A stretch of DNA of 64,000 nt, taken from contig NZ_ATZI01000005.1 of the NCBI RefSeq assembly GCF_000428125.1, positions 62,001 to 126,000 of the forward strand. Direction: 5' to 3'. The position numbers and the translations under genes are program-made. Shown one piece after another: positions 1-64,000 of the stretch. Source of the DNA: Bacteroides graminisolvens DSM 19988 = JCM 15093 (GTDB lineage Bacteria; Bacteroidota; Bacteroidia; Bacteroidales; Bacteroidaceae). The notes beneath the pieces are model-generated. The model did no database searches and was not told the DNA's origin. It saw only the letters and a program-made list of their open reading frames with translations. How positions within the stretch are numbered: position 1 is the first letter of the stretch; each line of letters opens with the position of its first letter.

Positions 1-841
1 TATATAGCTTGACTATATTGGCGCGTTCGGGTGCAATTAATGCTACGTAATCTCTTATTTCATTGTATACAGCTTCGTTATTCACGAATATGTTCTCGAA
101 TGAAGGATTGAATAAATCACGTAGTAAAGCAACTGCACGACTGGTTTCTTCGTAAATCAGCGTTGGATATTTAGTGGCTTTTTGTACTTTGGTAATGCTT
201 TCTTCCCAGTGTTTAAGCAATATTTTCAGCTCCCCGTCGAGTTCGGCAACACGTTTACCTTCAGCTACTGTTCTTACTATCACACCAAAGTTTTTTGGTT
301 TGATGCTCATTAGTAACTGTTTCAAACGCGCCCTTTCTTCGCTCGATTTAATTTTTTGAGATACAGAAACCTTATCATTGAAAGGGATCAAAACCAGATA
401 TCTTCCTGCAAATGAAATCTCGGAAGTTAGTCTGGGGCCTTTAGTTGAAATAGGTTCTTTCACTATTTGTACAACAACTTCTTGTCCGACTTTTAGCACA
501 TTAGAGATGCTTCCATCTTTGTCGAGATCAGGAAGAATTGTTGCTTTGGTAATTTGGGCGAGCTTCTTTTTATCACTTAAAGTTTGCTTTACGTACTTTT
601 CGAGTGAGTTAAATTGAGGTCCTAAGTCTAAATAATGAAGGAAAGCATCTTTTTCGTAACCTACATCTACGAAGCAGGCATTTAGTCCAGGCATTAATTT
701 CTTAACCCGACCTAAATACATATTGCCCACAGAGAAAGATATATTTCTACCTTCGCTTTGAAGTTCTACTAAGCTTTTGTCTTCGAGCAAAGCAATGGAA
801 ACTTCTTTGGGCTGTACATCTACTACTAGTTCGCTTGTCAC
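1..841 (-). CDS. rng: Ribonuclease G/E (Rne/Rng family), N-terminal part; 3' end outside window
   Basis: Endoribonuclease of the RNase E/G family, expected to cleave single-stranded RNA in rRNA maturation and mRNA decay. The visible 280 residues begin MTSELVVDVQPKEVSIALLE and include an S1-type RNA-binding region (GNMYLGRVKKLMPGLNACFVDV, about residues 39-60), followed by the start of the RNase H-like catalytic region. The start is a GTG at 839-841 preceded by AGGAAA; no ATG lies in a better place. The gene continues past base 1, so the catalytic aspartates and zinc-link cysteines are not visible. It follows the HU and small basic protein genes on the same strand, and its long leader carries inverted repeats. 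Family assignment is strong; G versus E subtype cannot be decided here. Confidence 0.93.
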   Translation of the reverse strand, partial: MTSELVVDVQPKEVSIALLEDKSLVELQSEGRNISFSVGNMYLGRVKKLMPGLNACFVDVGYEKDAFLHYLDLGPQFNSLEKYVKQTLSDKKKLAQITKATILPDLDKDGSISNVLKVGQEVVVQIVKEPISTKGPRLTSEISFAGRYLVLIPFNDKVSVSQKIKSSEERARLKQLLMSIKPKNFGVIVRTVAEGKRVAELDGELKILLKHWEESITKVQKATKYPTLIYEETSRAVALLRDLFNPSFENIFVNNEAVYNEIRDYVALIAPERANIVKLY

Positions 842-864
842 TGCTATTTCCTGATTATTAGATT

Positions 865-958
865 AAAAATGAACGCTTAATGGAATTAATTGTTCATACT
901 CAATGTCTTTAAACAAAGAACAAACCTGAAAGACATTAGCTTTACAAGTTTGTTCTTT
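865..958 (-). promoter_or_regulatory. Structured leader of rng with interleaved inverted repeats
   Basis: Between the small basic protein gene and rng lie two perfect inverted repeats whose arms alternate: 902-910 pairs with 929-937 (9 bp), and 915-925 pairs with 948-958 (11 bp). The pairings cross, so they form either a pseudoknot or mutually exclusive hairpins. Nearer the rng start, 869-874 and 892-897 (ATGAAC/GTTCAT) form a third hairpin followed on the minus strand by a T-run (865-869). The arrangement looks like an attenuator. Regulation is inferred; the repeats are read directly. Confidence 0.5.
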
Positions 959-982
959 ATTTCTGATTACCAGACTAAAAAA

Positions 983-1075
983 TCATTTTTTGCTTTTATG
1001 TCTGTTCTTTCTTAGTCTTTTCTTACGCTTGTGGGTAGACATTTTATGTCTTTTTTTCTTTTTTCCGCTTGGCAT
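983..1075 (-). CDS. 30-residue very basic protein, AURKAIP1/COX24 (mS38)-like
   Basis: The protein starts MPSGKKKKRHKMSTHKRKKR and ends RKNRHKSKK. It is 30 residues long, and more than half are Lys, Arg or His. The KRKKRLRKNRHK core resembles the C-terminal basic motif of the AURKAIP1/COX24 (mitochondrial mS38) family and of the tiny ribosomal proteins found in several bacterial phyla. A role as a small ribosome-associated protein is therefore likely but inferred. It lies 35 bp after the HU gene and 141 bp before rng on the same strand, a sensible place for a translation-linked gene. Too short for most ORF finders. Confidence 0.75.
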   Translation of the reverse strand: MPSGKKKKRHKMSTHKRKKRLRKNRHKSKK

Positions 1076-1110
1076 AGCTAAAACGTTTTATGGGTTAATA
1101 CTCTTGTTTA

Positions 1111-1389
1111 TTATATTTTTCTAACTGCATCAGTAAAATCCTTAGCAGGTTTGAATGCCGGCGTATTGTGTTCCGGGATAATTATTGTAGTGTTTTTAGA
1201 GATGTTTCTGGCTATCTTTTGGGCTCTCTTCTTTACAATAAAGCTACCAAAGCCTCGGAGATAAACATTCTCTTCCCTTGCCAAAGAAGTGACAACTGAG
1301 TCCATAAAAGCCTCCAGCGTTTTGTATACTGTGGCTCTGTCAATCCCAGTGTTCTTTGCAATCTCGTTTACAATATCTGCCTTAGTCAT
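1111..1389 (-). CDS. HU family DNA-binding protein
   Basis: Histone-like DNA-bending protein of 92 residues starting MTKADIVNEIAKNTGIDRAT. The N-terminal helical dimerisation region is followed by the conserved LRGFGSFIVKKRAQKIARN beta segment, the DNA-gripping arm and a C-terminal helix (AFKPAKDFTDAVRKI). The ATG at 1387-1389 is preferred over an upstream in-frame start at 1539, because the extra 50 residues resemble no HU and would begin upstream of the -7 element at 1449-1456. First gene of a probable minus-strand unit with the 30-residue basic protein and rng. Confidence 0.95.
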   Translation of the reverse strand: MTKADIVNEIAKNTGIDRATVYKTLEAFMDSVVTSLAREENVYLRGFGSFIVKKRAQKIARNISKNTTIIIPEHNTPAFKPAKDFTDAVRKI

Positions 1390-1448
1390 TTTTTCTAAAA
1401 AAAATATTATTGTTATACTATATATTAAATTCGTGAATTTTGGGAATG

Positions 1449-1456
1449 CAAATATA
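1449..1456 (-). promoter_or_regulatory. Bacteroides -7 element for the HU gene
   Basis: Minus-strand TATATTTG matches TAnnTTTG about 60 bp upstream of the HU ATG. No clear TTTG at -33 was seen. Confidence 0.5.
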
Positions 1457-1533
1457 TGGCTTTTTAGGTTGCTAAAAAAATATCTGCAGAACATTTTTCC
1501 AAAAAACTCCTTTATCAACAGCATTGGTATGCG

Positions 1534-1562
1534 TTGCATACAATAAAAAAGTATTATTTTTG
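1534..1562 (+). promoter_or_regulatory. Promoter of mutY
   Basis: TTG at 1534-1536, an 18-bp spacer, then TATTTTTG at 1555-1562. This fits the Bacteroides sigma-ABfr consensus and lies 31 bp before the mutY ATG. Confidence 0.6.
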
Positions 1563-1593
1563 AGCCGTATTTTATGAAATATAATATTATTTG

Positions 1594-2637
1594 ATGGAAA
1601 AAGAGTTTGCCCGATTACTTATAGAGTGGTATCATGAGCATAAACGAGATTTGCCTTGGAGGAATACAAATGATCCTTATTTAATATGGATTTCTGAGAT
1701 TATTCTACAACAAACGCGTGTAGCGCAGGGTTATGCCTATTATCAAAGATTTATAGAACGATTCCCTAATCTTGAGTCATTGGCAGCAGCAGAGGAAAAT
1801 GAAGTGCTGAAGTATTGGCAAGGTTTGGGTTATTATTCACGAGCAAGAAACTTACATCAAGCTGCCATATCGGTGAACGGTGTTTTCCCCGTAAAATATG
1901 AAGATATTCTAAAACTTAAAGGTGTTGGTACCTATACTGCTGCAGCGATTTGTTCATTTGCTTATAATCAGCCGCATGCAGTCGTTGACGGCAATGTTTA
2001 TAGGGTGCTGTCGCGATTCTTTGGTATTAATGAACCAATTGATTCGGGTAAAGGAAAAAAGATATTTGCTTCTTTAGCACATGACTTGCTAGATAAAATT
2101 CAGCCTGCATTATACAATCAGGCAATTATGGATTTTGGAGCACTTCAATGTACTCCTTTATCGCCAGACTGTACCGTTTGCCCCTTTAAAAACCGATGCT
2201 TTGCTTTTAATCATAACATGGTTTCCTCTTTGCCGATAAAACAAAATAAAACGAAGACATCCGAACGTTTTTTTTATTATTTATTGATTCGTGACAATGG
2301 CAATATTTATTTAAATAAACGAACAGAAAATGATATATGGAAAAACTTATATGAGTTGCCTTTAATAGAAAGTAATACAGCATTGGCAGTAGATGACTTT
2401 ATTCGTAAACAAGAATTTGCTTCTATTTTTAAAGAGAATTCAGTTGTCAATGTAAGACTACTAAATAAAACAAAACATGTGTTGTCGCACCGAATTATTT
2501 ATGCTGATTTTTATGAACTTGAAGCGCAAGATATAAAAATGGATTTTTTATCAAAATATACCAGGCTTAATATGGCCGATTTGGAGTTGTACCCTGTGTC
2601 GCGTCTAATGCATAACTTTTTTGAGAATTTCTTATAA
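1594..2637 (+). CDS. mutY: A/G-specific adenine DNA glycosylase MutY
   Basis: Base-excision repair enzyme removing adenine mispaired with 8-oxoguanine or guanine. The protein has 347 residues from the ATG at 1594 (a TTG one codon upstream is less likely). It shows the helix-hairpin-helix LKGVGTYTAAAI (about 108-119), catalytic Glu35 in SEIILQQT, Asp132 in VVDGNV, and a 4Fe-4S ligand set Cys186-X6-Cys-X2-Cys-X5-Cys202. The C-terminal third is the NUDIX-like domain that recognises 8-oxoG. All key residues are present and length is normal for the family. It has its own promoter and is followed by ssb on the same strand. Confidence 0.96.
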   Translation: MEKEFARLLIEWYHEHKRDLPWRNTNDPYLIWISEIILQQTRVAQGYAYYQRFIERFPNLESLAAAEENEVLKYWQGLGYYSRARNLHQAAISVNGVFPVKYEDILKLKGVGTYTAAAICSFAYNQPHAVVDGNVYRVLSRFFGINEPIDSGKGKKIFASLAHDLLDKIQPALYNQAIMDFGALQCTPLSPDCTVCPFKNRCFAFNHNMVSSLPIKQNKTKTSERFFYYLLIRDNGNIYLNKRTENDIWKNLYELPLIESNTALAVDDFIRKQEFASIFKENSVVNVRLLNKTKHVLSHRIIYADFYELEAQDIKMDFLSKYTRLNMADLELYPVSRLMHNFFENFL

Positions 2638-2652
2638 AAGTTTCTTTTATTC

Positions 2653-2683
2653 TTGCATTGTGTTGTTATTCTATTTAATTTTG
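2653..2683 (+). promoter_or_regulatory. Promoter of ssb
   Basis: TAATTTTG at 2676-2683 matches TAnnTTTG, with a TTG at 2653-2655 (20-bp spacer), 54 bp before the ssb ATG. Confidence 0.5.
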
Positions 2684-2737
2684 GCATCGAAACGTCAAAA
2701 TGATGTTTGATAATAACCTTTTAAAAATAATAATTCT

Positions 2738-3187
2738 ATGTCAGTAAATAAAGTGATTTTGTTGGGAAATGTAGGAAAAGATCCTGAAGTGAGATATTTG
2801 GATTCAGGTATAGCTGTTGCCAGCTTTTCGTTAGCGACTTCGGATCGTGCTCGTACATTGCCAAATGGAACGCAGGTGCCTGAAAGAACAGAATGGCACA
2901 ATCTTGTTTTATGGAATGGTCTGGCAGAGACAGCAGAGAAATATGTACATAAAGGTGATAAATTATATATTGAAGGAAAGATAAGAACTCGTTCGTATGA
3001 CGATCAGGCCGGAGTGAAGCGATATATTACGGAAATATTTGTAGATAACATGGAAATGCTTACTCCCAAAGGTACGTCAACAGGAACGTTTGCACCCAAT
3101 CAACCGGCAAGCTCTACTGCTCCTCAATCTCAACCTATAGTTGAGCCTGCTCGTGATGATAACTCAGCTGATGATTTACCTTTTTAA
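2738..3187 (+). CDS. ssb: Single-stranded DNA-binding protein
   Basis: SSB of 149 residues that coats single-stranded DNA in replication, recombination and repair. The OB fold (about residues 1-107) starts with SVNKVILLGNVGKDPEVRY and contains the TEWHNLVLW strand. A Pro/Ser/Gln-rich linker leads to the acidic tip DDLPF that docks SSB-interacting proteins. Length and both ends are typical. It sits between mutY and gldE on the plus strand. Confidence 0.97.
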   Translation: MSVNKVILLGNVGKDPEVRYLDSGIAVASFSLATSDRARTLPNGTQVPERTEWHNLVLWNGLAETAEKYVHKGDKLYIEGKIRTRSYDDQAGVKRYITEIFVDNMEMLTPKGTSTGTFAPNQPASSTAPQSQPIVEPARDDNSADDLPF

Positions 3188-3288
3188 AAGTATAATATGA
3201 AGTTAAAAGTGATAGATGTGACTGCTTGGATAAACAATTATATCAGTCACTTTTAACCGAGTATATTGTTTAACTAAAATTACATTCT

Positions 3289-4632
3289 TTGGACCCGGAT
3301 GCTTATTTATGCCAATTGGCTGTTTTTCTTAACGGTTTAACCGTAAATTCTCCTACTGCATCAGCAGTTGTTGCTGTAATCTTTGCTGGCATATTGCTTC
3401 TTGTTTCTGGCTTTGCTTCAGCTTCTGAGATTGCTTTTTTCTCTCTAACACCATCTGACAAGAGTCAAATTGATTCACGTATTCATCCATCGGATGAAAA
3501 GATTAGTGATTTACTAGCTAGTTCAGAACGTTTATTAGCAACAATATTAATTACCAATAATTTTGTGAATGTGACTATCATAATGCTCTGCAATTATTTC
3601 TTCATGAGCATCTTTGAATTTCATTCTCCTATTGTTGAATTTTTCGTTCTGACAATTGCATTAACTTTCCTTTTGCTGCTGTTTGGCGAAATTATGCCTA
3701 AAATATATTCAGCCCAAAAGGCTTTAGCTTTTTGTCGTTTCGCGGCTCCCGGTATATGGATGTTTCGTACATTATTTTATCCGGTATCATCTGTTTTAGT
3801 TCGTTCTACAAGTTTTCTAAATAAATACTTTGCCCGTAAAAATCGTAATATCTCGGTTGACGAATTGTCTCATGCGCTTGAATTAACTGATAAATCAGAA
3901 CTTTCTGATGAAAATAAAATATTGGAAGGCATTATTCGTTTTGGAGCAGAAACGGCCAAAGAGGTCATGACCTCTCGTTTGGATGTTGTAGATCTTGAAA
4001 TCAAGACTCCTTTTTCAGAAGTTGTGAACTGCATTATAGAGAATGCATATTCCAGAATACCCATATATTCTGGTTCCAGAGATAATATAAAAGGTATATT
4101 ATACATAAAGGATTTACTTCCACACTTGAACAAAGGGGATAATTTTCGTTGGCAATCATTGATTCGTCCGGCTTACTTTGTACCTGAAACAAAGATGATT
4201 GATGACTTACTACGAGATTTTCAAGCTAATAAAATACACATAGCGGTTGTTGTCGATGAGTTTGGAGGTACATCCGGAATTGTGACCATGGAAGATATTA
4301 TTGAAGAGATAGTGGGTGAGATACATGATGAGTATGATGATGAAGAAAGGACATATGCTGTTTTAAATGATCATACTTGGGTGTTTGAGGCCAAAACTCA
4401 ACTAACTGATTTTTACAAAATTACTCAAACTGATGAAAGTGACTTTGAAAAAATAGCCGGTGATGCTGATACGTTAGCGGGTATGCTCTTGGAGATAAAA
4501 GGGGAGTTCCCGGCGCTACACGAAAAGGTATCTTATAAAAAATATGATTTTGAAGTCTTAGCTATGGATAACCGTAGAATCTTAAAAGTTAAATTTTCCA
4601 TCAATGAATCTGAACGTGAAACAAAAGCATAA
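3289..4632 (+). CDS. gldE: Gliding-motility-associated protein GldE (CNNM/CorC-type CBS protein)
   Basis: Inner-membrane protein of the DUF21 / CBS-pair / CorC_HlyC family, 447 residues. Hydrophobic helices occupy about residues 20-190 (with GFASASEIAFFSL near 41-53). A CBS pair containing VVDEFGGTSGIVTMEDIIEE follows, and the CorC/HlyC domain is C-terminal. Family members are linked to divalent-cation export, and GldE is a conserved Bacteroidota paralogue. The start is a TTG at 3289 (MDPDAYLCQLAVF); no ATG gives the full N-terminal segment. It lies 101 bp after ssb and 71 bp before the phosphopantetheinyl transferase, so co-transcription is plausible. In Bacteroides it need not mean gliding motility. 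Confidence 0.88.
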   Translation: MDPDAYLCQLAVFLNGLTVNSPTASAVVAVIFAGILLLVSGFASASEIAFFSLTPSDKSQIDSRIHPSDEKISDLLASSERLLATILITNNFVNVTIIMLCNYFFMSIFEFHSPIVEFFVLTIALTFLLLLFGEIMPKIYSAQKALAFCRFAAPGIWMFRTLFYPVSSVLVRSTSFLNKYFARKNRNISVDELSHALELTDKSELSDENKILEGIIRFGAETAKEVMTSRLDVVDLEIKTPFSEVVNCIIENAYSRIPIYSGSRDNIKGILYIKDLLPHLNKGDNFRWQSLIRPAYFVPETKMIDDLLRDFQANKIHIAVVVDEFGGTSGIVTMEDIIEEIVGEIHDEYDDEERTYAVLNDHTWVFEAKTQLTDFYKITQTDESDFEKIAGDADTLAGMLLEIKGEFPALHEKVSYKKYDFEVLAMDNRRILKVKFSINESERETKA

Positions 4633-4703
4633 TTTGTTTATGGGCATATTTGCCTTTCTGCTTTTACTCTTGATTTTGTTTATTGCATAATTCCTCTTAC
4701 AAG

Positions 4704-5339
4704 ATGGGTTTATTTAAGGATTATAGAGGAGATGACTTTCGATTTTCTGTATGGAAGATGGAAGAGAATATTGATGAATTACTGACCCTTTTGCCGGATA
4801 ATGAATGTTATGCACAACGATTGTCTCAGTTTTCATCTTTACATCGCCAATTAGAATGGCTGTCTGTTCGGGTTTTGCTGTATACTATGGTTGGAGAATA
4901 CAAAGAAATAGTATATGAACAAAGCGGAAAGCCTTTTTTAAAAGATGGCTCCTATCATATCAGCATATCTCACACTCGTGGATATGTTACATTGATTTTG
5001 AGTGCGTTGCATTCTGTTGGTATTGATATTGAACAATACAGCGAGCGTGTGTCTAAAATATCTTCTCGATTTGTTCGTTCAGATGAAGTGCCCACTTTGT
5101 ATAAAGGAGTGTACACTTGGTCCTGGTTGTTGCTTTGGTCTGCAAAAGAGGTTATGTTTAAATGCATGTCGCGTGTTGAGGTTGACTTTAAAAAGCATTT
5201 AAAAATCTTTCCTTTTCAGATAGCGGAAGAAGGAGTTTTGGAAGCACAGGAATACCATACGGCTCATCATCGTTTGTTTAGCATTCATTATCTAGTACAA
5301 ACAGACTTTGTATTGACTTGGTGTGTTGATAAGCTTTAA
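4704..5339 (+). CDS. 4'-phosphopantetheinyl transferase superfamily protein
   Basis: Transfers 4'-phosphopantetheine from CoA to a carrier-protein serine. The 211-residue protein has the Sfp-type motifs: SISHTRGY (about 87-94), GIDIE with Asp108 and Glu110 (Mg2+ ligands), and WSAKE at 145-149. This length matches Sfp-like rather than AcpS-like enzymes. The ATG at 4704 is preferred to a TTG 21 bp upstream. No polyketide or non-ribosomal peptide genes are nearby, so the partner may be the fatty-acid carrier protein or an unlinked cluster. It ends at a shared hairpin before the convergent B12 operon. Confidence 0.88.
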   Translation: MGLFKDYRGDDFRFSVWKMEENIDELLTLLPDNECYAQRLSQFSSLHRQLEWLSVRVLLYTMVGEYKEIVYEQSGKPFLKDGSYHISISHTRGYVTLILSALHSVGIDIEQYSERVSKISSRFVRSDEVPTLYKGVYTWSWLLLWSAKEVMFKCMSRVEVDFKKHLKIFPFQIAEEGVLEAQEYHTAHHRLFSIHYLVQTDFVLTWCVDKL

Positions 5340-5345
5340 TCGAAA

Positions 5346-5401
5346 AAAGTCTCAGATTGAGATTCTTTGCTACAACAGCTAAAATCCTTATCTGAGACTT
5401 T
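5346..5401. terminator. Bidirectional terminator-like hairpin
   Basis: A perfect 12-bp inverted repeat (AAAGTCTCAGAT at 5346-5357, ATCTGAGACTTT at 5390-5401) lies between convergent genes, 7 bp after one stop codon and 18 bp before the other. The loop is long (32 nt), and A/T tracts flank both sides. Confidence 0.7.
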
Positions 5402-5418
5402 CTACTTGAATGTATATA

Positions 5419-6147
5419 CTATTTTTGTGCTAGTGTTATACCGTCAATGCAAAAGTACTTGGGCGTAAGCATTCCCCATGAATCATTATCCGTTGAAGCC
5501 ATGCTGAACTCTATGTATGATGCGTTGTTTAGGCTTGACAAGTCCACCCATTGCCATGTGTTTATATTTATACTTTTTCCATCTCTGAAATCAGCTAAAT
5601 AAAAATCAATACTTCCAATCTCTGCTTTTGAAGAAGTATAACCGGTTATTGTTAGTTTAAACCAATCGCCAGCCACAAATTTTTTGGCCATGCTATCTCC
5701 ATCTTTAATAGATAAGTACGCGTATGTTGAGTTGGTGACCCACATACCTTTGAATTTATATAAGTCGGGATTTAAGTTGACAATTTTTGAAGGTGTGAAA
5801 CTATTGTAATAACTTGTGAGGTATACTTTCCCATATTTACCTGTGCCTGTTATTGCGCTGTTGTTAGTATATCCCGGAGTGCTAATGTCTGTTTTATTCG
5901 TATAGATGAAACCTCCTCCAAAGCCCCATGAGCTGTAATAATGATCAAATTCTAATAATGCCTGCTCATCTTTAAAGGTAGTATGGAAGTATATATCATC
6001 ATATTTGGTTCCAGTTGTAGAGCTACATTCGCTTTCAGTTTCACTTAGTTGGGATTCAAAACCGGCAACAACATTTACTTCGTCATCATCGCTGCAAGCG
6101 CAGAATATAAATGTAGATAATAATAATAGTAAAGATAATTTTTTCAT
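5419..6147 (-). CDS. DUF4465-type surface lipoprotein of the B12 uptake operon
   Basis: Exported lipoprotein of 242 residues. The signal peptide ends in the lipobox FCAC (Cys17), followed by SDDDE, a retention/export pattern typical of Bacteroides surface lipoproteins. The body (about 40-242) resembles DUF4465, a beta-sandwich with ending motif KYFCIDGITLAQK. It is the third gene after btuB and the propeller lipoprotein, 39 bp downstream of the latter, so riboswitch control is expected. A role as an accessory corrinoid-binding lipoprotein is an inference from context; no binding residue can be named. Confidence 0.75.
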   Translation of the reverse strand: MKKLSLLLLLSTFIFCACSDDDEVNVVAGFESQLSETESECSSTTGTKYDDIYFHTTFKDEQALLEFDHYYSSWGFGGGFIYTNKTDISTPGYTNNSAITGTGKYGKVYLTSYYNSFTPSKIVNLNPDLYKFKGMWVTNSTYAYLSIKDGDSMAKKFVAGDWFKLTITGYTSSKAEIGSIDFYLADFRDGKSININTWQWVDLSSLNNASYIEFSMASTDNDSWGMLTPKYFCIDGITLAQK

Positions 6148-6186
6148 AAAACTCTATTTTTTAGTTGTTTATAATTAAATGAATAT

Positions 6187-8151
6187 TTATTTTGAAAAAT
6201 GTAAATTTTCTATGGTGAGTATTTCTGTTGAGGCTTCACCCATCCAGCCGCAATCTTGATTGATGGCTGAATATACTTTGATGAAGTCAACCTTGTCCAG
6301 TTGCACGCTATTTCCGTATTCGTCTACAGCCCACTCAATTTTGAATTGACTCTTTTCTGTATTGTTGGGATGATTGTCTGCATATCCCCACTCAAAACAA
6401 TACGACACCCAATGTTGACTTACGCTGTTCCCTTCGTTTACTGCATTGTCCGGTAGCCTGCTACCTGTAAAAGTGATAGTATTATCCATCCATGCCGGAT
6501 AGTATGAATCTTGTTTGTGGTATATATTTCGATATATAAACCCTTCATTTCCTTGACTGTCGGTCCATCTTACGTTTTCATCAAGCGGAGAAGGACGGTA
6601 ATAAGTTATTTGATAATTTCTGATTACTTTATCCGAATGATACTCACTACCGGCTAGTTCATACCATTTGTCGTCTGCTACTCCGTTCCCGTTAATATCT
6701 GTGGATACTAATACGATTCCGGGCTCCGAACTACCTCCAAGCTTACCCGATGCAGTACCATACATATCGTAATAAGCATTGCCGTAAATTTTGAAATCAT
6801 ATTCTCCCTGTACGTTTTTAATGGCGTGATTAAAGCCTAAAATGATATATCCGCCAAAGCTTCCTAAGCTCAACAGTGACTTATCTTTTATTAATTTATT
6901 CGCGTATGCTAAAACGTCATCTTTACCATATCCGGGCAAATATGCCGTAGTCGAAGTATTCATATATTGGGAAGGAGCAGGCACATATTCCAAAACCTTG
7001 CTAGCAAAAGCCTCAGATGTATCTTCGTTATTTTCATCAATAACGCTTTGTGAAGCGACATCAGAAAATGCTACAGTGTTTGGGTTTAACCCAATGTTTT
7101 TTAGTTTAAACTGCAACTTTCCTTGGGGACTAAAGCACAGTAGATCACCCGTTACCTTATAATCATAGGCGTCGGTAATGTAAATGTTTCCATTGTATGG
7201 ATTGATGTTTATGGCGTAAGGTGTTGTGATACTTGTTCCATCGGTTATGAAGTTTTCTCGCTCTATCAATTCTGTTTTAATATTAAATACCTTAATTGAA
7301 GATTCGCCCGACGAATAATCATAATTGTACATGTAGGCATAATCATCATTGATTGCAAAGTTTAAAACAGCAAAATTGAATGATTCAACCACCTTATCTT
7401 GGCTACTGTCTATTCTTACCAGTTTGTAATCTCCGTGCTGCAAATTTCCCCTTGTAACTACATACACATCTCCATACTTGTCTGCTAGAATTTTACCCGG
7501 ATTGCTTCCCACAATAATCTTTTTAATTTCTTTAAATGAAGCAATATCAATAACGGAAACAGTGTTGTCATAATTTGGATTATCCAGTCCACCTGAGTTT
7601 GAAACATATAGTTTATTGTTCTGAACACATAGTCCATCTGGATTTCGACCAACTTGCGTTAACGCTTCAATAGCGAGGCTTGTGGTATCAATGCGAGTAA
7701 CGGTTCCGTCAAATGAGCAGACATAGGCTTTATTCTCAGAAAAAGTGATGTAACGAGGTTGTCTTGAGCTGCCGTTTTCTGTCAACATACCAATCTGTTT
7801 CAATGAAGTGCCGGTTTTTAAATCAATCACTTCTATTTGGCTGGAAACATTGACAACAACATAAAGTTTTGAACCATATATAGCCATGTCATTGGCTGTA
7901 TCACCTAATCCTCTCTTATTTATTTTCTTAAAGTAGTCTGGCGTTTGTGTGCCATTGCTGAATGAGTAACGCATTAAGGTGCTATTGTTTAAGTTAAATA
8001 ACCCTTCGTTGAGAACATAAATCTCAGCAGTTCCGGCCTCCGGAACAATAACCTCATTTTCGCTATAAGCTGGAGCATCCGTCATGTCATCACAGCTGCC
8101 CATGCAAAATGCTCCAATGATAATTAATATATATAAATAAATTCTTTTCAT
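6187..8151 (-). CDS. btuG: BtuG-like beta-propeller surface lipoprotein with extra C-terminal domain
   Basis: Lipoprotein of 654 residues (lipobox MGSC, Cys19). Residues about 40-360 form repeated YncE-like blades (for example VYVVTRGNLQHGDYK and GNIYITDAYDYKVTGD), the fold of BtuG proteins that cap BtuB and capture cobalamin at high affinity. Residues about 390-654 form a second domain rich in Trp, Tyr and Gly (GFNHAIKNVQGEYDFKIYGN, CFEWGYADNHPNN) seen in larger Bacteroides cell-surface proteins. The start lies directly after the btuB stop, showing tight translational coupling. The B12 role rests on fold, adjacency to btuB and the upstream riboswitch; the function of the C-terminal domain is unknown. 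Confidence 0.78.
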   Translation of the reverse strand: MKRIYLYILIIIGAFCMGSCDDMTDAPAYSENEVIVPEAGTAEIYVLNEGLFNLNNSTLMRYSFSNGTQTPDYFKKINKRGLGDTANDMAIYGSKLYVVVNVSSQIEVIDLKTGTSLKQIGMLTENGSSRQPRYITFSENKAYVCSFDGTVTRIDTTSLAIEALTQVGRNPDGLCVQNNKLYVSNSGGLDNPNYDNTVSVIDIASFKEIKKIIVGSNPGKILADKYGDVYVVTRGNLQHGDYKLVRIDSSQDKVVESFNFAVLNFAINDDYAYMYNYDYSSGESSIKVFNIKTELIERENFITDGTSITTPYAININPYNGNIYITDAYDYKVTGDLLCFSPQGKLQFKLKNIGLNPNTVAFSDVASQSVIDENNEDTSEAFASKVLEYVPAPSQYMNTSTTAYLPGYGKDDVLAYANKLIKDKSLLSLGSFGGYIILGFNHAIKNVQGEYDFKIYGNAYYDMYGTASGKLGGSSEPGIVLVSTDINGNGVADDKWYELAGSEYHSDKVIRNYQITYYRPSPLDENVRWTDSQGNEGFIYRNIYHKQDSYYPAWMDNTITFTGSRLPDNAVNEGNSVSQHWVSYCFEWGYADNHPNNTEKSQFKIEWAVDEYGNSVQLDKVDFIKVYSAINQDCGWMGEASTEILTIENLHFSK

Positions 8152-10191
8152 TTAATAAACAATTTTAATAGTGGCACGTAAAGAGCGTCCCGGCATTGGG
8201 AAATTTTTGACTACCTCATAATTCTTATTGGCCAGATTCAGCAATTCCAAATTGAAAGACGCCAATGTGTTTGCGATCTTTGTTTCTTTACTTAACGAAA
8301 CACTATGATCTTGATAACTTTCAAGTCTGTTTTCTGGTAAATTCTGTCCAAGAGTATACCTTTTGCCTACCCACAACAATGAATACGACAAATTCATCAA
8401 CGGAGTTTCGATACCAAACTGCCCCGATCCTGATACCCGAGGGGTATATGCTATCTGATTCTTGTAGGTATGATTGGTTGGGTTTGTTATATCCAATGCT
8501 CTTTGATATGTATGATTACATGAAATGTTGAGACGTATATTTTCAGATGGCTGTAATACCACTTTGGTTGTTATATCAACGCCTTTGATCTCCACTTTAC
8601 CAAGATTTACCATACTCCATATAAATATATTCTTTGTTGGAGTTGCAATGATCTTATCATTTATTTTGTTATAGTAACCGTCTATAGTAGCCGATAGATA
8701 TGGAACAAAATGATTGATTTTTTTGCTATATGTTACTCCCATGTTGTATTGAGCTGATTTCTCTGGAGACAAGTTTCTATTTCCTATTTCTCCATAATAC
8801 AAGTCGTTAAAACTTGGTTGTCTAAAGCTGTTTTTATAGAACATTCTAATGCGAAGTTCTTCCTCTTTTAACACTTTAAATGATAAACTTATATCTGGAT
8901 TTATTTTTCTGTATTTTCTGTTGGCATCTTCTGTTTGAGTCCTTTCCTCGATGACTGTAGCCAGCAATGATGCTGTGAATGTAACTCGCTCAGTTACATA
9001 CTTTCCTGCAAATGCAGTAAGCCATGCGTAGCGTGTAGGCTTGGCAAAGTTAGTGAGATTGGCATTTAAAGTATTAATACTTCCATCTGTTGATAGTGAT
9101 AGGGAGGTGTTATGCCAACCTCTGAAAAGAATTCCCGTTGAAGCATAGTATTCTTGTTGGTAGTAAGTATTTTCCGTTTTACCATTAATACCTTTGTAGT
9201 CAGGATCCAGATAATGTTGATAAGACCAATTCCACTTAGCAGATGCTTGTAACGCCCATCTGTTGTTTAATTCCTTCTTGTATTTGCTCTGTATAAAGAC
9301 ATTTTTATCCCATAAATGCTGGGAAGCATAATCGTAGTATAAGGTAGTAGCTCCGGGTAAATCGCGTGAAGATTGAAAATAATAAGCTTTTAGACGTAAT
9401 TGCTCTTTGTCGGATAAATTCCCAAACAATTCACTTTCTATTCGCAGATTTTCTACTTTTGTGTTTTTTCGTTTTTCTTGTGAAATGCTGTCGTTGTTAT
9501 TGCCATAATGCATGGTATAGGGATATTTCCCGTCGGCCGACATCCATTCGCTATTAAAAGAGTATAGCCATTTTTCACTACTTTTGTGTTCGATTCTTAA
9601 CGAAGGATTTATTAAGCCCCATGAACCTGATTTTAACGACACATAGGCATTAGTCGATTTATCTTTTTTGAACGAAGGTGTTAGCGTTTGAATATTGAGC
9701 TGTCCGGCCGATGCAAATAGTCTTGCCGGCTGAAATATATTATCAGTTTGCCCATTGCTTACTGTAAGCCTGTCAATATTATCAAGTGAAAACCTGCCAA
9801 TATCAATTTGTCCGGTTTGGCAATCGCTTAGGGCCACCCCGTCATAAGAAACCACAGTGTGTTCCGCTCCTAAACTGCGGAGTGAAATCGTTTTTAGACC
9901 TCCAATGCCGCCATAGTCTTTTACTATAACACCGGCCAAATGTTTAACTGCATCTGAAACTTGTAATACATTTAAACTACGTAATTCTTTTGCTGTTATA
10001 ACCTGTATCGGAATGGCAGCTCTGGTTTCTCTTATTTGGTAGGGTTCTGAAATAGTTATCTCTGGAATTACGTATATACGTGTTGTGTCGAGCTTGTGCT
10101 GTTGGGCAAAGCTTGATTGAGGATACAGCGGCACTAGTGCCACTATTATACCGCGAAGAAATTTACGAATTAAAAGACTATTTATTCTCAT
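8152..10191 (-). CDS. btuB: TonB-dependent vitamin B12 receptor BtuB
   Basis: Outer-membrane TonB-dependent transporter of 679 residues. An N-terminal signal peptide (ending SSFAQQ) is followed by a probable TonB box around YVIPEITISE. A plug domain follows (about 45-170; IQVITAKELRSLNVLQVSDA, LRSLGAEHTVVSYDGV), then a 22-strand barrel ending in the aromatic RSLRATIKIVY. The size and missing carboxypeptidase-like N-terminal domain separate it from the SusC proteins elsewhere in the window. B12 specificity is supported by the cobalamin riboswitch directly upstream. First gene of the B12 operon. Confidence 0.9.
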   Translation of the reverse strand: MRINSLLIRKFLRGIIVALVPLYPQSSFAQQHKLDTTRIYVIPEITISEPYQIRETRAAIPIQVITAKELRSLNVLQVSDAVKHLAGVIVKDYGGIGGLKTISLRSLGAEHTVVSYDGVALSDCQTGQIDIGRFSLDNIDRLTVSNGQTDNIFQPARLFASAGQLNIQTLTPSFKKDKSTNAYVSLKSGSWGLINPSLRIEHKSSEKWLYSFNSEWMSADGKYPYTMHYGNNNDSISQEKRKNTKVENLRIESELFGNLSDKEQLRLKAYYFQSSRDLPGATTLYYDYASQHLWDKNVFIQSKYKKELNNRWALQASAKWNWSYQHYLDPDYKGINGKTENTYYQQEYYASTGILFRGWHNTSLSLSTDGSINTLNANLTNFAKPTRYAWLTAFAGKYVTERVTFTASLLATVIEERTQTEDANRKYRKINPDISLSFKVLKEEELRIRMFYKNSFRQPSFNDLYYGEIGNRNLSPEKSAQYNMGVTYSKKINHFVPYLSATIDGYYNKINDKIIATPTKNIFIWSMVNLGKVEIKGVDITTKVVLQPSENIRLNISCNHTYQRALDITNPTNHTYKNQIAYTPRVSGSGQFGIETPLMNLSYSLLWVGKRYTLGQNLPENRLESYQDHSVSLSKETKIANTLASFNLELLNLANKNYEVVKNFPMPGRSLRATIKIVY

Positions 10192-10229
10192 AAGCTCGTT
10201 GCTCTTTCCTCGAGAGCAGTGATTAATTA

Positions 10230-10400
10230 CGCACGGCAGGTCTTCTGACTTGTTTCAACTGTTTGCGCCTTCCCGGATTTCCCAGTGGCTAAAGGTATTG
10301 CTAACAGCTATTTTGTGAAACTTACAGCAGCGGGACTGTTCAGGACTTTCACCTGATTCCCTTTTAATCGCATCTCTGTTAAAAGATTAGCGAACCTATG
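10230..10400 (-). promoter_or_regulatory. Cobalamin riboswitch
   Basis: On the minus strand the leader contains the conserved B12 box as GCCACTG, the core segments AGGTGAAAGTCCTG, GTCCCGCTGCTGTAA and GGGAAGGCGC, and a 3' segment AGTCAGAAGACCTGCC. Together these are the class I adenosylcobalamin aptamer signatures in the correct order. It ends about 40 bp before the btuB ATG, so ligand binding most likely blocks translation or terminates transcription of the operon. Confidence 0.95.
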
Positions 10401-10405
10401 CGTTG

Positions 10406-10413
10406 CAAAGATA
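10406..10413 (-). promoter_or_regulatory. Promoter -7 element of the B12 operon
   Basis: Minus-strand TATCTTTG matches TAnnTTTG immediately upstream of the riboswitch, so the transcript would start with the aptamer. No clear -33 element. Confidence 0.6.
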
Positions 10414-10451
10414 TGAATAATTTAGTATTTAGTAAGAATGATGCCGCTATT

Positions 10452-12227
10452 TTATTTTTCTTTTGCAAGTGTGAACACAAACTCCAGGCCACCTTGCTGA
10501 CTGTTTTTGGCAGAAATACTTCCTCCGTGAATGATTACTGCATTTTTAACGATGGCCAAACCTAGTCCGGTTCCACCTAACTTTCTGGAGCGGCCTTTGT
10601 CAACTCTGTAGAATCTTTCAAAGAGACGATTCAAATGCTCGGGAGATACACCTACACCAGTATCAGAGAAGCTAAAATAGTAATAGTTCTCGTCTTCGCG
10701 GAAACAGTTTATGTATATCTGAATGTTACTGCCGGCATAAGCAATTGCATTGTCGGTCAGGTTCCTGAATATGGAATAAATCAATGAATAATTTCCACGA
10801 ATTTGGATATTCTTCTTTAATGAGTTGATAACAGAAATTTTCCTCTCTTCGAGCTCCAATGAAACCTCATTAATTATATTATTTACGATGGCACTGATAT
10901 CGACTTTTTCCATTTCAATCATACTGGCCGCTTCATCCATTCGCGTGAGAACAGAAATATCGCGTAGCAAAATTGTTAGTCTGTTGCTTTGAGCATAGCA
11001 TCGTTCCAGAAATACCTTCATTTTGTCGGCCGGAATATTATCATTATTAACAATTGTTTCCAAATATCCTTGAATACTGCTCACAGGAGTTTTCAGTTCG
11101 TGTGCTATGTTTTGGGTTAGTTGTCTTTTCAGTCTAACTTGCTCTTCTTCCATTGTGATATCATTAATGGAAATTTCAAAGCTCAAGTCTTGAAATATAA
11201 TGCATTCAACGGTGAATGTTCGACCATTTTTGTTTATAGTTACAGACATTCTTTTCTCTTCCTTTTGTATAGGCCTGTTTTGCATTTTGCCAATAAAGTC
11301 AGTTATAACCTGTAACTCGCTGATAGTAAAGACATCCTCTGAACTTAATAAGTTGGAGTCTGATATTAAATTGGCATATTGATTAAAGAGATTATTCACT
11401 AATATCTCCTTTTTCTCTTTCGTAAATATGCCAAGTCCCTCGTGTGAAATTTGCAAGTGAGTAATTAGTTTCTCTCTCTCGATATAAAGAGCTTCCTTGG
11501 TTTCATGCAATCTTTTGTATATTTCTATAATATGATGAGAGATCTCACCGAGTTCATTTTGTGAGGTTGCAGATTCAAGAGCAATTTCTATTGGCTCGTT
11601 TCTATCTGCGCGCTGTGCAAATTCCCTTAGTTGCTTAATTGAAACACCTAACTTTTGAGTGAACTTGTAAAAAATAAATACAAGAACAAGCGTTATGAAA
11701 CCGGTAAACCATAAATAATGGCGGTCGGTTTTAAGGCTATTTGTGAGATTTACATTATAGGGCAATGCCGTTCTGACAGTGAAATCGGGATAAGCTGTAG
11801 CTGAATAGAAATATGAGACTCCTGTTGTTTGGGATGTTCTGCGAACGTCATATCCGTTGCCCTTTTTTAATGCTCTTTGTATTTCCTTGCGCTCAATGTG
11901 ATTTTTTAATTTGCTTTTATCTTTTTCGTAACTGTCATATACAACATCACCGTTGGGTTTGATTACAGTAACCCTCAAATCGGTTAATGTGTATTTTTTT
12001 ACATAATAATCAAGATATTGTTCTTTGGAATGAGCACTATCTTCATGTATTTCCTCATAAAGTCTGCTGTTGTAATCTTGTAATTTGGAATGGAGCAACT
12101 CTATTTTATACTCTTTCTCTCTTTGATATTGATAAGTCAAAAAACAGACTACGAATACGAGAAATAAAGAGATAACCGACAAAAATAATTTTCGATTAAA
12201 GGAGAGGAAATGACTATTATTATTCAT
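10452..12227 (-). CDS. Membrane sensor histidine kinase (PhoR-like)
   Basis: Inner-membrane kinase of 591 residues. Transmembrane helices lie at about 14-32 and 171-189, flanking a roughly 140-residue extracytoplasmic sensor. A HAMP-like and PAS-like linker (about 190-350) leads to the HisKA box NIAHELKTPVSSIQG with His376. The HATPase follows, with N box NLTDNAIAYA, G1 DTGVGVSPEHL and G2 GGTGLGLAIVKNA. All catalytic motifs are intact. It follows its response regulator by 14 bp, so the two form one operon. The signal is unknown; its 3' end lies just upstream of the B12 riboswitch, with no evidence of a functional link. Confidence 0.93.
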   Translation of the reverse strand: MNNNSHFLSFNRKLFLSVISLFLVFVVCFLTYQYQREKEYKIELLHSKLQDYNSRLYEEIHEDSAHSKEQYLDYYVKKYTLTDLRVTVIKPNGDVVYDSYEKDKSKLKNHIERKEIQRALKKGNGYDVRRTSQTTGVSYFYSATAYPDFTVRTALPYNVNLTNSLKTDRHYLWFTGFITLVLVFIFYKFTQKLGVSIKQLREFAQRADRNEPIEIALESATSQNELGEISHHIIEIYKRLHETKEALYIEREKLITHLQISHEGLGIFTKEKKEILVNNLFNQYANLISDSNLLSSEDVFTISELQVITDFIGKMQNRPIQKEEKRMSVTINKNGRTFTVECIIFQDLSFEISINDITMEEEQVRLKRQLTQNIAHELKTPVSSIQGYLETIVNNDNIPADKMKVFLERCYAQSNRLTILLRDISVLTRMDEAASMIEMEKVDISAIVNNIINEVSLELEERKISVINSLKKNIQIRGNYSLIYSIFRNLTDNAIAYAGSNIQIYINCFREDENYYYFSFSDTGVGVSPEHLNRLFERFYRVDKGRSRKLGGTGLGLAIVKNAVIIHGGSISAKNSQQGGLEFVFTLAKEK

Positions 12228-12241
12228 AAATCTACGTTTCT

Positions 12242-12931
12242 TTATTCAGCTTCGAAGCAATATCCGTATCCCAGTCGGGTTACAATTTTCTTGCCATATA
12301 TGCCAATTTTCTTTCTCAATCTGGTGATGTTTACATCTATTGTACGATCTAAGACATATACTTCATCACTCCATATCTTGCCTAAAATATCTTCCCTGGA
12401 AAATACTCTTCCTTTGTTTTGAAGCAACAGAAACAAAATCTCAAACTCTTTTTTAGTCAGAGAAATCTCTTTATCTTCAATACTTACTTTCTTTTTGGTT
12501 ATGTCGAGTACTAATGATTCATGTATTATACGTTCAGGAACCTGTTCCGTTTCAATTGTTGCTGTTCTTCTTAATACAGCTTTGATACGAGCAATTACTT
12601 CTCTTAGCGAGAACGGTTTTGAGATATAATCGTCTGCTCCTAAGTTAAAACCTGTAACGGTGTCGTTTTCAGTATCTTTTGCTGTTATAAATATAATAGG
12701 AATATGGGCTGTTTTTTTGTTTTTCTTGATCATGTTTGCCATTTTGAAACCAGAAATTTCTCCCATCATCACATCGAGCAACAAAAGGCTGTATGCACCG
12801 ATATCTAATTTCAAAGCTTCTTCGGCAGAATTGGCCGTATCTACCAAGTACCCTTCGTTTTCAAGGTTGAACTTTAGAATTTCACATAAGTCTTCTTCGT
12901 CGTCAACTACTAAAATGCGATAATCGTTCAT
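12242..12931 (-). CDS. OmpR/PhoB-family response regulator
   Basis: Response regulator of 229 residues. The receiver domain has the acidic pair Asp10-Asp11, phospho-acceptor Asp53 (LLLLDVMMGE) and Lys104 (DYISKPFS). The C-terminal winged helix (about 130-227) includes LTKKEFEILFLLLQNKGRVFS split around SREDIL, and RTIDVNITRLRKKIG. It is encoded first in the operon with its partner kinase. A strong promoter lies upstream, divergent from the transglutaminase-like gene. Target genes are unknown; the divergent gene is a natural candidate. Confidence 0.94.
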   Translation of the reverse strand: MNDYRILVVDDEEDLCEILKFNLENEGYLVDTANSAEEALKLDIGAYSLLLLDVMMGEISGFKMANMIKKNKKTAHIPIIFITAKDTENDTVTGFNLGADDYISKPFSLREVIARIKAVLRRTATIETEQVPERIIHESLVLDITKKKVSIEDKEISLTKKEFEILFLLLQNKGRVFSREDILGKIWSDEVYVLDRTIDVNITRLRKKIGIYGKKIVTRLGYGYCFEAE

Positions 12932-12975
12932 TTTATTAATGTTTTAAATTAAAAACTCCATTACTCTGTATAGTA

Positions 12976-13006
12976 CAAAGTTATATTTTCTTTTTACTGC
13001 TACAAA
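12976..13006 (-). promoter_or_regulatory. Promoter of the two-component operon
   Basis: On the minus strand TTTG (13003-13006), a spacer of exactly 19 bp, then TAACTTTG (12976-12983). This is a full match to the Bacteroides promoter consensus. Confidence 0.75.
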
Positions 13007-13086
13007 GGTGAGGCACTTTTATTACAGTAAAATGAAACAATTATTACGATTCTGTTACGAATCAACTATTATACAAAATAATATCA

Positions 13087-13094
13087 TATCTTTG
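13087..13094 (+). promoter_or_regulatory. Promoter -7 element of the transglutaminase-like gene
   Basis: TATCTTTG, 26 bp before the ATG at 13121. A clear -33 element is missing, which can point to activator dependence. Confidence 0.5.
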
Positions 13095-13120
13095 TTTATC
13101 AATTAAATCAGTGTGAAGAT

Positions 13121-14314
13121 ATGCTTAAAATAAATATTAATCTTGGAAAGAAAGAATTGCTTATTATTGCCATCGCATTATGTGTAGTAGCAATTAGTAT
13201 ATCTGTTTTTCAATGTAGCTCATTTCGCTCTGATTTTGAAATCACTGATGAATTGGGTGGAAACATATTTCCTTCGGCAATTCTTTCGGTGGCAACGACT
13301 GATGCTCAGGTAGTACAACCCTCTGATTCAGTCTATGTTGGAAATCCTAAATCATGTATTTCTGTTCGTTTAAAATCTAGATCACAATATACTCGTGTTC
13401 GTATTGATGTTGCAGAAACCCCTTTCTTCTCTCGCTCTGTTTCAGAATTTGTTCTAGAAAAATCACGAACCGAATATACCGTTTATCCAGATATTATATG
13501 GAATTATGAGGCATTAAAAGGTGCGGAGCAGGCTACCCCCATAAGTATTGCCATTCATGTTGAAGTTGACGGCAAAAGTTTGGGCCAAAAGGTGCGTACA
13601 TTTTCTGTTCGAAGCATTAATGAATGTCTTCTGGGTTACGTTAGTAACGGAACTAATTTTCACGATACCGGTATCTTTTTTGCAGCCTATGTCAACGAAG
13701 ACAATCCAATGATTGATAAACTGCTGCGTGAAGCGTTAAATACTCGCATTGTCAATCGGTTTTTAGGATACCAAAGCGCACGTCCCGAGGCTGTTGATAA
13801 ACAAGTCTACGCTTTGTGGAATGTATTACAAAAGCGTAAATTCCGTTACAGTTCTGTTTCGAATACTAGTTTGTCGAGTAATGTTGTGTATTCTCAAAGA
13901 GTGCGCACGTTTGATGATGCGTTGGAGTCGTCGCAAATTAATTGTGTAGATGGTAGTGTTTTAATAGCATCACTTTTACGAGCAATCAATATCGATCCTA
14001 TCTTAGTTCGCACACCGGGTCATATGTTTGTGGGATATTATACTGATAGTAGCCATAAGAATAAAGAGTTTCTAGAAACAACTATGATAGGAGACGTTGA
14101 TTTAGATGATTTCTTCCCTGATGAACAGCTTGATTCAACGATGGTAGGCAAATCGCAGAACCAAATGTCACTTATTACCTTTGAAAAATCGAAGGAATAC
14201 GCAAATAAAAAATACGCTCAGAATAAGAAAGGTATCCACTCTGGGAAACTAAATTATATGTTTTTAGAAATATCAAAAGATGTACGCAGGAAGATTCAGC
14301 CCATAGCTAAATAA
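13121..14314 (+). CDS. Membrane-anchored transglutaminase-like protein
   Basis: Protein of 397 residues with an N-terminal membrane anchor at about 12-30. A beta-rich region spans about 35-170. The C-terminal half has the spacing of the transglutaminase/papain-like fold: Cys275 in INCVDGSVLIASLLRAINI, His301 in RTPGHMFVGYY, and an acidic partner near Glu319 in FLETTMIGD. Family members may be proteases, amidases or non-catalytic. The substrate is unknown; location in the periplasm or anchored to the inner membrane is expected. Divergent from the two-component operon, which may regulate it. Confidence 0.65.
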   Translation: MLKININLGKKELLIIAIALCVVAISISVFQCSSFRSDFEITDELGGNIFPSAILSVATTDAQVVQPSDSVYVGNPKSCISVRLKSRSQYTRVRIDVAETPFFSRSVSEFVLEKSRTEYTVYPDIIWNYEALKGAEQATPISIAIHVEVDGKSLGQKVRTFSVRSINECLLGYVSNGTNFHDTGIFFAAYVNEDNPMIDKLLREALNTRIVNRFLGYQSARPEAVDKQVYALWNVLQKRKFRYSSVSNTSLSSNVVYSQRVRTFDDALESSQINCVDGSVLIASLLRAINIDPILVRTPGHMFVGYYTDSSHKNKEFLETTMIGDVDLDDFFPDEQLDSTMVGKSQNQMSLITFEKSKEYANKKYAQNKKGIHSGKLNYMFLEISKDVRRKIQPIAK

Positions 14315-14671
14315 TGAAGGTTTTGGCTGTATCTTAAATTAAATTATATATTTACTGTTGATTTTCACTTTTCTCTATCGTCTGATGGTCTGTTACCTTT
14401 TTGTCTTTTCATTTGATTTTATTGTTTTATTTTGCTTTAAAAATTGTTTTCTGATATTCATTTTATAGAAATAAATGCTTCTATAGTTTTCTTTTTGTAG
14501 CTTTCATATTGTTGTTTTCACTACCTTTTATTTGAAAAACTATCATAGTAGAATGTTTTAATTGTATAAAAGCAATGATTTTAATATTTATTAGTTTTTA
14601 TTTAGTCAGATTTATAAATTGAATTCTAAATTAATTCATAAGTTTGCAAACAAACCCAAAAAATAAAGCTT
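14315..14671. other. AT-rich intergenic region upstream of susC-1
   Basis: 357 bp, very AT-rich, with no ORF, hairpin with T-run, or long repeat that I could find. The last 60 bp contain the susC promoter. A binding site for an unlinked regulator (extracytoplasmic-function sigma factor or SusR-like) is possible but not visible. Confidence 0.5.
14619..14646 (+). promoter_or_regulatory. Promoter of susC-1
   Basis: TTG at 14619-14621, a 17-bp spacer, then TAAGTTTG at 14639-14646, giving a short leader of about 20 nt before the ATG at 14672. Confidence 0.6.
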
Positions 14672-17600
14672 ATGAAAAGAAATTATTGCTTAACATTAGC
14701 ACTATGTACAGCATGGGGATTTTCTATTTACTTTTCAACAGCGGAGGCTGTGGATAGAAATGAGGTATCTGAATTTACCAGTGTACAGCAGGCTAAAAAA
14801 ATTACGGGAACGGTAGTCGACTCTAAAGGAGAGCCAATTATTGGTGCAAGTGTGTTGGTTAAAGGAACCAGCAATGGTACTATTACGGATGTTGACGGGA
14901 ATTTCTCGTTGAATGCTTCTCAAGGATCCGTTTTGGTAGTCTCTTACGTGGGATATACAAAAAAAGAAATTTCTTTGGGTAACGCTGCCAATTATAATAT
15001 TACTTTGGCAGAAGACGCGCAAGCATTGAGCGAAGTGGTTGTTACGGCTATGGGCATCAAAAAAGAAAGAAAGTCACTAGGTTATGCAGTGGACGATGTT
15101 ACTGCTGAGGAACTTATGAGAAATAAGAGTGTGAATCCTATTAACTCTTTGGCTGGTAAAGTAGCCGGAGTCAATATTACTCAAAGTTCGGGCGCTGCTG
15201 GTGCGGGTAGTCAGATCATTCTTCGAGGAGGTACATCACTTGAACGCGATAATCAGCCCCTTTTTGTAGTGGATGGTGTCATTTATGACAACTCTACATC
15301 TGTTGTAGGTAATTCTGCTTTTGACGGAACATTGGCTACTTCTTCTACCAATTCGAACCGTGTGATGGACATTAATCCGGAAGATATAGAAAATATGTCA
15401 GTACTAAAAGGGCCTGCTGCAGCTGCGTTGTATGGATCTCGTGCTTCTGCGGGTGTAGTTATCATTACAACTAAAAAAGGCCAAGAAGGTGTGGCTGAAG
15501 TTAATTTATCTACAAAATATATCACTACATGGGCAACGAATTTGCCTGAAACACAGAAGAAATACAAAAGAGGGTATGTGAAAGATAATTATGACGCAGG
15601 CGGTAATTATTTGAATACCGTATATGATGATTTTTCATATAATTCTTGGGGCGAACCAGCTAAAGCGGGAGATCTTATCTATGACAATATTGGTGACTTC
15701 TTCAAAAATAGCGGGGCTTCCGATACGAATCTGAGTGTTTCGGGCGGTAGCAAGAATAATTCATATTTTCTTTCTGGTTCATATTACAATCAAGATGGTA
15801 TTATTCCGACAACTGGTTACGAGAAAGCAACATTTCGTTTCAATGGTGAACAGAAATGGAAGATGTTGACCTTTGGCGCTAGTGTGGCTTATTCACAAGC
15901 TAATACGGATAAGACTCTTACTTCTGCAGCTCTTTATAATTCAAGTGGATCCGGTACAATGACAGGAGTTTACAGATGGTCGCCTTTTGATGATATGACA
16001 CATTATGTAAATGAAGACGGCACACGTTATCGTATGTTTGGTGATAGATTAGACGTAACAGAAGAACGAGATAATCCTTATTGGATTCTAAATAAAAACA
16101 AGTTGACAGATGAGACAGAACGTTTCACCGGTAATTTTAATATCAAGGCTGATATTACTCCTTGGTGGTGGATCGCATATCGAATGGGAATAGATTCTTA
16201 TACTTCTGAAAATGCGACGACAATTGCAGCAGGCGGTGTATATAAGGAAGCTTGGCAAAATGGTATGATGAGTGAGAATTCTTATCGGTATCGCTATTTG
16301 TCAACGAATTTGATGACTAATTTTAGCAAGCAGTTTGGCGACTTTAACTTCAATTTGATGCTAGGTACTTCTACAGATGACACTCGTACAGTAAGTAACT
16401 ATCGTATGGCTTGGAACTTTCAGGTTCCGGGATTTTATTCGTTTGACAATGCACTAGATAATGAGCGTGATTTCCAAAATGTCAAGTCGCAAAAAAGATT
16501 GGTGGGAGTGTTTGGTGAATTTAGGGCTGACTGGAAAAATACTGTGTTTTTAACGGTAACAAGTCGTAATGACTGGTCTTCAACGTTGCCTGTTGAAAAT
16601 CGTTCCTATTTTTATCCCTCTGTAGGTGGAGCTTTTGCTTTTACTCAACTCCTTCAGGATTGTGAATTTATGAATGATGAGATTCTTTCGTTTGGTAGAA
16701 TCCGTGCATCTTGGGCGCGTGTAGGTAAAGATACTACTCCTTATGCTACTAATACTTCATTATGGCCTGTGGGTACGTTTACGGGAAATAAAGTGGGAGT
16801 CGGTAATAATTGGATGGCCGGTAATCCTTATCTGAAGCCGGAAGTCACAGAGTCTACAGAAATAGGACTTGAACTTCGTTTTTTCAAAAATCGTCTGAAA
16901 TTCGATTTCGCATATTATACGAACAATTCTTTCAACCAGATTTTAAGTCCGCGCTTATCAAATACTATCGGTTATATTTTGCGCCAGGTGAATGCCGGTG
17001 ACGTTTATAATAAAGGTATGGAGTTAAGTATTGGAGGTACACCTATTAAGACAAAGGATTGGAATTGGGAAACTACAGTTAATTTAAGTGGAAATAGAGG
17101 TACAGTCAAGAATTTAATGAAAGGCGTAGATATTCTTTATGTTACAGATGTGCAGGTTGGCAATGCAAAAGCAGCGTCTTTTAATGACGGAAACTTTATG
17201 GCTATATCTGGTTCCAAATGGAGTCGCGCTGATAACGGAAAAGTAATTCTTGATAGTAACGGTATGCCTACAACTGACGGTAAAGCAACATATGAAATAG
17301 GTAATCGTGAACCACGTGTTTTAGGTGGTTGGAACAATTCTTTGACATGGAGAAATTGGTCATTTAGTATGTTATGGGAGTTTCGTTTCGGTGGTCATGT
17401 GTATAACGGCACTCAATACGCTATGACAACGGCTGGTATAAGTAAACTTACCGAGAATCGTGATGCTTTGGTTATTACAGGCGTAGTAGAAGATGGTAAA
17501 GATGCAAATAATAATACCGTATATAAGGATGCGACTTTTACTTTCGAATCAGGCAAAACTTATATGTATAATGGTAAGGAAACGAGTGGTGCTACTATTA

Positions 17601-17911
17601 TTAATAATTATTACAGTGATTATTATGCACGTGAAAGTGCTAATTTTATGACAAAGGTAAATGCGCTGCGTTTACGTACGCTTTCCTTATCATATAACGT
17701 TCCTCGATCGGTGCTTGCTAAGACGGGTGTTATCAAACGTTGCATGTTTACGGCGACTGCAAATAATTTGTTGCTCTTCACTAATTATAACGGAGATCCT
17801 GAAGTAGCAGCCGCAGGTTCAGGTTCTGTCGGTTCTTCATCAGTTGGAATAGACTATTGTGGTGTTCCGGTGACAGCTGGTTTTTCTTTTGGTGTGAATC
17901 TTACGTTCTAA
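14672..17911 (+). CDS. SusC-like TonB-dependent outer-membrane transporter (pair 1)
   Basis: Transporter of 1079 residues. The order is a signal peptide (cleavage near STAEA), a carboxypeptidase-D-like regulatory domain (about 44-120; GTVVDSKGEPIIGASVLVKG), a TonB box region LSEVVVTAMG, a plug (VNPINSLAGKVAGVNI, LFVVDGVIYD, ISVLKGPAAAALYGSR-like at about 245-260) and a barrel ending GFSFGVNLTF. It would import a nutrient bound by the partner SusD protein encoded 31 bp downstream. No glycan-degrading enzymes or regulator sit beside the pair, so the substrate cannot be inferred and may not be a polysaccharide. Confidence 0.93.
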   Translation: MKRNYCLTLALCTAWGFSIYFSTAEAVDRNEVSEFTSVQQAKKITGTVVDSKGEPIIGASVLVKGTSNGTITDVDGNFSLNASQGSVLVVSYVGYTKKEISLGNAANYNITLAEDAQALSEVVVTAMGIKKERKSLGYAVDDVTAEELMRNKSVNPINSLAGKVAGVNITQSSGAAGAGSQIILRGGTSLERDNQPLFVVDGVIYDNSTSVVGNSAFDGTLATSSTNSNRVMDINPEDIENMSVLKGPAAAALYGSRASAGVVIITTKKGQEGVAEVNLSTKYITTWATNLPETQKKYKRGYVKDNYDAGGNYLNTVYDDFSYNSWGEPAKAGDLIYDNIGDFFKNSGASDTNLSVSGGSKNNSYFLSGSYYNQDGIIPTTGYEKATFRFNGEQKWKMLTFGASVAYSQANTDKTLTSAALYNSSGSGTMTGVYRWSPFDDMTHYVNEDGTRYRMFGDRLDVTEERDNPYWILNKNKLTDETERFTGNFNIKADITPWWWIAYRMGIDSYTSENATTIAAGGVYKEAWQNGMMSENSYRYRYLSTNLMTNFSKQFGDFNFNLMLGTSTDDTRTVSNYRMAWNFQVPGFYSFDNALDNERDFQNVKSQKRLVGVFGEFRADWKNTVFLTVTSRNDWSSTLPVENRSYFYPSVGGAFAFTQLLQDCEFMNDEILSFGRIRASWARVGKDTTPYATNTSLWPVGTFTGNKVGVGNNWMAGNPYLKPEVTESTEIGLELRFFKNRLKFDFAYYTNNSFNQILSPRLSNTIGYILRQVNAGDVYNKGMELSIGGTPIKTKDWNWETTVNLSGNRGTVKNLMKGVDILYVTDVQVGNAKAASFNDGNFMAISGSKWSRADNGKVILDSNGMPTTDGKATYEIGNREPRVLGGWNNSLTWRNWSFSMLWEFRFGGHVYNGTQYAMTTAGISKLTENRDALVITGVVEDGKDANNNTVYKDATFTFESGKTYMYNGKETSGATIINNYYSDYYARESANFMTKVNALRLRTLSLSYNVPRSVLAKTGVIKRCMFTATANNLLLFTNYNGDPEVAAAGSGSVGSSSVGIDYCGVPVTAGFSFGVNLTF

Positions 17912-17942
17912 AACTTGTGTAAAATCATAAAAATGAAAGAAT

Positions 17943-19811
17943 ATGAAACTATATAAAAAATTATTCTTATGTCTTGCCACCTGCATATCTTGTATGTCAT
18001 GCACAGATTGGCTGGATATTAATGTAAATCCCAATACGCCTACAGCTGAAAGCGCTCTCTATCAGAATCGTTTACCTTGGTGTCAATTCTATCTTAATCA
18101 GGGATATATGATTGTAGCAAGTAATACAACCTATTATTGCGGACAACTTGCTTCGCCAACTGGTAGCCAACAGTTGGGTGCAACCAAGTGGGCGTTAAAC
18201 TCAGCCAATCGTGCAAACAATGCGCAACAATGGTTTTTGGTTCCTTGTGCTTCGAACTTGGCAGATATGTATGAAAAGGCTACGAAGGCCGGTGCATGGC
18301 ATTACGCTGCTGCAGCAAAGTTTATGCGCGCTTATGGATTTATGGAAATGACGGATTTGTTTGGTGAACTTCCTTATACAGAGGCTTTAGGTGAGTCCGT
18401 TGCTCCTAAATACGATACGGGAAAGACTATTTTTATGGGATGTATAGCTGAATTGGAGGAAGCAATAGAGCTGTTTCAGAAAGAACAGACTGCAGGGGCG
18501 GTTCCTTTATCTGTAGGAGATAGCTGGAATGATGGAGATGTGAATAAATGGCTGAAGATGTGCTATCTTTTGAAAGCCCGTTGGTTGAATCATTTGAGTA
18601 AGAAGCAAGCGGGAAGCTATAAAGACGGCAAATATGATACTGCAGAAATCCTTGCATGCCTAAACAAGGCCCATCAAAGCAATGCGGACAATACTGTTAT
18701 CCGCCATACAGATACCAATAGTTCTACGCATGACGTTGAAGGATGGGGAGAAACTGTTGATTTTTCATCTCTTTTTTCTACCGTAGGTATGAATAATAAC
18801 CGTTATTATGTAACGAAGGCATTTTATGATAATTTGACTAATTTTGGTGGCTACGGTGTAGAAGATCCACGTGCAGACAAATTCATTCCTTGGGTGCGTT
18901 CGAAAAAATCTTCAGTTACTCCAACTGGCATTAAATGGTCGGCAGACGGTACATGGCGCCGTTCGTTAGGGGTAGACCTACAGAGTAACATTTTAAGTAA
19001 TTCAGGGCCATTTGCTATATCTTTTAATGCTGCAACCAATTCTTGGTATTGCAACACGAAAACGGTAGAACGTTTGGGGGATACAATTTATGTACAAGGT
19101 AGAAGTGGGAGTAAGGGGTATAACAGTTTTAAGGATATGTTGTATCGTTACAGTGTTTCTAATGATGCTTCTGCTATTAGCGGTGCGTTTCATGTACGTC
19201 CTTCAAGCCCCACGGTAGTTGCATCTTACGCAGAGGCATGCTTTATTAAGGCCGAAATTTTGTTTCGTCAGAATAACAAAAAGGAAGCGTACGATGCTTA
19301 TAAAGCTGGCGTGAAAGCCAATATTGATTTTGTGAACGAGCAACTGAATACTTGGGTTGCTGAAGATGCTACTTTAGAAAAATGTCCGTCGTTTACTCCC
19401 ATGACACAAGTTGATATCGATAAGTTCCTGAATGAGGGTATTGGAACTGCCAATGATATTACTTTAGGTAAAATTATGACTCAAAAACAGACAGCCATGC
19501 TGTATACCGTTGAACAATGGAATGATATGCGTCGTTTAGATTATAATAAGGACTATTTCTTAAACTGGGACAAGCCTTACGAATATAAGACTACGCCTAC
19601 TTATTGGACTTACGTTCCTCAAGACAAATATCCTCGTCGCTGGAAACAGTCTTCTTACGAAACGGATTATAATTTTGTCAATCTTAATGCTATTGGTTCT
19701 GAAGTTCCCGGAGCTCTTGACTTGCCCTTGGGAAAAGGTGAAGGAGCTGCTTGGTATAACTCCGATCAAATATGGACTCTTCCTGTATGGTGGGATTCTG
19801 ATCAGGAATAA
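17943..19811 (+). CDS. SusD/RagB-like nutrient-binding outer-membrane lipoprotein (pair 1)
   Basis: Surface lipoprotein of 622 residues with lipobox SCMSC (Cys20) followed by TDWLDINVNPNTPT, a typical start of the SusD-like_2 subgroup. A TPR-helical scaffold covers most of the chain (AAAKFMRAYGFMEMTDLFGELPYTEAL; SYAEACFIKAEILFR near 420). It should act as the lid over the adjacent SusC barrel. Slightly longer than most SusD-like_2 proteins. It ends 31 bp before a strong terminator, so the operon probably contains only these two genes. Confidence 0.92.
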   Translation: MKLYKKLFLCLATCISCMSCTDWLDINVNPNTPTAESALYQNRLPWCQFYLNQGYMIVASNTTYYCGQLASPTGSQQLGATKWALNSANRANNAQQWFLVPCASNLADMYEKATKAGAWHYAAAAKFMRAYGFMEMTDLFGELPYTEALGESVAPKYDTGKTIFMGCIAELEEAIELFQKEQTAGAVPLSVGDSWNDGDVNKWLKMCYLLKARWLNHLSKKQAGSYKDGKYDTAEILACLNKAHQSNADNTVIRHTDTNSSTHDVEGWGETVDFSSLFSTVGMNNNRYYVTKAFYDNLTNFGGYGVEDPRADKFIPWVRSKKSSVTPTGIKWSADGTWRRSLGVDLQSNILSNSGPFAISFNAATNSWYCNTKTVERLGDTIYVQGRSGSKGYNSFKDMLYRYSVSNDASAISGAFHVRPSSPTVVASYAEACFIKAEILFRQNNKKEAYDAYKAGVKANIDFVNEQLNTWVAEDATLEKCPSFTPMTQVDIDKFLNEGIGTANDITLGKIMTQKQTAMLYTVEQWNDMRRLDYNKDYFLNWDKPYEYKTTPTYWTYVPQDKYPRRWKQSSYETDYNFVNLNAIGSEVPGALDLPLGKGEGAAWYNSDQIWTLPVWWDSDQE

Positions 19812-19842
19812 CAACGTTCTTTTTTATCTCATTATAATAAAC

Positions 19843-19882
19843 TATAGACCCGAGTGTACCGCTATATACACTCGGGTCTATA
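19843..19882 (+). terminator. Strong intrinsic terminator after susCD-1
   Basis: A perfect 16-bp stem (19843-19858 with 19867-19882) with an 8-nt loop, 31 bp after the SusD stop. Confidence 0.85.
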
Positions 19883-19919
19883 TATTAGTGAGAAATGATA
19901 TAAGAAAATATTTAAAGTC

Positions 19920-19950
19920 TTTGTTTTGTAATGAAATACAATTATTTTTG
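19920..19950 (+). promoter_or_regulatory. Promoter of the beta-barrel gene
   Basis: TTTG at 19920-19923, exactly 19 bp, then TATTTTTG at 19943-19950: a full consensus promoter. Confidence 0.75.
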
Positions 19951-20027
19951 CAAACAAAACAAGACTTATGCATATAATTACAACACAAAAGGAAGGAAAT
20001 AACCTTTTAACTTACTCTGACTTAACA

Positions 20028-20684
20028 ATGAATAATCAATGCATCAAAAGACTGCATCTGACATTAGTTATTTTATCTAGCTTAATAGCAATTAATTTAC
20101 ATGCGCAGGACTATTTACCTCAAAACTACAGTCTGATATTCGGTGGCGGATTAGCTTTATCTGCTGTAGAAGGAAATAAAAATGATTTCTTTTCCAAGAA
20201 TGGTGACCGGCCTGGCTATGCCTTAATGGCAGAAGGTCGTTATTATGTTACACCCAATTTGGCTTTGGGGGCTCAATATGATTATCTGAGAGCAGCACAT
20301 TTGCCTGATAAAATGCATGTTCATTACATCGGGCCCACTGTAACCTTACGTACTCTGTGGGACAACGGAAACAAAAGTGTGTGTTTTGCATTAGGTATCG
20401 GATACATGGACTATCGAGAACGAGTATACCAAAGTGACATGGATCACGGGCATTTATATCAAAAGAGTTATTGTGGAATATCATTCGGTTTGGGCTATGA
20501 ATTCAGCATTACTAAAAAAATGTCAGGAGTGCTAAGGCTAGATATGCTCACTGCCGATTGGGTCGCTAATCCAGACGCCCGTCTGTTTAATACTGACGAC
20601 TATGACGACGGAATAGATCATAGCTGGTTCAAAAACAATATCACATTCTTTAATTTGGGATTTGCTCTGCAGTTTGGGCGATAA
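20028..20684 (+). CDS. Outer-membrane beta-barrel protein (porin-family fold)
   Basis: Predicted small outer-membrane barrel of 218 residues. The ATG at 20028 is preferred to one at 19968 because it begins a proper signal peptide (MNNQCIKRLHLTLVILSSL, cleavage near LHAQ). The mature chain alternates polar and hydrophobic residues (LIFGGGLALSAVEG, LALGAQYDYLRAAH, CFALGIGYMDYRE) and ends with FFNLGFALQFGR, an aromatic/basic terminus common in barrels. Function unknown. It has its own promoter and is separated from susCD-1 by a terminator. Confidence 0.7.
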   Translation: MNNQCIKRLHLTLVILSSLIAINLHAQDYLPQNYSLIFGGGLALSAVEGNKNDFFSKNGDRPGYALMAEGRYYVTPNLALGAQYDYLRAAHLPDKMHVHYIGPTVTLRTLWDNGNKSVCFALGIGYMDYRERVYQSDMDHGHLYQKSYCGISFGLGYEFSITKKMSGVLRLDMLTADWVANPDARLFNTDDYDDGIDHSWFKNNITFFNLGFALQFGR

Positions 20685-21075
20685 TATATTATTGCTGTAG
20701 CCATCAATGACCTAATTAGAACTACTGCATAAACCAAATTACAGAGTTTGCTACTTTACGTTTGGTGATTGAATTTACCATATATGAATGTTTTATTATT
20801 CAATATTTTTCCCTTTTGATATCTTTAAATAAAGTTTGTATATATCATAAAACAATCAGGTGACTTCATTGGTCTAATTGAGTGGAAAATTGTAGGTAAA
20901 TGAAAAGTGAACCAAGTCTCCTTTCGTATGGCTTAGCTGCCAAGATACTTACTTAATTAGTAGGGATATAGATCTCAATATTATTTATTTAGAGAACATC
21001 TATGCATAAAATAGCCTTCTATTGAAATGTCGCAAAACTATGCTTAATTTGCCTATTCAAACCAATATTGATAAA
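20685..21075. other. Intergenic region upstream of the recombinase
   Basis: About 390 bp, AT-rich. Only near matches to the promoter consensus (TATCTTTA at 20820-20827). I found no inverted-repeat pair that would mark an invertible segment, and no RNA gene. Confidence 0.4.
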
Positions 21076-22044
21076 ATGAATACTATAACAGATTTCGTTT
21101 CTATGCTTATTGAAGAGCTGAAACAGTCCGGTAGATATGGCACTGCCAGATCTTATTCAAGCTCTATAAAGAGATTGAATACTTTCATCGGACATAATAA
21201 GTTGACTTTTCGTGAGTTAACGCCTGAATTGCTAAAAAGATATGAACTATTCCTTTATCAGGAGGGATGCAAACGTAACACAGTGTCACTGTATATGCGT
21301 ATGCTCAGATCAATTTCTAATCAGGCTACCAGACGTGGTAAGGCTTCACCTCAACTAGGATTGTTCGATGATGTTTTCACGGGAACAGATTCTTCGGAGA
21401 AAAGAGCAACAACTCCCTTGATCATAGGTCGGTTGCAGGATTTAGATTTGGACAATGCATCTTCATTGGCTTTTGCGCGCGATATGTTTTTGCTATCGTT
21501 CTTTCTGAGAGGCATTCCCTTTGTGGATTTGACCTATTTACGTAAAAGTGATGTGAAGATGGGGGTGTTACGATACCGAAGAAGCAAAACCAAAAGGTTG
21601 CTTACTGTGGCCATTGAGCCTTGTGCTCAAGTTATTATACGCAAATATGAGCAATATACTCAAAATTCACCTTATTTGCTGCCCATCATCAATCCGGCTT
21701 TACCCGATAAGTACAAGCAGTATCAAAGTGCTTTGAGATTATATAATAAAAGATTAACTCATCTTTCTACCCTTTTAGGATTAAAGATTCGTCTGACTTC
21801 TTATGTGGCGCGTCATTCATGGGCAACAGCAGCTTATCGTGAAGGTATCCCTGTTTCTGTTATCAGTGAGTCGCTTGGCCATGCTTCTGAGAAGGTTACA
21901 TACACATATTTGGCTTCCTTTGAAAACAGAACTTTGCGCAACGCTAATAAGAAAGTGATTGCATTGCTTAAAATCAATTTAAATAAGGATTTTATAAAGA
22001 AGAAACCGCAAAAGAATAAATCCGTACTTAATGCTTTCAGGTGA
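21076..22044 (+). CDS. Tyrosine site-specific recombinase (phage-integrase family)
   Basis: Recombinase of about 322 residues from ATG 21076 (MNTITDFVSMLIEELKQSGR); in-frame ATG 21040 and TTG 21022 are alternatives. The N-terminal SAM-like DNA-binding domain (RYGTARSYSSSIKRL) is followed by a catalytic domain with Arg in FFLRGIPFVDLTYLR, Lys in RRSKTKR, RHSWATAAY, GHASEKVTYTYL and the nucleophile Tyr near its end. The usual HxxR motif reads YxxR, which is common in Bacteroides shufflon/integrase-like members. No mobilisation or phage genes flank it, so it may be a remnant or a solitary DNA invertase. Confidence 0.88.
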   Translation: MNTITDFVSMLIEELKQSGRYGTARSYSSSIKRLNTFIGHNKLTFRELTPELLKRYELFLYQEGCKRNTVSLYMRMLRSISNQATRRGKASPQLGLFDDVFTGTDSSEKRATTPLIIGRLQDLDLDNASSLAFARDMFLLSFFLRGIPFVDLTYLRKSDVKMGVLRYRRSKTKRLLTVAIEPCAQVIIRKYEQYTQNSPYLLPIINPALPDKYKQYQSALRLYNKRLTHLSTLLGLKIRLTSYVARHSWATAAYREGIPVSVISESLGHASEKVTYTYLASFENRTLRNANKKVIALLKINLNKDFIKKKPQKNKSVLNAFR

Positions 22045-22062
22045 TTCTAATTTGCATCTATT

Positions 22063-22272
22063 ATGAAAACAGATGTAACTAAATCGAATTCATATAGTTT
22101 CTCTGATTCAACGATTCAAGTTTTACTTAATCGGATGAAGTCTGCTGGACTCATTTGTCAAAGGACAGATGGAGAGGTTGACTTATTGTCTTCTTACAGA
22201 CTAAATCGTCCGTTGTTTGATATAACTCTTTCAGATTTGATGCTGGCCAAAATTCATCTTACCGATTTATAA
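22063..22272 (+). CDS. Small ORF with partial Rrf2-like winged-helix similarity
   Basis: 69-residue ORF 18 bp after the recombinase. The segment IQVLLNRMKSAGLICQRTDG followed by SYRLNRPLFDITLSDLML resembles the recognition-helix and wing part of Rrf2-type regulators (leucine-rich helix, then Y-x-L-x-x-P and I-T-L-x-D). The N-terminal helices of a full Rrf2 protein are missing, and there are no Cys ligands for a cluster. It could be a recombination-directionality-like small protein or a remnant. Coding status is uncertain. Confidence 0.4.
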   Translation: MKTDVTKSNSYSFSDSTIQVLLNRMKSAGLICQRTDGEVDLLSSYRLNRPLFDITLSDLMLAKIHLTDL

Positions 22273-22405
22273 AAGCAGATATCTGTCTTATTTTTCTTCT
22301 TTCACTTTAATATTTAAAGAAAAAACTCGTAATTTGTATTATCAAATGGCTAGGATATGGTATTGGTGCGAACTGATGCTATGAAGTCTTTAATAATACG
22401 TATTT

Positions 22406-23248
22406 ATGGAGCAACAAGGAAATAAATTTATCTCTCCCGGAGGATGGTTCTCTATGATTTATCCAAACGATTGGAGTGAGTTTGAAGATCGTGAAGGGAG
22501 TTTTCTGTTTTATAATCCCGAAAAGTGGACTGGTAATTTCCGTATTTCTGCTTATAAACCTAGTGGTAAGGAGGCGGGCAACATGGATTACGGTCGTGAG
22601 TTCGTGAAACTGGAACTGAAAGAAAATTCTGCTGCGTCACTTGTTACAGTGGGACGTCTGGAATGCGCCTATTCCAAAGAAATGTTTCTGGAGGAAGAGG
22701 CGTATTACGTTACGCATACATGGATTACCGGTATTCGTGATGTAGCTTTTGAATGCAGTTTTACAGTGCCTAAGGGGGGAGATTGCACAGAGGCCGAAGC
22801 GGTGATTGCTTCTCTTGAAGCTCGAAAAGAAGGAGAGAAGTATGAGGCAGAGCTGATACCAGTGCGGTTATCTGAGATATTTCTCATTAACGAGAGTTAC
22901 GATTTTGTTGCCTCAGCTGTGAAAGATAAGCTAAAGAAAGATTTTCAAGGAGTGGAAGATGACTTGGAAAACATACAGCAAATAATTAAAATTGGAGATA
23001 TTAAACAAAAGCAACGTGAGGTGTGGCTGTCTTTCGGGATGGTGGTGTGCACCATATTGTGCAATGAAATAGAGGGTTTTCAATGGAGAACGCTTATTGA
23101 TGGTAATCGCGAGGCACCCGTGTTACTTCACTTGGAAAGCAAAGTGCTGATTGACCCCATGAAACTTGTTTGGAGCAAGGTGAAGAATGGTGAACAACCC
23201 GATGTGATTGAAGAATATAAACAGGTTATGGAACAGATTACAAAATAA
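22406..23248 (+). CDS. DUF3805/DUF3806 domain protein
   Basis: Cytoplasmic protein of 280 residues with no signal peptide. The N-terminal half (about 8-140; ISPGGWFSMIYPNDWSEFED) fits DUF3805, and the C-terminal half (about 165-275; GMVVCTILCNEIEGFQWRTL, LHLESKVLIDPMKLVWSKV) fits DUF3806. Both are uncharacterised families that occur together in Bacteroidota. The gene starts a likely three-gene unit: the ABC-F ATPase begins 10 bp after its stop, and the phosphatase overlaps the ATPase. No function can be given. Confidence 0.75.
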   Translation: MEQQGNKFISPGGWFSMIYPNDWSEFEDREGSFLFYNPEKWTGNFRISAYKPSGKEAGNMDYGREFVKLELKENSAASLVTVGRLECAYSKEMFLEEEAYYVTHTWITGIRDVAFECSFTVPKGGDCTEAEAVIASLEARKEGEKYEAELIPVRLSEIFLINESYDFVASAVKDKLKKDFQGVEDDLENIQQIIKIGDIKQKQREVWLSFGMVVCTILCNEIEGFQWRTLIDGNREAPVLLHLESKVLIDPMKLVWSKVKNGEQPDVIEEYKQVMEQITK

Positions 23249-23258
23249 AGTTTTCTTT

Positions 23259-25124
23259 ATGGTGAGTTATTTGCAAGTTGACGGGTTAACCAAATCTTTT
23301 GGTGATCTGATACTTTTTAAAGATATATCTTTCGGTATTGCCGAGGGGCAACGGGTAGGATTAATAGCCAAGAATGGAGCGGGTAAGACTACTTTACTTA
23401 ATATTCTTTCTGGTAAGGAGGGGTATGACGGAGGTAATATTGTGTACCGTCGTGATTTGAAAGTCGCTTATTTGGAGCAAGATCCTCACTATCCTGAGGA
23501 ATTAACGGTTCTCGAAGCTTGTTTCCATCATGGAAACAGTACGGTAGAGCTTATCAAGGAGTATGAAAAGTGCATGGAAACAGAAGGGCATCCGGGATTG
23601 GAAGAACTTTTGATTCGCATGGAACACGAAAAAGCGTGGGACTATGAGCGTCAGGCAAAACAAATCCTATCACAGCTTAAGATTCGTGATTTCAATCAGA
23701 AGGTGAAGCATTTATCGGGCGGGCAACTCAAGCGTGTTGCTTTGGCGAATACGCTTATCACTGAACCCGATTTACTCATACTCGACGAGCCTACTAACCA
23801 TTTAGACCTCGATATGACGGAGTGGCTGGAGGAGTACCTGCAACGTGCCAATTTGAGTTTGCTCATGGTTACTCACGACCGTTATTTTCTGGATAGGGTA
23901 TGCTCGGAGATATTGGAGATTGACAATCGTCAGGTTTATCAGTACAAAGGCAATTATACTTATTATCTTGAAAAGCGTGAGGAGAGAGTCAATGCTGTAA
24001 CGGTTGAAATTGAACGGGCCAATAACTTATATCGTACGGAGCTTGAGTGGATGAGGCGTATGCCGCAGGCTCGCGGACATAAGGCTCGCTACCGTGAGGA
24101 TGCTTTTTATGAATTGGAGAAAGTTGCCAAGCAACGCTTCAATAATGACAACGTAAAACTCGACGTGAAGGCTTCTTACATTGGTTCCAAGATATTTGAA
24201 GCAGAGCATCTTTTCAAAAGTTTTGGCGATTTAAAGATTCTGGATGACTTTTCGTACATCTTTTCGCGATACGAGAAGATGGGTATTGTGGGGAACAACG
24301 GTACGGGTAAATCAACCTTTATCAAAATGTTGATGGGCGAAGTACAACCCGATAGTGGTACCATTGATATTGGTGAAACGGTACGATTTGGTTATTATTC
24401 TCAAGATGGCTTGCAGTTTGATGATCAGCTCAAGGTTATTGATGTGGTGCAAAACATAGCCGAAGTCATTGAACTGGGCAATGGCAAGAAGCTTACAGCC
24501 AGTCAGTTCCTTCAACATTTCCTATTTACTCCCGAAACCCAGCACAGCTATGTGTATAAGTTGAGCGGCGGCGAAAGGCGCAGACTTTATTTGTGTACTG
24601 TGCTTATGCGCAATCCGAACTTTTTAGTACTCGACGAGCCTACTAATGATTTAGACATCGTAACACTTAACGTGCTTGAGGAGTATCTGCAAAACTTCAA
24701 AGGGTGTGTTATTGTGGTTTCGCATGATCGCTATTTCATGGACAAAGTGGTTGATCATTTGCTGGTATTCAATGGGCAAGGTGACATTCGCGATTTCCCC
24801 GGTAACTACAGCCATTACAGAGATTGGAAGGAAATGCGCGATTTGCGTCAGAAAGAAGAAGAGAAGCCCAAAGAGGAAAAGACAGATCGCGTTCGCTTGA
24901 ATGATAAGCGAAAGATGAGCTACAAAGAAAAGCGTGAGTTTGAACAGTTGGAGAAAGATATTGCTGCTCTTGAGGGAGAAAAAGAACAAATAGAACTGGC
25001 CTTGTGCAGTGGGGCTTTGTCTGTCGATGAGCTGACTGAAAAATCCATTCGTTTGCCAGAGGTCAATAACCTGATTGAGGAGAAAACAATGCGCTGGCTC
25101 GAATTAAGTGAAATAGAATCATGA
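23259..25124 (+). CDS. ABC-F family ATP-binding protein (Uup/YdiF-like)
   Basis: Soluble protein of 621 residues with two ATPase domains and no membrane segments, the ABC-F layout associated with ribosome rescue or factor-like action on the ribosome. Domain 1 has Walker A (KNGAGKTT), signature LSGGQLKR and Walker B LLILDEPTNHLD; domain 2 has NNGTGKST, LSGGERRR and FLVLDEPTNDLD. A linker with many charged residues joins them. A C-terminal coiled coil (about 545-620) resembles Uup. The ATG at 23259 is preferred over an upstream in-frame start inside the previous gene. The stop overlaps the next ATG (ATGA). Confidence 0.93.
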   Translation: MVSYLQVDGLTKSFGDLILFKDISFGIAEGQRVGLIAKNGAGKTTLLNILSGKEGYDGGNIVYRRDLKVAYLEQDPHYPEELTVLEACFHHGNSTVELIKEYEKCMETEGHPGLEELLIRMEHEKAWDYERQAKQILSQLKIRDFNQKVKHLSGGQLKRVALANTLITEPDLLILDEPTNHLDLDMTEWLEEYLQRANLSLLMVTHDRYFLDRVCSEILEIDNRQVYQYKGNYTYYLEKREERVNAVTVEIERANNLYRTELEWMRRMPQARGHKARYREDAFYELEKVAKQRFNNDNVKLDVKASYIGSKIFEAEHLFKSFGDLKILDDFSYIFSRYEKMGIVGNNGTGKSTFIKMLMGEVQPDSGTIDIGETVRFGYYSQDGLQFDDQLKVIDVVQNIAEVIELGNGKKLTASQFLQHFLFTPETQHSYVYKLSGGERRRLYLCTVLMRNPNFLVLDEPTNDLDIVTLNVLEEYLQNFKGCVIVVSHDRYFMDKVVDHLLVFNGQGDIRDFPGNYSHYRDWKEMRDLRQKEEEKPKEEKTDRVRLNDKRKMSYKEKREFEQLEKDIAALEGEKEQIELALCSGALSVDELTEKSIRLPEVNNLIEEKTMRWLELSEIES

Positions 25125-25960
25125 ACTTAACCAATTACCATAGCCATTGTTCCTTTTGTGATGGGCGTGCACCGTTTGAGGAATTTGTCAAAGAAGCAAT
25201 TCGTCAGGGCTTTTATTCTTACGGAGTGTCCTCGCATGCCCCGCTACCATTTCCAACACAATGGACAATGGAGTGGGGGCAGATGGAGGCATACCTTGAT
25301 GAGTTCAAGAACCTTCGTAGCAAATATGCCGATGAAATAGAACTTTATGTTGGCTTGGAAATTGATTACTTAAACGAAGAGAGCAATCCGTCGGTTGCCC
25401 GTTTCACGGAACTACCTCTTGATTATCGTATCGGTTCGGTGCATTTATTATACGATGCCGCTGGTGAGGTGGTCGATATCGATTGCAGTCCGGCTGTGTT
25501 TAAGGAACGTGTTGACCGACACTTCAACGGAGATGTTTTACGGGTTGTCCGCATGTATTTCGATCGCCTTTTCCGAATGGTTGAATTGGGTGGCTTCGAT
25601 ATTTTGGGGCATGCTGATAAGATGCATTACAATGCATCCTGTTATCATCCCGGGTTACTTGATGAACCTTGGTACGAAGCCTTGATGAAAGATTATTTTT
25701 CTTTGGTTGCTTCTCGCGGTTATCTTGTTGAAATCAACACCAAGGCATTCGATTCGTTGGGGACTTTTTACCCCAACAGCCGCTATTGGGAATTAATGAA
25801 AGAATATCAAATTAAGGTTCTTGTCAATAGCGATGCTCATTACCCTGAGCGCATTAATGCAGGCAGGATGGAAGCCCTGCGCTTATTACAAGCAAAAGGC
25901 TTCGCTACCGTGGCTGAATTACATCAGGGAAGTTGGAGAGAGGTTCCCATTGTAGTTTAA
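25121..25960 (+). CDS. PHP-domain histidinol-phosphatase-like hydrolase
   Basis: Metal-dependent phosphatase of the PHP superfamily, 279 residues. Metal-ligand motifs are visible in order: YHSHCSFCDGR near the N-terminus, SSHAPLP, GLEIDYL, GSVHLL, GHADKMH and NSDAHYPE near the C-terminus. These match HisK/HisJ-type histidinol phosphatases, which make histidinol from its phosphate. Whether it is the biosynthetic enzyme is unproven: other his genes lie 33 kb away (59.4-62.2 kb). It overlaps the ABC-F stop by 4 bp and converges with the fucose-isomerase-like gene, also with a 4-bp overlap. Confidence 0.85.
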   Translation: MNLTNYHSHCSFCDGRAPFEEFVKEAIRQGFYSYGVSSHAPLPFPTQWTMEWGQMEAYLDEFKNLRSKYADEIELYVGLEIDYLNEESNPSVARFTELPLDYRIGSVHLLYDAAGEVVDIDCSPAVFKERVDRHFNGDVLRVVRMYFDRLFRMVELGGFDILGHADKMHYNASCYHPGLLDEPWYEALMKDYFSLVASRGYLVEINTKAFDSLGTFYPNSRYWELMKEYQIKVLVNSDAHYPERINAGRMEALRLLQAKGFATVAELHQGSWREVPIVV

Positions 25961-27192
25961 TTTACCTGTTTGCATCCGTAGGCTTGCAGAAACTCGTTGA
26001 TCTCGTCTACATAATTGCCTTGAATAACCATGTGATGATTACCCAACGGATTCTTCAGGAAGTAAGACACATCAGTATCGAGCTTTACTCTGATTTGTGT
26101 GCGACACATATTGATGTAATTGGTATTTTCGACTAACCGGCCGGATGCAACAAAGTACTCGTCCAGACTTTCTCCGCCACATTTAACCACTGTTATATCT
26201 CCACTGGGCAGTATTCCCTGAATGCCAATTCCTTTTTCGGTTTCAAAGTGACTGCGGATAATGAACTTCTCCGTTAATTGAGTGCCAACGGTACAATGGG
26301 CCAATATTATTTCATTCTCCTTCGCATTGATAAGAGAAGGATTGGCCATAAAGCCCGTTTTACCGGTTAGCTTCTTCAGAAAGATCAGGGTGAAAATAGA
26401 TTGCAAGTCGCCTTCGCATCCGGCTATAATGCCATCATCATTCAATAAGGATAAGGCAAGGCAGCCCGTGGTGCCCGTTTTCTCTATCAGTTTAAAGCAG
26501 CTTAATGTTATAGCACTGAACTTCTCCTCATCACAAATCTCTTTGATGGCACGATACAGGCGCATTGCCTTCAGTAGATCTTCCGGTGAAGCTTCTCGGC
26601 AAGCCAATGCCCGTGAAGCAAATTGCGCACAAGCTTCGCCCACCTCATTATCAGTTATTCTGTTGTATTTCTCGTATACTCTTTCCAGCTGCACATCGAT
26701 GTACTCAACTCCCCACCTGCGTTTGGCAAGTAGATAGTCAACACTACTAGCTATCAGCCACGAAGACGGAGTGCCTATGACGCCAATCCGTGCACCGGAT
26801 AGTTGTTGCTGTGCGATGAAGTTCTTATGCAACTTCATAATGCGTGTGGCAATGTGACCCGGTTCTCCGTGTAGTATTTCACTTTTCAGTCCCCGACCGC
26901 GTAACCAGCTTGATATTTCCAAGGCTGCAGCCAGTGAGTTTTGGATACCGTCGGCCAGCATAATAGTGGGGCGGGGGAGTTGCTCTATGCAGTGTGCCAC
27001 TAGCTTTTCTACTCCACCGGTAGCAATAAACAATACGCTGAGGTGATTTTTATCAACATTGTTTATTTGAGTATAATCAATAATGTTCAGTGAGAAATAT
27101 CTCTCCAGCTCATTCACGATGGCCTCGTGCGAGTTGCGTATGTTTGCATCTTTATGGAGTACGGATGCAAATGTTATGAGGTTTATAGTCAT
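25957..27192 (-). CDS. L-fucose/L-arabinose isomerase-family protein
   Basis: Protein of 411 residues from ATG 27192 (MTINLITFASVLHKD); an upstream in-frame ATG adds 11 residues that cross the promoter side. The C-terminal half carries the isomerase-family metal-site segment GCEGDLQ (Glu) and LAHC (His). The usual Asp-bearing segment reads FMANPSLIN, with Asn in the Asp position, so metal binding may differ from classical FucI. The reaction is unknown; sugar-phosphate or carboxylated sugar isomerisation is possible. Single-gene unit with its own promoter; no fucose genes nearby. Confidence 0.7.
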   Translation of the reverse strand: MTINLITFASVLHKDANIRNSHEAIVNELERYFSLNIIDYTQINNVDKNHLSVLFIATGGVEKLVAHCIEQLPRPTIMLADGIQNSLAAALEISSWLRGRGLKSEILHGEPGHIATRIMKLHKNFIAQQQLSGARIGVIGTPSSWLIASSVDYLLAKRRWGVEYIDVQLERVYEKYNRITDNEVGEACAQFASRALACREASPEDLLKAMRLYRAIKEICDEEKFSAITLSCFKLIEKTGTTGCLALSLLNDDGIIAGCEGDLQSIFTLIFLKKLTGKTGFMANPSLINAKENEIILAHCTVGTQLTEKFIIRSHFETEKGIGIQGILPSGDITVVKCGGESLDEYFVASGRLVENTNYINMCRTQIRVKLDTDVSYFLKNPLGNHHMVIQGNYVDEINEFLQAYGCKQVN

Positions 27193-27222
27193 TGATGCGA
27201 AATGTTTTCTACTAATTGTGCA

Positions 27223-27230
27223 CAAATGTA
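27223..27230 (-). promoter_or_regulatory. Promoter -7 element of the isomerase-like gene
   Basis: Minus-strand TACATTTG matches TAnnTTTG, 31 bp upstream of the ATG at 27192. This also supports the shorter start. Confidence 0.5.
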
Positions 27231-27310
27231 TATATTTCTATTGAATATGCAGCTCTGAGAACACAAAACTTCTACAAGGAATTTAATTGCAGCATTTTGT
27301 TAAGTATTTG

Positions 27311-27342
27311 TTTGTTTGGTTAGTCTCTAAACTCTATCTTTG
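27311..27342 (+). promoter_or_regulatory. Promoter of the aminotransferase operon
   Basis: TTTG at 27311-27314 (repeated at 27315-27318), then TATCTTTG at 27335-27342, 56 bp before the ATG. Confidence 0.6.
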
Positions 27343-27398
27343 CAGCTTCGAATATAGTATTTTGTTAATAGTCATTCGTAATATATAATAAAAAAACC

Positions 27399-28598
27399 AT
27401 GCCAACAATTTCAATCCGCGGTATAGAGATGCCTGCATCTCCTATCAGAAAACTCGCTCCGCTGGCAGATGCTGCCAAACAACGTGGAGTGCATGTATTT
27501 CACCTGAACATAGGTCAGCCCGATCTTCCAACTCCTCAGGCCGCGATTGATGCGATACGTAACATTGACCGCAAGGTGTTGGAATACAGTCCGAGTGCAG
27601 GTTATAGAAGCTATCGCGAAAAATTGACTCATTACTACAAGAAATTCAATATCAATCTTACTGCAGACGATATCATTGTTACCACAGGCGGATCGGAGGC
27701 TGTTCTTTTTGCTTTCCTGTCATGCTTGAATCCCGGTGATGAGATTATTGTTCCTGAGCCTGCTTATGCCAATTACATGGCGTTTGCCATCTCTGCGGGA
27801 GCCAAGATACGTACCATTGCAACCACTATTGAAGAAGGCTTTTCATTGCCTAAAGTCGAGAAGTTCGAGGAGTTGATCAATGAACGTACCAAAGGGATTT
27901 TAATTTGTAACCCCAACAATCCTACCGGTTATTTGTACACTCGTCGGGAAATGAACCAGATACGCGATTTGGTGAAGAAGTATGATTTGTTTCTATTCTC
28001 GGATGAGGTTTATCGTGAATTCATCTATACCGGTTCGCCTTATATTTCAGCTTGCCATCTGGAAGGCATTGAAAACAATGTAGTACTCATTGATTCGGTT
28101 TCCAAACGTTATTCGGAATGTGGAATCCGCATTGGTGCGTTGATTACAAAAAACAAAGAGGTGAGAGATGCCGTGATGAAGTTTTGCCAGGCACGTTTAA
28201 GTCCGCCCCTGATTGGTCAGATTGCTGCTGAGGCTTCACTTGATGCTCCCGAAGAATACTCACGCGAAACGTATGATGAGTATGTGGAACGACGTAAATG
28301 TTTGATTGACGGCTTAAACCGCATCCCCGGTGTTTATTCGCCCATCCCGATGGGGGCATTCTATACGGTGGCCAAGTTGCCGGTTGATGACTCTGATAAG
28401 TTTTGTGCTTGGTGTCTTTCTGATTTTGAGTACGAAGGACAAACCGTATTTATGGCTCCGGCATCGGGCTTTTACACCACGCCGGGTTCCGGATATAACG
28501 AGGTGCGTATTGCCTATGTGCTGAAGAAAGAGGACTTGAATCGTGCACTTTTCATTTTGCAGAAAGCGTTGGAAGTATATCCGGGTAGGGTAGAGTAA
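27399..28598 (+). CDS. Pyridoxal-phosphate aminotransferase, class I/II
   Basis: Fold-type I aminotransferase of 399 residues. Visible motifs are LNIGQPDLPTP near residue 38, TTGGSEAV (PLP phosphate site), NPNNPTGYL, FSDEVYREF and the PLP-lysine motif SVSKRYSECGIRIG. It fits aspartate/aromatic aminotransferases; the exact substrate cannot be read. It starts a tight plus-strand group: the acyltransferase begins 7 bp after its stop and the permease 1 bp after that gene. These neighbours do not reveal a pathway. Confidence 0.92.
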   Translation: MPTISIRGIEMPASPIRKLAPLADAAKQRGVHVFHLNIGQPDLPTPQAAIDAIRNIDRKVLEYSPSAGYRSYREKLTHYYKKFNINLTADDIIVTTGGSEAVLFAFLSCLNPGDEIIVPEPAYANYMAFAISAGAKIRTIATTIEEGFSLPKVEKFEELINERTKGILICNPNNPTGYLYTRREMNQIRDLVKKYDLFLFSDEVYREFIYTGSPYISACHLEGIENNVVLIDSVSKRYSECGIRIGALITKNKEVRDAVMKFCQARLSPPLIGQIAAEASLDAPEEYSRETYDEYVERRKCLIDGLNRIPGVYSPIPMGAFYTVAKLPVDDSDKFCAWCLSDFEYEGQTVFMAPASGFYTTPGSGYNEVRIAYVLKKEDLNRALFILQKALEVYPGRVE

Positions 28599-28605
28599 TC
28601 ATTTT

Positions 28606-29586
28606 ATGTACAGTTACGTTTCGTTAGCCAAGGGATTTGGAATTTTGTTGGTAATAGCCGGACACTTTACAACAGTGAAGTATGCCCCCGGTTTTTATAA
28701 TGCATTCAGAGACTGGATTTATGCTTTCCACATGCCTTTGTTCATGAGCTTGTCGGGGTTTCTGTTTGCTTATTCGCTGAAGCGTTCTTCCGGACAATTG
28801 CCTTTTTGGAGTTTTGTCCGTAAGAAGTTTACCCGACTCATGGTACCTTATTTCTTTGTGTCTGCCGTGATTGCACTCATTAAGTGGTACTTTCCCAAGG
28901 GACGAATTGTGAACTATGGATATCTCACTGATTTGCTGTACATGAATGTGGGGGGAGTAGCCGTATTTTTGTGGTTCTTATACGCCCTGTTTCTTATATT
29001 CCTCATAGCGGCGGTCTTTGTACAGTTTAAACGTGGACACATGGTTATGGGAGTAGTGGCGTTACCCCTTTTCTTCATGACTCTGCCCGATGCGTTTTTT
29101 CTGTCGTACGTCAAAGTCTATTTGCTTTATTTCTGGCTAGGCATGAGTTTGTTCATGGCTGCTGATAAAAAGGTATTGCGCCTTTCACTCAAGGAGATGT
29201 GGGTTGCACTGCTTTTATTTATACCCGTTTATGCTTGTCGCACGATGGGACACGATGGCTTTCTTCGTAATCTGGAGAACCTTTTATGTGGTACTTTGTG
29301 CAGTTACGCCGTTATTTGCTTCTGTAATTACCTCAATCGTTATACTTCTGTCATTCAAAAGAGTATCTTGCATGTGGGTAAACAGAGTGCAGCAATTTAT
29401 CTGATGCACATGGCGGGAGTTTCGCTGGTTTGCGTATGGTATGAGAAGTTGGCTGTCTTTACTCCTCTAACTTATCTGCTTGCATTGATTGTGGCTGTGA
29501 TTATGGGAGTGGGACTCTCTTTGCTGGCAAACAAATACCTTGTTTCTTCAAATAAATATGTAAATTGGCTGATGGGAGGAAATTAA
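28606..29586 (+). CDS. Membrane acyltransferase (acyltransferase_3 family)
   Basis: Integral membrane protein of 326 residues with about ten hydrophobic helices. The start carries the family motif KGFGILLVIAGHF, whose His is the conserved active-site candidate, followed by FHMPLFMSLSGFLF. Such proteins O-acylate surface sugars or membrane molecules; the acceptor here is unknown. It lies inside the aminotransferase/permease operon with 7-bp and 1-bp gaps. Confidence 0.82.
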   Translation: MYSYVSLAKGFGILLVIAGHFTTVKYAPGFYNAFRDWIYAFHMPLFMSLSGFLFAYSLKRSSGQLPFWSFVRKKFTRLMVPYFFVSAVIALIKWYFPKGRIVNYGYLTDLLYMNVGGVAVFLWFLYALFLIFLIAAVFVQFKRGHMVMGVVALPLFFMTLPDAFFLSYVKVYLLYFWLGMSLFMAADKKVLRLSLKEMWVALLLFIPVYACRTMGHDGFLRNLENLLCGTLCSYAVICFCNYLNRYTSVIQKSILHVGKQSAAIYLMHMAGVSLVCVWYEKLAVFTPLTYLLALIVAVIMGVGLSLLANKYLVSSNKYVNWLMGGN

Positions 29587-29587
29587 T

Positions 29588-30832
29588 ATGAATCTGCCTT
29601 TATTTTTGTCTAAACGAATATACAGAGATACATCGGATGGGAAACAGGTTTCCCGCCCGGCGGTTCTTATTGCCATGATTGGCATTGCCATCGGACTGGC
29701 TGTAATGATTATAGCTGTGTCTGTGGTTATCGGCTTCAAAACAGAGATACGCAACAAGGTGATAGGCTTTGGGTCGCACATACAAATCAGTAATTTTGAT
29801 GCGGTTCGTTCCTACGAAACTCGTCCCGTGTTGGTTAATGACAGCATGATGGCTGCGTTGTCTGACTATGAGGAGGTAAAACATGTGCAGCGTTACAGCA
29901 CCAAACCCGGTATGATAAAGACTGATGATGCTTTTCAGGGGATGGTGCTCAAAGGGGTAGGACCCGAATTTGATGCTTCTTTCTTTCGTGAGCATTTGCT
30001 GGAGGGTGAAATTCCCATGTTTAGTGATTCGGCTTCTTCTAATCAGGTCGTTATTTCAAAAACGTTGGCCAATAAGTTACACCTCAAGTTAGGTGATAAG
30101 ATATACACTTATTATATTCAGGATGATGTGCGAGCCAGACGCCTTACTATTAAAGGCATTTATCAAACAAACTTCTCGGAATATGATAACCTGTTTCTGC
30201 TTACGGATATCTGCATGGTGAATCGTCTCAACGGATGGGAAAAGGGGCAGGTTAGCGGTGTGGAAATAGCGGTGAAGGATTATTCCAAGCTGGAAGAAAC
30301 AACCTACCGGATTGCTGCTGATACGGATAATCAGTTGGATTATATGGGCGGGGTTTATTATGTTAGAAACATAGAGCAACTCAACCCTCAAATATTTGCC
30401 TGGCTTGGTTTGCTGGATCTCAATGTGTGGGTTATATTGATTTTGATGGTAGGTGTAGCCGGGTTTACCATGATATCCGGACTACTGATCTTAATCATTG
30501 AACGAACCAATATGATTGGAGTACTAAAAGCTTTAGGGGCCAACGACCTTACTATTCGCAAGGTATTTCTTTGGTTCTCAGTGTTTCTTATCGGTAAAGG
30601 GATGCTGTGGGGAAACCTTATCGGACTGACTTTTTATTTCATACAGATGCAGTTTGGCGTTTTCAAACTTGATCCGGAAACCTATTATGTTGACACCGTG
30701 CCTGTTTCATTTAGTTTGCTGCACTTTATCTTAATAAACGCAGGAACCTTACTGGCAGCCGTGCTGATGCTACTGGGTCCTTCATTCCTTATTACTAAGA
30801 TCAATCCGGCAACATCTATGCGTTACGAATAA
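29588..30832 (+). CDS. FtsX-like ABC transporter permease (LolC/E-type)
   Basis: Inner-membrane permease of 414 residues: one helix near 26-49, a large periplasmic region (about 50-270), and three helices at about 277-300, 325-350 and 370-400. The MacB/LolE layout is clear (ISGLLILIIERTNMIGVLKAL is the coupling-helix region, quoted here at its family position). It should move lipoproteins or another lipid-linked cargo with a separate ATPase, which is not encoded beside it. Encoded 1 bp after the acyltransferase. Confidence 0.85.
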   Translation: MNLPLFLSKRIYRDTSDGKQVSRPAVLIAMIGIAIGLAVMIIAVSVVIGFKTEIRNKVIGFGSHIQISNFDAVRSYETRPVLVNDSMMAALSDYEEVKHVQRYSTKPGMIKTDDAFQGMVLKGVGPEFDASFFREHLLEGEIPMFSDSASSNQVVISKTLANKLHLKLGDKIYTYYIQDDVRARRLTIKGIYQTNFSEYDNLFLLTDICMVNRLNGWEKGQVSGVEIAVKDYSKLEETTYRIAADTDNQLDYMGGVYYVRNIEQLNPQIFAWLGLLDLNVWVILILMVGVAGFTMISGLLILIIERTNMIGVLKALGANDLTIRKVFLWFSVFLIGKGMLWGNLIGLTFYFIQMQFGVFKLDPETYYVDTVPVSFSLLHFILINAGTLLAAVLMLLGPSFLITKINPATSMRYE

Positions 30833-30843
30833 AGAAGGTAGTT

Positions 30844-32016
30844 TTATCTTCTCATAAAGTCGCTCTTACCTCTGTAAAGTCTGTACAACTTGACCTTGAA
30901 GTTTTGCAAGGGCAGCAAAAAGTCGAACAGCGGGAGAGTCAGATAATACTTCCAGCCTTCACCTTGCTCTTTAGCCGTGCGGTTGATAATAACAGCTTGC
31001 ATGACCTCACGTATCATCCAGAGTAAAAAAGCCAAGCCGGCTACCAACCAATGGAAATTAAGTATAGCCAATAGGGTAGTACCTAAAAACAAAGCATGAA
31101 AAAGCAGTCGGCTCATTGTTTCCAGTCCGTTCACGACCTGTTGGCTACCTTTGTAATAGCTTGATGTAGCAATGTAGCTGATCTTTTCTTCTATCCAGTC
31201 CTTTCTCCACTCAACAGGCTCTAGTCTAACGGTGGCATCCAGAGCGGTTTCTACTTTGGTATTGAACCCCTTAGCAACTTGATTGATGAATAGATCATCG
31301 TCTCCACGTTGTAGGTTCAGGTGTGCCGAAAAGCCTTTTTGTTCAAAGAATAAGGATTTACGGTAAGCCATGTTGCGCCCTATTCCCATGTAAGGACTAC
31401 CGGCCAGTGCCCAACCCAGATAACGAAGCGAATGAAATAGTGCGTCAAACGCTACTAAACGGTTAAACCATCCTTTTGCATATTCATAGCCGTAATAACC
31501 TAACACTACATCGGTGCGTGGAGTGAAATTACGTGCCATTAATCGTAACCACTGATTGCTCACCGGTTTGCAGTTGGCTTCGGTAAACACCAGCCATTCG
31601 TGTTTGCTGGCTTTGATTCCCAGCGTAAGGGCCAGCTTCTTTCGGCTGATGTATCGAGAATTCTCGGGTGTGAAGCTATGGTAAAGATGGTCGTATTTTT
31701 CTTCCAGGGCCGACAGTAAATCTTCGCTCTCATCGGTAGAACCGTCATTGATTACAATGACTTCATACTGCGGATAATCTTGCTCCAGAACCGCAGGAAG
31801 GAATTTCCTCAGATTCTCGGATTCGTTTTTGGCACAGATAATGACCGACAGGGGCGGAAGCTCTTGCGTAAAGTGTAACTCTCCGCTCTTCAAGGCTTTA
31901 TTGCGTGCATGAATACGGTTGTAGAGACCGAAATAATAAAAGGACTGAATAATCAGTACCAACAAGGTTGCCGAAAGCAGAATCACCTCGACACTATTGA
32001 ATGCAAATGCTTCCAT
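30844..32016 (-). CDS. Membrane glycosyltransferase, family 2
   Basis: Protein of 390 residues from ATG 32016 (MEAFAFNSVEVILLS). An upstream in-frame start would add 44 residues and would run through the promoter, so the shorter form is chosen. An N-terminal helix precedes the GT-A domain: PLSVIICAKNES, VIVINDGSTDES, TEANCKP and the GDDDLFINQ acidic motif. Helices near 310-355 anchor the C-terminus. It is likely a processive or lipid-linked sugar transferase; donor and acceptor are unknown. It converges on the FtsX-like gene and diverges from the tlpA-like gene. Confidence 0.88.
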   Translation of the reverse strand: MEAFAFNSVEVILLSATLLVLIIQSFYYFGLYNRIHARNKALKSGELHFTQELPPLSVIICAKNESENLRKFLPAVLEQDYPQYEVIVINDGSTDESEDLLSALEEKYDHLYHSFTPENSRYISRKKLALTLGIKASKHEWLVFTEANCKPVSNQWLRLMARNFTPRTDVVLGYYGYEYAKGWFNRLVAFDALFHSLRYLGWALAGSPYMGIGRNMAYRKSLFFEQKGFSAHLNLQRGDDDLFINQVAKGFNTKVETALDATVRLEPVEWRKDWIEEKISYIATSSYYKGSQQVVNGLETMSRLLFHALFLGTTLLAILNFHWLVAGLAFLLWMIREVMQAVIINRTAKEQGEGWKYYLTLPLFDFLLPLQNFKVKLYRLYRGKSDFMRR

Positions 32017-32041
32017 TATATATGAACTGTTTTTTGTGTCG

Positions 32042-32049
32042 CAAAGGTA
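32042..32049 (-). promoter_or_regulatory. Promoter -7 element of the glycosyltransferase gene
   Basis: Minus-strand TACCTTTG matches TAnnTTTG, 26 bp before the ATG at 32016. It lies next to the direct repeats at 32076-32114. Confidence 0.6.
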
Positions 32050-32075
32050 CATGTTTTTTCCTTTTGCAGGAAATA

Positions 32076-32114
32076 AAAACATAAAGAGGTTTTCAGAAAA
32101 CATAAAGAGGTTTT
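32076..32114. repeat. Two 18-bp direct repeats between divergent genes
   Basis: AAAACATAAAGAGGTTTT occurs at 32076-32093 and again at 32097-32114, a 21-bp period (two helical turns). A related inverted piece (TTATGTTTTC) lies at 32127-32136. The position just upstream of the glycosyltransferase promoter suggests an operator; no protein can be assigned. Confidence 0.6.
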
Positions 32115-32211
32115 TAAAAAAGACAGTTATGTTTTCAAAAGACCTCATTTTAGCATAAACTGGCTATAATAATACCTAATTTGTGCTATATGGCGTTAGG
32201 TTCATTGATTG

Positions 32212-32219
32212 TATCTTTG
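32212..32219 (+). promoter_or_regulatory. Promoter -7 element of the tlpA-like gene
   Basis: TATCTTTG, 22 bp before the ATG at 32242; no good -33 element. Confidence 0.55.
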
Positions 32220-32241
32220 CACCAGTTAAAGGATAATAATA

Positions 32242-33456
32242 ATGATTCGCATGAGAAAACTGTTTTTAGCATTGCTGTTTGCCTTGCCGTTTATGGCCTC
32301 AGCACAGAATAAAAGTACATTAAAGCCCGGTAAATGGTATGCCGAGTTTGCTGCTCAAACAGCGGCTATTCCTTTTGTTTTTGAAGTAACCAATACCGCT
32401 TCGGGTACTGAGGTGACTCTCATCAATGGTAAGGAACGGGTTGAATTGAAAAAGGTTGTCTACAAGGGCGACAGCGTCTATATTTCAATTGAGGATTACG
32501 ATACGCAATTGAGCGCGCGTTTTGAGGGTGATAAGCTGAAAGGAGTTTTCAAACGTTTGTTTGCCCATGCTGATTCGGGTTTGCCGTTTGAAGCATACCC
32601 TGCTGACCGCCCCCGCTTTGATGCTGCAGGAAGCGCCACATTCTCACTTCAGGGGAAGTGGGATGTTGTTTTCCAGAGCGAACAGGGCGATAAGAAAAAC
32701 GTAGGTATCTTCAATGAAGAAGGTGGCTTGCTGACCGGTTCCATCTTAACAAATTCAGGTGATTTGCGCTTCCTCGAGGGGGTAACGGATGCAACGGGAT
32801 TTCGTCTTTCGGCGTTTGCCGGACTAAGTCCTTATCTGATAGAAGGTAAATTCCTGGATGCCGATCATTTTGAGGGATATTTTATTACCGCCAAGGGGCG
32901 TCAGTCCATTAAAGGAGTACGTAACCAGCAAGCGGCACTTTCGGACCCTTACCGTCTCACGCAACTTCGTGACGGTTATACATCTTTGAACTTCAAATTA
33001 CCTAATTTGAAGAATCAGTTGGTGTCGTTGACCGATGAAAAATATCGTGGCAAAGTAGTTGTGGTACCTATCTTGGGTAGTTGGTGTCCCAACTGTTTGG
33101 ATGAAATGTCTTTCCTTTCTCCCTGGTACAATGCAAACAAAGAGCGTGGTGTTGAAGTAGTGGGCTTGGCTTTTGAACGGAAAACTGAACCTGCTTACGT
33201 GCAGAAGGTGCTTTCCAATCTCATCAACAAGCATCAAACAACGTATGACATACTTGTAGCGGGAAAGATTGGTGATGATAAGAAAGTTCTTCCCGAAATT
33301 GACGGATTGAAAAGTTATCCCACCACCATTTTTATTGATAAGAAAGGGAATGTACGCAAAATACATACCGGCTTCAATGGTCCTGCAACCGGTTTGTTTT
33401 ATGACGAGTTCAAGTCGGAGTTCAACAAATTGGTAAACGAGTTATTGGCAGAGTAA
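32242..33456 (+). CDS. TlpA-like thioredoxin-fold protein, secreted
   Basis: Exported protein of 404 residues with signal peptide ending near MASAQ. Residues about 25-235 form a beta-rich domain of the kind found before the thioredoxin fold in Bacteroides TlpA proteins. The C-terminal domain has the redox motif WCPNC (Cys282/Cys285) and the cis-proline segment SYPTT, so it should reduce or exchange disulfides in the periplasm. It lies 122 bp upstream of a SusCD pair on the same strand with no promoter visible between them, so it may be part of that uptake system. An internal ATG (codon 4) is an alternative start. Confidence 0.85.
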   Translation: MIRMRKLFLALLFALPFMASAQNKSTLKPGKWYAEFAAQTAAIPFVFEVTNTASGTEVTLINGKERVELKKVVYKGDSVYISIEDYDTQLSARFEGDKLKGVFKRLFAHADSGLPFEAYPADRPRFDAAGSATFSLQGKWDVVFQSEQGDKKNVGIFNEEGGLLTGSILTNSGDLRFLEGVTDATGFRLSAFAGLSPYLIEGKFLDADHFEGYFITAKGRQSIKGVRNQQAALSDPYRLTQLRDGYTSLNFKLPNLKNQLVSLTDEKYRGKVVVVPILGSWCPNCLDEMSFLSPWYNANKERGVEVVGLAFERKTEPAYVQKVLSNLINKHQTTYDILVAGKIGDDKKVLPEIDGLKSYPTTIFIDKKGNVRKIHTGFNGPATGLFYDEFKSEFNKLVNELLAE

Positions 33457-33578
33457 TTCATTAACATAACCTTATTTTTTCATTTGTTCTGAATTGTGCC
33501 ACACAGGTACAACAGCCCTTCCTATACCCTGACGGATGAGGCGGGTTGCAATAGTTACAACTTAAAATTTAATCAGTC

Positions 33579-36500
33579 ATGCAGTATTTAAACTTACATA
33601 TCAAAAAGATTCTGGGTCTGGCTTTCTTCCTTTCCATAGGCTTGTTTACTATACAGGCCCAAGCACAGATCGTTATTCGTGGTGAAGTCAAAGACGTACA
33701 GCAAGTGGGCATTCCTGGTGTTAGCGTTGCATTGAAAACTTCAGCTAGTACGGCGGTAGTAACCATTAGTGATATTGATGGTAAATTTACCATTAGCAGT
33801 AATGCCACTTATCCGGCTACCATTGTTTTCAATATGGTAGGCTTCAACACACGTGAAGTAGTAGTAACACGTCCCGGTCAGCCGCTGGTTGTTACGTTGG
33901 AAGAGAACATTCGTCAACTCGACGAAGTAGTAGTTACTGCTTTGGGTATTTCTCGTGAAAAGAAATCATTAGGCTATACTACACAAGAACTCAAGAGTAA
34001 TGAACTCTCTAACACGAAGGAAACAAATTTGTTGAATAGCCTGTCGGGTAAAGTGGCCGGAGTGCGTATCACTAATTCGCAGGGTGACATGGGTTCTTCA
34101 CGCATTGTTATTCGCGGTGAGACTTCTATAGCCGGTAATAACCAGCCGCTTTTTATTGTTGATGGCATTCCGGTTGACAATTCTCAATTGAATGCCGGCG
34201 GAGCCACGCGTGATTTCCGTAATGCCATAGCCGATTTGAACTCAGAAGACATTGAATCAATCAGTGTTCTCAAGGGACCCAACGCGGCTGCTTTGTATGG
34301 GTCACGTGCTGCACACGGAGTTATCCTGATTACAACAAAAACAGGTAAAGGTCAGAAAGGCTTAGGCGTAAGCGTCAATTCGGGCATTAGTTTTGCTACG
34401 GTAGCAACTCTTCCTGATTTTCAGAATGTATTTGGACAAGGATCTAACGGTAAGTTTAGCTATGTGAATGGTAAAGGTGCCGGTGTGAATGATGGTGTGG
34501 ATGAAAGCTGGGGACCCAAAATGGATGGTCGTCTTATTCCTCAATTCTATTCAAACGGAGAAGCGGTTCCTTTTGTAGCGCATCCGGATAATGTGAGAGA
34601 CTTTTTTAAAACGGGAGTGACCTATGATAACGGAATTTCTATAGCCGGTTCGGACGGTAAATACGACTTCCGTTTGGGAGCCAACAACCAAACCCAAAAA
34701 GGTACCGTGCCCAATACGGAAATAAAGAAGAACAATTTTAGTTTGAACGCGAACTACCAACTAACAGATCGTATAAAGATAGGAGCTACTGCTAATTACA
34801 TTGTAACCGATGCTCCTAACTTGCCGGGCGGTCCTTCGGGCGGGCGTGCCGCAGGTGTTATGTTGCAGTTTCTCTGGTTTGGTCGTCAGGTAGATATCAA
34901 TGAACTGAAAAACAACCGCAATGTAAACTGGAATAACAGTTATTACAGCAATCCTTATTGGAATGCTTACTACAATACAACCAGTCAGCAGCGCAACCGT
35001 TTGATTGGTGATATTCATCTCGAAGCTCAGCTGGCAAAGGGTCTTGATTTTCGCTTCCGTTCGGGAACCGATTTTTATAACGACCGTCGCAAGTATAAAA
35101 TTAAGTACGGTACCAACGGTACGCCTTTTGGTTCGTATGCGGAAGATGGATATACAATCAGTGAAAACAATACGGAGGCTATTTTGCACTTCACTCGCAA
35201 TTTGACTAGTGATTTTAGCCTTGACGCGTTAGCCGGTTTCAATGTGCGTAACCGTACTTACGAGAACAATTATCAGAAGGCACCCCGTTTGGCTGTCCCT
35301 GATTTGTACACCTTAACCAATTCACGCGATGCATTGACCTCTTCCAACTACTATTCAAAGTTGAGAGTTTACAGTGGTTTTGCTTCTGCTCAACTGGGTT
35401 ACAAAGGTTATGCTTATGTCAATGTAACGGCACGTAATGATTGGTCGTCAACTCTGCCAAGCAGTAATCGTTCGTACTTTTATCCTTCTGTGAGTGCCAG
35501 TTTGGTTCTTTCCGAAGCTTTTCATTGGAAAAGTGATGTGCTCGACTTTCTTAAAATCCGCGGAGGATGGTCGGAAGTAGGTAGTGATGCCGATCCTTAT
35601 CAGCTGGCAACGGTCTATGACTTTCAAACTGCCTATGAAGGGAATCCCATTCAGACTTCATCTAAGAAGAAATTGAATCCAGACTTGAAACCAGAAACAA
35701 CACGTTCTACTGAATTGGGACTGGAATTGAGTCTTTGGAGAAACAGAGTTCGTTTGGACTTAGGTTATTACAACACCAACAGTTTTAACCAGATTCTGGA
35801 GATCAAAACATCTGCCGCAAGCGGATACACTTCGCAATTGCTCAATGCAGGTAAAATAAACAATAACGGTATAGAAGTACAGTTAGGTCTGGTTCCGGTT
35901 AAAACAGCTAAGTTCAGTTGGGATGTCGATCTGAATTATGCACGCAATAACAGTGAAGTGAAAGTGCTGGATTATGACGGACAGATTCAAAATTACACCA
36001 TCGGTTCTTCGGGTGGAGTAGAAGTACTGGCTTCAGTTGGACAGGCTTACGGTGCCCTATACGGTACGGCATACTTGCGTGACGATGCCGGCAACATTGT
36101 AGTTGGTGCCAATGGTTTACCAAAAGCCGATCCTCAGAAACGCGTGTTAGGACACTTCACTCCCGATTGGTTAGGAGGTATCTCCAATACGCTGACCTAC
36201 AAAAATATCAGCCTATCATTTCTTATTGATGCAAGTATAGGTGGAAAAATATTCTCAGGAACCAACCGTACGGGTAATTACACAGGCGTTCTGGCACAAA
36301 CCATGACGGGACGCGATGCTGAACACGGAGGATTGTATTATTACTATCCGGGCAATAGCACCGCAAACGGCAAACAACTGGCTAATGGCGGGGTTGCACC
36401 TAACGGAGAAACGGTTTACGAAGACGGAGTTGTCTTTAAAGGAGTTTATGCCGACGGAACCGCCAACGCAACTGTTATTAGTGCACAGGAGTACTATAAA

Positions 36501-36779
36501 GCGTCGTACAACATTAGTGAAGCTTACATCTATAGTGCTTCATTCGTGAAACTGCGTGAAATAAAGTTGGCATACAACTTCAACAAAGCGCTAATAAAGA
36601 AAATCGGTTTACAAGAGGCCACTATCTCTGCAGTAGGACGAAACTTATTCTTCCTCTACAAAGATGCACCCAATATTGATCCTGAAACAGCGTTCAATAC
36701 AGGTAATGCGCAAGGACTGGAAAGTTTGTCGCTGCCTACCACGCGTACCATCGGTTTCAATCTTAATTTCAAATTTTAA
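33579..36779 (+). CDS. SusC-like TonB-dependent outer-membrane transporter (pair 2)
   Basis: Transporter of 1066 residues with signal peptide (ending TIQAQAQ), carboxypeptidase-D-like domain (GEVKDVQQVGIPGVSVALK, about 37-110), TonB box LDEVVVTALG, plug (NSLSGKVAGVRITN, LFIVDGIPVDN, ISVLKGPNAAALYGSRA) and a barrel ending TIGFNLNFKF. It is close in layout to pair 1 (residues GISREKKSLGY after the TonB box in both). The partner SusD follows by 11 bp. No glycoside hydrolase is linked; a TlpA-like protein precedes it. Substrate unknown. Confidence 0.93.
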   Translation: MQYLNLHIKKILGLAFFLSIGLFTIQAQAQIVIRGEVKDVQQVGIPGVSVALKTSASTAVVTISDIDGKFTISSNATYPATIVFNMVGFNTREVVVTRPGQPLVVTLEENIRQLDEVVVTALGISREKKSLGYTTQELKSNELSNTKETNLLNSLSGKVAGVRITNSQGDMGSSRIVIRGETSIAGNNQPLFIVDGIPVDNSQLNAGGATRDFRNAIADLNSEDIESISVLKGPNAAALYGSRAAHGVILITTKTGKGQKGLGVSVNSGISFATVATLPDFQNVFGQGSNGKFSYVNGKGAGVNDGVDESWGPKMDGRLIPQFYSNGEAVPFVAHPDNVRDFFKTGVTYDNGISIAGSDGKYDFRLGANNQTQKGTVPNTEIKKNNFSLNANYQLTDRIKIGATANYIVTDAPNLPGGPSGGRAAGVMLQFLWFGRQVDINELKNNRNVNWNNSYYSNPYWNAYYNTTSQQRNRLIGDIHLEAQLAKGLDFRFRSGTDFYNDRRKYKIKYGTNGTPFGSYAEDGYTISENNTEAILHFTRNLTSDFSLDALAGFNVRNRTYENNYQKAPRLAVPDLYTLTNSRDALTSSNYYSKLRVYSGFASAQLGYKGYAYVNVTARNDWSSTLPSSNRSYFYPSVSASLVLSEAFHWKSDVLDFLKIRGGWSEVGSDADPYQLATVYDFQTAYEGNPIQTSSKKKLNPDLKPETTRSTELGLELSLWRNRVRLDLGYYNTNSFNQILEIKTSAASGYTSQLLNAGKINNNGIEVQLGLVPVKTAKFSWDVDLNYARNNSEVKVLDYDGQIQNYTIGSSGGVEVLASVGQAYGALYGTAYLRDDAGNIVVGANGLPKADPQKRVLGHFTPDWLGGISNTLTYKNISLSFLIDASIGGKIFSGTNRTGNYTGVLAQTMTGRDAEHGGLYYYYPGNSTANGKQLANGGVAPNGETVYEDGVVFKGVYADGTANATVISAQEYYKASYNISEAYIYSASFVKLREIKLAYNFNKALIKKIGLQEATISAVGRNLFFLYKDAPNIDPETAFNTGNAQGLESLSLPTTRTIGFNLNFKF

Positions 36780-36790
36780 AACGTACACTC

Positions 36791-38215
36791 ATGAAGAAGA
36801 ATATAGTAGCAGCTTTTGTATTGGTCTTTGCACTTGCTTCTTGCAACAGCCAACTCGATGATATCAATACCAACCCTAACGCAACGGAACATCCATTGCC
36901 GGCTTATTTGCTTACCGGTACGCTGAAGCAGGGTGCCGATTTGTATTGGGGTGCTGATAATAATTTTAACTCGTCATTGCTTTTTGTACAGCAATGGGCC
37001 AAAATTCAATATACGGAACCCGATCGTTATGACGTGTCTAACACTAGTTTTACAACTCTGTGGAACACCGGATACGCCACCTTGATAACCGATTTGAATA
37101 CCATTCTTAATTTTACGGATCAAGAGGCACACTCCAATTATAAAGGAGTAGCGCTAGCCCTTCGTTCTTGGGTATTTCAGTTGCTGACCGATGCGTATGG
37201 TGATATTCCCTATTCGGAGGCCGGACAAAAAACAACTCCCAAGTATGATGCGCAACGCGATGTTTATCTGGGTTTGTTGAATGATTTGAAAACGGCACAA
37301 TCACTGTTATCTACATCGGGCGAAAAGATAGAAGGAGATGTTGTTTATGACGGTAGCATTGCTAAATGGAAAAAGTTTGTGAACTCACTGCGTTTGCGCA
37401 TCGCTCTTCGTATTGCCGATCGTGAATCTGATTTGGCCAAACAAGAAGTGACAGCTGTTGTGGCAGATGCTGCCGGTCTTATTGACAATAATGCCGGAAA
37501 TTTTCAGTTCGTTTACACCAGTTCGCCTCAGCAAAATCCGGCTTCTGCCTGGTTTGAAACGCGTGACGACTTTCGTGTATCCAAAACATTGGTCGACAAG
37601 CTTAAAGCACTTTCTGACCCGCGCTTAGCCGTTTACGCCCAACTGCCTACGGACGAAAGCGTTACCACTTATGTAGGAGCCGCCAATGGCTTGTCAAACA
37701 GCGAAGCGAACAATCAGGGCTTTGCCAAGACATCCAAACCGGGAACTTATTTTCTGACTTCAGAATCGCCTGCCGTAATTTTGAGTTATGCAGAAGTCCA
37801 ATTTTCCTTGGCTGAGGCTGTGGCAAGAGGCTTTATTTCGGGCAATGCCGATACCTATTACAAAGAAGGTATAACAGCTTCGTTGAAGCAATTTGGTGTA
37901 ACCGATGCCACAGTGATTGCAACCTACTTGTTGCAACCTGCTGTTTTATACAATGCAGCAAATTATAAAGAATCTATCGGATTACAAAAATGGATCGCCT
38001 TCTACGGACAAGGGTTGGATGCATTTGCCGAGTGGCGCCGTCTTGATTATCCGCAGTTAACTGCAGGTGTATCTACCGTACTCGATGGCAAGATGCCTTC
38101 TCGTTTCTTCTATCCCGGCACCGAGCAATCATTGAACGGAATTAACTATAAGTTGGCAGTGTCCAGTCAGGGCCCCGATTTGCTTACCACGCGTCTTTGG
38201 TTTGATGTGAATTAG
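36791..38215 (+). CDS. SusD/RagB-like nutrient-binding lipoprotein (pair 2, SusD-like_2)
   Basis: Surface lipoprotein of 474 residues, lipobox ALASC (Cys19) followed by NSQLDDINTNPNATE. The helical TPR scaffold includes WVFQLLTDAYGDIPYSEAG and SYAEVQFSLAEAVARG, and the chain ends GPDLLTTRLWFDVN, the pattern of SusD-like_2 proteins. It caps the SusC encoded 11 bp upstream. A terminator 20 bp downstream closes the operon. Confidence 0.93.
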   Translation: MKKNIVAAFVLVFALASCNSQLDDINTNPNATEHPLPAYLLTGTLKQGADLYWGADNNFNSSLLFVQQWAKIQYTEPDRYDVSNTSFTTLWNTGYATLITDLNTILNFTDQEAHSNYKGVALALRSWVFQLLTDAYGDIPYSEAGQKTTPKYDAQRDVYLGLLNDLKTAQSLLSTSGEKIEGDVVYDGSIAKWKKFVNSLRLRIALRIADRESDLAKQEVTAVVADAAGLIDNNAGNFQFVYTSSPQQNPASAWFETRDDFRVSKTLVDKLKALSDPRLAVYAQLPTDESVTTYVGAANGLSNSEANNQGFAKTSKPGTYFLTSESPAVILSYAEVQFSLAEAVARGFISGNADTYYKEGITASLKQFGVTDATVIATYLLQPAVLYNAANYKESIGLQKWIAFYGQGLDAFAEWRRLDYPQLTAGVSTVLDGKMPSRFFYPGTEQSLNGINYKLAVSSQGPDLLTTRLWFDVN

Positions 38216-38234
38216 AGAGAGTATATATTGTTAA

Positions 38235-38287
38235 GTGCAAGGACAGGCAATCGTTATCGGAACGGTTGACCTGTCCTTTGTGCTTTT
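38235..38287 (+). terminator. Terminator after susCD-2
   Basis: Stem GTGCAAGGACAGG (38235-38247) with CCTGTCCTTTGTGC (38270-38283, one bulge), further paired inside (CAATCGTT with AACGGTTG), then TTTT. Confidence 0.85.
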
Positions 38288-38366
38288 CAGGAAGTATGTT
38301 GTTAGCGTTAACTTGAATTAAACAAAAAGACTTGCTCACTGATGACATTATTTCAATAATCATTTG

Positions 38367-38374
38367 TACTTTTG
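38367..38374 (+). promoter_or_regulatory. Promoter -7 element of the small exported protein
   Basis: TACTTTTG matches TAnnTTTG only 8 bp before the ATG at 38383, so the transcript is nearly leaderless; this also excludes the upstream in-frame start. Confidence 0.5.
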
Positions 38375-38382
38375 CCCCGAAT

Positions 38383-38820
38383 ATGAGTTCCAAGTTTAAA
38401 GCCATATTATTGTTAGCTCTCTTTGCTGTACTATTTCTTGCAGCAGGAGATCAGATCAGCAAGGCGTCGTCTTGTCATGATCGTGTTTCCTCTATGGAGG
38501 TGCACCCTAATTATGATCAGGAAGATACTTCGGCACATTTATCGGTTGCATCCGATTTGCAAAACTCATCTCATTCTACCTATGAAACATCTGCTGCTGC
38601 GGGTGATTGGAACGTGTCCAAAGGCATTCTTTCTCAGAATAACACTTTTATAGGCATAAGTTTCCAGAAATTTTATAAATCTGCGCTAACAATTCTGGCT
38701 ATTCGCCAGCTCGATACTTTGCTGACTCAACGCAAGAGTACCCTCTTAAATACCAATAATAAATTTATCAGGCAGGGAGGTCACTACTATATTTATACCC
38801 TGCGCCACATCCTTATTTAG
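38383..38820 (+). CDS. Small membrane-anchored or secreted protein, unknown family
   Basis: Protein of 145 residues from ATG 38383, with a hydrophobic N-terminal helix (about 6-22, LLLALFAVLFLAAGD). The rest is polar, Ser/Asn-rich (about 23-85), then a more hydrophobic amphipathic stretch (FYKSALTILAIRQLDTLLT) and a Tyr-rich end YYIYTLRHILI. It has its own promoter between two terminators. I do not recognise the family. The ATG, promoter and good reading-frame length support a real gene. Confidence 0.55.
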   Translation: MSSKFKAILLLALFAVLFLAAGDQISKASSCHDRVSSMEVHPNYDQEDTSAHLSVASDLQNSSHSTYETSAAAGDWNVSKGILSQNNTFIGISFQKFYKSALTILAIRQLDTLLTQRKSTLLNTNNKFIRQGGHYYIYTLRHILI

Positions 38821-39036
38821 TTTCCGGTTTATTTTTCATTTCGTGCAGCCTGTCATTATTGATGGGCATACTCTTCGTATATCCATTTGTGTTAACTCAA
38901 AAATATTACTTTTTCGCTGTGATAGCGGGAATTAGTCTGTTATGAAGAAGCGGGGGTGAAGTATAACGTGTGTCTAATAATTAGTTTTGAAGATTCATCC
39001 CGCTTTCATAATAAGTATTTTTTTTAGTTTATATTG

Positions 39037-39067
39037 GCGTACATTTAGCGTGATGTTAAGTGTACGC
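39037..39067 (+). terminator. Hairpin with T-rich tail
   Basis: GCGTACATTTA pairs with TTAAGTGTACGC (one G-U pair) and is followed by a T-rich stretch. Probable terminator for the small exported protein gene. Confidence 0.55.
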
Positions 39068-39082
39068 TTTCTTATTTTTTCA

Positions 39083-39100
39083 TATTTTTGTTTATCTTTG
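39083..39100 (+). promoter_or_regulatory. Tandem -7 elements before the pseudogene
   Basis: TATTTTTG (39083-39090) and TATCTTTG (39093-39100), both matching TAnnTTTG, 26 bp before a possible ATG (39126). They look like a surviving promoter. Confidence 0.4.
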
Positions 39101-39125
39101 ATGCGTTAAACTTCAAATCGGTCTC

Positions 39126-39833
39126 ATGAAAATAATTATTTGTATGAATCATCGTAATTTATTGTTCTCCAGTTAACTTGGCTTGTTGAGCGTCTTTTCA
39201 CTCTGGTGGTTTGATATGGAAATTTAAAACAAAGGGGAACGAATACTTTCCTAAGGGTGAAATTCAGAAAAGGGCTACTTCTTACAATTAAATCGGTTGT
39301 TTTTGGGTGCAGAGATAACTTTATGTATTCGCTCAACATGCAATCGGGCAAACTCAACTGGAGTAAGGAAGAAGCCAATAACTGGATTATTGCTACACCA
39401 CTTTAGGATGATGGTTTGCTGTGCTACGGAACGTCAGATTCACACTGTTTTCGGTGTGTGAAGGAAGGCTGCAACCGGAGAAATTAAAACAAGTTTTCCA
39501 TTGAATATGAGGGTGTATGCAGAAGCGGTTTTGTTACGTAATCAGATACTATTTGGTTGTTTAAACGGTAAATTATATCAGATAGATCCTGCTTCGTGCA
39601 CTATATAGAAAGTCTTTCAGACGGATGGTGGTAAATATATTTATCATCGGGTGTACAACGATGATGGAACTTTTAGAGATGATTTCAAACTATATGGCGA
39701 TGATATAGCTGCATCCGAGAAACAAATACTTGCATTGGGATCTATTCTCTCTACTCCTCGTATAGTCAATGGAATTATTTATGTGGGTGACTCCAACGAG
39801 TCCTTTTATGCACTGCGGTTAATTACCCCATAA
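39126..39833 (+). pseudogene. Decayed PQQ-type beta-propeller gene
   Basis: Blade-like fragments occur in order but in changing frames. Near 39200: GGLIWKFKTKGNEYFPKGEI. Near 39290-39410: VVFGCRDNFMYSLNMQSGKL, then WIIATPL, a TAG stop, and DDGLLCYGTSDSHC. After a frameshift near 39460: ATGEIKTSFPLNMRVYAEA and LFGCLNGKLYQIDPAS, a TAG stop, then an open stretch from 39609 to the end (IVNGIIYVGDSNESFYAL). These match PQQ-binding-like (BamB-like) repeats. Several stops and at least two frameshifts mean it cannot be made as one protein. Only the last 60 codons remain open. Confidence 0.8.
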
Positions 39834-39856
39834 TTATTTTTAAAAGATGCTATCGA

Positions 39857-41275
39857 TCATTTTTTCTCATTTTTCATTTCAATTTCCTTTCCATACTTTA
39901 TCAGTTGCTCGTCGGTTAGGTTGTAACACGAAACGATGTAGTACAGCACTGCCACTAAGATGGCGGGAAATACTGCTAGTAGAAGACGGATACCGAGTAA
40001 GGCCGAATCGGTTTGAACAGCATTGTCGGCATTGAATCCTGTCATCGTTAGTACAATTCCAGGCACAAAACCTCCTACGGCAAGTCCGAATTTGAAGAAA
40101 AAGCCAATTAAAGCATTGGCAATGCCTGATATGCGTTTACCGCTCTGCCATTCGCCATAAGTTATTGCTTCCGGAATTAATGACCAAATGAAAGCTCCCA
40201 CTACACAAAAACCAATTGAACGGATTGTTTGTGCAACGAAAATCATTGCTGTCCATTGAGTAGGAACGACGAACAAAAGCACAAAACCGATGAAGGATAT
40301 AATCAGGGAAACATAGAGCAATTGTTTTTTACCCAATGTTTTACGCAGCCATGGTATAAAAGGTAATATCACTAACGCCGGTAGTGCCGAAATAACGTTA
40401 TAAATACCTACAAGTCCTTCATCTCCAAGATTATATTTCACAAAATAAGTTCCGGCAGAATTACCTATCGCCATAATTGCAAATGCAGTTATAAACATGA
40501 GTGAAATAATGCGTAGGGGTTTGTTGCGGACAATTTCGGTAAATAAATCGCTAAGCTTGACATTCGTTTGCTCTTCGACCGAAATAACAACTCGTTCTTT
40601 CGTACCCCAAAATGAGAACAGAAGTGCAACAAATCCGATGATGCCATAAAGTAAAATGGTGGTGAACCAACCGTTTCGTGCTTCAGCGGAATCCATTGTT
40701 CCCGAGAAAAAGATAACCAAAGTAGGAACACCGTAAGTGATAGCCACCTGCGCTACATTTACAAGCCACATTCTAACTGTAGTCAGTATCGTAATTTCCT
40801 GCTGGTCGCGGGTAAGTGCGGCATTGAGCGCTCCGAACGGAACATTTACCGTAGTATAGAGAATGGACAGTAACACATAAGTAAGACAGGCGTAGATAAC
40901 CTTGCCCGTTTCGCCCAGCGGAGGCACCACAAAGCAGAGTATCATCAGCACAGTGAGTGGTAAAGCCATTATAAGCAGCCAACCCCTGTATTTGCCGAAA
41001 CGGGTAGAGGTTTTATCGACAAAGACTCCTACGATGGGATCCCAGATGGCATCTATTATCCTGACTCCCAGAAACATGGCGCTGGCAATAGCCGGATTTA
41101 GTCCGTAAACATTGGTATAAAAGAAGAGTAGGTATGTTGTAACGGTTTGATATATAAAATTCTGGGCCATATCGCCCGATCCGAATGCAATTCTTTCGAA
41201 CCATGAGAGTTTGAAGAAACCTTTGGATTCCTGTTCTTTTTGTGTTGCTACGGTCATACTGTTTTTGTTTTTCAT
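39857..41275 (-). CDS. Sugar:cation symporter of the GPH family (MFS)
   Basis: Inner-membrane transporter of 472 residues with about 12 helices, of the glycoside-pentoside-hexuronide (MelB/XynP-like) family. N-terminal signature: FGSGDMAQNFIYQTVTTYLL; later RIIDAIWDPIVGVFVDKTST contains the conserved Asp pair, and LIPEAITYGEWQSGKR is typical. It would bring the released sugar (xyloside or arabinoside, by context) into the cytosol with H+ or Na+. It lies 133 bp downstream of the HTCS regulator on the same strand, so it belongs with the PUL. Confidence 0.9.
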   Translation of the reverse strand: MKNKNSMTVATQKEQESKGFFKLSWFERIAFGSGDMAQNFIYQTVTTYLLFFYTNVYGLNPAIASAMFLGVRIIDAIWDPIVGVFVDKTSTRFGKYRGWLLIMALPLTVLMILCFVVPPLGETGKVIYACLTYVLLSILYTTVNVPFGALNAALTRDQQEITILTTVRMWLVNVAQVAITYGVPTLVIFFSGTMDSAEARNGWFTTILLYGIIGFVALLFSFWGTKERVVISVEEQTNVKLSDLFTEIVRNKPLRIISLMFITAFAIMAIGNSAGTYFVKYNLGDEGLVGIYNVISALPALVILPFIPWLRKTLGKKQLLYVSLIISFIGFVLLFVVPTQWTAMIFVAQTIRSIGFCVVGAFIWSLIPEAITYGEWQSGKRISGIANALIGFFFKFGLAVGGFVPGIVLTMTGFNADNAVQTDSALLGIRLLLAVFPAILVAVLYYIVSCYNLTDEQLIKYGKEIEMKNEKK

Positions 41276-41408
41276 ATTTATGATATATTATTAGTTTTGT
41301 AACGGTAAAAATACGGCATAGCACTGCCATTCACTTTCACGAATAGATATTTGATTTGTACTTTTAGATAAAAAGCGTGCTTTCTCCATATATTATATCG
41401 GACTCAGG

Positions 41409-44400
41409 CTAAATCATGAAATCGGTAGGCGACTTGCCAAAATGTTTTTTGAAGACGGTACTAAAATAGCCAATGGAGGAAAATCCACATTTATAGGCTA
41501 TTTCGCTGATGCTGTATTCCTTTTCATTTATAAGTTTCATGGCATGCTCCATGCGTACATTGCGTATGAAATCAACAACCGATATACCTGTCAGTGCTTT
41601 GATCTTCTTGAAAAGTAATGATGTGCTGACTCCCATTTCTTTAGCAAACTCTTCCTTGCCGAAGTCTGCGTCGTCCAAATAACGTACAACCACGTCAAGA
41701 GCCTGTTTAACGAAAACATCGTTCAGCATATTGACTGGTTCGCCGGACAAGGTTTTTGCTTCGGTGACATGTCCTGCAGCGATGAATTTTGCGCCAATAA
41801 TACGGCGGTTATGTATGATGGAAGTGATGCGTTGCGTTAATGTTTTCATGTCGAACGGTTTGGTCATGTAATCGTCTGCTCCCAAACCCAAACCGTGTAG
41901 TTCGTCGGTCTTTTCTGAAAGAGCAGTGAGGAGGATCAACGGGATGTGAGATGTCTCGAAGGTTGATTTAACCAGTCGACAAAGTTCAAAACCGTCCATA
42001 CGCGGCATCATAATATCTGATACAATCAGGTCGGGGATTTCTTGCCGGATATATTCCCATGCCTCAACTCCGTTGGCTGCGGTGGCTACCTGGAAGTGTT
42101 TGCCTAACGGGCGGATCATGAAATGACGCAAGTCGTCATTATCTTCTACAATCAAAATACGCATATCATCGGTTGTGCAGTTAGCGGCGGAATCTTCCTG
42201 TGGCAGGTCATTTATAGGTTTGCTGATATTCTTTTGTCTCTCGTTTTTGCGGCAGGGTACTACTATTTCAAATGTAGAGCCTTTCTCTTCTTCACTTTCC
42301 ACGCTAATTTTGCCATCGTGTAGTTCTACCAGTGCTTTTGCCATAGATAGTCCGATCCCAGAGCCTGTAATCTTAGCATTGATGGCATTTTCGCTACGGT
42401 AGAACTCATGAAATAGCTTGTTTTGCGCCTTGCGGCTAATACCAATGCCATAATCTGCAACACTTAGCCGCCACTCGTTTTCGTCTCCGTGAAAACGCAC
42501 GTCTACGGTTGAATGCTCGTGCGAATATTTGATAGCATTGGAGAGCAGATTGTCTATCACTCGCTCCATCATATCGATATCAATAGCCGTGAAGTATACA
42601 TCTGTATTGTAATGATAATTAATCTGTATGTGTTTCGTTGCTGCTATCGAATCGAACATGCTGACGCGACAGCCTACAAGAGCTACGACATCAGCCATAA
42701 CCGGATAAAACGGTTCTTTACCCATGTCCACTTTTTGGAAATCGAGCAGTTGAGTAGCTACCGATGTAAGTCGTCGCGTCTGCTCTGCCGCTAGGTGAAG
42801 ATACTGTTTGTCATGTTTGGAGAGACTGTTGACCTGATTTAATTCTTCAATAGGTGCCTTAATGAGCGTGAGTGCTGTACGTAAATCGTGTGCGATGTTG
42901 GTGAAGAAGCGTAGCTTATCTTCGGCATGACGTTGGTTTAGCCGATTGGTATAAAACCAGAAGAAAAAGTAAGCCAAACATCCGGCAAGCAGAAGGCAAG
43001 CCAGTTTGAACCACCAGGTTGCCCAAAAAGCCGGAGTGACACGGATGATCAGCGAGCGCTCAGCAATGAGTTCGTGATTGTATAGCCGGATAAGTAGCCG
43101 ATAAGTGCCCGGATTAAGGTTGGTATAATTAATAAATCTCTGGTCGGTCAGGGTATTCCAGTCATCGTCAACTCCTTCCATTTTCCAAGAGAAGCGTGCT
43201 GTGCGCGAATTATCTCCTATGGGTAGGATGTTGAGGGTTACATTGTTCTGTTGATGTTGGAGCGTGATGTTACTGATGCTGTCCAGCGGAGTTTCAGGCA
43301 AAAGATCGGGATACTGGCGAATGGACCGTCCCGACAGGAGTATGTCTTGTATGTAAATGTGCCCTGTCAATTTATGTCGGTATAAGTACTTTGGGTCCTG
43401 CATGATTACACCGTCGGAGGTTCCCCAGGCGAACATGCCGTTGCGCAGGCGGAAGCAGGCATCCGAACTATAAGAAACGGTGGAGAGATTCATCGGAGAA
43501 GGATAGGTCGTAATTGTTTTGTCAATGGTATTGAAGCGACAAAGTCCATTTTCTGTTCCTAACCAGAGATATCCATCGGCATAAAGGAGGCTATTCACAT
43601 AGTTGGATATGAGGCCGTGACGCGTATCGTATTTTTTTATGATATGCGTACGGATGTTGTAGCTAAAGAGACCTCCACCACTACTGCCTGCCCATATCTT
43701 ATCCTGCACAACAGCAACATCTTGTATCATATTATCGGTTAGCAGCGTGGTTGTCTTCTTTGTTTTTTTGTCGAGCGTAAGCAATCCATAGTTACAGGCC
43801 AGTATTATCATACGGTCGCCCCATTCGGCCATGGCATAGACCGATTCCTTCGGGTAAACTTCAAACTTCCGGGTGTGGTGGTTATACTTCATGATTTCTC
43901 CGCTTGTTCCCGCAAGCCACATGTTACCGTCCTTGTCTTTGAGAATGTCAAAAACGAAGCCTGTCTTGGCAAGGATACCCGTTGGTTGCGTGTGGTGGGC
44001 GATGATATTTAAACTTTTGCTGTCAATGACGTATACACCGTGCGCATAAGTACCCGCCCAGATGTTTCCGTCTGCGTCTTCGCAGAGCGATAGAACGATG
44101 TAGGTTTCTCCATCCCTTTCTTCAAAATAATTGACCCACTTGTCGGTGCGAGGATTCCAACAACTCAGACCACTGTTGGTTCCTGCCCACAGTTGCCCTT
44201 GGCTGTCCTCAATCAGGGCATGGATGTGGTTATTGATTAAGGAGTTGGGGTTATTGATGCTATGGCGGAGCCTTACTAGGGTAGGCGATGAGAGGTCTGC
44301 TACCGACGTGCCGCCGGTGACTGAACAGACCCAAATTCGTCCGGATGGATCATAATAAATATCGTATACACCATTTCCGGATATAGAAAACTGATTGTCC

Positions 44401-45254
44401 ACATCCTCTTGATACGTTGTAATCTTTCGGCTGCCGTCATGTGAGAGCACCCACACACCGCGCCCGTCGATGCCGCACCAAAGGGTGGAGTCGCGCACTA
44501 GCTCAAGATCCTTGATGCATTGCTGCGGGAAGTTTGGTACAGTGGCTGCATGAAGTTCCCGTGTGATGTAGTCAAAGTAATAAAGTCCGCTGGAATATGT
44601 GCCTATCCACAGTCGGTTCATTGCCCGGTCGAGCAGGAGTGATGACGGCTGTATATTCATTTTTCCATTCCAACGCTCCACATGATGTTGTTTCGTATCA
44701 ACTAAGAAAATTCCCCCGGGACCGGTGGCAATTAAGTGGCGGGCGTCGTAACGTGTTGTGTGGTAGGCTTCACCGGCCGTTTGAGTTATAAGAGTGCAAC
44801 GATTATCTTTATAATAGTATAGTCCCCGTGAGGAGGCTATCCACAAACTCCCATCGCGATCCACCTCTAGGTTAAAGACCCAAAGATTGGCAACGTTCAT
44901 CTGCCGGGAAAAATTGAAGAAGCGTTCGAAGCTGTCGTGCCGCGGATTGTAGCAAAATATTTCGCCCTTATTGGTGAAAGCCAGCAAGCGGTTTTCCTGC
45001 CAGGTTATTTCGACGGAAACCACGGCCATTGATTCGTAAGGTAGTTGATATACTCGGCAGTCACTGTCCGTCAACCTCATAATGCCTGTCTTAGAGGCTA
45101 TCCAGGTAAATCCGTCAGCATCCTTGCATATTGAGGTCGTTTCGCGGTTGGCAATTCCATAGGTGTCATTGATGTTATAGAAGCTCAAGTTGCCGATGCA
45201 ATAACTCGCTAACGGCAAAAGCAGAAAGACGAAGGACAGAAAACATGACTTCAT
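41409..45254 (-). CDS. Hybrid two-component system (HTCS) PUL regulator
   Basis: One-chain sensor-regulator of 1281 residues. The order is a signal peptide, a periplasmic two-propeller sensor built of Reg_prop repeats (SLWIASSRGLYYY, QLWAGTNSGLSCW, YLWLGTENGLCRF), a Y_Y_Y domain (FSWKMEGVDDDWNTL), one membrane helix (about 785-808), HisKA (NIAHDLRTALTLIKAP), HATPase (DNLLSNAIKYS, GSGIGLSMAKALVE), a receiver (DLIVSDIMMPRMDGFE) and a C-terminal AraC-type DNA-binding domain (ISEIAYKCGFSSIGYFS). It should bind a specific oligosaccharide and activate the divergent susCD-3 operon. The usual Pro after the phospho-His box reads Ala (RTALT); the rest is intact. Confidence 0.95.
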   Translation of the reverse strand: MKSCFLSFVFLLLPLASYCIGNLSFYNINDTYGIANRETTSICKDADGFTWIASKTGIMRLTDSDCRVYQLPYESMAVVSVEITWQENRLLAFTNKGEIFCYNPRHDSFERFFNFSRQMNVANLWVFNLEVDRDGSLWIASSRGLYYYKDNRCTLITQTAGEAYHTTRYDARHLIATGPGGIFLVDTKQHHVERWNGKMNIQPSSLLLDRAMNRLWIGTYSSGLYYFDYITRELHAATVPNFPQQCIKDLELVRDSTLWCGIDGRGVWVLSHDGSRKITTYQEDVDNQFSISGNGVYDIYYDPSGRIWVCSVTGGTSVADLSSPTLVRLRHSINNPNSLINNHIHALIEDSQGQLWAGTNSGLSCWNPRTDKWVNYFEERDGETYIVLSLCEDADGNIWAGTYAHGVYVIDSKSLNIIAHHTQPTGILAKTGFVFDILKDKDGNMWLAGTSGEIMKYNHHTRKFEVYPKESVYAMAEWGDRMIILACNYGLLTLDKKTKKTTTLLTDNMIQDVAVVQDKIWAGSSGGGLFSYNIRTHIIKKYDTRHGLISNYVNSLLYADGYLWLGTENGLCRFNTIDKTITTYPSPMNLSTVSYSSDACFRLRNGMFAWGTSDGVIMQDPKYLYRHKLTGHIYIQDILLSGRSIRQYPDLLPETPLDSISNITLQHQQNNVTLNILPIGDNSRTARFSWKMEGVDDDWNTLTDQRFINYTNLNPGTYRLLIRLYNHELIAERSLIIRVTPAFWATWWFKLACLLLAGCLAYFFFWFYTNRLNQRHAEDKLRFFTNIAHDLRTALTLIKAPIEELNQVNSLSKHDKQYLHLAAEQTRRLTSVATQLLDFQKVDMGKEPFYPVMADVVALVGCRVSMFDSIAATKHIQINYHYNTDVYFTAIDIDMMERVIDNLLSNAIKYSHEHSTVDVRFHGDENEWRLSVADYGIGISRKAQNKLFHEFYRSENAINAKITGSGIGLSMAKALVELHDGKISVESEEEKGSTFEIVVPCRKNERQKNISKPINDLPQEDSAANCTTDDMRILIVEDNDDLRHFMIRPLGKHFQVATAANGVEAWEYIRQEIPDLIVSDIMMPRMDGFELCRLVKSTFETSHIPLILLTALSEKTDELHGLGLGADDYMTKPFDMKTLTQRITSIIHNRRIIGAKFIAAGHVTEAKTLSGEPVNMLNDVFVKQALDVVVRYLDDADFGKEEFAKEMGVSTSLLFKKIKALTGISVVDFIRNVRMEHAMKLINEKEYSISEIAYKCGFSSIGYFSTVFKKHFGKSPTDFMI

Positions 45255-45506
45255 ATACGGTGTTTTTCAATGAATAGATTTGTAACACTTACAAAATAAG
45301 GAAAAGAATTCGACTTTACCGCTAATTCGGGATGCTTTTTTGTTTATCGGTCAACTTTCGACGGACTACGCTGATCAGCGTTTCAAATTTTAGGTATATG
45401 TTTTCTAATTTTAGATATATTTCCATTTATATCTAATAGTGAAAAACAAATATTCATTTTTAAACTCCACCATTATTCATTGCCCTTACATTTACCGCCG
45501 AAATTG

Positions 45507-45782
45507 TTAACTTTTAAACTAATCACAGAATGAAAAAAGTAATTTGTATCCTAACGATGCCTTTCGTGTTCATCTGGGTGTCGGTCAAACAGTGTACCAT
45601 CTCCGGTACGATGACCGATAAAAATAAAGGGCCAACTACTGGCTTAAATATCTTAGTAAAAAGGATGTCAAATGGTGTGCTCACTAACCTCCGCGGGAAG
45701 TTCACACTGATGGTTAATCGAAATCTATTATTCAAGTATCTTTTTTTAGAAAGAAAATGCGATTATTAATTCTTAAACTAAT
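45507..45782 (+). repeat. Duplicated susC leader, imperfect 17-bp direct repeat
   Basis: TTAACTTTTAAACTAAT (45507-45523) precedes the relic ORF and TTAATTCTTAAACTAAT (45766-45782) precedes the intact susC; 15 of 17 bases agree. The similarity continues into the coding starts (ATGAAAAAAGTAATT versus ATGAAAAATGTAATT). Suggests tandem duplication of the 5' end. Confidence 0.65.
45530..45769 (+). pseudogene. Relic of a susC N-terminal region
   Basis: Short ORF of 79 residues. After a hydrophobic start (MKKVICILTMPFVFIWVSV), residues about 23-65 (CTISGTMTDKNKGPTTGLNI, then VLTNLRGKFTLMV) match the carboxypeptidase-D-like domain that begins SusC proteins (G-T-V-D-x-N-G-P-x-G-x-x-x-L-V-K-G-T-x-G-x-x-T-x-x-x-G-x-F-x-L). 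The frame then decays and stops before the TonB box. It could still encode a small exported protein, but the position 16 bp before an intact susC makes a duplication remnant more likely. Confidence 0.65.
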
Positions 45783-45785
45783 TGT

Positions 45786-48700
45786 ATGAAAAATGTAATT
45801 AAGAAAAATCAGAAGATTTCTTGCTTATTTGTGCTTATGCTTTTTACATCTATGTCAGCATGGGCGCAATTTCAAGTCAAAGGCACAATCGTCTCAGGTA
45901 TAGATTCTGAGCCAATGATTGGTGTGGCTATTTTAGAGAATGGAACAAACAATGGTGCTATTACCGATCTCACAGGTAATTATTCGATTCAAGTACGAAA
46001 CAGTAATGCAACTATTACTGTATCTTTTGTAGGTTTCAAATCTCAGACTATCCAGGTCAATGGGCGTAATGTGATCAACATCAATATGGAGGAAGATACA
46101 AAACTTATCGACGAAGTAGTGGTAGTTGGTTACGGTGTTCAGAAGAAGAGTGACATTACAGGTGCTATTGCCTCGGTCAACGGAGACGACATTAAGAACC
46201 TTTCAACAGTAGATGCCGGTGCTGCTCTTCAAGGTAAGGCTGCCGGTATTCAGGTTTTGAATTCATCGGGCGCTCCCGGCCAAGGTGCTTCAATTCGTAT
46301 TCGTGGCTATTCATCCAATTCAGATAAACTAGGTCCTCTATTAATTGTTGATGGTTTAAAGGTAGACAATATTCAGTATCTTGATCCTTCAATGATTGCG
46401 TCTATGGAGGTTCTTAAGGATGCGGCGTCAGCTGCAATTTATGGAGCTCAGGCCGGTAATGGTGTTGTTCTTATTACAACAAAGACCGGTAATAGCGCCA
46501 ATGGTCGTCCGAAAATAACGTACTCTTTCAAGGCTATCAACCAGAGACTTGGCAAAACCCCTGAAATTTTCGGTGCAAAAGATTGGATCAAATATAAGGA
46601 ATTGTCCGGTTACGACATGAAAACTCTTTGCCAGAGCAATGGAGTTGATTACGACAACCCTCAAGAGACTGACTGGATAAAAGAAGTATTTGGAGATAGC
46701 TGGGCAACTCAGCATTCTGTTACCTTTCAAGACGGCAATGATAAAGGTCATTTCTTTACTTCTGTAAACTACTTAAACAACGATGGTATTGTACGTGGAA
46801 AGAAAGATACCTATACTCGTCTTACCGGTCAACTCAATGCAGACTACCAACTCTATAGCTGGATTAAGGTTGGTACAAACACCTCTATTGAAAAATGGGC
46901 TACCCGCAATATCACTCATCAAAGCGCTTATGGCTCTATGTTGGCACCGGCTCTTTTACTCGATCCTCTGACTCCTGTATATTGGGATAGCGTTGATGAC
47001 TTCACAACAGACATGAAAGAACAGTATGCTACGAATCCTGAAACCATCCTTGTTGCTCCAAATGGCAAGTACTATGCTACTTCAAAATTTCAGAAGGATG
47101 ACAACGGTAACCCTCTCCTCCAGCGTGATCGCCGCAATGCTAAAAGTTCCGGTTTCACGGTTCGTGGTACTGCTTTTGCAGACCTGACTCCTATTGATGG
47201 TCTTGTGATGACATCCCGGTTCTCTTACATCATTGCACAGACTAACAATCACGACTATGCTGAACCTTATTATATGAATGGTCAAGCTAAAGCTACAGAT
47301 TATACTATTTCAGCTTCAGCCAACAATAACCATTACTATCAGTGGGAAAACTTTGCAAACTTCAATAAGACATTATTCGAGAAGCACAATATCGGTGCTA
47401 TGATCGGTATGTCATATACTGAATATCGCTCGGACAATGTATCAGCATCAGCTACCGGTACAGGTGGTAACAAAATACTTTCCGGTGACGCTAACAACTT
47501 TAAGTATCTCGATTATGTAAACTCAGCTGAGACTACAACAAAGAGTATCGGTAACCTTCCGGGACTTTCTACGAGCCTCTCTTACTTTGGCCGATTCTTA
47601 TATACTTACGACAATCGTTATAGTTTGCAGTTTAATTACCGTGCCGACGCATTTGATACTTCCAAACTTCCTTCTGACAAACGTTGGGGTAAGTTTCCTT
47701 CAGTTGCCGTAGGCTGGAATATCGGAAATGAGAAATTTATTACAAACAACATTAGCAGCGATCTTCTTTCATTCTTGAAATTCCGTGCTTCTTGGGGACG
47801 TAACGGTAATGTTAGTGTGCTTAGCAATTATCCCTATGTTTCGCCAATCAGTTACAATTCTTCTTGGTATCAATATGGTGATGACCCTGCTCAGCACTAT
47901 GGATCTTATCCATCGGGTCTTGCCAATCCGAACCTCAAGTGGGAAACATCTGAACAGTTGGACTTCGGTCTTGACATGCGTTTCTTTAATGATAGGTTGA
48001 CACTTAGTCTTGACTATTTTAACAAGGATACAAAGGATCTTCTCATATCTACCAACCCGGTTCCTGAAGTGTATGTAAATACGACTATAGTCAATGCCGG
48101 TGAGATTAACAACAGGGGATTTGAATTTGAAGCCTCTTGGAAAGATCATATTGGCGATTTGAAGTATAATATTTCCGGAAACTTCTCTACTTTGAGAAAC
48201 AGGGTTACTTATTTGTATGACGACATCACTCGCATCACTGGCAACAAAGGTGGTGTAGATGGTACCAATAACATGGTATGTTCCGCATTTGAGGAAGGTC
48301 ACTCTATATGGTACTTCCGTGCATACGATTATGCAGGTGTTAACAAAGAAACCGGTGCAGCTCAATTCCGTAACCATGAGGGTAAAATTGTTTCCTCTTC
48401 AGAGCTAAGCGACCAGGATATGACCGATATAGGTAGCGCCATTCCAAGGTTTACTTATGGCTTGACTATAAATTTGGAGTATAAAGGTTTGGATTTCTCT
48501 GTATTTGGTACAGGTGTAGGAGGTAATAAGATTTTCAATATCCTTTATCGTGCAGATACGCCTATGCGTAATTCACTGAAGTATTACATGGACAATGCTT
48601 GGAGCGAAACCAACAAAAATGCTTCTATGCCTGCTGTTGCAAATGTTGCTCAAGACCGTTACTTCTGGAGTTCAAGTGCTTCAATGTTTAAAGGTGATTA

Positions 48701-48935
48701 TTTCAAGATTAAACAGATACAATTAGGCTACACATTGCCCAAAACACTCACCAAGAGAATTGCTCTTAAGGAACTTCGCTTCTTCGTTTCTTTGGATGAC
48801 TTCTTTACTTTCTCAAGCTATCCTGGTATGGATCCTGAGACTGCAACGACTTCCAATAATGGTGGTGGAGGATATGATATTGGTACATACCCAACCATGA
48901 AGAAATGCACATTCGGTGCAAGCTTTGCATTTTAA
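45786..48935 (+). CDS. SusC-like TonB-dependent outer-membrane transporter (pair 3, xylan-type PUL)
   Basis: Transporter of 1049 residues with signal peptide (ending SAWAQ), carboxypeptidase-D-like domain (GTIVSGIDSEPMIGVAILEN), TonB box IDEVVVVGYG, plug (AALQGKAAGIQVLNSSGAPG, LLIVDGLKVDN, MEVLKDAASAAIYGAQAG) and barrel to the C-terminal MKKCTFGASFAF. It carries oligosaccharide captured by the SusD protein encoded 44 bp downstream. Induction by the divergent HTCS is expected; its upstream region (45255-45529) lacks a consensus promoter, which fits activator-dependent expression. Confidence 0.94.
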   Translation: MKNVIKKNQKISCLFVLMLFTSMSAWAQFQVKGTIVSGIDSEPMIGVAILENGTNNGAITDLTGNYSIQVRNSNATITVSFVGFKSQTIQVNGRNVININMEEDTKLIDEVVVVGYGVQKKSDITGAIASVNGDDIKNLSTVDAGAALQGKAAGIQVLNSSGAPGQGASIRIRGYSSNSDKLGPLLIVDGLKVDNIQYLDPSMIASMEVLKDAASAAIYGAQAGNGVVLITTKTGNSANGRPKITYSFKAINQRLGKTPEIFGAKDWIKYKELSGYDMKTLCQSNGVDYDNPQETDWIKEVFGDSWATQHSVTFQDGNDKGHFFTSVNYLNNDGIVRGKKDTYTRLTGQLNADYQLYSWIKVGTNTSIEKWATRNITHQSAYGSMLAPALLLDPLTPVYWDSVDDFTTDMKEQYATNPETILVAPNGKYYATSKFQKDDNGNPLLQRDRRNAKSSGFTVRGTAFADLTPIDGLVMTSRFSYIIAQTNNHDYAEPYYMNGQAKATDYTISASANNNHYYQWENFANFNKTLFEKHNIGAMIGMSYTEYRSDNVSASATGTGGNKILSGDANNFKYLDYVNSAETTTKSIGNLPGLSTSLSYFGRFLYTYDNRYSLQFNYRADAFDTSKLPSDKRWGKFPSVAVGWNIGNEKFITNNISSDLLSFLKFRASWGRNGNVSVLSNYPYVSPISYNSSWYQYGDDPAQHYGSYPSGLANPNLKWETSEQLDFGLDMRFFNDRLTLSLDYFNKDTKDLLISTNPVPEVYVNTTIVNAGEINNRGFEFEASWKDHIGDLKYNISGNFSTLRNRVTYLYDDITRITGNKGGVDGTNNMVCSAFEEGHSIWYFRAYDYAGVNKETGAAQFRNHEGKIVSSSELSDQDMTDIGSAIPRFTYGLTINLEYKGLDFSVFGTGVGGNKIFNILYRADTPMRNSLKYYMDNAWSETNKNASMPAVANVAQDRYFWSSSASMFKGDYFKIKQIQLGYTLPKTLTKRIALKELRFFVSLDDFFTFSSYPGMDPETATTSNNGGGGYDIGTYPTMKKCTFGASFAF

Positions 48936-48979
48936 TAGAGAAAGTAATTTTTGAAAAACTTTTTAAAAAGTAATTTATT

Positions 48980-50656
48980 ATGAGAAAAATAATATATTCC
49001 CTTTTAGGTGTTGCATTCCTTTTCAGTGCTTGCGAGGATCGCCTCGACATTGAACAGAAAGGTGTCATCTCGTTTGATAGTTTTTATAAGACTGATGATG
49101 ATGCACAGAATGCACTCAACAATCTCTATCAATCATTCTGTTTGAATATAGCCGGTAATGAAGGTATTTATGTGGCCCTCCCTTTGCTTTTTGACGAAGC
49201 TGGCGATGATATGTTGGCAGCAGGTAATATGTATGGTGACAACGACTTTGGTGCACAGATTAACGAGTTTCGCTATGATTCACAAAATGAAGTAATCAAG
49301 AATACGTACTGGGGACTCTATGGTGTGATTTATGATTGCAACCTTATCTTGGACAATATAGAACCCACTACGTCTATTAAGAAACGGGTTTGTGCGGAAG
49401 CTCGTACACTGCGTGCCTGGTCGCATATGATGCTCGCTATTGCTTGGGACTGCCCTCCATTGGTTGATCATATTCTTAAGCCGAGTGATAAACCGGCTAA
49501 CAATGCGGTTGAAGGCGGCCACAATGGGTTGCTGGAATGGTGTGCCAAAGAAGCAGAGGCCGCAGTTGCCGATCTTGACGAACGTGAAAGCCCATCAGAC
49601 AAGGTGGGTGCCTCAAAGGTAACGAAGGGCTTTGCTCTTACCGTAGCCGGTAAGGCTCGCTTGTTTAAAGGTGACTATGCCGGAGCGAAAGCTAACTTGG
49701 AGCAGGTTATCACTTCAAAAAAATACGAACTAGTTCCTACTGAACGTTGGCCAAATTTGTTCCACGCATCAGGTGACCTCTGTGAGGAGATGATTTTCCA
49801 AGCTAACGCACTTGAAAATGCTGCTGTTGGTGACTGGAGTAACAAAATCCAGCGTACATCTTGGATGTGGATTCAGTTCTGGAACTGGCGTACTGACAAG
49901 TTAGCTACCAAACCTTCATTTATCGGTCCCGATGGTTGGGGTGGTCACTCTATCCGTGCTGATTTTGCAGAACGAATGTTGGCAAACGATGGTAACTCAC
50001 CACGTCGTAAAGCGACATTCCTTACTGGTGACGAATTTCTTTATGAAATGGATTGGAATGGTACCAAAGGTGAAAACTTGACTCGCGCCGAGCTGGAGAA
50101 ATCGCCTAAGATTGGAATCAAGGATCCAACAGGCCTTTATGGCTTTGCAGGTTATTTCGCTAACAAATTCGTTGCGTGGCCTGAAGATAACGAGAAGGGT
50201 TGGTATGGATTCAAGAATCTCACTATCTTCCGTTACGCTGAAGTTCTCTTGATGTATGCTGAGGCTTGTGCACAAACTTCCGATCCAAATGGTTTGGGTC
50301 TGAAATGTCTTCAGGATATTCAGAAACGTGCGGGTTCTGCTCATCTCTCAACTGAACTTACCATGCAGGAAGTAAAGAACGAGAAGAGCTATGAGATGTG
50401 GCTTGAGGCAGTTCGTTTCCCCGATATGGTACGCTGGGGTGATACGGATGGTGTTGTAAATAATGGTAAGAACATACCAACTACCTACGATGCTTTCTTT
50501 ACTAAGAATGAGCCGATCCATCGCCTGTATGTGGAGACGTCAAATCCCAACAAGGGTCAAACAGGTTTTGTGAAAGGTAAACATGAATATTTCGCATATC
50601 CATTTGCCGCAACTTCAATCAATCCTAACCTAAAGCAGAACCCGAGTGGTGAATAA
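48980..50656 (+). CDS. SusD/RagB-like glycan-binding lipoprotein (pair 3)
   Basis: Surface lipoprotein of 558 residues, lipobox LFSAC (Cys17) followed by EDRLDIEQKGVIS, the start of classical SusD proteins. It holds the TPR scaffold (AEARTLRAWSHMMLAIAWDC; FRYAEVLLMYAEACAQT) and the C-terminal signature YEMWLEAVRFPDMVRWGD. Binds glycan at the surface and forms the lid of the adjacent SusC. It is followed by a strong hairpin before the enzyme genes. Confidence 0.94.
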   Translation: MRKIIYSLLGVAFLFSACEDRLDIEQKGVISFDSFYKTDDDAQNALNNLYQSFCLNIAGNEGIYVALPLLFDEAGDDMLAAGNMYGDNDFGAQINEFRYDSQNEVIKNTYWGLYGVIYDCNLILDNIEPTTSIKKRVCAEARTLRAWSHMMLAIAWDCPPLVDHILKPSDKPANNAVEGGHNGLLEWCAKEAEAAVADLDERESPSDKVGASKVTKGFALTVAGKARLFKGDYAGAKANLEQVITSKKYELVPTERWPNLFHASGDLCEEMIFQANALENAAVGDWSNKIQRTSWMWIQFWNWRTDKLATKPSFIGPDGWGGHSIRADFAERMLANDGNSPRRKATFLTGDEFLYEMDWNGTKGENLTRAELEKSPKIGIKDPTGLYGFAGYFANKFVAWPEDNEKGWYGFKNLTIFRYAEVLLMYAEACAQTSDPNGLGLKCLQDIQKRAGSAHLSTELTMQEVKNEKSYEMWLEAVRFPDMVRWGDTDGVVNNGKNIPTTYDAFFTKNEPIHRLYVETSNPNKGQTGFVKGKHEYFAYPFAATSINPNLKQNPSGE

Positions 50657-50710
50657 AAATAGGTTTTAAAAATTGCATTGTAACTCATTGAATGCTGGCA
50701 TGTAATGCAG

Positions 50711-50750
50711 AATGTCCGCGCTGTAAATATACCGTGGCGCGGACATTTTT
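50711..50750 (+). terminator. Hairpin with T-run between susD and the enzyme genes
   Basis: AATGTCCGCGC (50711-50721) pairs with GCGCGGACATT (50737-50747) and is followed by T residues. It may attenuate rather than end transcription, because five genes follow on the same strand with no consensus promoter seen. Confidence 0.8.
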
Positions 50751-50766
50751 ATATAATATCCACTAA

Positions 50767-53187
<2,421 letters not shown>

Positions 53188-53268
53188 AATATACGAATTT
53201 GTTTTTGTATAGAGTGCCTGTTTGCACAAAACAAACCGTTCGCTTACATATCTAAAAATAATAAATTT

Positions 53269-54039
53269 ATGAGTATTTTCCATCACAAAAAATGGTTGAT
53301 TTTAGGTCTATCCCTGCTTACCGGTATATATGCCGAAGCACAGCAGACCGGTGCGGTAACCAATCGTGCTCCAAATCCTACGCCGGGAATGATGCCCGGC
53401 CCGCGACAACCACAACCAATACAAACACCCACTTATTTGGCCGATTATTTCGTCCCGGCTACAAAGGATGTTTCTGTACCAGACGAGAAGGGTTTTATCC
53501 GGCGCTGGATGTTACTGGAACCCATTAGTAAACCCAACCGCTCCAATACAGTATTCACCGACAGCTACTTGAATCAGGCATTTGATACGCTGTATTTCAA
53601 AAACCAGTTCACGGTCTTTCCTAAAGACGGTGAGAAGGTTAAAGTAGGGAAACAGAAGTTGACTTGGCATGCACTGGACAGCAAGCTATACAACGTGAAG
53701 CTTTATCGTTTCGCTGCTGCTTTGAAAAAACCGGTATATGGCGTACTGTTTTGGGCGGTTACTATCATTGATTGTCCCGAAGACATAGAGAATGTTCGTC
53801 TGTCGGCGGGCTCCAACTCTGCCTCTAAGTGGTGGCTGAACGGCGAAGAAGTTCTTCTTCTTTCGGGCGACCGCCGCATGGTAGTCGACGACTGCCTATC
53901 ACGTCGTCTGACCCTCAAGAAAGGCCGGAATATTCTGCGCGGAGTCGTTATCAATGGCCCGGGCATGAGTGATTTTTGCGTCCGTTTCTTGAATGAGAAC
54001 GGAACACCTGTTAAGAACATGACAATCAGTAACCAATGA
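53269..54039 (+). CDS. Secreted beta-sandwich protein of the PUL, unknown function
   Basis: Protein of 256 residues with a signal peptide (MSIFHHKKWLILGLSLLTGI, cleavage near AEAQQ), a Pro/Gln-rich linker (about 32-60) and one beta-rich domain. The middle and end (ENVRLSAGSNSASKWWLNGE, SGDRRMVVDDC, LKKGRNILRGVVINGPG) look like jelly-roll modules in which a small loop displays a WWLNG motif. I recognise no enzymatic motif. Context between esterases and GH43 genes suggests glycan binding or a helper role; this is inference. Its stop overlaps the next start by 4 bp. Confidence 0.65.
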   Translation: MSIFHHKKWLILGLSLLTGIYAEAQQTGAVTNRAPNPTPGMMPGPRQPQPIQTPTYLADYFVPATKDVSVPDEKGFIRRWMLLEPISKPNRSNTVFTDSYLNQAFDTLYFKNQFTVFPKDGEKVKVGKQKLTWHALDSKLYNVKLYRFAAALKKPVYGVLFWAVTIIDCPEDIENVRLSAGSNSASKWWLNGEEVLLLSGDRRMVVDDCLSRRLTLKKGRNILRGVVINGPGMSDFCVRFLNENGTPVKNMTISNQ

Positions 54040-55493
54040 CCATGAAAACAAGAGCTATACTACTGGGCGCAACAGCCCTGATGTCTGTATTGATATCCCA
54101 AAGAACGTTTGCACAAATCGGTACTCCCTATATTCACGATCCCTCTACCATTATGGAGTGTGAGGGGAAATATTATACTTTCGGTACTGGCGGAGGCGGA
54201 TTGATTTCCGAGGACGGCTGGACTTGGAACGGTGGCGCAGAACGCCCCGGTGGAGGAGCAGCGCCGGATGCAGTGAAAATTGGCGATCGCTATCTGATCG
54301 CTTACAGTGCTACCGGTGGTGGATTAGGCGGCGGACATGCTGGTCGGGTGTTGACTATGTGGAACAATACGTTAGATCCCAAATCTCCCGATTTCAAGTT
54401 TACCGAACCTATCGAAGTGGCTCATTCACTTGATGATGAAGATTGCGATGCGATTGATGCCGGACTATTGCTCGACCCAACGGACGGACGGCTCTGGTTG
54501 TCCTACGGCACCTATTTCGGATTCATTCGCATTGTGGAACTTGATCCAAAGACCGGCAAGCGCGTAGAGGGCAATAAGGAAATCAACGTTGCCATCGACT
54601 GCGAAGCTACCACTTTGATGTATCGCGACGGCTGGTATTACCTGCTGGGCACACACGGCACTTGCTGTGATGGACCGAATTCTACTTATAATATTGTAGT
54701 CGGACGCTCGCGCAGTGTGACGGGGCCTTACATCGACAATGTGGGTAGAGACATGTTGGAAGGCGGTGGCAAGCTGGTGATAGCTGCTGGCGAACGCAAA
54801 ACAGGCCCGGGGCACTTCGGACGCTTCGTGGTAGCCGATGGCGTGGAAAAAATGTCTTATCATTACGAGGCCGATTTTGATCAGGGTGGTCGTAGCGTGT
54901 TAGCCATACGTCCGCTCTTGTGGAAAAACGGATGGCCCGTGGCAGGAGAAGCATTCAAGGAAGGAACTTACGAGATTGAATCCGAACGCAGAGGTTATGC
55001 TCTCGAACTAGCTGTCGACTTTGTACGCATGCAAGGCAGTATGCATCGCTTCTGGGAGAAAGATGCTCAGCCTATGACACCGCTGAAATCACAAACGTTG
55101 GAAGATGTAATCGGTACGTGGCCGAAAGGGGATATTAACGTACGTATCGGTGACTACATGTTCCGTCCTCATCAGAAGTGGACCATTACCGCAGTGCCCG
55201 AAGCCGGTGGATACTTGGGCGGCCCTTATTACAAGATTGTGATTGAAGGTACTAATCGTGCGTTAGCTGCCACTGCAGACGCAGAAGTCGTGGCAGTTCC
55301 TCAATTTACCGGGTCACCTGAACAGTTGTGGAGAATTGATCAACTGACGGACGGTACGTATCGTATTATGCCTAAAAAAGTGCCGGGAACTGATAAGGAG
55401 CTTGTTCTGGTATCAGCAGGCGATAGTACGCCAACGTTGGGTCTGTTCGATATGAATAGTGATAACTCTAAATGGAATTTCCATGACCGCTAA
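54036..55493 (+). CDS. Glycoside hydrolase family 43 enzyme with C-terminal ricin-like domain
   Basis: Secreted enzyme of 485 residues. The five-bladed propeller carries the GH43 acids: general base Asp in YIHDPSTIMEC, Asp in CDAIDAGLLLD and general acid Glu in DCEATTLMYRDGW. GH43 enzymes release arabinose or xylose from arabinoxylan, arabinan or xylo-oligosaccharides. The C-terminal 130 residues repeat Q-x-W blocks (HQKWTITAV, EQLWRIDQL) and look like a ricin-type beta-trefoil that may bind glycan. ATG 54036 overlaps the previous stop (ATGA); an ATG two codons later is also possible. Confidence 0.88.
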   Translation: MTMKTRAILLGATALMSVLISQRTFAQIGTPYIHDPSTIMECEGKYYTFGTGGGGLISEDGWTWNGGAERPGGGAAPDAVKIGDRYLIAYSATGGGLGGGHAGRVLTMWNNTLDPKSPDFKFTEPIEVAHSLDDEDCDAIDAGLLLDPTDGRLWLSYGTYFGFIRIVELDPKTGKRVEGNKEINVAIDCEATTLMYRDGWYYLLGTHGTCCDGPNSTYNIVVGRSRSVTGPYIDNVGRDMLEGGGKLVIAAGERKTGPGHFGRFVVADGVEKMSYHYEADFDQGGRSVLAIRPLLWKNGWPVAGEAFKEGTYEIESERRGYALELAVDFVRMQGSMHRFWEKDAQPMTPLKSQTLEDVIGTWPKGDINVRIGDYMFRPHQKWTITAVPEAGGYLGGPYYKIVIEGTNRALAATADAEVVAVPQFTGSPEQLWRIDQLTDGTYRIMPKKVPGTDKELVLVSAGDSTPTLGLFDMNSDNSKWNFHDR

Positions 55494-56814
55494 ATATTTG
55501 TTATTAACCTTTACAATGCTGTCTATCGGCATTGTAAAGGCACAGAATCCTATTATTAAGGGACAGTTTACAGCCGATCCTACGGCGAGAGTCTTCAATG
55601 GAAAGATGTACCTCTATCCATCGCATGACATTCCGGCGCCTGCCGACAAACCCAATCTTCGTAAAGACTGGTTTTGCATGGCGGATTATCACGTGTTCTC
55701 GTCCGAGAACCTGACCAACTGGACAGACCATGGCGTTATCCTTACGCAGGAAAAGGTGCCCTGGCTGAATGCTGAGGCGTATGCTATGTGGGCACCCGAC
55801 TGTGCATACAAGGATGGCATGTACTACTTTTACTATCCTGCAATAGTCAAACCCGATTCCATTACCAAACGATTCGGGATGATGGTAGGTGTAGCCGTAT
55901 CCGATCGTCCCGACGGGGGATTTGTACCCATGACCGAACCCATCAAAGGTATCTATGGCATTGATCCTTGTACGTTAATCGACGATGACGGGCAGGCGTA
56001 TATTTATTGGTCGGGACGTGGCATGCAGGGTGCGCGGCTTAAGCCAAACATGCTTCAACTCGACTCTGAGCCGGTGGCATTAGGGAATTTCCCCGACGGG
56101 ATGAAAGAAGGACCTTTTGTCTTCAAACGTAATGGCAAGTACTATTTCACATTCCCGTGGGTACCCAAAGAGGGCGAAACAGAGAATCTGTCGTATGCTA
56201 TGGGTGACAGTCCATTGGGACCATTCGAGTATAAAGGGTTGATTATGGATCAGTCACCTACCAAATGCTGGACAAACCATCATTCCATTGTCGAATACAA
56301 AGGTGAATGGTATCTGTTTTATCATCACAATGATTACTCGCCACAATTCGATAAAAATCGTTCCGTTCGTATCGATAAGATCTGCTTCAATGAAGACGGA
56401 ACCATTCAAAAAGTGACACCGACATTGCGCGGGGTGGGCATTACGAATGCAACCGATGAAATTCAGCTTGATCGTTACTCGGAATTAAGTAAGATGGGTG
56501 CCGCTATCAACTACGTAGATACGACCGATTATTTTGCCGGTTGGAAGACTGTCTTAAATGCCAGGAATGCTTACGTGCAATATAACGATGTTGATTTTGG
56601 AACGACCGGACTAACATCGGTCTCGGCACAAGTCCTCAATGGAAAAGGCAAACTACTGGTGAAAGTGGATGATAAGATCATTGCCCGGATAGCTGTCAAA
56701 GAAGCCGGACTAATCACGGTTCCGGTTAAAGATATTCCGCAAGGCGTACACAATTTGTCAGTTGTATCAGCTGATAAAGGGAAGGTTGAGGTCGACTGGA
56801 TACAGTTTAAATAA
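55483..56814 (+). CDS. Glycoside hydrolase family 43 enzyme with C-terminal CBM6-like domain
   Basis: Secreted enzyme of 443 residues (signal peptide ending IVKAQ) with start ATG 55483, which overlaps the previous stop by 11 bp. The GH43 catalytic set is Asp in FTADPTARVFNG, Asp in GIDPCTLIDDDG and Glu in MKEGPFVFKRNG. The C-terminal part (about 330-443; VSAQVLNGKGKLLVKVDDK and VVSADKGKVEVDWIQF) looks like a CBM6-type sandwich. It would trim arabinosyl or xylosyl units. An in-frame TTG-type upstream start is less likely. Confidence 0.88.
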   Translation: MTAKYLLLTFTMLSIGIVKAQNPIIKGQFTADPTARVFNGKMYLYPSHDIPAPADKPNLRKDWFCMADYHVFSSENLTNWTDHGVILTQEKVPWLNAEAYAMWAPDCAYKDGMYYFYYPAIVKPDSITKRFGMMVGVAVSDRPDGGFVPMTEPIKGIYGIDPCTLIDDDGQAYIYWSGRGMQGARLKPNMLQLDSEPVALGNFPDGMKEGPFVFKRNGKYYFTFPWVPKEGETENLSYAMGDSPLGPFEYKGLIMDQSPTKCWTNHHSIVEYKGEWYLFYHHNDYSPQFDKNRSVRIDKICFNEDGTIQKVTPTLRGVGITNATDEIQLDRYSELSKMGAAINYVDTTDYFAGWKTVLNARNAYVQYNDVDFGTTGLTSVSAQVLNGKGKLLVKVDDKIIARIAVKEAGLITVPVKDIPQGVHNLSVVSADKGKVEVDWIQFK

Positions 56815-56863
56815 TAGGAATAATGGTATTTGCTTTTATTTACTATAAAATAGAAAAGGGTTT

Positions 56864-57244
56864 ATGAAAAAGCAATGGATCTCGTTGTTGTTGGTCTCTG
56901 TACTTGGGAACATCCCGATGCAGGCTGCAGAGCCGGTAATCAAGAGCATAGGAGAATCAAAATATGTCATCGAAACCGGAAATCTGTCGATGACTATTGA
57001 TGCTGCCGGAGGAGCTAAGATTCGTTCTTTTAAATTCAAGGACGCTGAAGTCATTTCACAGTCACCCATGCGGGAAACATTTGGGAGCACCTTCTGGACT
57101 AGTCCTCAGAATGAATGGAACTGGCCACCGGTAGCCGAATACGACAAGTTGCCTTATACGGTGCGTTGGTATCTCATGCCCGTGAACAGTGAATCTATCA
57201 CTTCTCAACAGTTGATTTCTAAAGTAAGGGCTCTTTTCAATTAG
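56864..57244 (+). pseudogene. Truncated DUF4380-like (galactose-mutarotase-like) gene
   Basis: ORF of 126 residues with an intact signal peptide (MKKQWISLLLVSVLGNIPM, cleavage near MQAAE). Residues about 30-110 match the start of DUF4380-type beta-sandwich proteins (GNLSMTIDAAGGAKIRSFKF, FWTSPQNEWNWPPVAEYD). Full-length members are about three times longer, so the C-terminal part is missing. The end SKVRALFN runs into a stop at the point where the family continues. It may still make a short product. Confidence 0.65.
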
Positions 57245-57267
57245 TCATCGTCTTAATCAATATAGGT

Positions 57268-58071
57268 ATGACAATAGGTAGAAGATTGGGTGTTGCTTCA
57301 AGCGTGATAGGAGTAGCTTTATGTCTGCTTCTATCCGCTTGTTCAAACAAATCCGCAAGATCTGACTGGACACAATTGGTGCTGAATGACTCTAGTTACT
57401 TTGAGGCTCCCGGATTGAATGTAATGGTGTTTAGTCACTCTTACGATGGCCTGTTTGATGACTCAAAAATGGCAGGCATCGAGATCGTGCATCACGGCTT
57501 GTGCATGGCCAGGAATGGTGATGTACACCTAAACCCTGCACCCGGACAATGGGATTTGCATTCTATACTGATTGAAAAAAAGGTGGAACGGAAGAATAAC
57601 CTCATTATTGCACAACTGAAATACGATAACCCACATTTTATTTATCAGATCCAGGCGCGACTGGGTGATGGGGGAATTTATGTCAGTGTGTGGACGGATC
57701 AACCAATCCCGGATGAGTTGAAAGGAATAGCAAGCTTAGACATTGAATTTGCCCCCATGCTTTACGTGGGGCATACTTATATCATGGATGGTAAGGTGCG
57801 GGAGATACCTCATTCTCCGCACGGCGAGATGATTATCCGGAAAACGGATGCTTCAAAGCCGCTCCCCATTGCCACAGGGAAGAAATTTGATATCAATCCC
57901 GATGATGCGGAAAGGCACATCACGGTGAGTAGTGCAGAACAAAACTTACTATTTTACGACGGTTGGAGTAAAGCTCAGAACGGATGGCTCGTATTGCGCA
58001 GTCTGCTTCCGGCGGGCAAGTCGGGGAAGATCCTGGAGTGGTTCATCTCGGGCGAAACAAAAAAGTCCTGA
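57268..58071 (+). pseudogene. 5' fragment of a GH9-type cellulase-family gene, truncated at tRNA-Asp
   Basis: ORF of 267 residues starting with a lipobox (LLLSAC) and an N-terminal domain found before the CelD-like Ig and catalytic domains of Bacteroides GH9 enzymes (YFEAPGLNVMVFSHSYDGLF, GIEIVHHGLC, GDVHLNPAPGQWD, ARLGDGGIYVSVWTD). The catalytic domain is missing. The frame ends at KKS with the stop TGA inside the terminator hairpin of the oppositely oriented tRNA-Asp, which shows that the gene has been cut or fused here. Family assignment is by pattern memory and should be confirmed by profile search. Confidence 0.65.
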
Positions 58072-58091
58072 AGTATGAACCTCAGGACTTT
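58062..58091 (-). terminator. Intrinsic terminator of tRNA-Asp
   Basis: Minus-strand stem AAAGTCCTGA (82-91 side) with TCAGGACTTT (62-71 side), 10 nt loop, followed by a run of T. It overlaps the stop codon of the GH9 fragment. Confidence 0.85.
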
Positions 58092-58095
58092 GATG

Positions 58096-58169
58096 CGGTG
58101 CGTACGGGACTCGAACCCGTGACCCCATGCGTGACAGGCATGTATTCTAACCAACTGAACTAACGCACC
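58096..58169 (-). tRNA. tRNA-Asp (anticodon GTC)
   Basis: Minus-strand cloverleaf: acceptor GGTGCGT with ACGCACC, D-arm GTTC...GAAT, anticodon arm CATGC-CTGTCAC-GCATG (GTC), T-arm ACGGG-TTCGAGT-CCCGT, discriminator G. CCA is not encoded. The 3' end points toward the PUL. Confidence 0.97.
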
Positions 58170-58516
58170 ATTATTTTTTTATTTGTAATCTCTCTCGATT
58201 GCGGTTGCAAAGGTAGCTGTTTTTTTGAAACCTGCAATAGCTTGGCAAACTTTTTTTTAATGAAAAAATAGCTTTTTGACCTTGTTGCCTCAGAATGAGA
58301 CTATTCCGCAATCAAAAAAAACAGTCCGGCTTTTCTCTATGTGAAGAGCCCGGTTGTGAGAGTTTACTATTTTTGAGCGCTACAATCTTTCTATATGTTA
58401 CTTTTTTATCTTTTGCAATAAACTTATTGTGTTTATTATTTATATATTGGCAATAATTCGTTATTTTTGCTGCCTCAATTTGATGATTAGTGACAGACAA
58501 TAATAAGAAAGTGAAT
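58170..58516. other. Intergenic region between tRNA-Asp and purU
   Basis: About 350 bp. A minus-strand hairpin with a T-run (58314-58353; GGCTTTTC with GAAGAGCC) looks like a terminator, but no gene lies upstream on that strand; it could end a small RNA or readthrough. The purU promoter lies at the right end. Confidence 0.4.
58462..58469 (+). promoter_or_regulatory. Promoter -7 element of purU
   Basis: TATTTTTG matches TAnnTTTG, 47 bp before the ATG at 58517. Confidence 0.55.
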
Positions 58517-59371
58517 ATGACAACAGCAAAACTGTTATTGCATTGCCCTGATAAACCGGGCATTCTGGCGGAGGTAACAGACTTTATTACGGTAAACAAA
58601 GGGAATATCATTTATCTGGATCAGTACGTTGACCATGTGGAAAATATCTTTTTCATGCGTATTGAGTGGGAATTGCAAGAATTCCTTGTCCCGCAGGAGA
58701 AAATCGAAGATTATTTTGAAACGCTTTATGCACAAAAATACGGAATGAGTTTCCGTCTCTATTTCTCCGATGTAAAACCCCGTATGGCCATCTTTGTTTC
58801 AAAAATGTCGCATTGTCTGTTCGATATGCTGGCTCGTTATACTGCCGGCGAATGGAATGTGGAGATTCCTCTTATCATAAGCAATCATCCTGACCTGCAA
58901 CACGTGGCCGAACGTTTCGGTATTCCTTTCTACCTGTTTCCTATCACCAAAGAAACCAAGGAGGAACAGGAACAAAAAGAGATGGAGTTGCTCAAAAAGT
59001 ACAAAGTGGACTTTATTGTGCTGGCCAGATACATGCAGGTTATTTCCGAAAACATGATTAATGCATATCCCAATAAGATCATTAACATTCATCACTCTTT
59101 CTTGCCCGCTTTCGTAGGTGCCAAACCCTACCATGCAGCATTTGAAAGAGGAGTGAAGATTATTGGTGCAACCAGCCATTATGTTACTACGGAATTAGAT
59201 GCCGGACCCATCATTGAACAGGATGTGGTGCGCATAACACACAAAGATGCGGTTGAAGACCTGGTGAACAAAGGGAAAGACCTCGAAAAGATAGTGCTTT
59301 CACGGGCGGTGCAAAAACACATTGAACGAAAAGTACTCGCATATAAGAATAAAACGGTTATTTTCAGTTAA
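58517..59371 (+). CDS. purU: Formyltetrahydrofolate deformylase
   Basis: Hydrolyses 10-formyl-tetrahydrofolate to tetrahydrofolate and formate. Protein of 284 residues from ATG 58517 (a GTG at 58490 gives nine more). It has an N-terminal ACT domain (about 5-80; LLLHCPDKPGILAEVTDF) and a formyl-transferase-fold domain with the catalytic Asn-His-Asp set: INIHHSFLPAF and TTELDAGPIIEQ. Length normal. It precedes the his genes by 27 bp and may supply one-carbon balance, but co-transcription is not proven. Confidence 0.92.
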   Translation: MTTAKLLLHCPDKPGILAEVTDFITVNKGNIIYLDQYVDHVENIFFMRIEWELQEFLVPQEKIEDYFETLYAQKYGMSFRLYFSDVKPRMAIFVSKMSHCLFDMLARYTAGEWNVEIPLIISNHPDLQHVAERFGIPFYLFPITKETKEEQEQKEMELLKKYKVDFIVLARYMQVISENMINAYPNKIINIHHSFLPAFVGAKPYHAAFERGVKIIGATSHYVTTELDAGPIIEQDVVRITHKDAVEDLVNKGKDLEKIVLSRAVQKHIERKVLAYKNKTVIFS

Positions 59372-59398
59372 GAGATAACCCGAATACATTGAAATAGA

Positions 59399-59989
59399 AT
59401 GAACGTTGCAATAGTAAAATACAATGCGGGCAATATCCGTTCGGTAGATTATGCCATGAAGCGTCTGGGTGTGGAGGCTGTGATTACGGCCGACAAAGAG
59501 GTGCTTATGTCTGCCGATAAGGTTATATTTCCGGGAGTGGGAGAGGCTGAGACTACCATGAATCACCTTCGCGCTACCGGGCTCGATGAACTGATCAAGA
59601 ACCTCAGGCAACCTGTGCTGGGCATTTGCTTAGGCATGCAGCTCATGTGCCGGTACTCCGAAGAGGGCGATACAAACTGCTTGAACATCTTCGATACGGA
59701 AGTGAAACGTTTTGTTCCCGCGCGTCACGAAGATAAGGTTCCTCACATGGGATGGAATACGATTGGTGAAGTGAACAGTCGTTTGTTCAACGGGTTTACG
59801 GAGGAAGAGTTTGTTTACTTCGTACATAGCTTTTATGTACCGGTCAACGAATGTACAGCTGCGCAGACTCATTACATCCTTCCTTTCAGTGCGGCTCTTC
59901 ACAAAGATAATTTTTATGCTACACAGTTTCACCCCGAAAAAAGTGGAACGGTAGGCGAACGAATTTTAAAAAACTTTCTGGATATATGA
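59399..59989 (+). CDS. hisH: Imidazole glycerol phosphate synthase, glutaminase subunit HisH
   Basis: Class I glutamine amidotransferase of 196 residues that supplies ammonia to HisF. Motifs: GICLGMQLM with nucleophile Cys, PHMGWN, and the His-x-Glu pair in ATQFHPEKSG. It forms the pair with HisF encoded two genes downstream. Its stop overlaps the hisA start (ATGA). Confidence 0.96.
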   Translation: MNVAIVKYNAGNIRSVDYAMKRLGVEAVITADKEVLMSADKVIFPGVGEAETTMNHLRATGLDELIKNLRQPVLGICLGMQLMCRYSEEGDTNCLNIFDTEVKRFVPARHEDKVPHMGWNTIGEVNSRLFNGFTEEEFVYFVHSFYVPVNECTAAQTHYILPFSAALHKDNFYATQFHPEKSGTVGERILKNFLDI

Positions 59990-60705
59990 TCGAACTGGTT
60001 CCTGCTATTGATATCATTGATGGAAAATGTGTGCGACTGTCGCAAGGTGATTACGACAGCAAGAAAATATACAATGAGAATCCGGTAGAGGTTGCCAAAG
60101 AGCTTGAAGCCAATGGCATCCGCCGCTTACACGTGGTCGACCTCGACGGGGCGGCCTCGCATCATGTGGTGAACTACCGCACACTGGAACAAATTGCCAC
60201 ACGTACTTCGCTGATCATTGACTTTGGCGGAGGGGTGAAAAGTGATGAGGACTTGATCCTGGCTTTCGAGAATGGGGCTCAGATGGTTACCGGCGGAAGC
60301 ATTGCCGTGAAGAATCCTGATCTGTTCACCCGTTGGCTCAATCAGTATGGTAGCGAGAAAATCATTCTCGGAGCCGATGTGAAAGATAAGAAAGTAGCCG
60401 TTAACGGATGGAAAGATGAAACGGAAACGGAATTAATGCCTTTCTTGCAAGAGTATGTGCACAAGGGCATTCAAAAGGTTATTTGTACGGATATCAGTTG
60501 TGACGGTATGCTCCAGGGACCTTCTTTGGAACTCTACCAAGAGATTCTGTCGCAGCAACCCGATTTGTTCCTCATTGCCAGCGGCGGGGTGAGCAGCATG
60601 GATGACATCCGTGCACTGCATGATGCCGGAGTACCTTCGGTTATCTTCGGGAAGGCTCTCTACGAAGGGCGCATCACCTTGAAGGAACTGTATGATTTTA
60701 TGTAG
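59986..60705 (+). CDS. hisA: ProFAR isomerase HisA
   Basis: TIM-barrel isomerase of 239 residues (phosphoribosylformimino-AICAR-phosphate isomerase). Catalytic Asp near residue 8 (PAIDIIDGKCVRL) and Asp in ICTDISCDGML; phosphate-binding loops DFGGGVKS and IASGGVSS. Overlaps hisH by 4 bp and precedes hisF by 60 bp. Confidence 0.96.
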   Translation: MIELVPAIDIIDGKCVRLSQGDYDSKKIYNENPVEVAKELEANGIRRLHVVDLDGAASHHVVNYRTLEQIATRTSLIIDFGGGVKSDEDLILAFENGAQMVTGGSIAVKNPDLFTRWLNQYGSEKIILGADVKDKKVAVNGWKDETETELMPFLQEYVHKGIQKVICTDISCDGMLQGPSLELYQEILSQQPDLFLIASGGVSSMDDIRALHDAGVPSVIFGKALYEGRITLKELYDFM

Positions 60706-60765
60706 ACCCGGGCAAAGAACCCGCGTGTTTGAATGAGAAGTATAAGTCAATAAATAATAAAGAGC

Positions 60766-61524
60766 GTGTTAGCAAAAAGAATAATTCCCTGTCTGGATAT
60801 AAAAGACGGACAAACAGTGAAAGGCACCAACTTTGTCAATCTGCGTCAGGCGGGCGATCCCGTGGAACTGGGGCGTGCTTACAGTGAGCAGGGAGCCGAT
60901 GAACTGGTGTTTCTGGATATCACAGCCAGTCACGAAGGACGCAAAACGTTTACCGATTTGGTAAAAAGGGTGGCGGCCAACATCAGCATTCCGTTTACAG
61001 TAGGCGGTGGCATCAACGAATTGGGTGATGTGGAACGCCTGTTGAACGCCGGAGCCGATAAGGTCTCCATCAACTCGTCTGCCATCAGGAATCCCAACCT
61101 GATTGATGAAATAGCCAAGAACTTCGGCTCGCAGGTATGCGTGGTGGCTGTGGATGCCAAGCTGGGCGACAACGGCCTGTGGAAATGTTTCCTCAATGGC
61201 GGACGCATCGAGACGGAGAAGGAATTGATGACCTGGACGCTCGAAGCGCAGGAGAGGGGAGCCGGCGAAATTCTTTTCACCAGCATGAATCACGACGGGG
61301 TGAAAACCGGATACGCCAATGAGGCGTTGGCACAATTGGCCGACGGTCTGTCTATTCCTGTCATTGCATCGGGTGGTGCCGGTACGCCGGAGCATTTTCG
61401 GGATGCTTTTACGTTGGGAAAAGCCGATGCGGCTCTGGCTGCCAGCGTTTTTCACTTTGGTGAGATTAAAATTTCCGAATTAAAATCGTATCTTTGCGCA
61501 CAAGGTATTACAATGAGAATTTAA
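60766..61524 (+). CDS. hisF: Imidazole glycerol phosphate synthase, cyclase subunit HisF
   Basis: TIM-barrel cyclase of 252 residues making imidazole glycerol phosphate and AICAR with HisH. Catalytic Asp residues in [13 protein letters not shown] and [11 protein letters not shown]; phosphate loops VGGGINE and IASGGAG. The start is a GTG at 60766; no ATG gives the conserved [10 protein letters not shown] start. Confidence 0.96.
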
Positions 61525-61536
61525 TAGGGTTTGAAT

Positions 61537-62151
61537 ATGAATATAGATTTCAATAAAATGAACGGTCTGGTACCGGCTATCATACAAGATAATATTACCC
61601 GCAAGGTGCTTATGCTGGGCTTTATGAATAAAGAGGCTTACGAAAAAACCATTGAAACAGGCAAGGTTACTTTCTTCAGCCGCACCAAAAACCGTTTGTG
61701 GACCAAAGGAGAAGAAAGTGGCAATTTTCTTCACGTTGTATCTGTAAAAGAAGATTGCGATCAGGATACGTTGCTCATTCTGGTCACTCCTGTTGGACCG
61801 GTATGCCATTTGGGTACGGACACCTGCTGGGGCGAGACCAATGAAAAAGAACCCGTTCTGTTCCTCAAAGATTTGCAGGATTTCATCGTGAAGCGATACG
61901 AAGAGATGCCCGAGAAATCCTATACCACCAGTCTGTTCCAGTCGGGTGTGAACCGCATGGCTCAGAAGGTAGGCGAGGAAGCTGTCGAAATGGTGATTGA
62001 AGCCACCAACGGCACGGACGAAAGAATGATTTATGAAGGCTCCGATTTACTGTATCACCTCATTGTTTTGCTTACCTCCAAAGGGTATCGCATTGAAGAC
62101 TTGGCACGTGAATTAATGGAAAGGCATTCAGCATCATGGACGAAGCACTAA
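61537..62151 (+). CDS. hisI: Bifunctional HisIE (phosphoribosyl-AMP cyclohydrolase / phosphoribosyl-ATP pyrophosphatase)
   Basis: Two fused histidine-pathway enzymes in 204 residues. The HisI half (about 1-105) has GFMNKEAY, the zinc site segment VKEDCDQDT and HLGTDTCWGE; the HisE half (about 110-200) has VGEEAVEMVIEA and SDLLYHLIVLL. ATG 61537 is chosen over a TTG two codons upstream. It overlaps ftsE by 16 bp, so translation is probably coupled. Confidence 0.96.
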   Translation: MNIDFNKMNGLVPAIIQDNITRKVLMLGFMNKEAYEKTIETGKVTFFSRTKNRLWTKGEESGNFLHVVSVKEDCDQDTLLILVTPVGPVCHLGTDTCWGETNEKEPVLFLKDLQDFIVKRYEEMPEKSYTTSLFQSGVNRMAQKVGEEAVEMVIEATNGTDERMIYEGSDLLYHLIVLLTSKGYRIEDLARELMERHSASWTKH

Positions 62152-62840
62152 TCACATACTCTCATGTAGAAGTACACCAGCAGGAGCTTTGCGTATTGAG
62201 CGAGGTGAATCTGGAACTAAATAAGGGCGATTTTGTTTATCTTATTGGTAAGGTAGGATCCGGGAAGACAAGCTTGCTCAAAACCTTTTATGCCGAACTG
62301 GGTATCGCCGAAGGCGAAGCCGTTGTATTGGGCAATGACATGCGCACCATCAAGCGCAAGCACATTCCTCAGTTAAGGCGTAAACTGGGCATCGTTTTTC
62401 AGGATTTCCAACTGTTAACAGATCGTTCGGTGTATGACAACCTCGAGTTTGTTCTCCGGGCAACCGGCTGGAAAAACAAACAGGAAATCAAAGACCGTAT
62501 CGAGGAGGTTCTTCAGCAGGTGGGCATGAGCAACAAAGGCTACAAACTGCCTAATGAACTGTCGGGTGGTGAGCAACAGCGCATCGTTATCGCGCGGGCT
62601 GTACTTAACTCGCCCCAAATCATATTGGCAGACGAACCCACGGGGAATCTCGATGTGGAAACCGGAAAAGCCATTGTGGAATTGCTTCACAGCATCAGCA
62701 GGCAAGGGTCTTCGGTGGTGATGACCACACACAATTTACACTTGCTCAAAGAATATCCCGGAAAGGTGTACCGGTGTAAAGACCATCACCTGACCGACGT
62801 AACCGATGAATATGTAGTTAAAGAAAACATAGAGAATTAA
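62136..62840 (+). CDS. ftsE: FtsE-like ABC ATPase
   Basis: ATP-binding subunit of 234 residues of the FtsEX type, which links cell division to cell-wall hydrolysis. Walker A GKVGSGKTSLL, Q-loop FQDFQLL, signature LSGGEQQR, Walker B ILADEPTGNLD and a switch His (TTHNLH). No ftsX lies beside it. Start overlaps hisIE by 16 bp, an unusual operon neighbour that is nevertheless typical of Bacteroides his clusters, as far as I recall. Confidence 0.9.
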   Translation: MDEALITYSHVEVHQQELCVLSEVNLELNKGDFVYLIGKVGSGKTSLLKTFYAELGIAEGEAVVLGNDMRTIKRKHIPQLRRKLGIVFQDFQLLTDRSVYDNLEFVLRATGWKNKQEIKDRIEEVLQQVGMSNKGYKLPNELSGGEQQRIVIARAVLNSPQIILADEPTGNLDVETGKAIVELLHSISRQGSSVVMTTHNLHLLKEYPGKVYRCKDHHLTDVTDEYVVKENIEN

Positions 62841-62872
62841 TTCATTCATAACATTTTAATACAGTAACGAAA

Positions 62873-64000
62873 ATGAAAGTTTTAAAGTTTGGAGGAACTT
62901 CTGTAGGCTCTGCACAAAGAATGAAAGAAGTAGCCAAATTAATTACCGATGGTGAAAAAAAGATTGTTGTTCTTTCGGCTATGTCGGGCACAACAAACAC
63001 ATTGGTAGAGATTTCCGACTATCTGTACAAGAAGAATCCGGAAGGTGCTAATGAAATTATCAACAAGCTGGAGATTAAATATAAACAGCACGTTGATGAA
63101 TTGTATGCCACCGCCGAATATAAACAGAAAGGTATGGAGGTTGTCAAATCTCATTTTGACTACATTCGTTCCTATACCAAAGATCTTTTCACACTGTTTG
63201 AAGAGAAAGTAGTGTTGGCTCAGGGCGAGCTCATCTCTACGGCTATGGTGAACTTCTACTTGCAGGAATGCGGAGTGAAATCGGTGTTGCTTCCGGCTTT
63301 GGAATTCATGCGTACTGATAAAAATGCGGAGCCCGATCCGGTTTACATCAAAGACAAACTGGCTGCTCAGCTGGAGCTGTATCCGGATGCTGAAATATAC
63401 ATCACACAGGGTTTCATCTGTCGCAATGCGTACGGTGAAATTGATAACCTTCAAAGAGGAGGCAGTGACTATACAGCCTCGCTGATCGGAGCTGCGGTAG
63501 ATGCTTCTGAAATTCAGATTTGGACTGACATTGACGGAATGCACAATAACGATCCGCGTATCGTTGACAAAACAGCACCCGTGCGTCAGTTGCACTTCGA
63601 AGAGGCAGCCGAGCTGGCTTATTTCGGTGCCAAGATTCTGCATCCTACCTGTGTGCAGCCGGCCAAGTATGCTAACATACCCGTGCGTCTGCTCAACACA
63701 ATGGATCCCGAGGCTCCCGGAACCATGATCTCTAACGATACCGAAAAAGGTAAGATCAAGGCCGTGGCTGCTAAAGAAAATATTACCGCCATCAAAATCA
63801 AGTCAAGCCGCATGTTGCTGGCTCACGGTTTCCTGCGTAAGGTTTTCGAGATTTTCGAGAGCTACCAGACTTCCATCGACATGGTGTGTACTTCGGAGGT
63901 AGGTGTTTCTGTTTCCATTGACAACACCAAGCACCTGAACGAGATTCTCGATGACCTGAAGAAATACGGTACGGTTACTGTCGACAAGGACATGTGCATC
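62873..64000 (+). CDS. Aspartate kinase, 3' end outside window
   Basis: Phosphorylates aspartate at the start of lysine, threonine and methionine synthesis. The visible 376 residues contain KFGGTSVG (kinase N-terminus), VVLSAMSGTTNTL, GFICRNAYGEI and the segment RGGSDYTASLIGA, WTDIDGMHNNDPR, followed by the start of the ACT region (about 295 onward). A monofunctional form of usual length near 440 residues is expected; the end is not in the window. It follows ftsE by 32 bp. Confidence 0.95.
   Translation, partial: MKVLKFGGTSVGSAQRMKEVAKLITDGEKKIVVLSAMSGTTNTLVEISDYLYKKNPEGANEIINKLEIKYKQHVDELYATAEYKQKGMEVVKSHFDYIRSYTKDLFTLFEEKVVLAQGELISTAMVNFYLQECGVKSVLLPALEFMRTDKNAEPDPVYIKDKLAAQLELYPDAEIYITQGFICRNAYGEIDNLQRGGSDYTASLIGAAVDASEIQIWTDIDGMHNNDPRIVDKTAPVRQLHFEEAAELAYFGAKILHPTCVQPAKYANIPVRLLNTMDPEAPGTMISNDTEKGKIKAVAAKENITAIKIKSSRMLLAHGFLRKVFEIFESYQTSIDMVCTSEVGVSVSIDNTKHLNEILDDLKKYGTVTVDKDMCI

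Follow-up and report, generated by a model that had tools for sequence, protein, structure and literature searches.

We find that a xylan-type PUL in the 64-kb window (the whole stretch of DNA analysed here, 64,000 nucleotides of a 192-kb contig of Bacteroides graminisolvens, in a single assembly of 32 contigs) has lost parts of its last two genes at its right end, where it abuts a tRNA-Asp gene. Judged from comparison with related genomes, the PUL is in a variable, island-like slot between conserved flanks, and its right end was probably trimmed later by short-homology deletions. The losses at this end are ordinary genome turnover, and the finding leaves accepted ideas unchanged, as PUL mobility and insertion at tRNA genes are already known. 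It provides a clear, reconstructable case of a PUL that sits at a site other than in its sister species and is losing distal genes, and it picks out the tRNA-Asp–purU interval as a slot that varies across the genus. The features are listed by position in the window.

38899–39073, no strand: end of the conserved left flank, with a terminator-like hairpin (BLASTN to G170 and G076; hairpin read by eye)
39074–39850, plus: degraded coding remnant with several stops (three-frame translation)
39857–41275, minus: MFS_2 sugar transporter (Pfam PF13347, 6.5e-106)
41308–58058, no strand: PUL block, collinear with the PUL that G170, G172 and G076 carry at another chromosomal site, minus esterase and GH10 genes
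41409–45254, minus: hybrid two-component regulator of the PUL (Pfam Reg_prop, HisKA, HATPase_c, Response_reg, HTH_18)
45786–48935, plus: SusC-like TonB-dependent transporter (Pfam plug, beta-barrel, CarbopepD_reg_2)
48980–50656, plus: SusD-like lipoprotein (Pfam PF07980, 4.2e-29)
50782–53187, plus: two tandem esterases (Pfam PF00756)
54036–56814, plus: two GH43 genes (Pfam PF04616)
56864–57244, plus: DUF4380-family gene, internally shortened in frame by 167 codons (alignment to 293-aa orthologues)
57153–57162, plus: joint of the internal deletion, CTTATACGGT (CTTATACnGT at both ends in three relatives)
57268–58071, plus: fragment of a GH9 gene, codons 1–264 of 847 (alignment to the relatives' orthologues)
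58055–58058, no strand: junction, AAAC common to the GH9 and tRNA sides (by eye against the GH9 and tRNA flanks of G170 and G076)
58062–58091, minus: tRNA-Asp intrinsic terminator, stem AAAGTCCTGA/TCAGGACTTT (folding; provides the stop codon of the GH9 fragment)
58095–58169, minus: tRNA-Asp (gtc), intact (ARAGORN)
58490–64000, plus: conserved right flank, beginning with a purU-like gene (formyl transferase and ACT domain; Pfam for this first gene)

The host genome groups in one genus, Bacteroides, with B. ihuae (G076) and B. reticulotermitis (G095), and a tree of 17 genomes based on three proteins places it as sister to the G170/G076/G172 clade with a support of 0.989. Pfam identifies a SusC/SusD pair, two GH43 proteins, esterases and a linked hybrid regulator, the make-up of a PUL. 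The regulator gene (minus strand) is followed on the plus strand by SusC, SusD, two esterases, a 256-aa protein, two GH43 proteins, the DUF4380-like protein and the GH9 fragment; from this content we infer xylan as the probable substrate. Orthologues of the SusC-like transporter in the relatives are 90–92% identical. A short ORF upstream of it (45530–45769), which partially matches CarbopepD_reg_2 but scores under the curated cut-off, is perhaps a remnant of a SusC N-terminus. Compared with Bacteroides xylan-type PULs (SusCD, HTCS, GH43, GH10, esterases), content and order are largely those of G076, G170 and G172, but GH10 and one esterase are absent, the DUF4380 gene is internally deleted and the GH9 gene is cut. 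The absent pair, a BD-FAE esterase and GH10, lies between GH43 and DUF4380 in the three relatives and is missing from G095 as well. G170 has two GH10 copies; the only close GH10 copy of the host genome belongs to another of its PULs (contig C3, L039 6885–9116) and is 91% identical to the GH10 of the B. ihuae PUL. At the place of the window's two tandem esterases, G095 (L093 13745–14898) shows a single one, with what looks like a frame break near 14030.

A preliminary description of this region had taken both genes at the right end as truncated. This holds for the GH9 gene, of which 264 of 847 codons remain, but not for the DUF4380-like gene, where 167 codons are missing from the interior and both the natural C-terminus and the reading frame are preserved. 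Its 126-aa product joins the first 100 residues of the 293-aa protein encoded intact in G170, G172 and G076 to the last 26, with 501 nt missing between them. The DUF4380 domain spans residues 204–271 of the intact orthologue, and only its last four residues are left in the window gene; the orthologue matches PF14315 (E 4.8e-8), and the window gene gives no match.

The GH9 ORF encodes 267 aa, and its alignment to the 847-aa GH9 proteins of G170, G172 and G076 runs to residue 264. Intact orthologues ending at this same residue, which the preliminary description had named as telling against its reading, are not what the relatives show. In the B. ihuae orthologue, CelD_N (272–355) and GH9 (394–777) both lie past the cut; the fragment retains only the part preceding these domains, and the catalytic domain is lost. 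Neither Pfam (at E<=1) nor NCBIfam (near a cut-off) gives a match for the fragment. Its relatives are encoded in 15 of the 61 genomes searched, the host genome included; their frames, the window gene excluded, measure 832–890 aa, except for one that reaches the end of its contig after 323 aa, and a stop falls inside the match at one place among the 61 genomes. The fragment ends in ETKKS followed by TGA (58069–58071), and its last residues and this stop codon do lie, as first described, within the convergent tRNA-Asp terminator, in its stem. Searching the host genome's DNA with the B. ihuae GH9 and its downstream genes returned the window locus, a diverged GH9 paralogue on C3, the only counterpart found for the lost part, and one 35-base match on C21. 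A second xylan-type PUL in the same genome contains full-length GH9 and GH10 and may make the loss of this GH9 tolerable.

At the junction, homology to GH9 stops at 58041–58047 by BLASTN, with identity traceable by eye to 58058, and homology to the tRNA side of G170 and G076 begins at 58055. The terminator forms a stable hairpin followed by a U-rich 3′ side on the tRNA strand; the 41-nt stretch folds with −19.6 kcal/mol (z −5.75) on this minus strand and with −15.2 kcal/mol (z −5.49) on the other. Since it is homologous to G170 and G076 from 58055 on, the terminator most likely belongs to the tRNA and was not brought by the PUL. Read by eye, the tRNA-Asp acceptor stem of G170, G076 and G172 is unlike that of the window and of G017.

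The junction was found in none of the 157 other Bacteroides genomes searched (one genome per species, at most four candidate places scored per genome), and the joint is bridged by the host genome alone. Parts of a 451-base junction query were matched by 9 of the 158 genus genomes, the host included: three matches end at 58041–58047, three cover shorter parts of GH9 and two cover only 58054–58100 or less. In plasmid and phage collections, 93 and 118 records, respectively, match, none over 80% of the query; the best 8 plasmid and 10 phage matches lie in the GH43 or tRNA region with one exception, among the matches listed, a Novosphingobium plasmid record with 152 bases at 69% inside the GH9 fragment. 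Viral contigs yielded nothing closely related to the fragment. A suspected composition step near 58060 is not supported, with a GC content of 43.5–45.3% in the 2 kb to the left and 40–49% in the 6 kb to the right.

On either side of the window PUL, the flanks (left of 39073 and right of 58055) are collinear in the relatives and face each other there across other DNA, about 85 kb in G170, 56 kb in G076 and 34 kb in G172. The left-flank match to G170 and G076 ends at 39073 and that to G172 earlier, at 38214 (BLASTN); G170 and G076 also part ways from each other at the point equivalent to 39073. On the right, G170, G172, G076 and G095 match in the same order, and the genes after the purU-like gene are presumably hisH, hisA, hisF, hisIE, an ABC ATPase and aspartate kinase, judging by their sequence. 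Among the genomes compared, the PUL is at this site in the host genome only. G170, G172 and G076 carry it intact at another chromosomal place away from tRNA-Asp, and the stretches compared around it contain no tRNA-Asp. The sister clade likely has a single PUL site, because the G076 PUL has the right flank of G170 and, on its left, the flank of G172, which includes a tRNA-Cys; on the same match of the G076 flanks to both, a separate location of the G172 PUL is unlikely. The tRNA-Cys lies 2.8 kb left of the PUL in G076 (L161 15506–15577) and 11.5 kb left in G172 (L160 15184–15255). Downstream of GH9, B. ihuae has a convergent cluster that we take, from its sequence, to be TolC/RND. In G095 the regulator gene is located beyond the GH9 end, and the stretch compared matches the right side of G076 in DUF4380 and GH9 alone.

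Between the left flank and the PUL, the window has the degraded remnant and the MFS_2 transporter. The 74-aa open piece of the degraded remnant (39609–39830) has no match in a Pfam scan at E<=0.1. The MFS_2 transporter has no DNA match at this place in four relatives; copies about 75% identical are found in G019 and in G129, where the same contig carries a GH43 relative too.

Short-homology (slippage-type) deletions are a known general kind, and the two joints at the right end, with 4 and about 10 shared bases, resemble them, the parental sequence being here a reconstruction. In the history that we consider probable, a xylan-type PUL would have come into the variable interval between the conserved left operon and the tRNA-Asp–purU block. 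A later deletion would have joined GH9 codon 264 to the edge of the native tRNA-Asp terminator via about four bases (AAAC), and another, between two 10-base near-repeats, would have shortened the DUF4380-like gene by the 167 codons. Further cutting to the right would harm the terminator or tRNA-Asp, a plausible limit to deletion. We infer the order of events, the deletion mechanism and the role of selection from one genome only, with parental sequences taken from relatives that are about 75% identical, and a match of four bases such as AAAC can arise by chance.

The cut could equally be a breakpoint that joined an already truncated PUL to the tRNA. As a full account, arrival next to tRNA-Asp in the truncated state, with the junction as an illegitimate or transposition-type insertion breakpoint, is in our view a possible but rather doubtful course of events. 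It would agree with the absence of the PUL from this slot in three relatives and with the lack of a DNA match to the remaining GH9 in the host genome, the diverged paralogue aside. However, the internal deletion in the neighbouring gene shows that deletions occurred at this end, and no repeat pairing the block edges is listed in 38200–58300 (minimum 14 nt; 20 of 21 direct families).

The preliminary description had read the junction as an integration scar at a tRNA 3′ end. Such a scar would have been left by site-specific integration of an integrase-bearing island at the tRNA-Asp 3′ end, with later loss of the integrase and the distal repeat, which we regard as unlikely. The idea has precedent in published Bacteroides elements that use tRNA 3′ ends and in G001 (C74), where a tyrosine-integrase gene (L183 8503–9975) lies 243 nt from tRNA-Asp and the element, about 9.5 kb long (L183/L194), ends in a distal repeat that comprises the terminator and 13 bases of the tRNA-Asp 3′ end; from this integrase and flanking repeat, integration in the genus seems to make use of the tRNA-Asp site. 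In the window, however, the tRNA end and the terminator each occur once (a 22-mer and a 34-mer match only themselves with up to 3 mismatches), and the longest exact direct repeat of this region to its left is 11 nt long, at 29795, so that the tRNA-end repeat predicted for the other PUL boundary was not found in the window. Moreover, no integrase was recognised among the ORFs of 39073–58095 (main ones Pfam-scanned), and the terminator is homologous to that of the sister species, all of which speaks against a scar. What stands of the proposed island is the variable slot and the location of the PUL elsewhere in three relatives; an attachment site at the junction is rejected by pattern and repeat searches of the window.

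We give little credence to the view that the shortened genes are not debris, in which the GH9 fragment would be a surface module kept on its own and the tRNA-Asp terminator would serve both the tRNA and the PUL operon. The fragment is an open frame with a lipoprotein-type start (read by eye). As a point against the deletion history favoured above, its dN/dS is 0.07 against each of the three relatives, with synonymous sites near saturation, and no relaxed selection is visible; because this ratio is not raised, decay after truncation is not demonstrated. An assembly or sequencing artefact is very improbable: only a single assembly of 32 contigs represents the genome, but the junction lies well inside its contig, three relatives have the flanks that it joins facing each other with order and orientation unchanged, and the joint of the internal deletion bears a repeat signature.

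Elements inserted at tRNA genes are known in Bacteroides. NBU1 is placed at tRNA-Leu and NBU2 at tRNA-Ser in the account of PMC5704250, PMC8102008 gives tRNA-Phe, Lys and Pro for GA2 ICEs and names a B. plebeius PUL ICE for the tRNA-Lys type, and PMC8008677 locates Quimbyvirus in tRNA-Asp of B. dorei. The PUL described here shares with such islands, IMEs, ICEs and phages the position of an accessory block by a tRNA 3′ end that is missing there in relatives; in contrast to them, no attachment repeat was found, no integrase was recognised and the junction lies at the terminator, outside the tRNA. As in the B. plebeius PUL ICE, to the extent that it is described in PMC8102008, a PUL is accessory chromosomal cargo, but here no conjugation or integration genes were recognised. 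Exchange of PULs between species is stated in PMC13188876 to be experimentally confirmed.

The surroundings of tRNA-Asp vary across the genus. tRNA-Asp was found near the purU-like gene in 11 of the 21 loci scanned, contig ends cutting some of the others, and the DNA adjoining the terminator is mostly different among 13 genomes, the host included (compared by eye), with a stretch common to G170 and G076. The gene beside tRNA-Asp in G022 has a relative in G018, 4 kb from the tRNA. The glycosyltransferase of a glycosyltransferase/GH130 block beside tRNA-Asp is present in G017, G170, G076 and G172 but was not found, at E<=1e-30, in the host genome and 8 of 9 others searched; the sister clade may have gained it rather than the host genome lost it.

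Synonymous divergence is lower in the PUL than in the flanks. Between the host genome and G170 the median pS is 0.55 for the PUL (n=10) and 0.80 for the flank (n=13). The relatives' pairs show the same pattern, with 0.46 (n=10) and 0.74 (n=11) for G170–G172, 0.65 (n=10) and 0.83 (n=11) for G170–G095, and 0.19 (n=10) and 0.41 (n=13) for G170–G076, whose PULs have the same right flank. Low PUL divergence is therefore not diagnostic of transfer, and we rejected it as proof of a recent one. The comparison covers 4 of 10 genome pairs with two-decimal values and draws on 14 flank genes, of which L_acyltr was omitted from all pairs used (no G170 match), L_thior from the G172 and G095 pairs, L_SusD from G095 and L_SusC from G172 (probably not orthologous, pN 0.53); L_SusC was retained for G095 despite a pN of 0.31. 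Along the PUL (45786–58059), synonymous divergence from G170 climbs from 0.40 in SusC to 0.70 in GH9 (Spearman 0.82, ten genes), a trend not present in the two sister–sister pairs tested. Elsewhere in the window, GC content is about 31–40% over positions 1–15000 and 36–51% across the remainder, and a tyrosine recombinase gene (Phage_int_SAM_5, Phage_integrase) lies at 21022–22044, about 17 kb left of the PUL slot.
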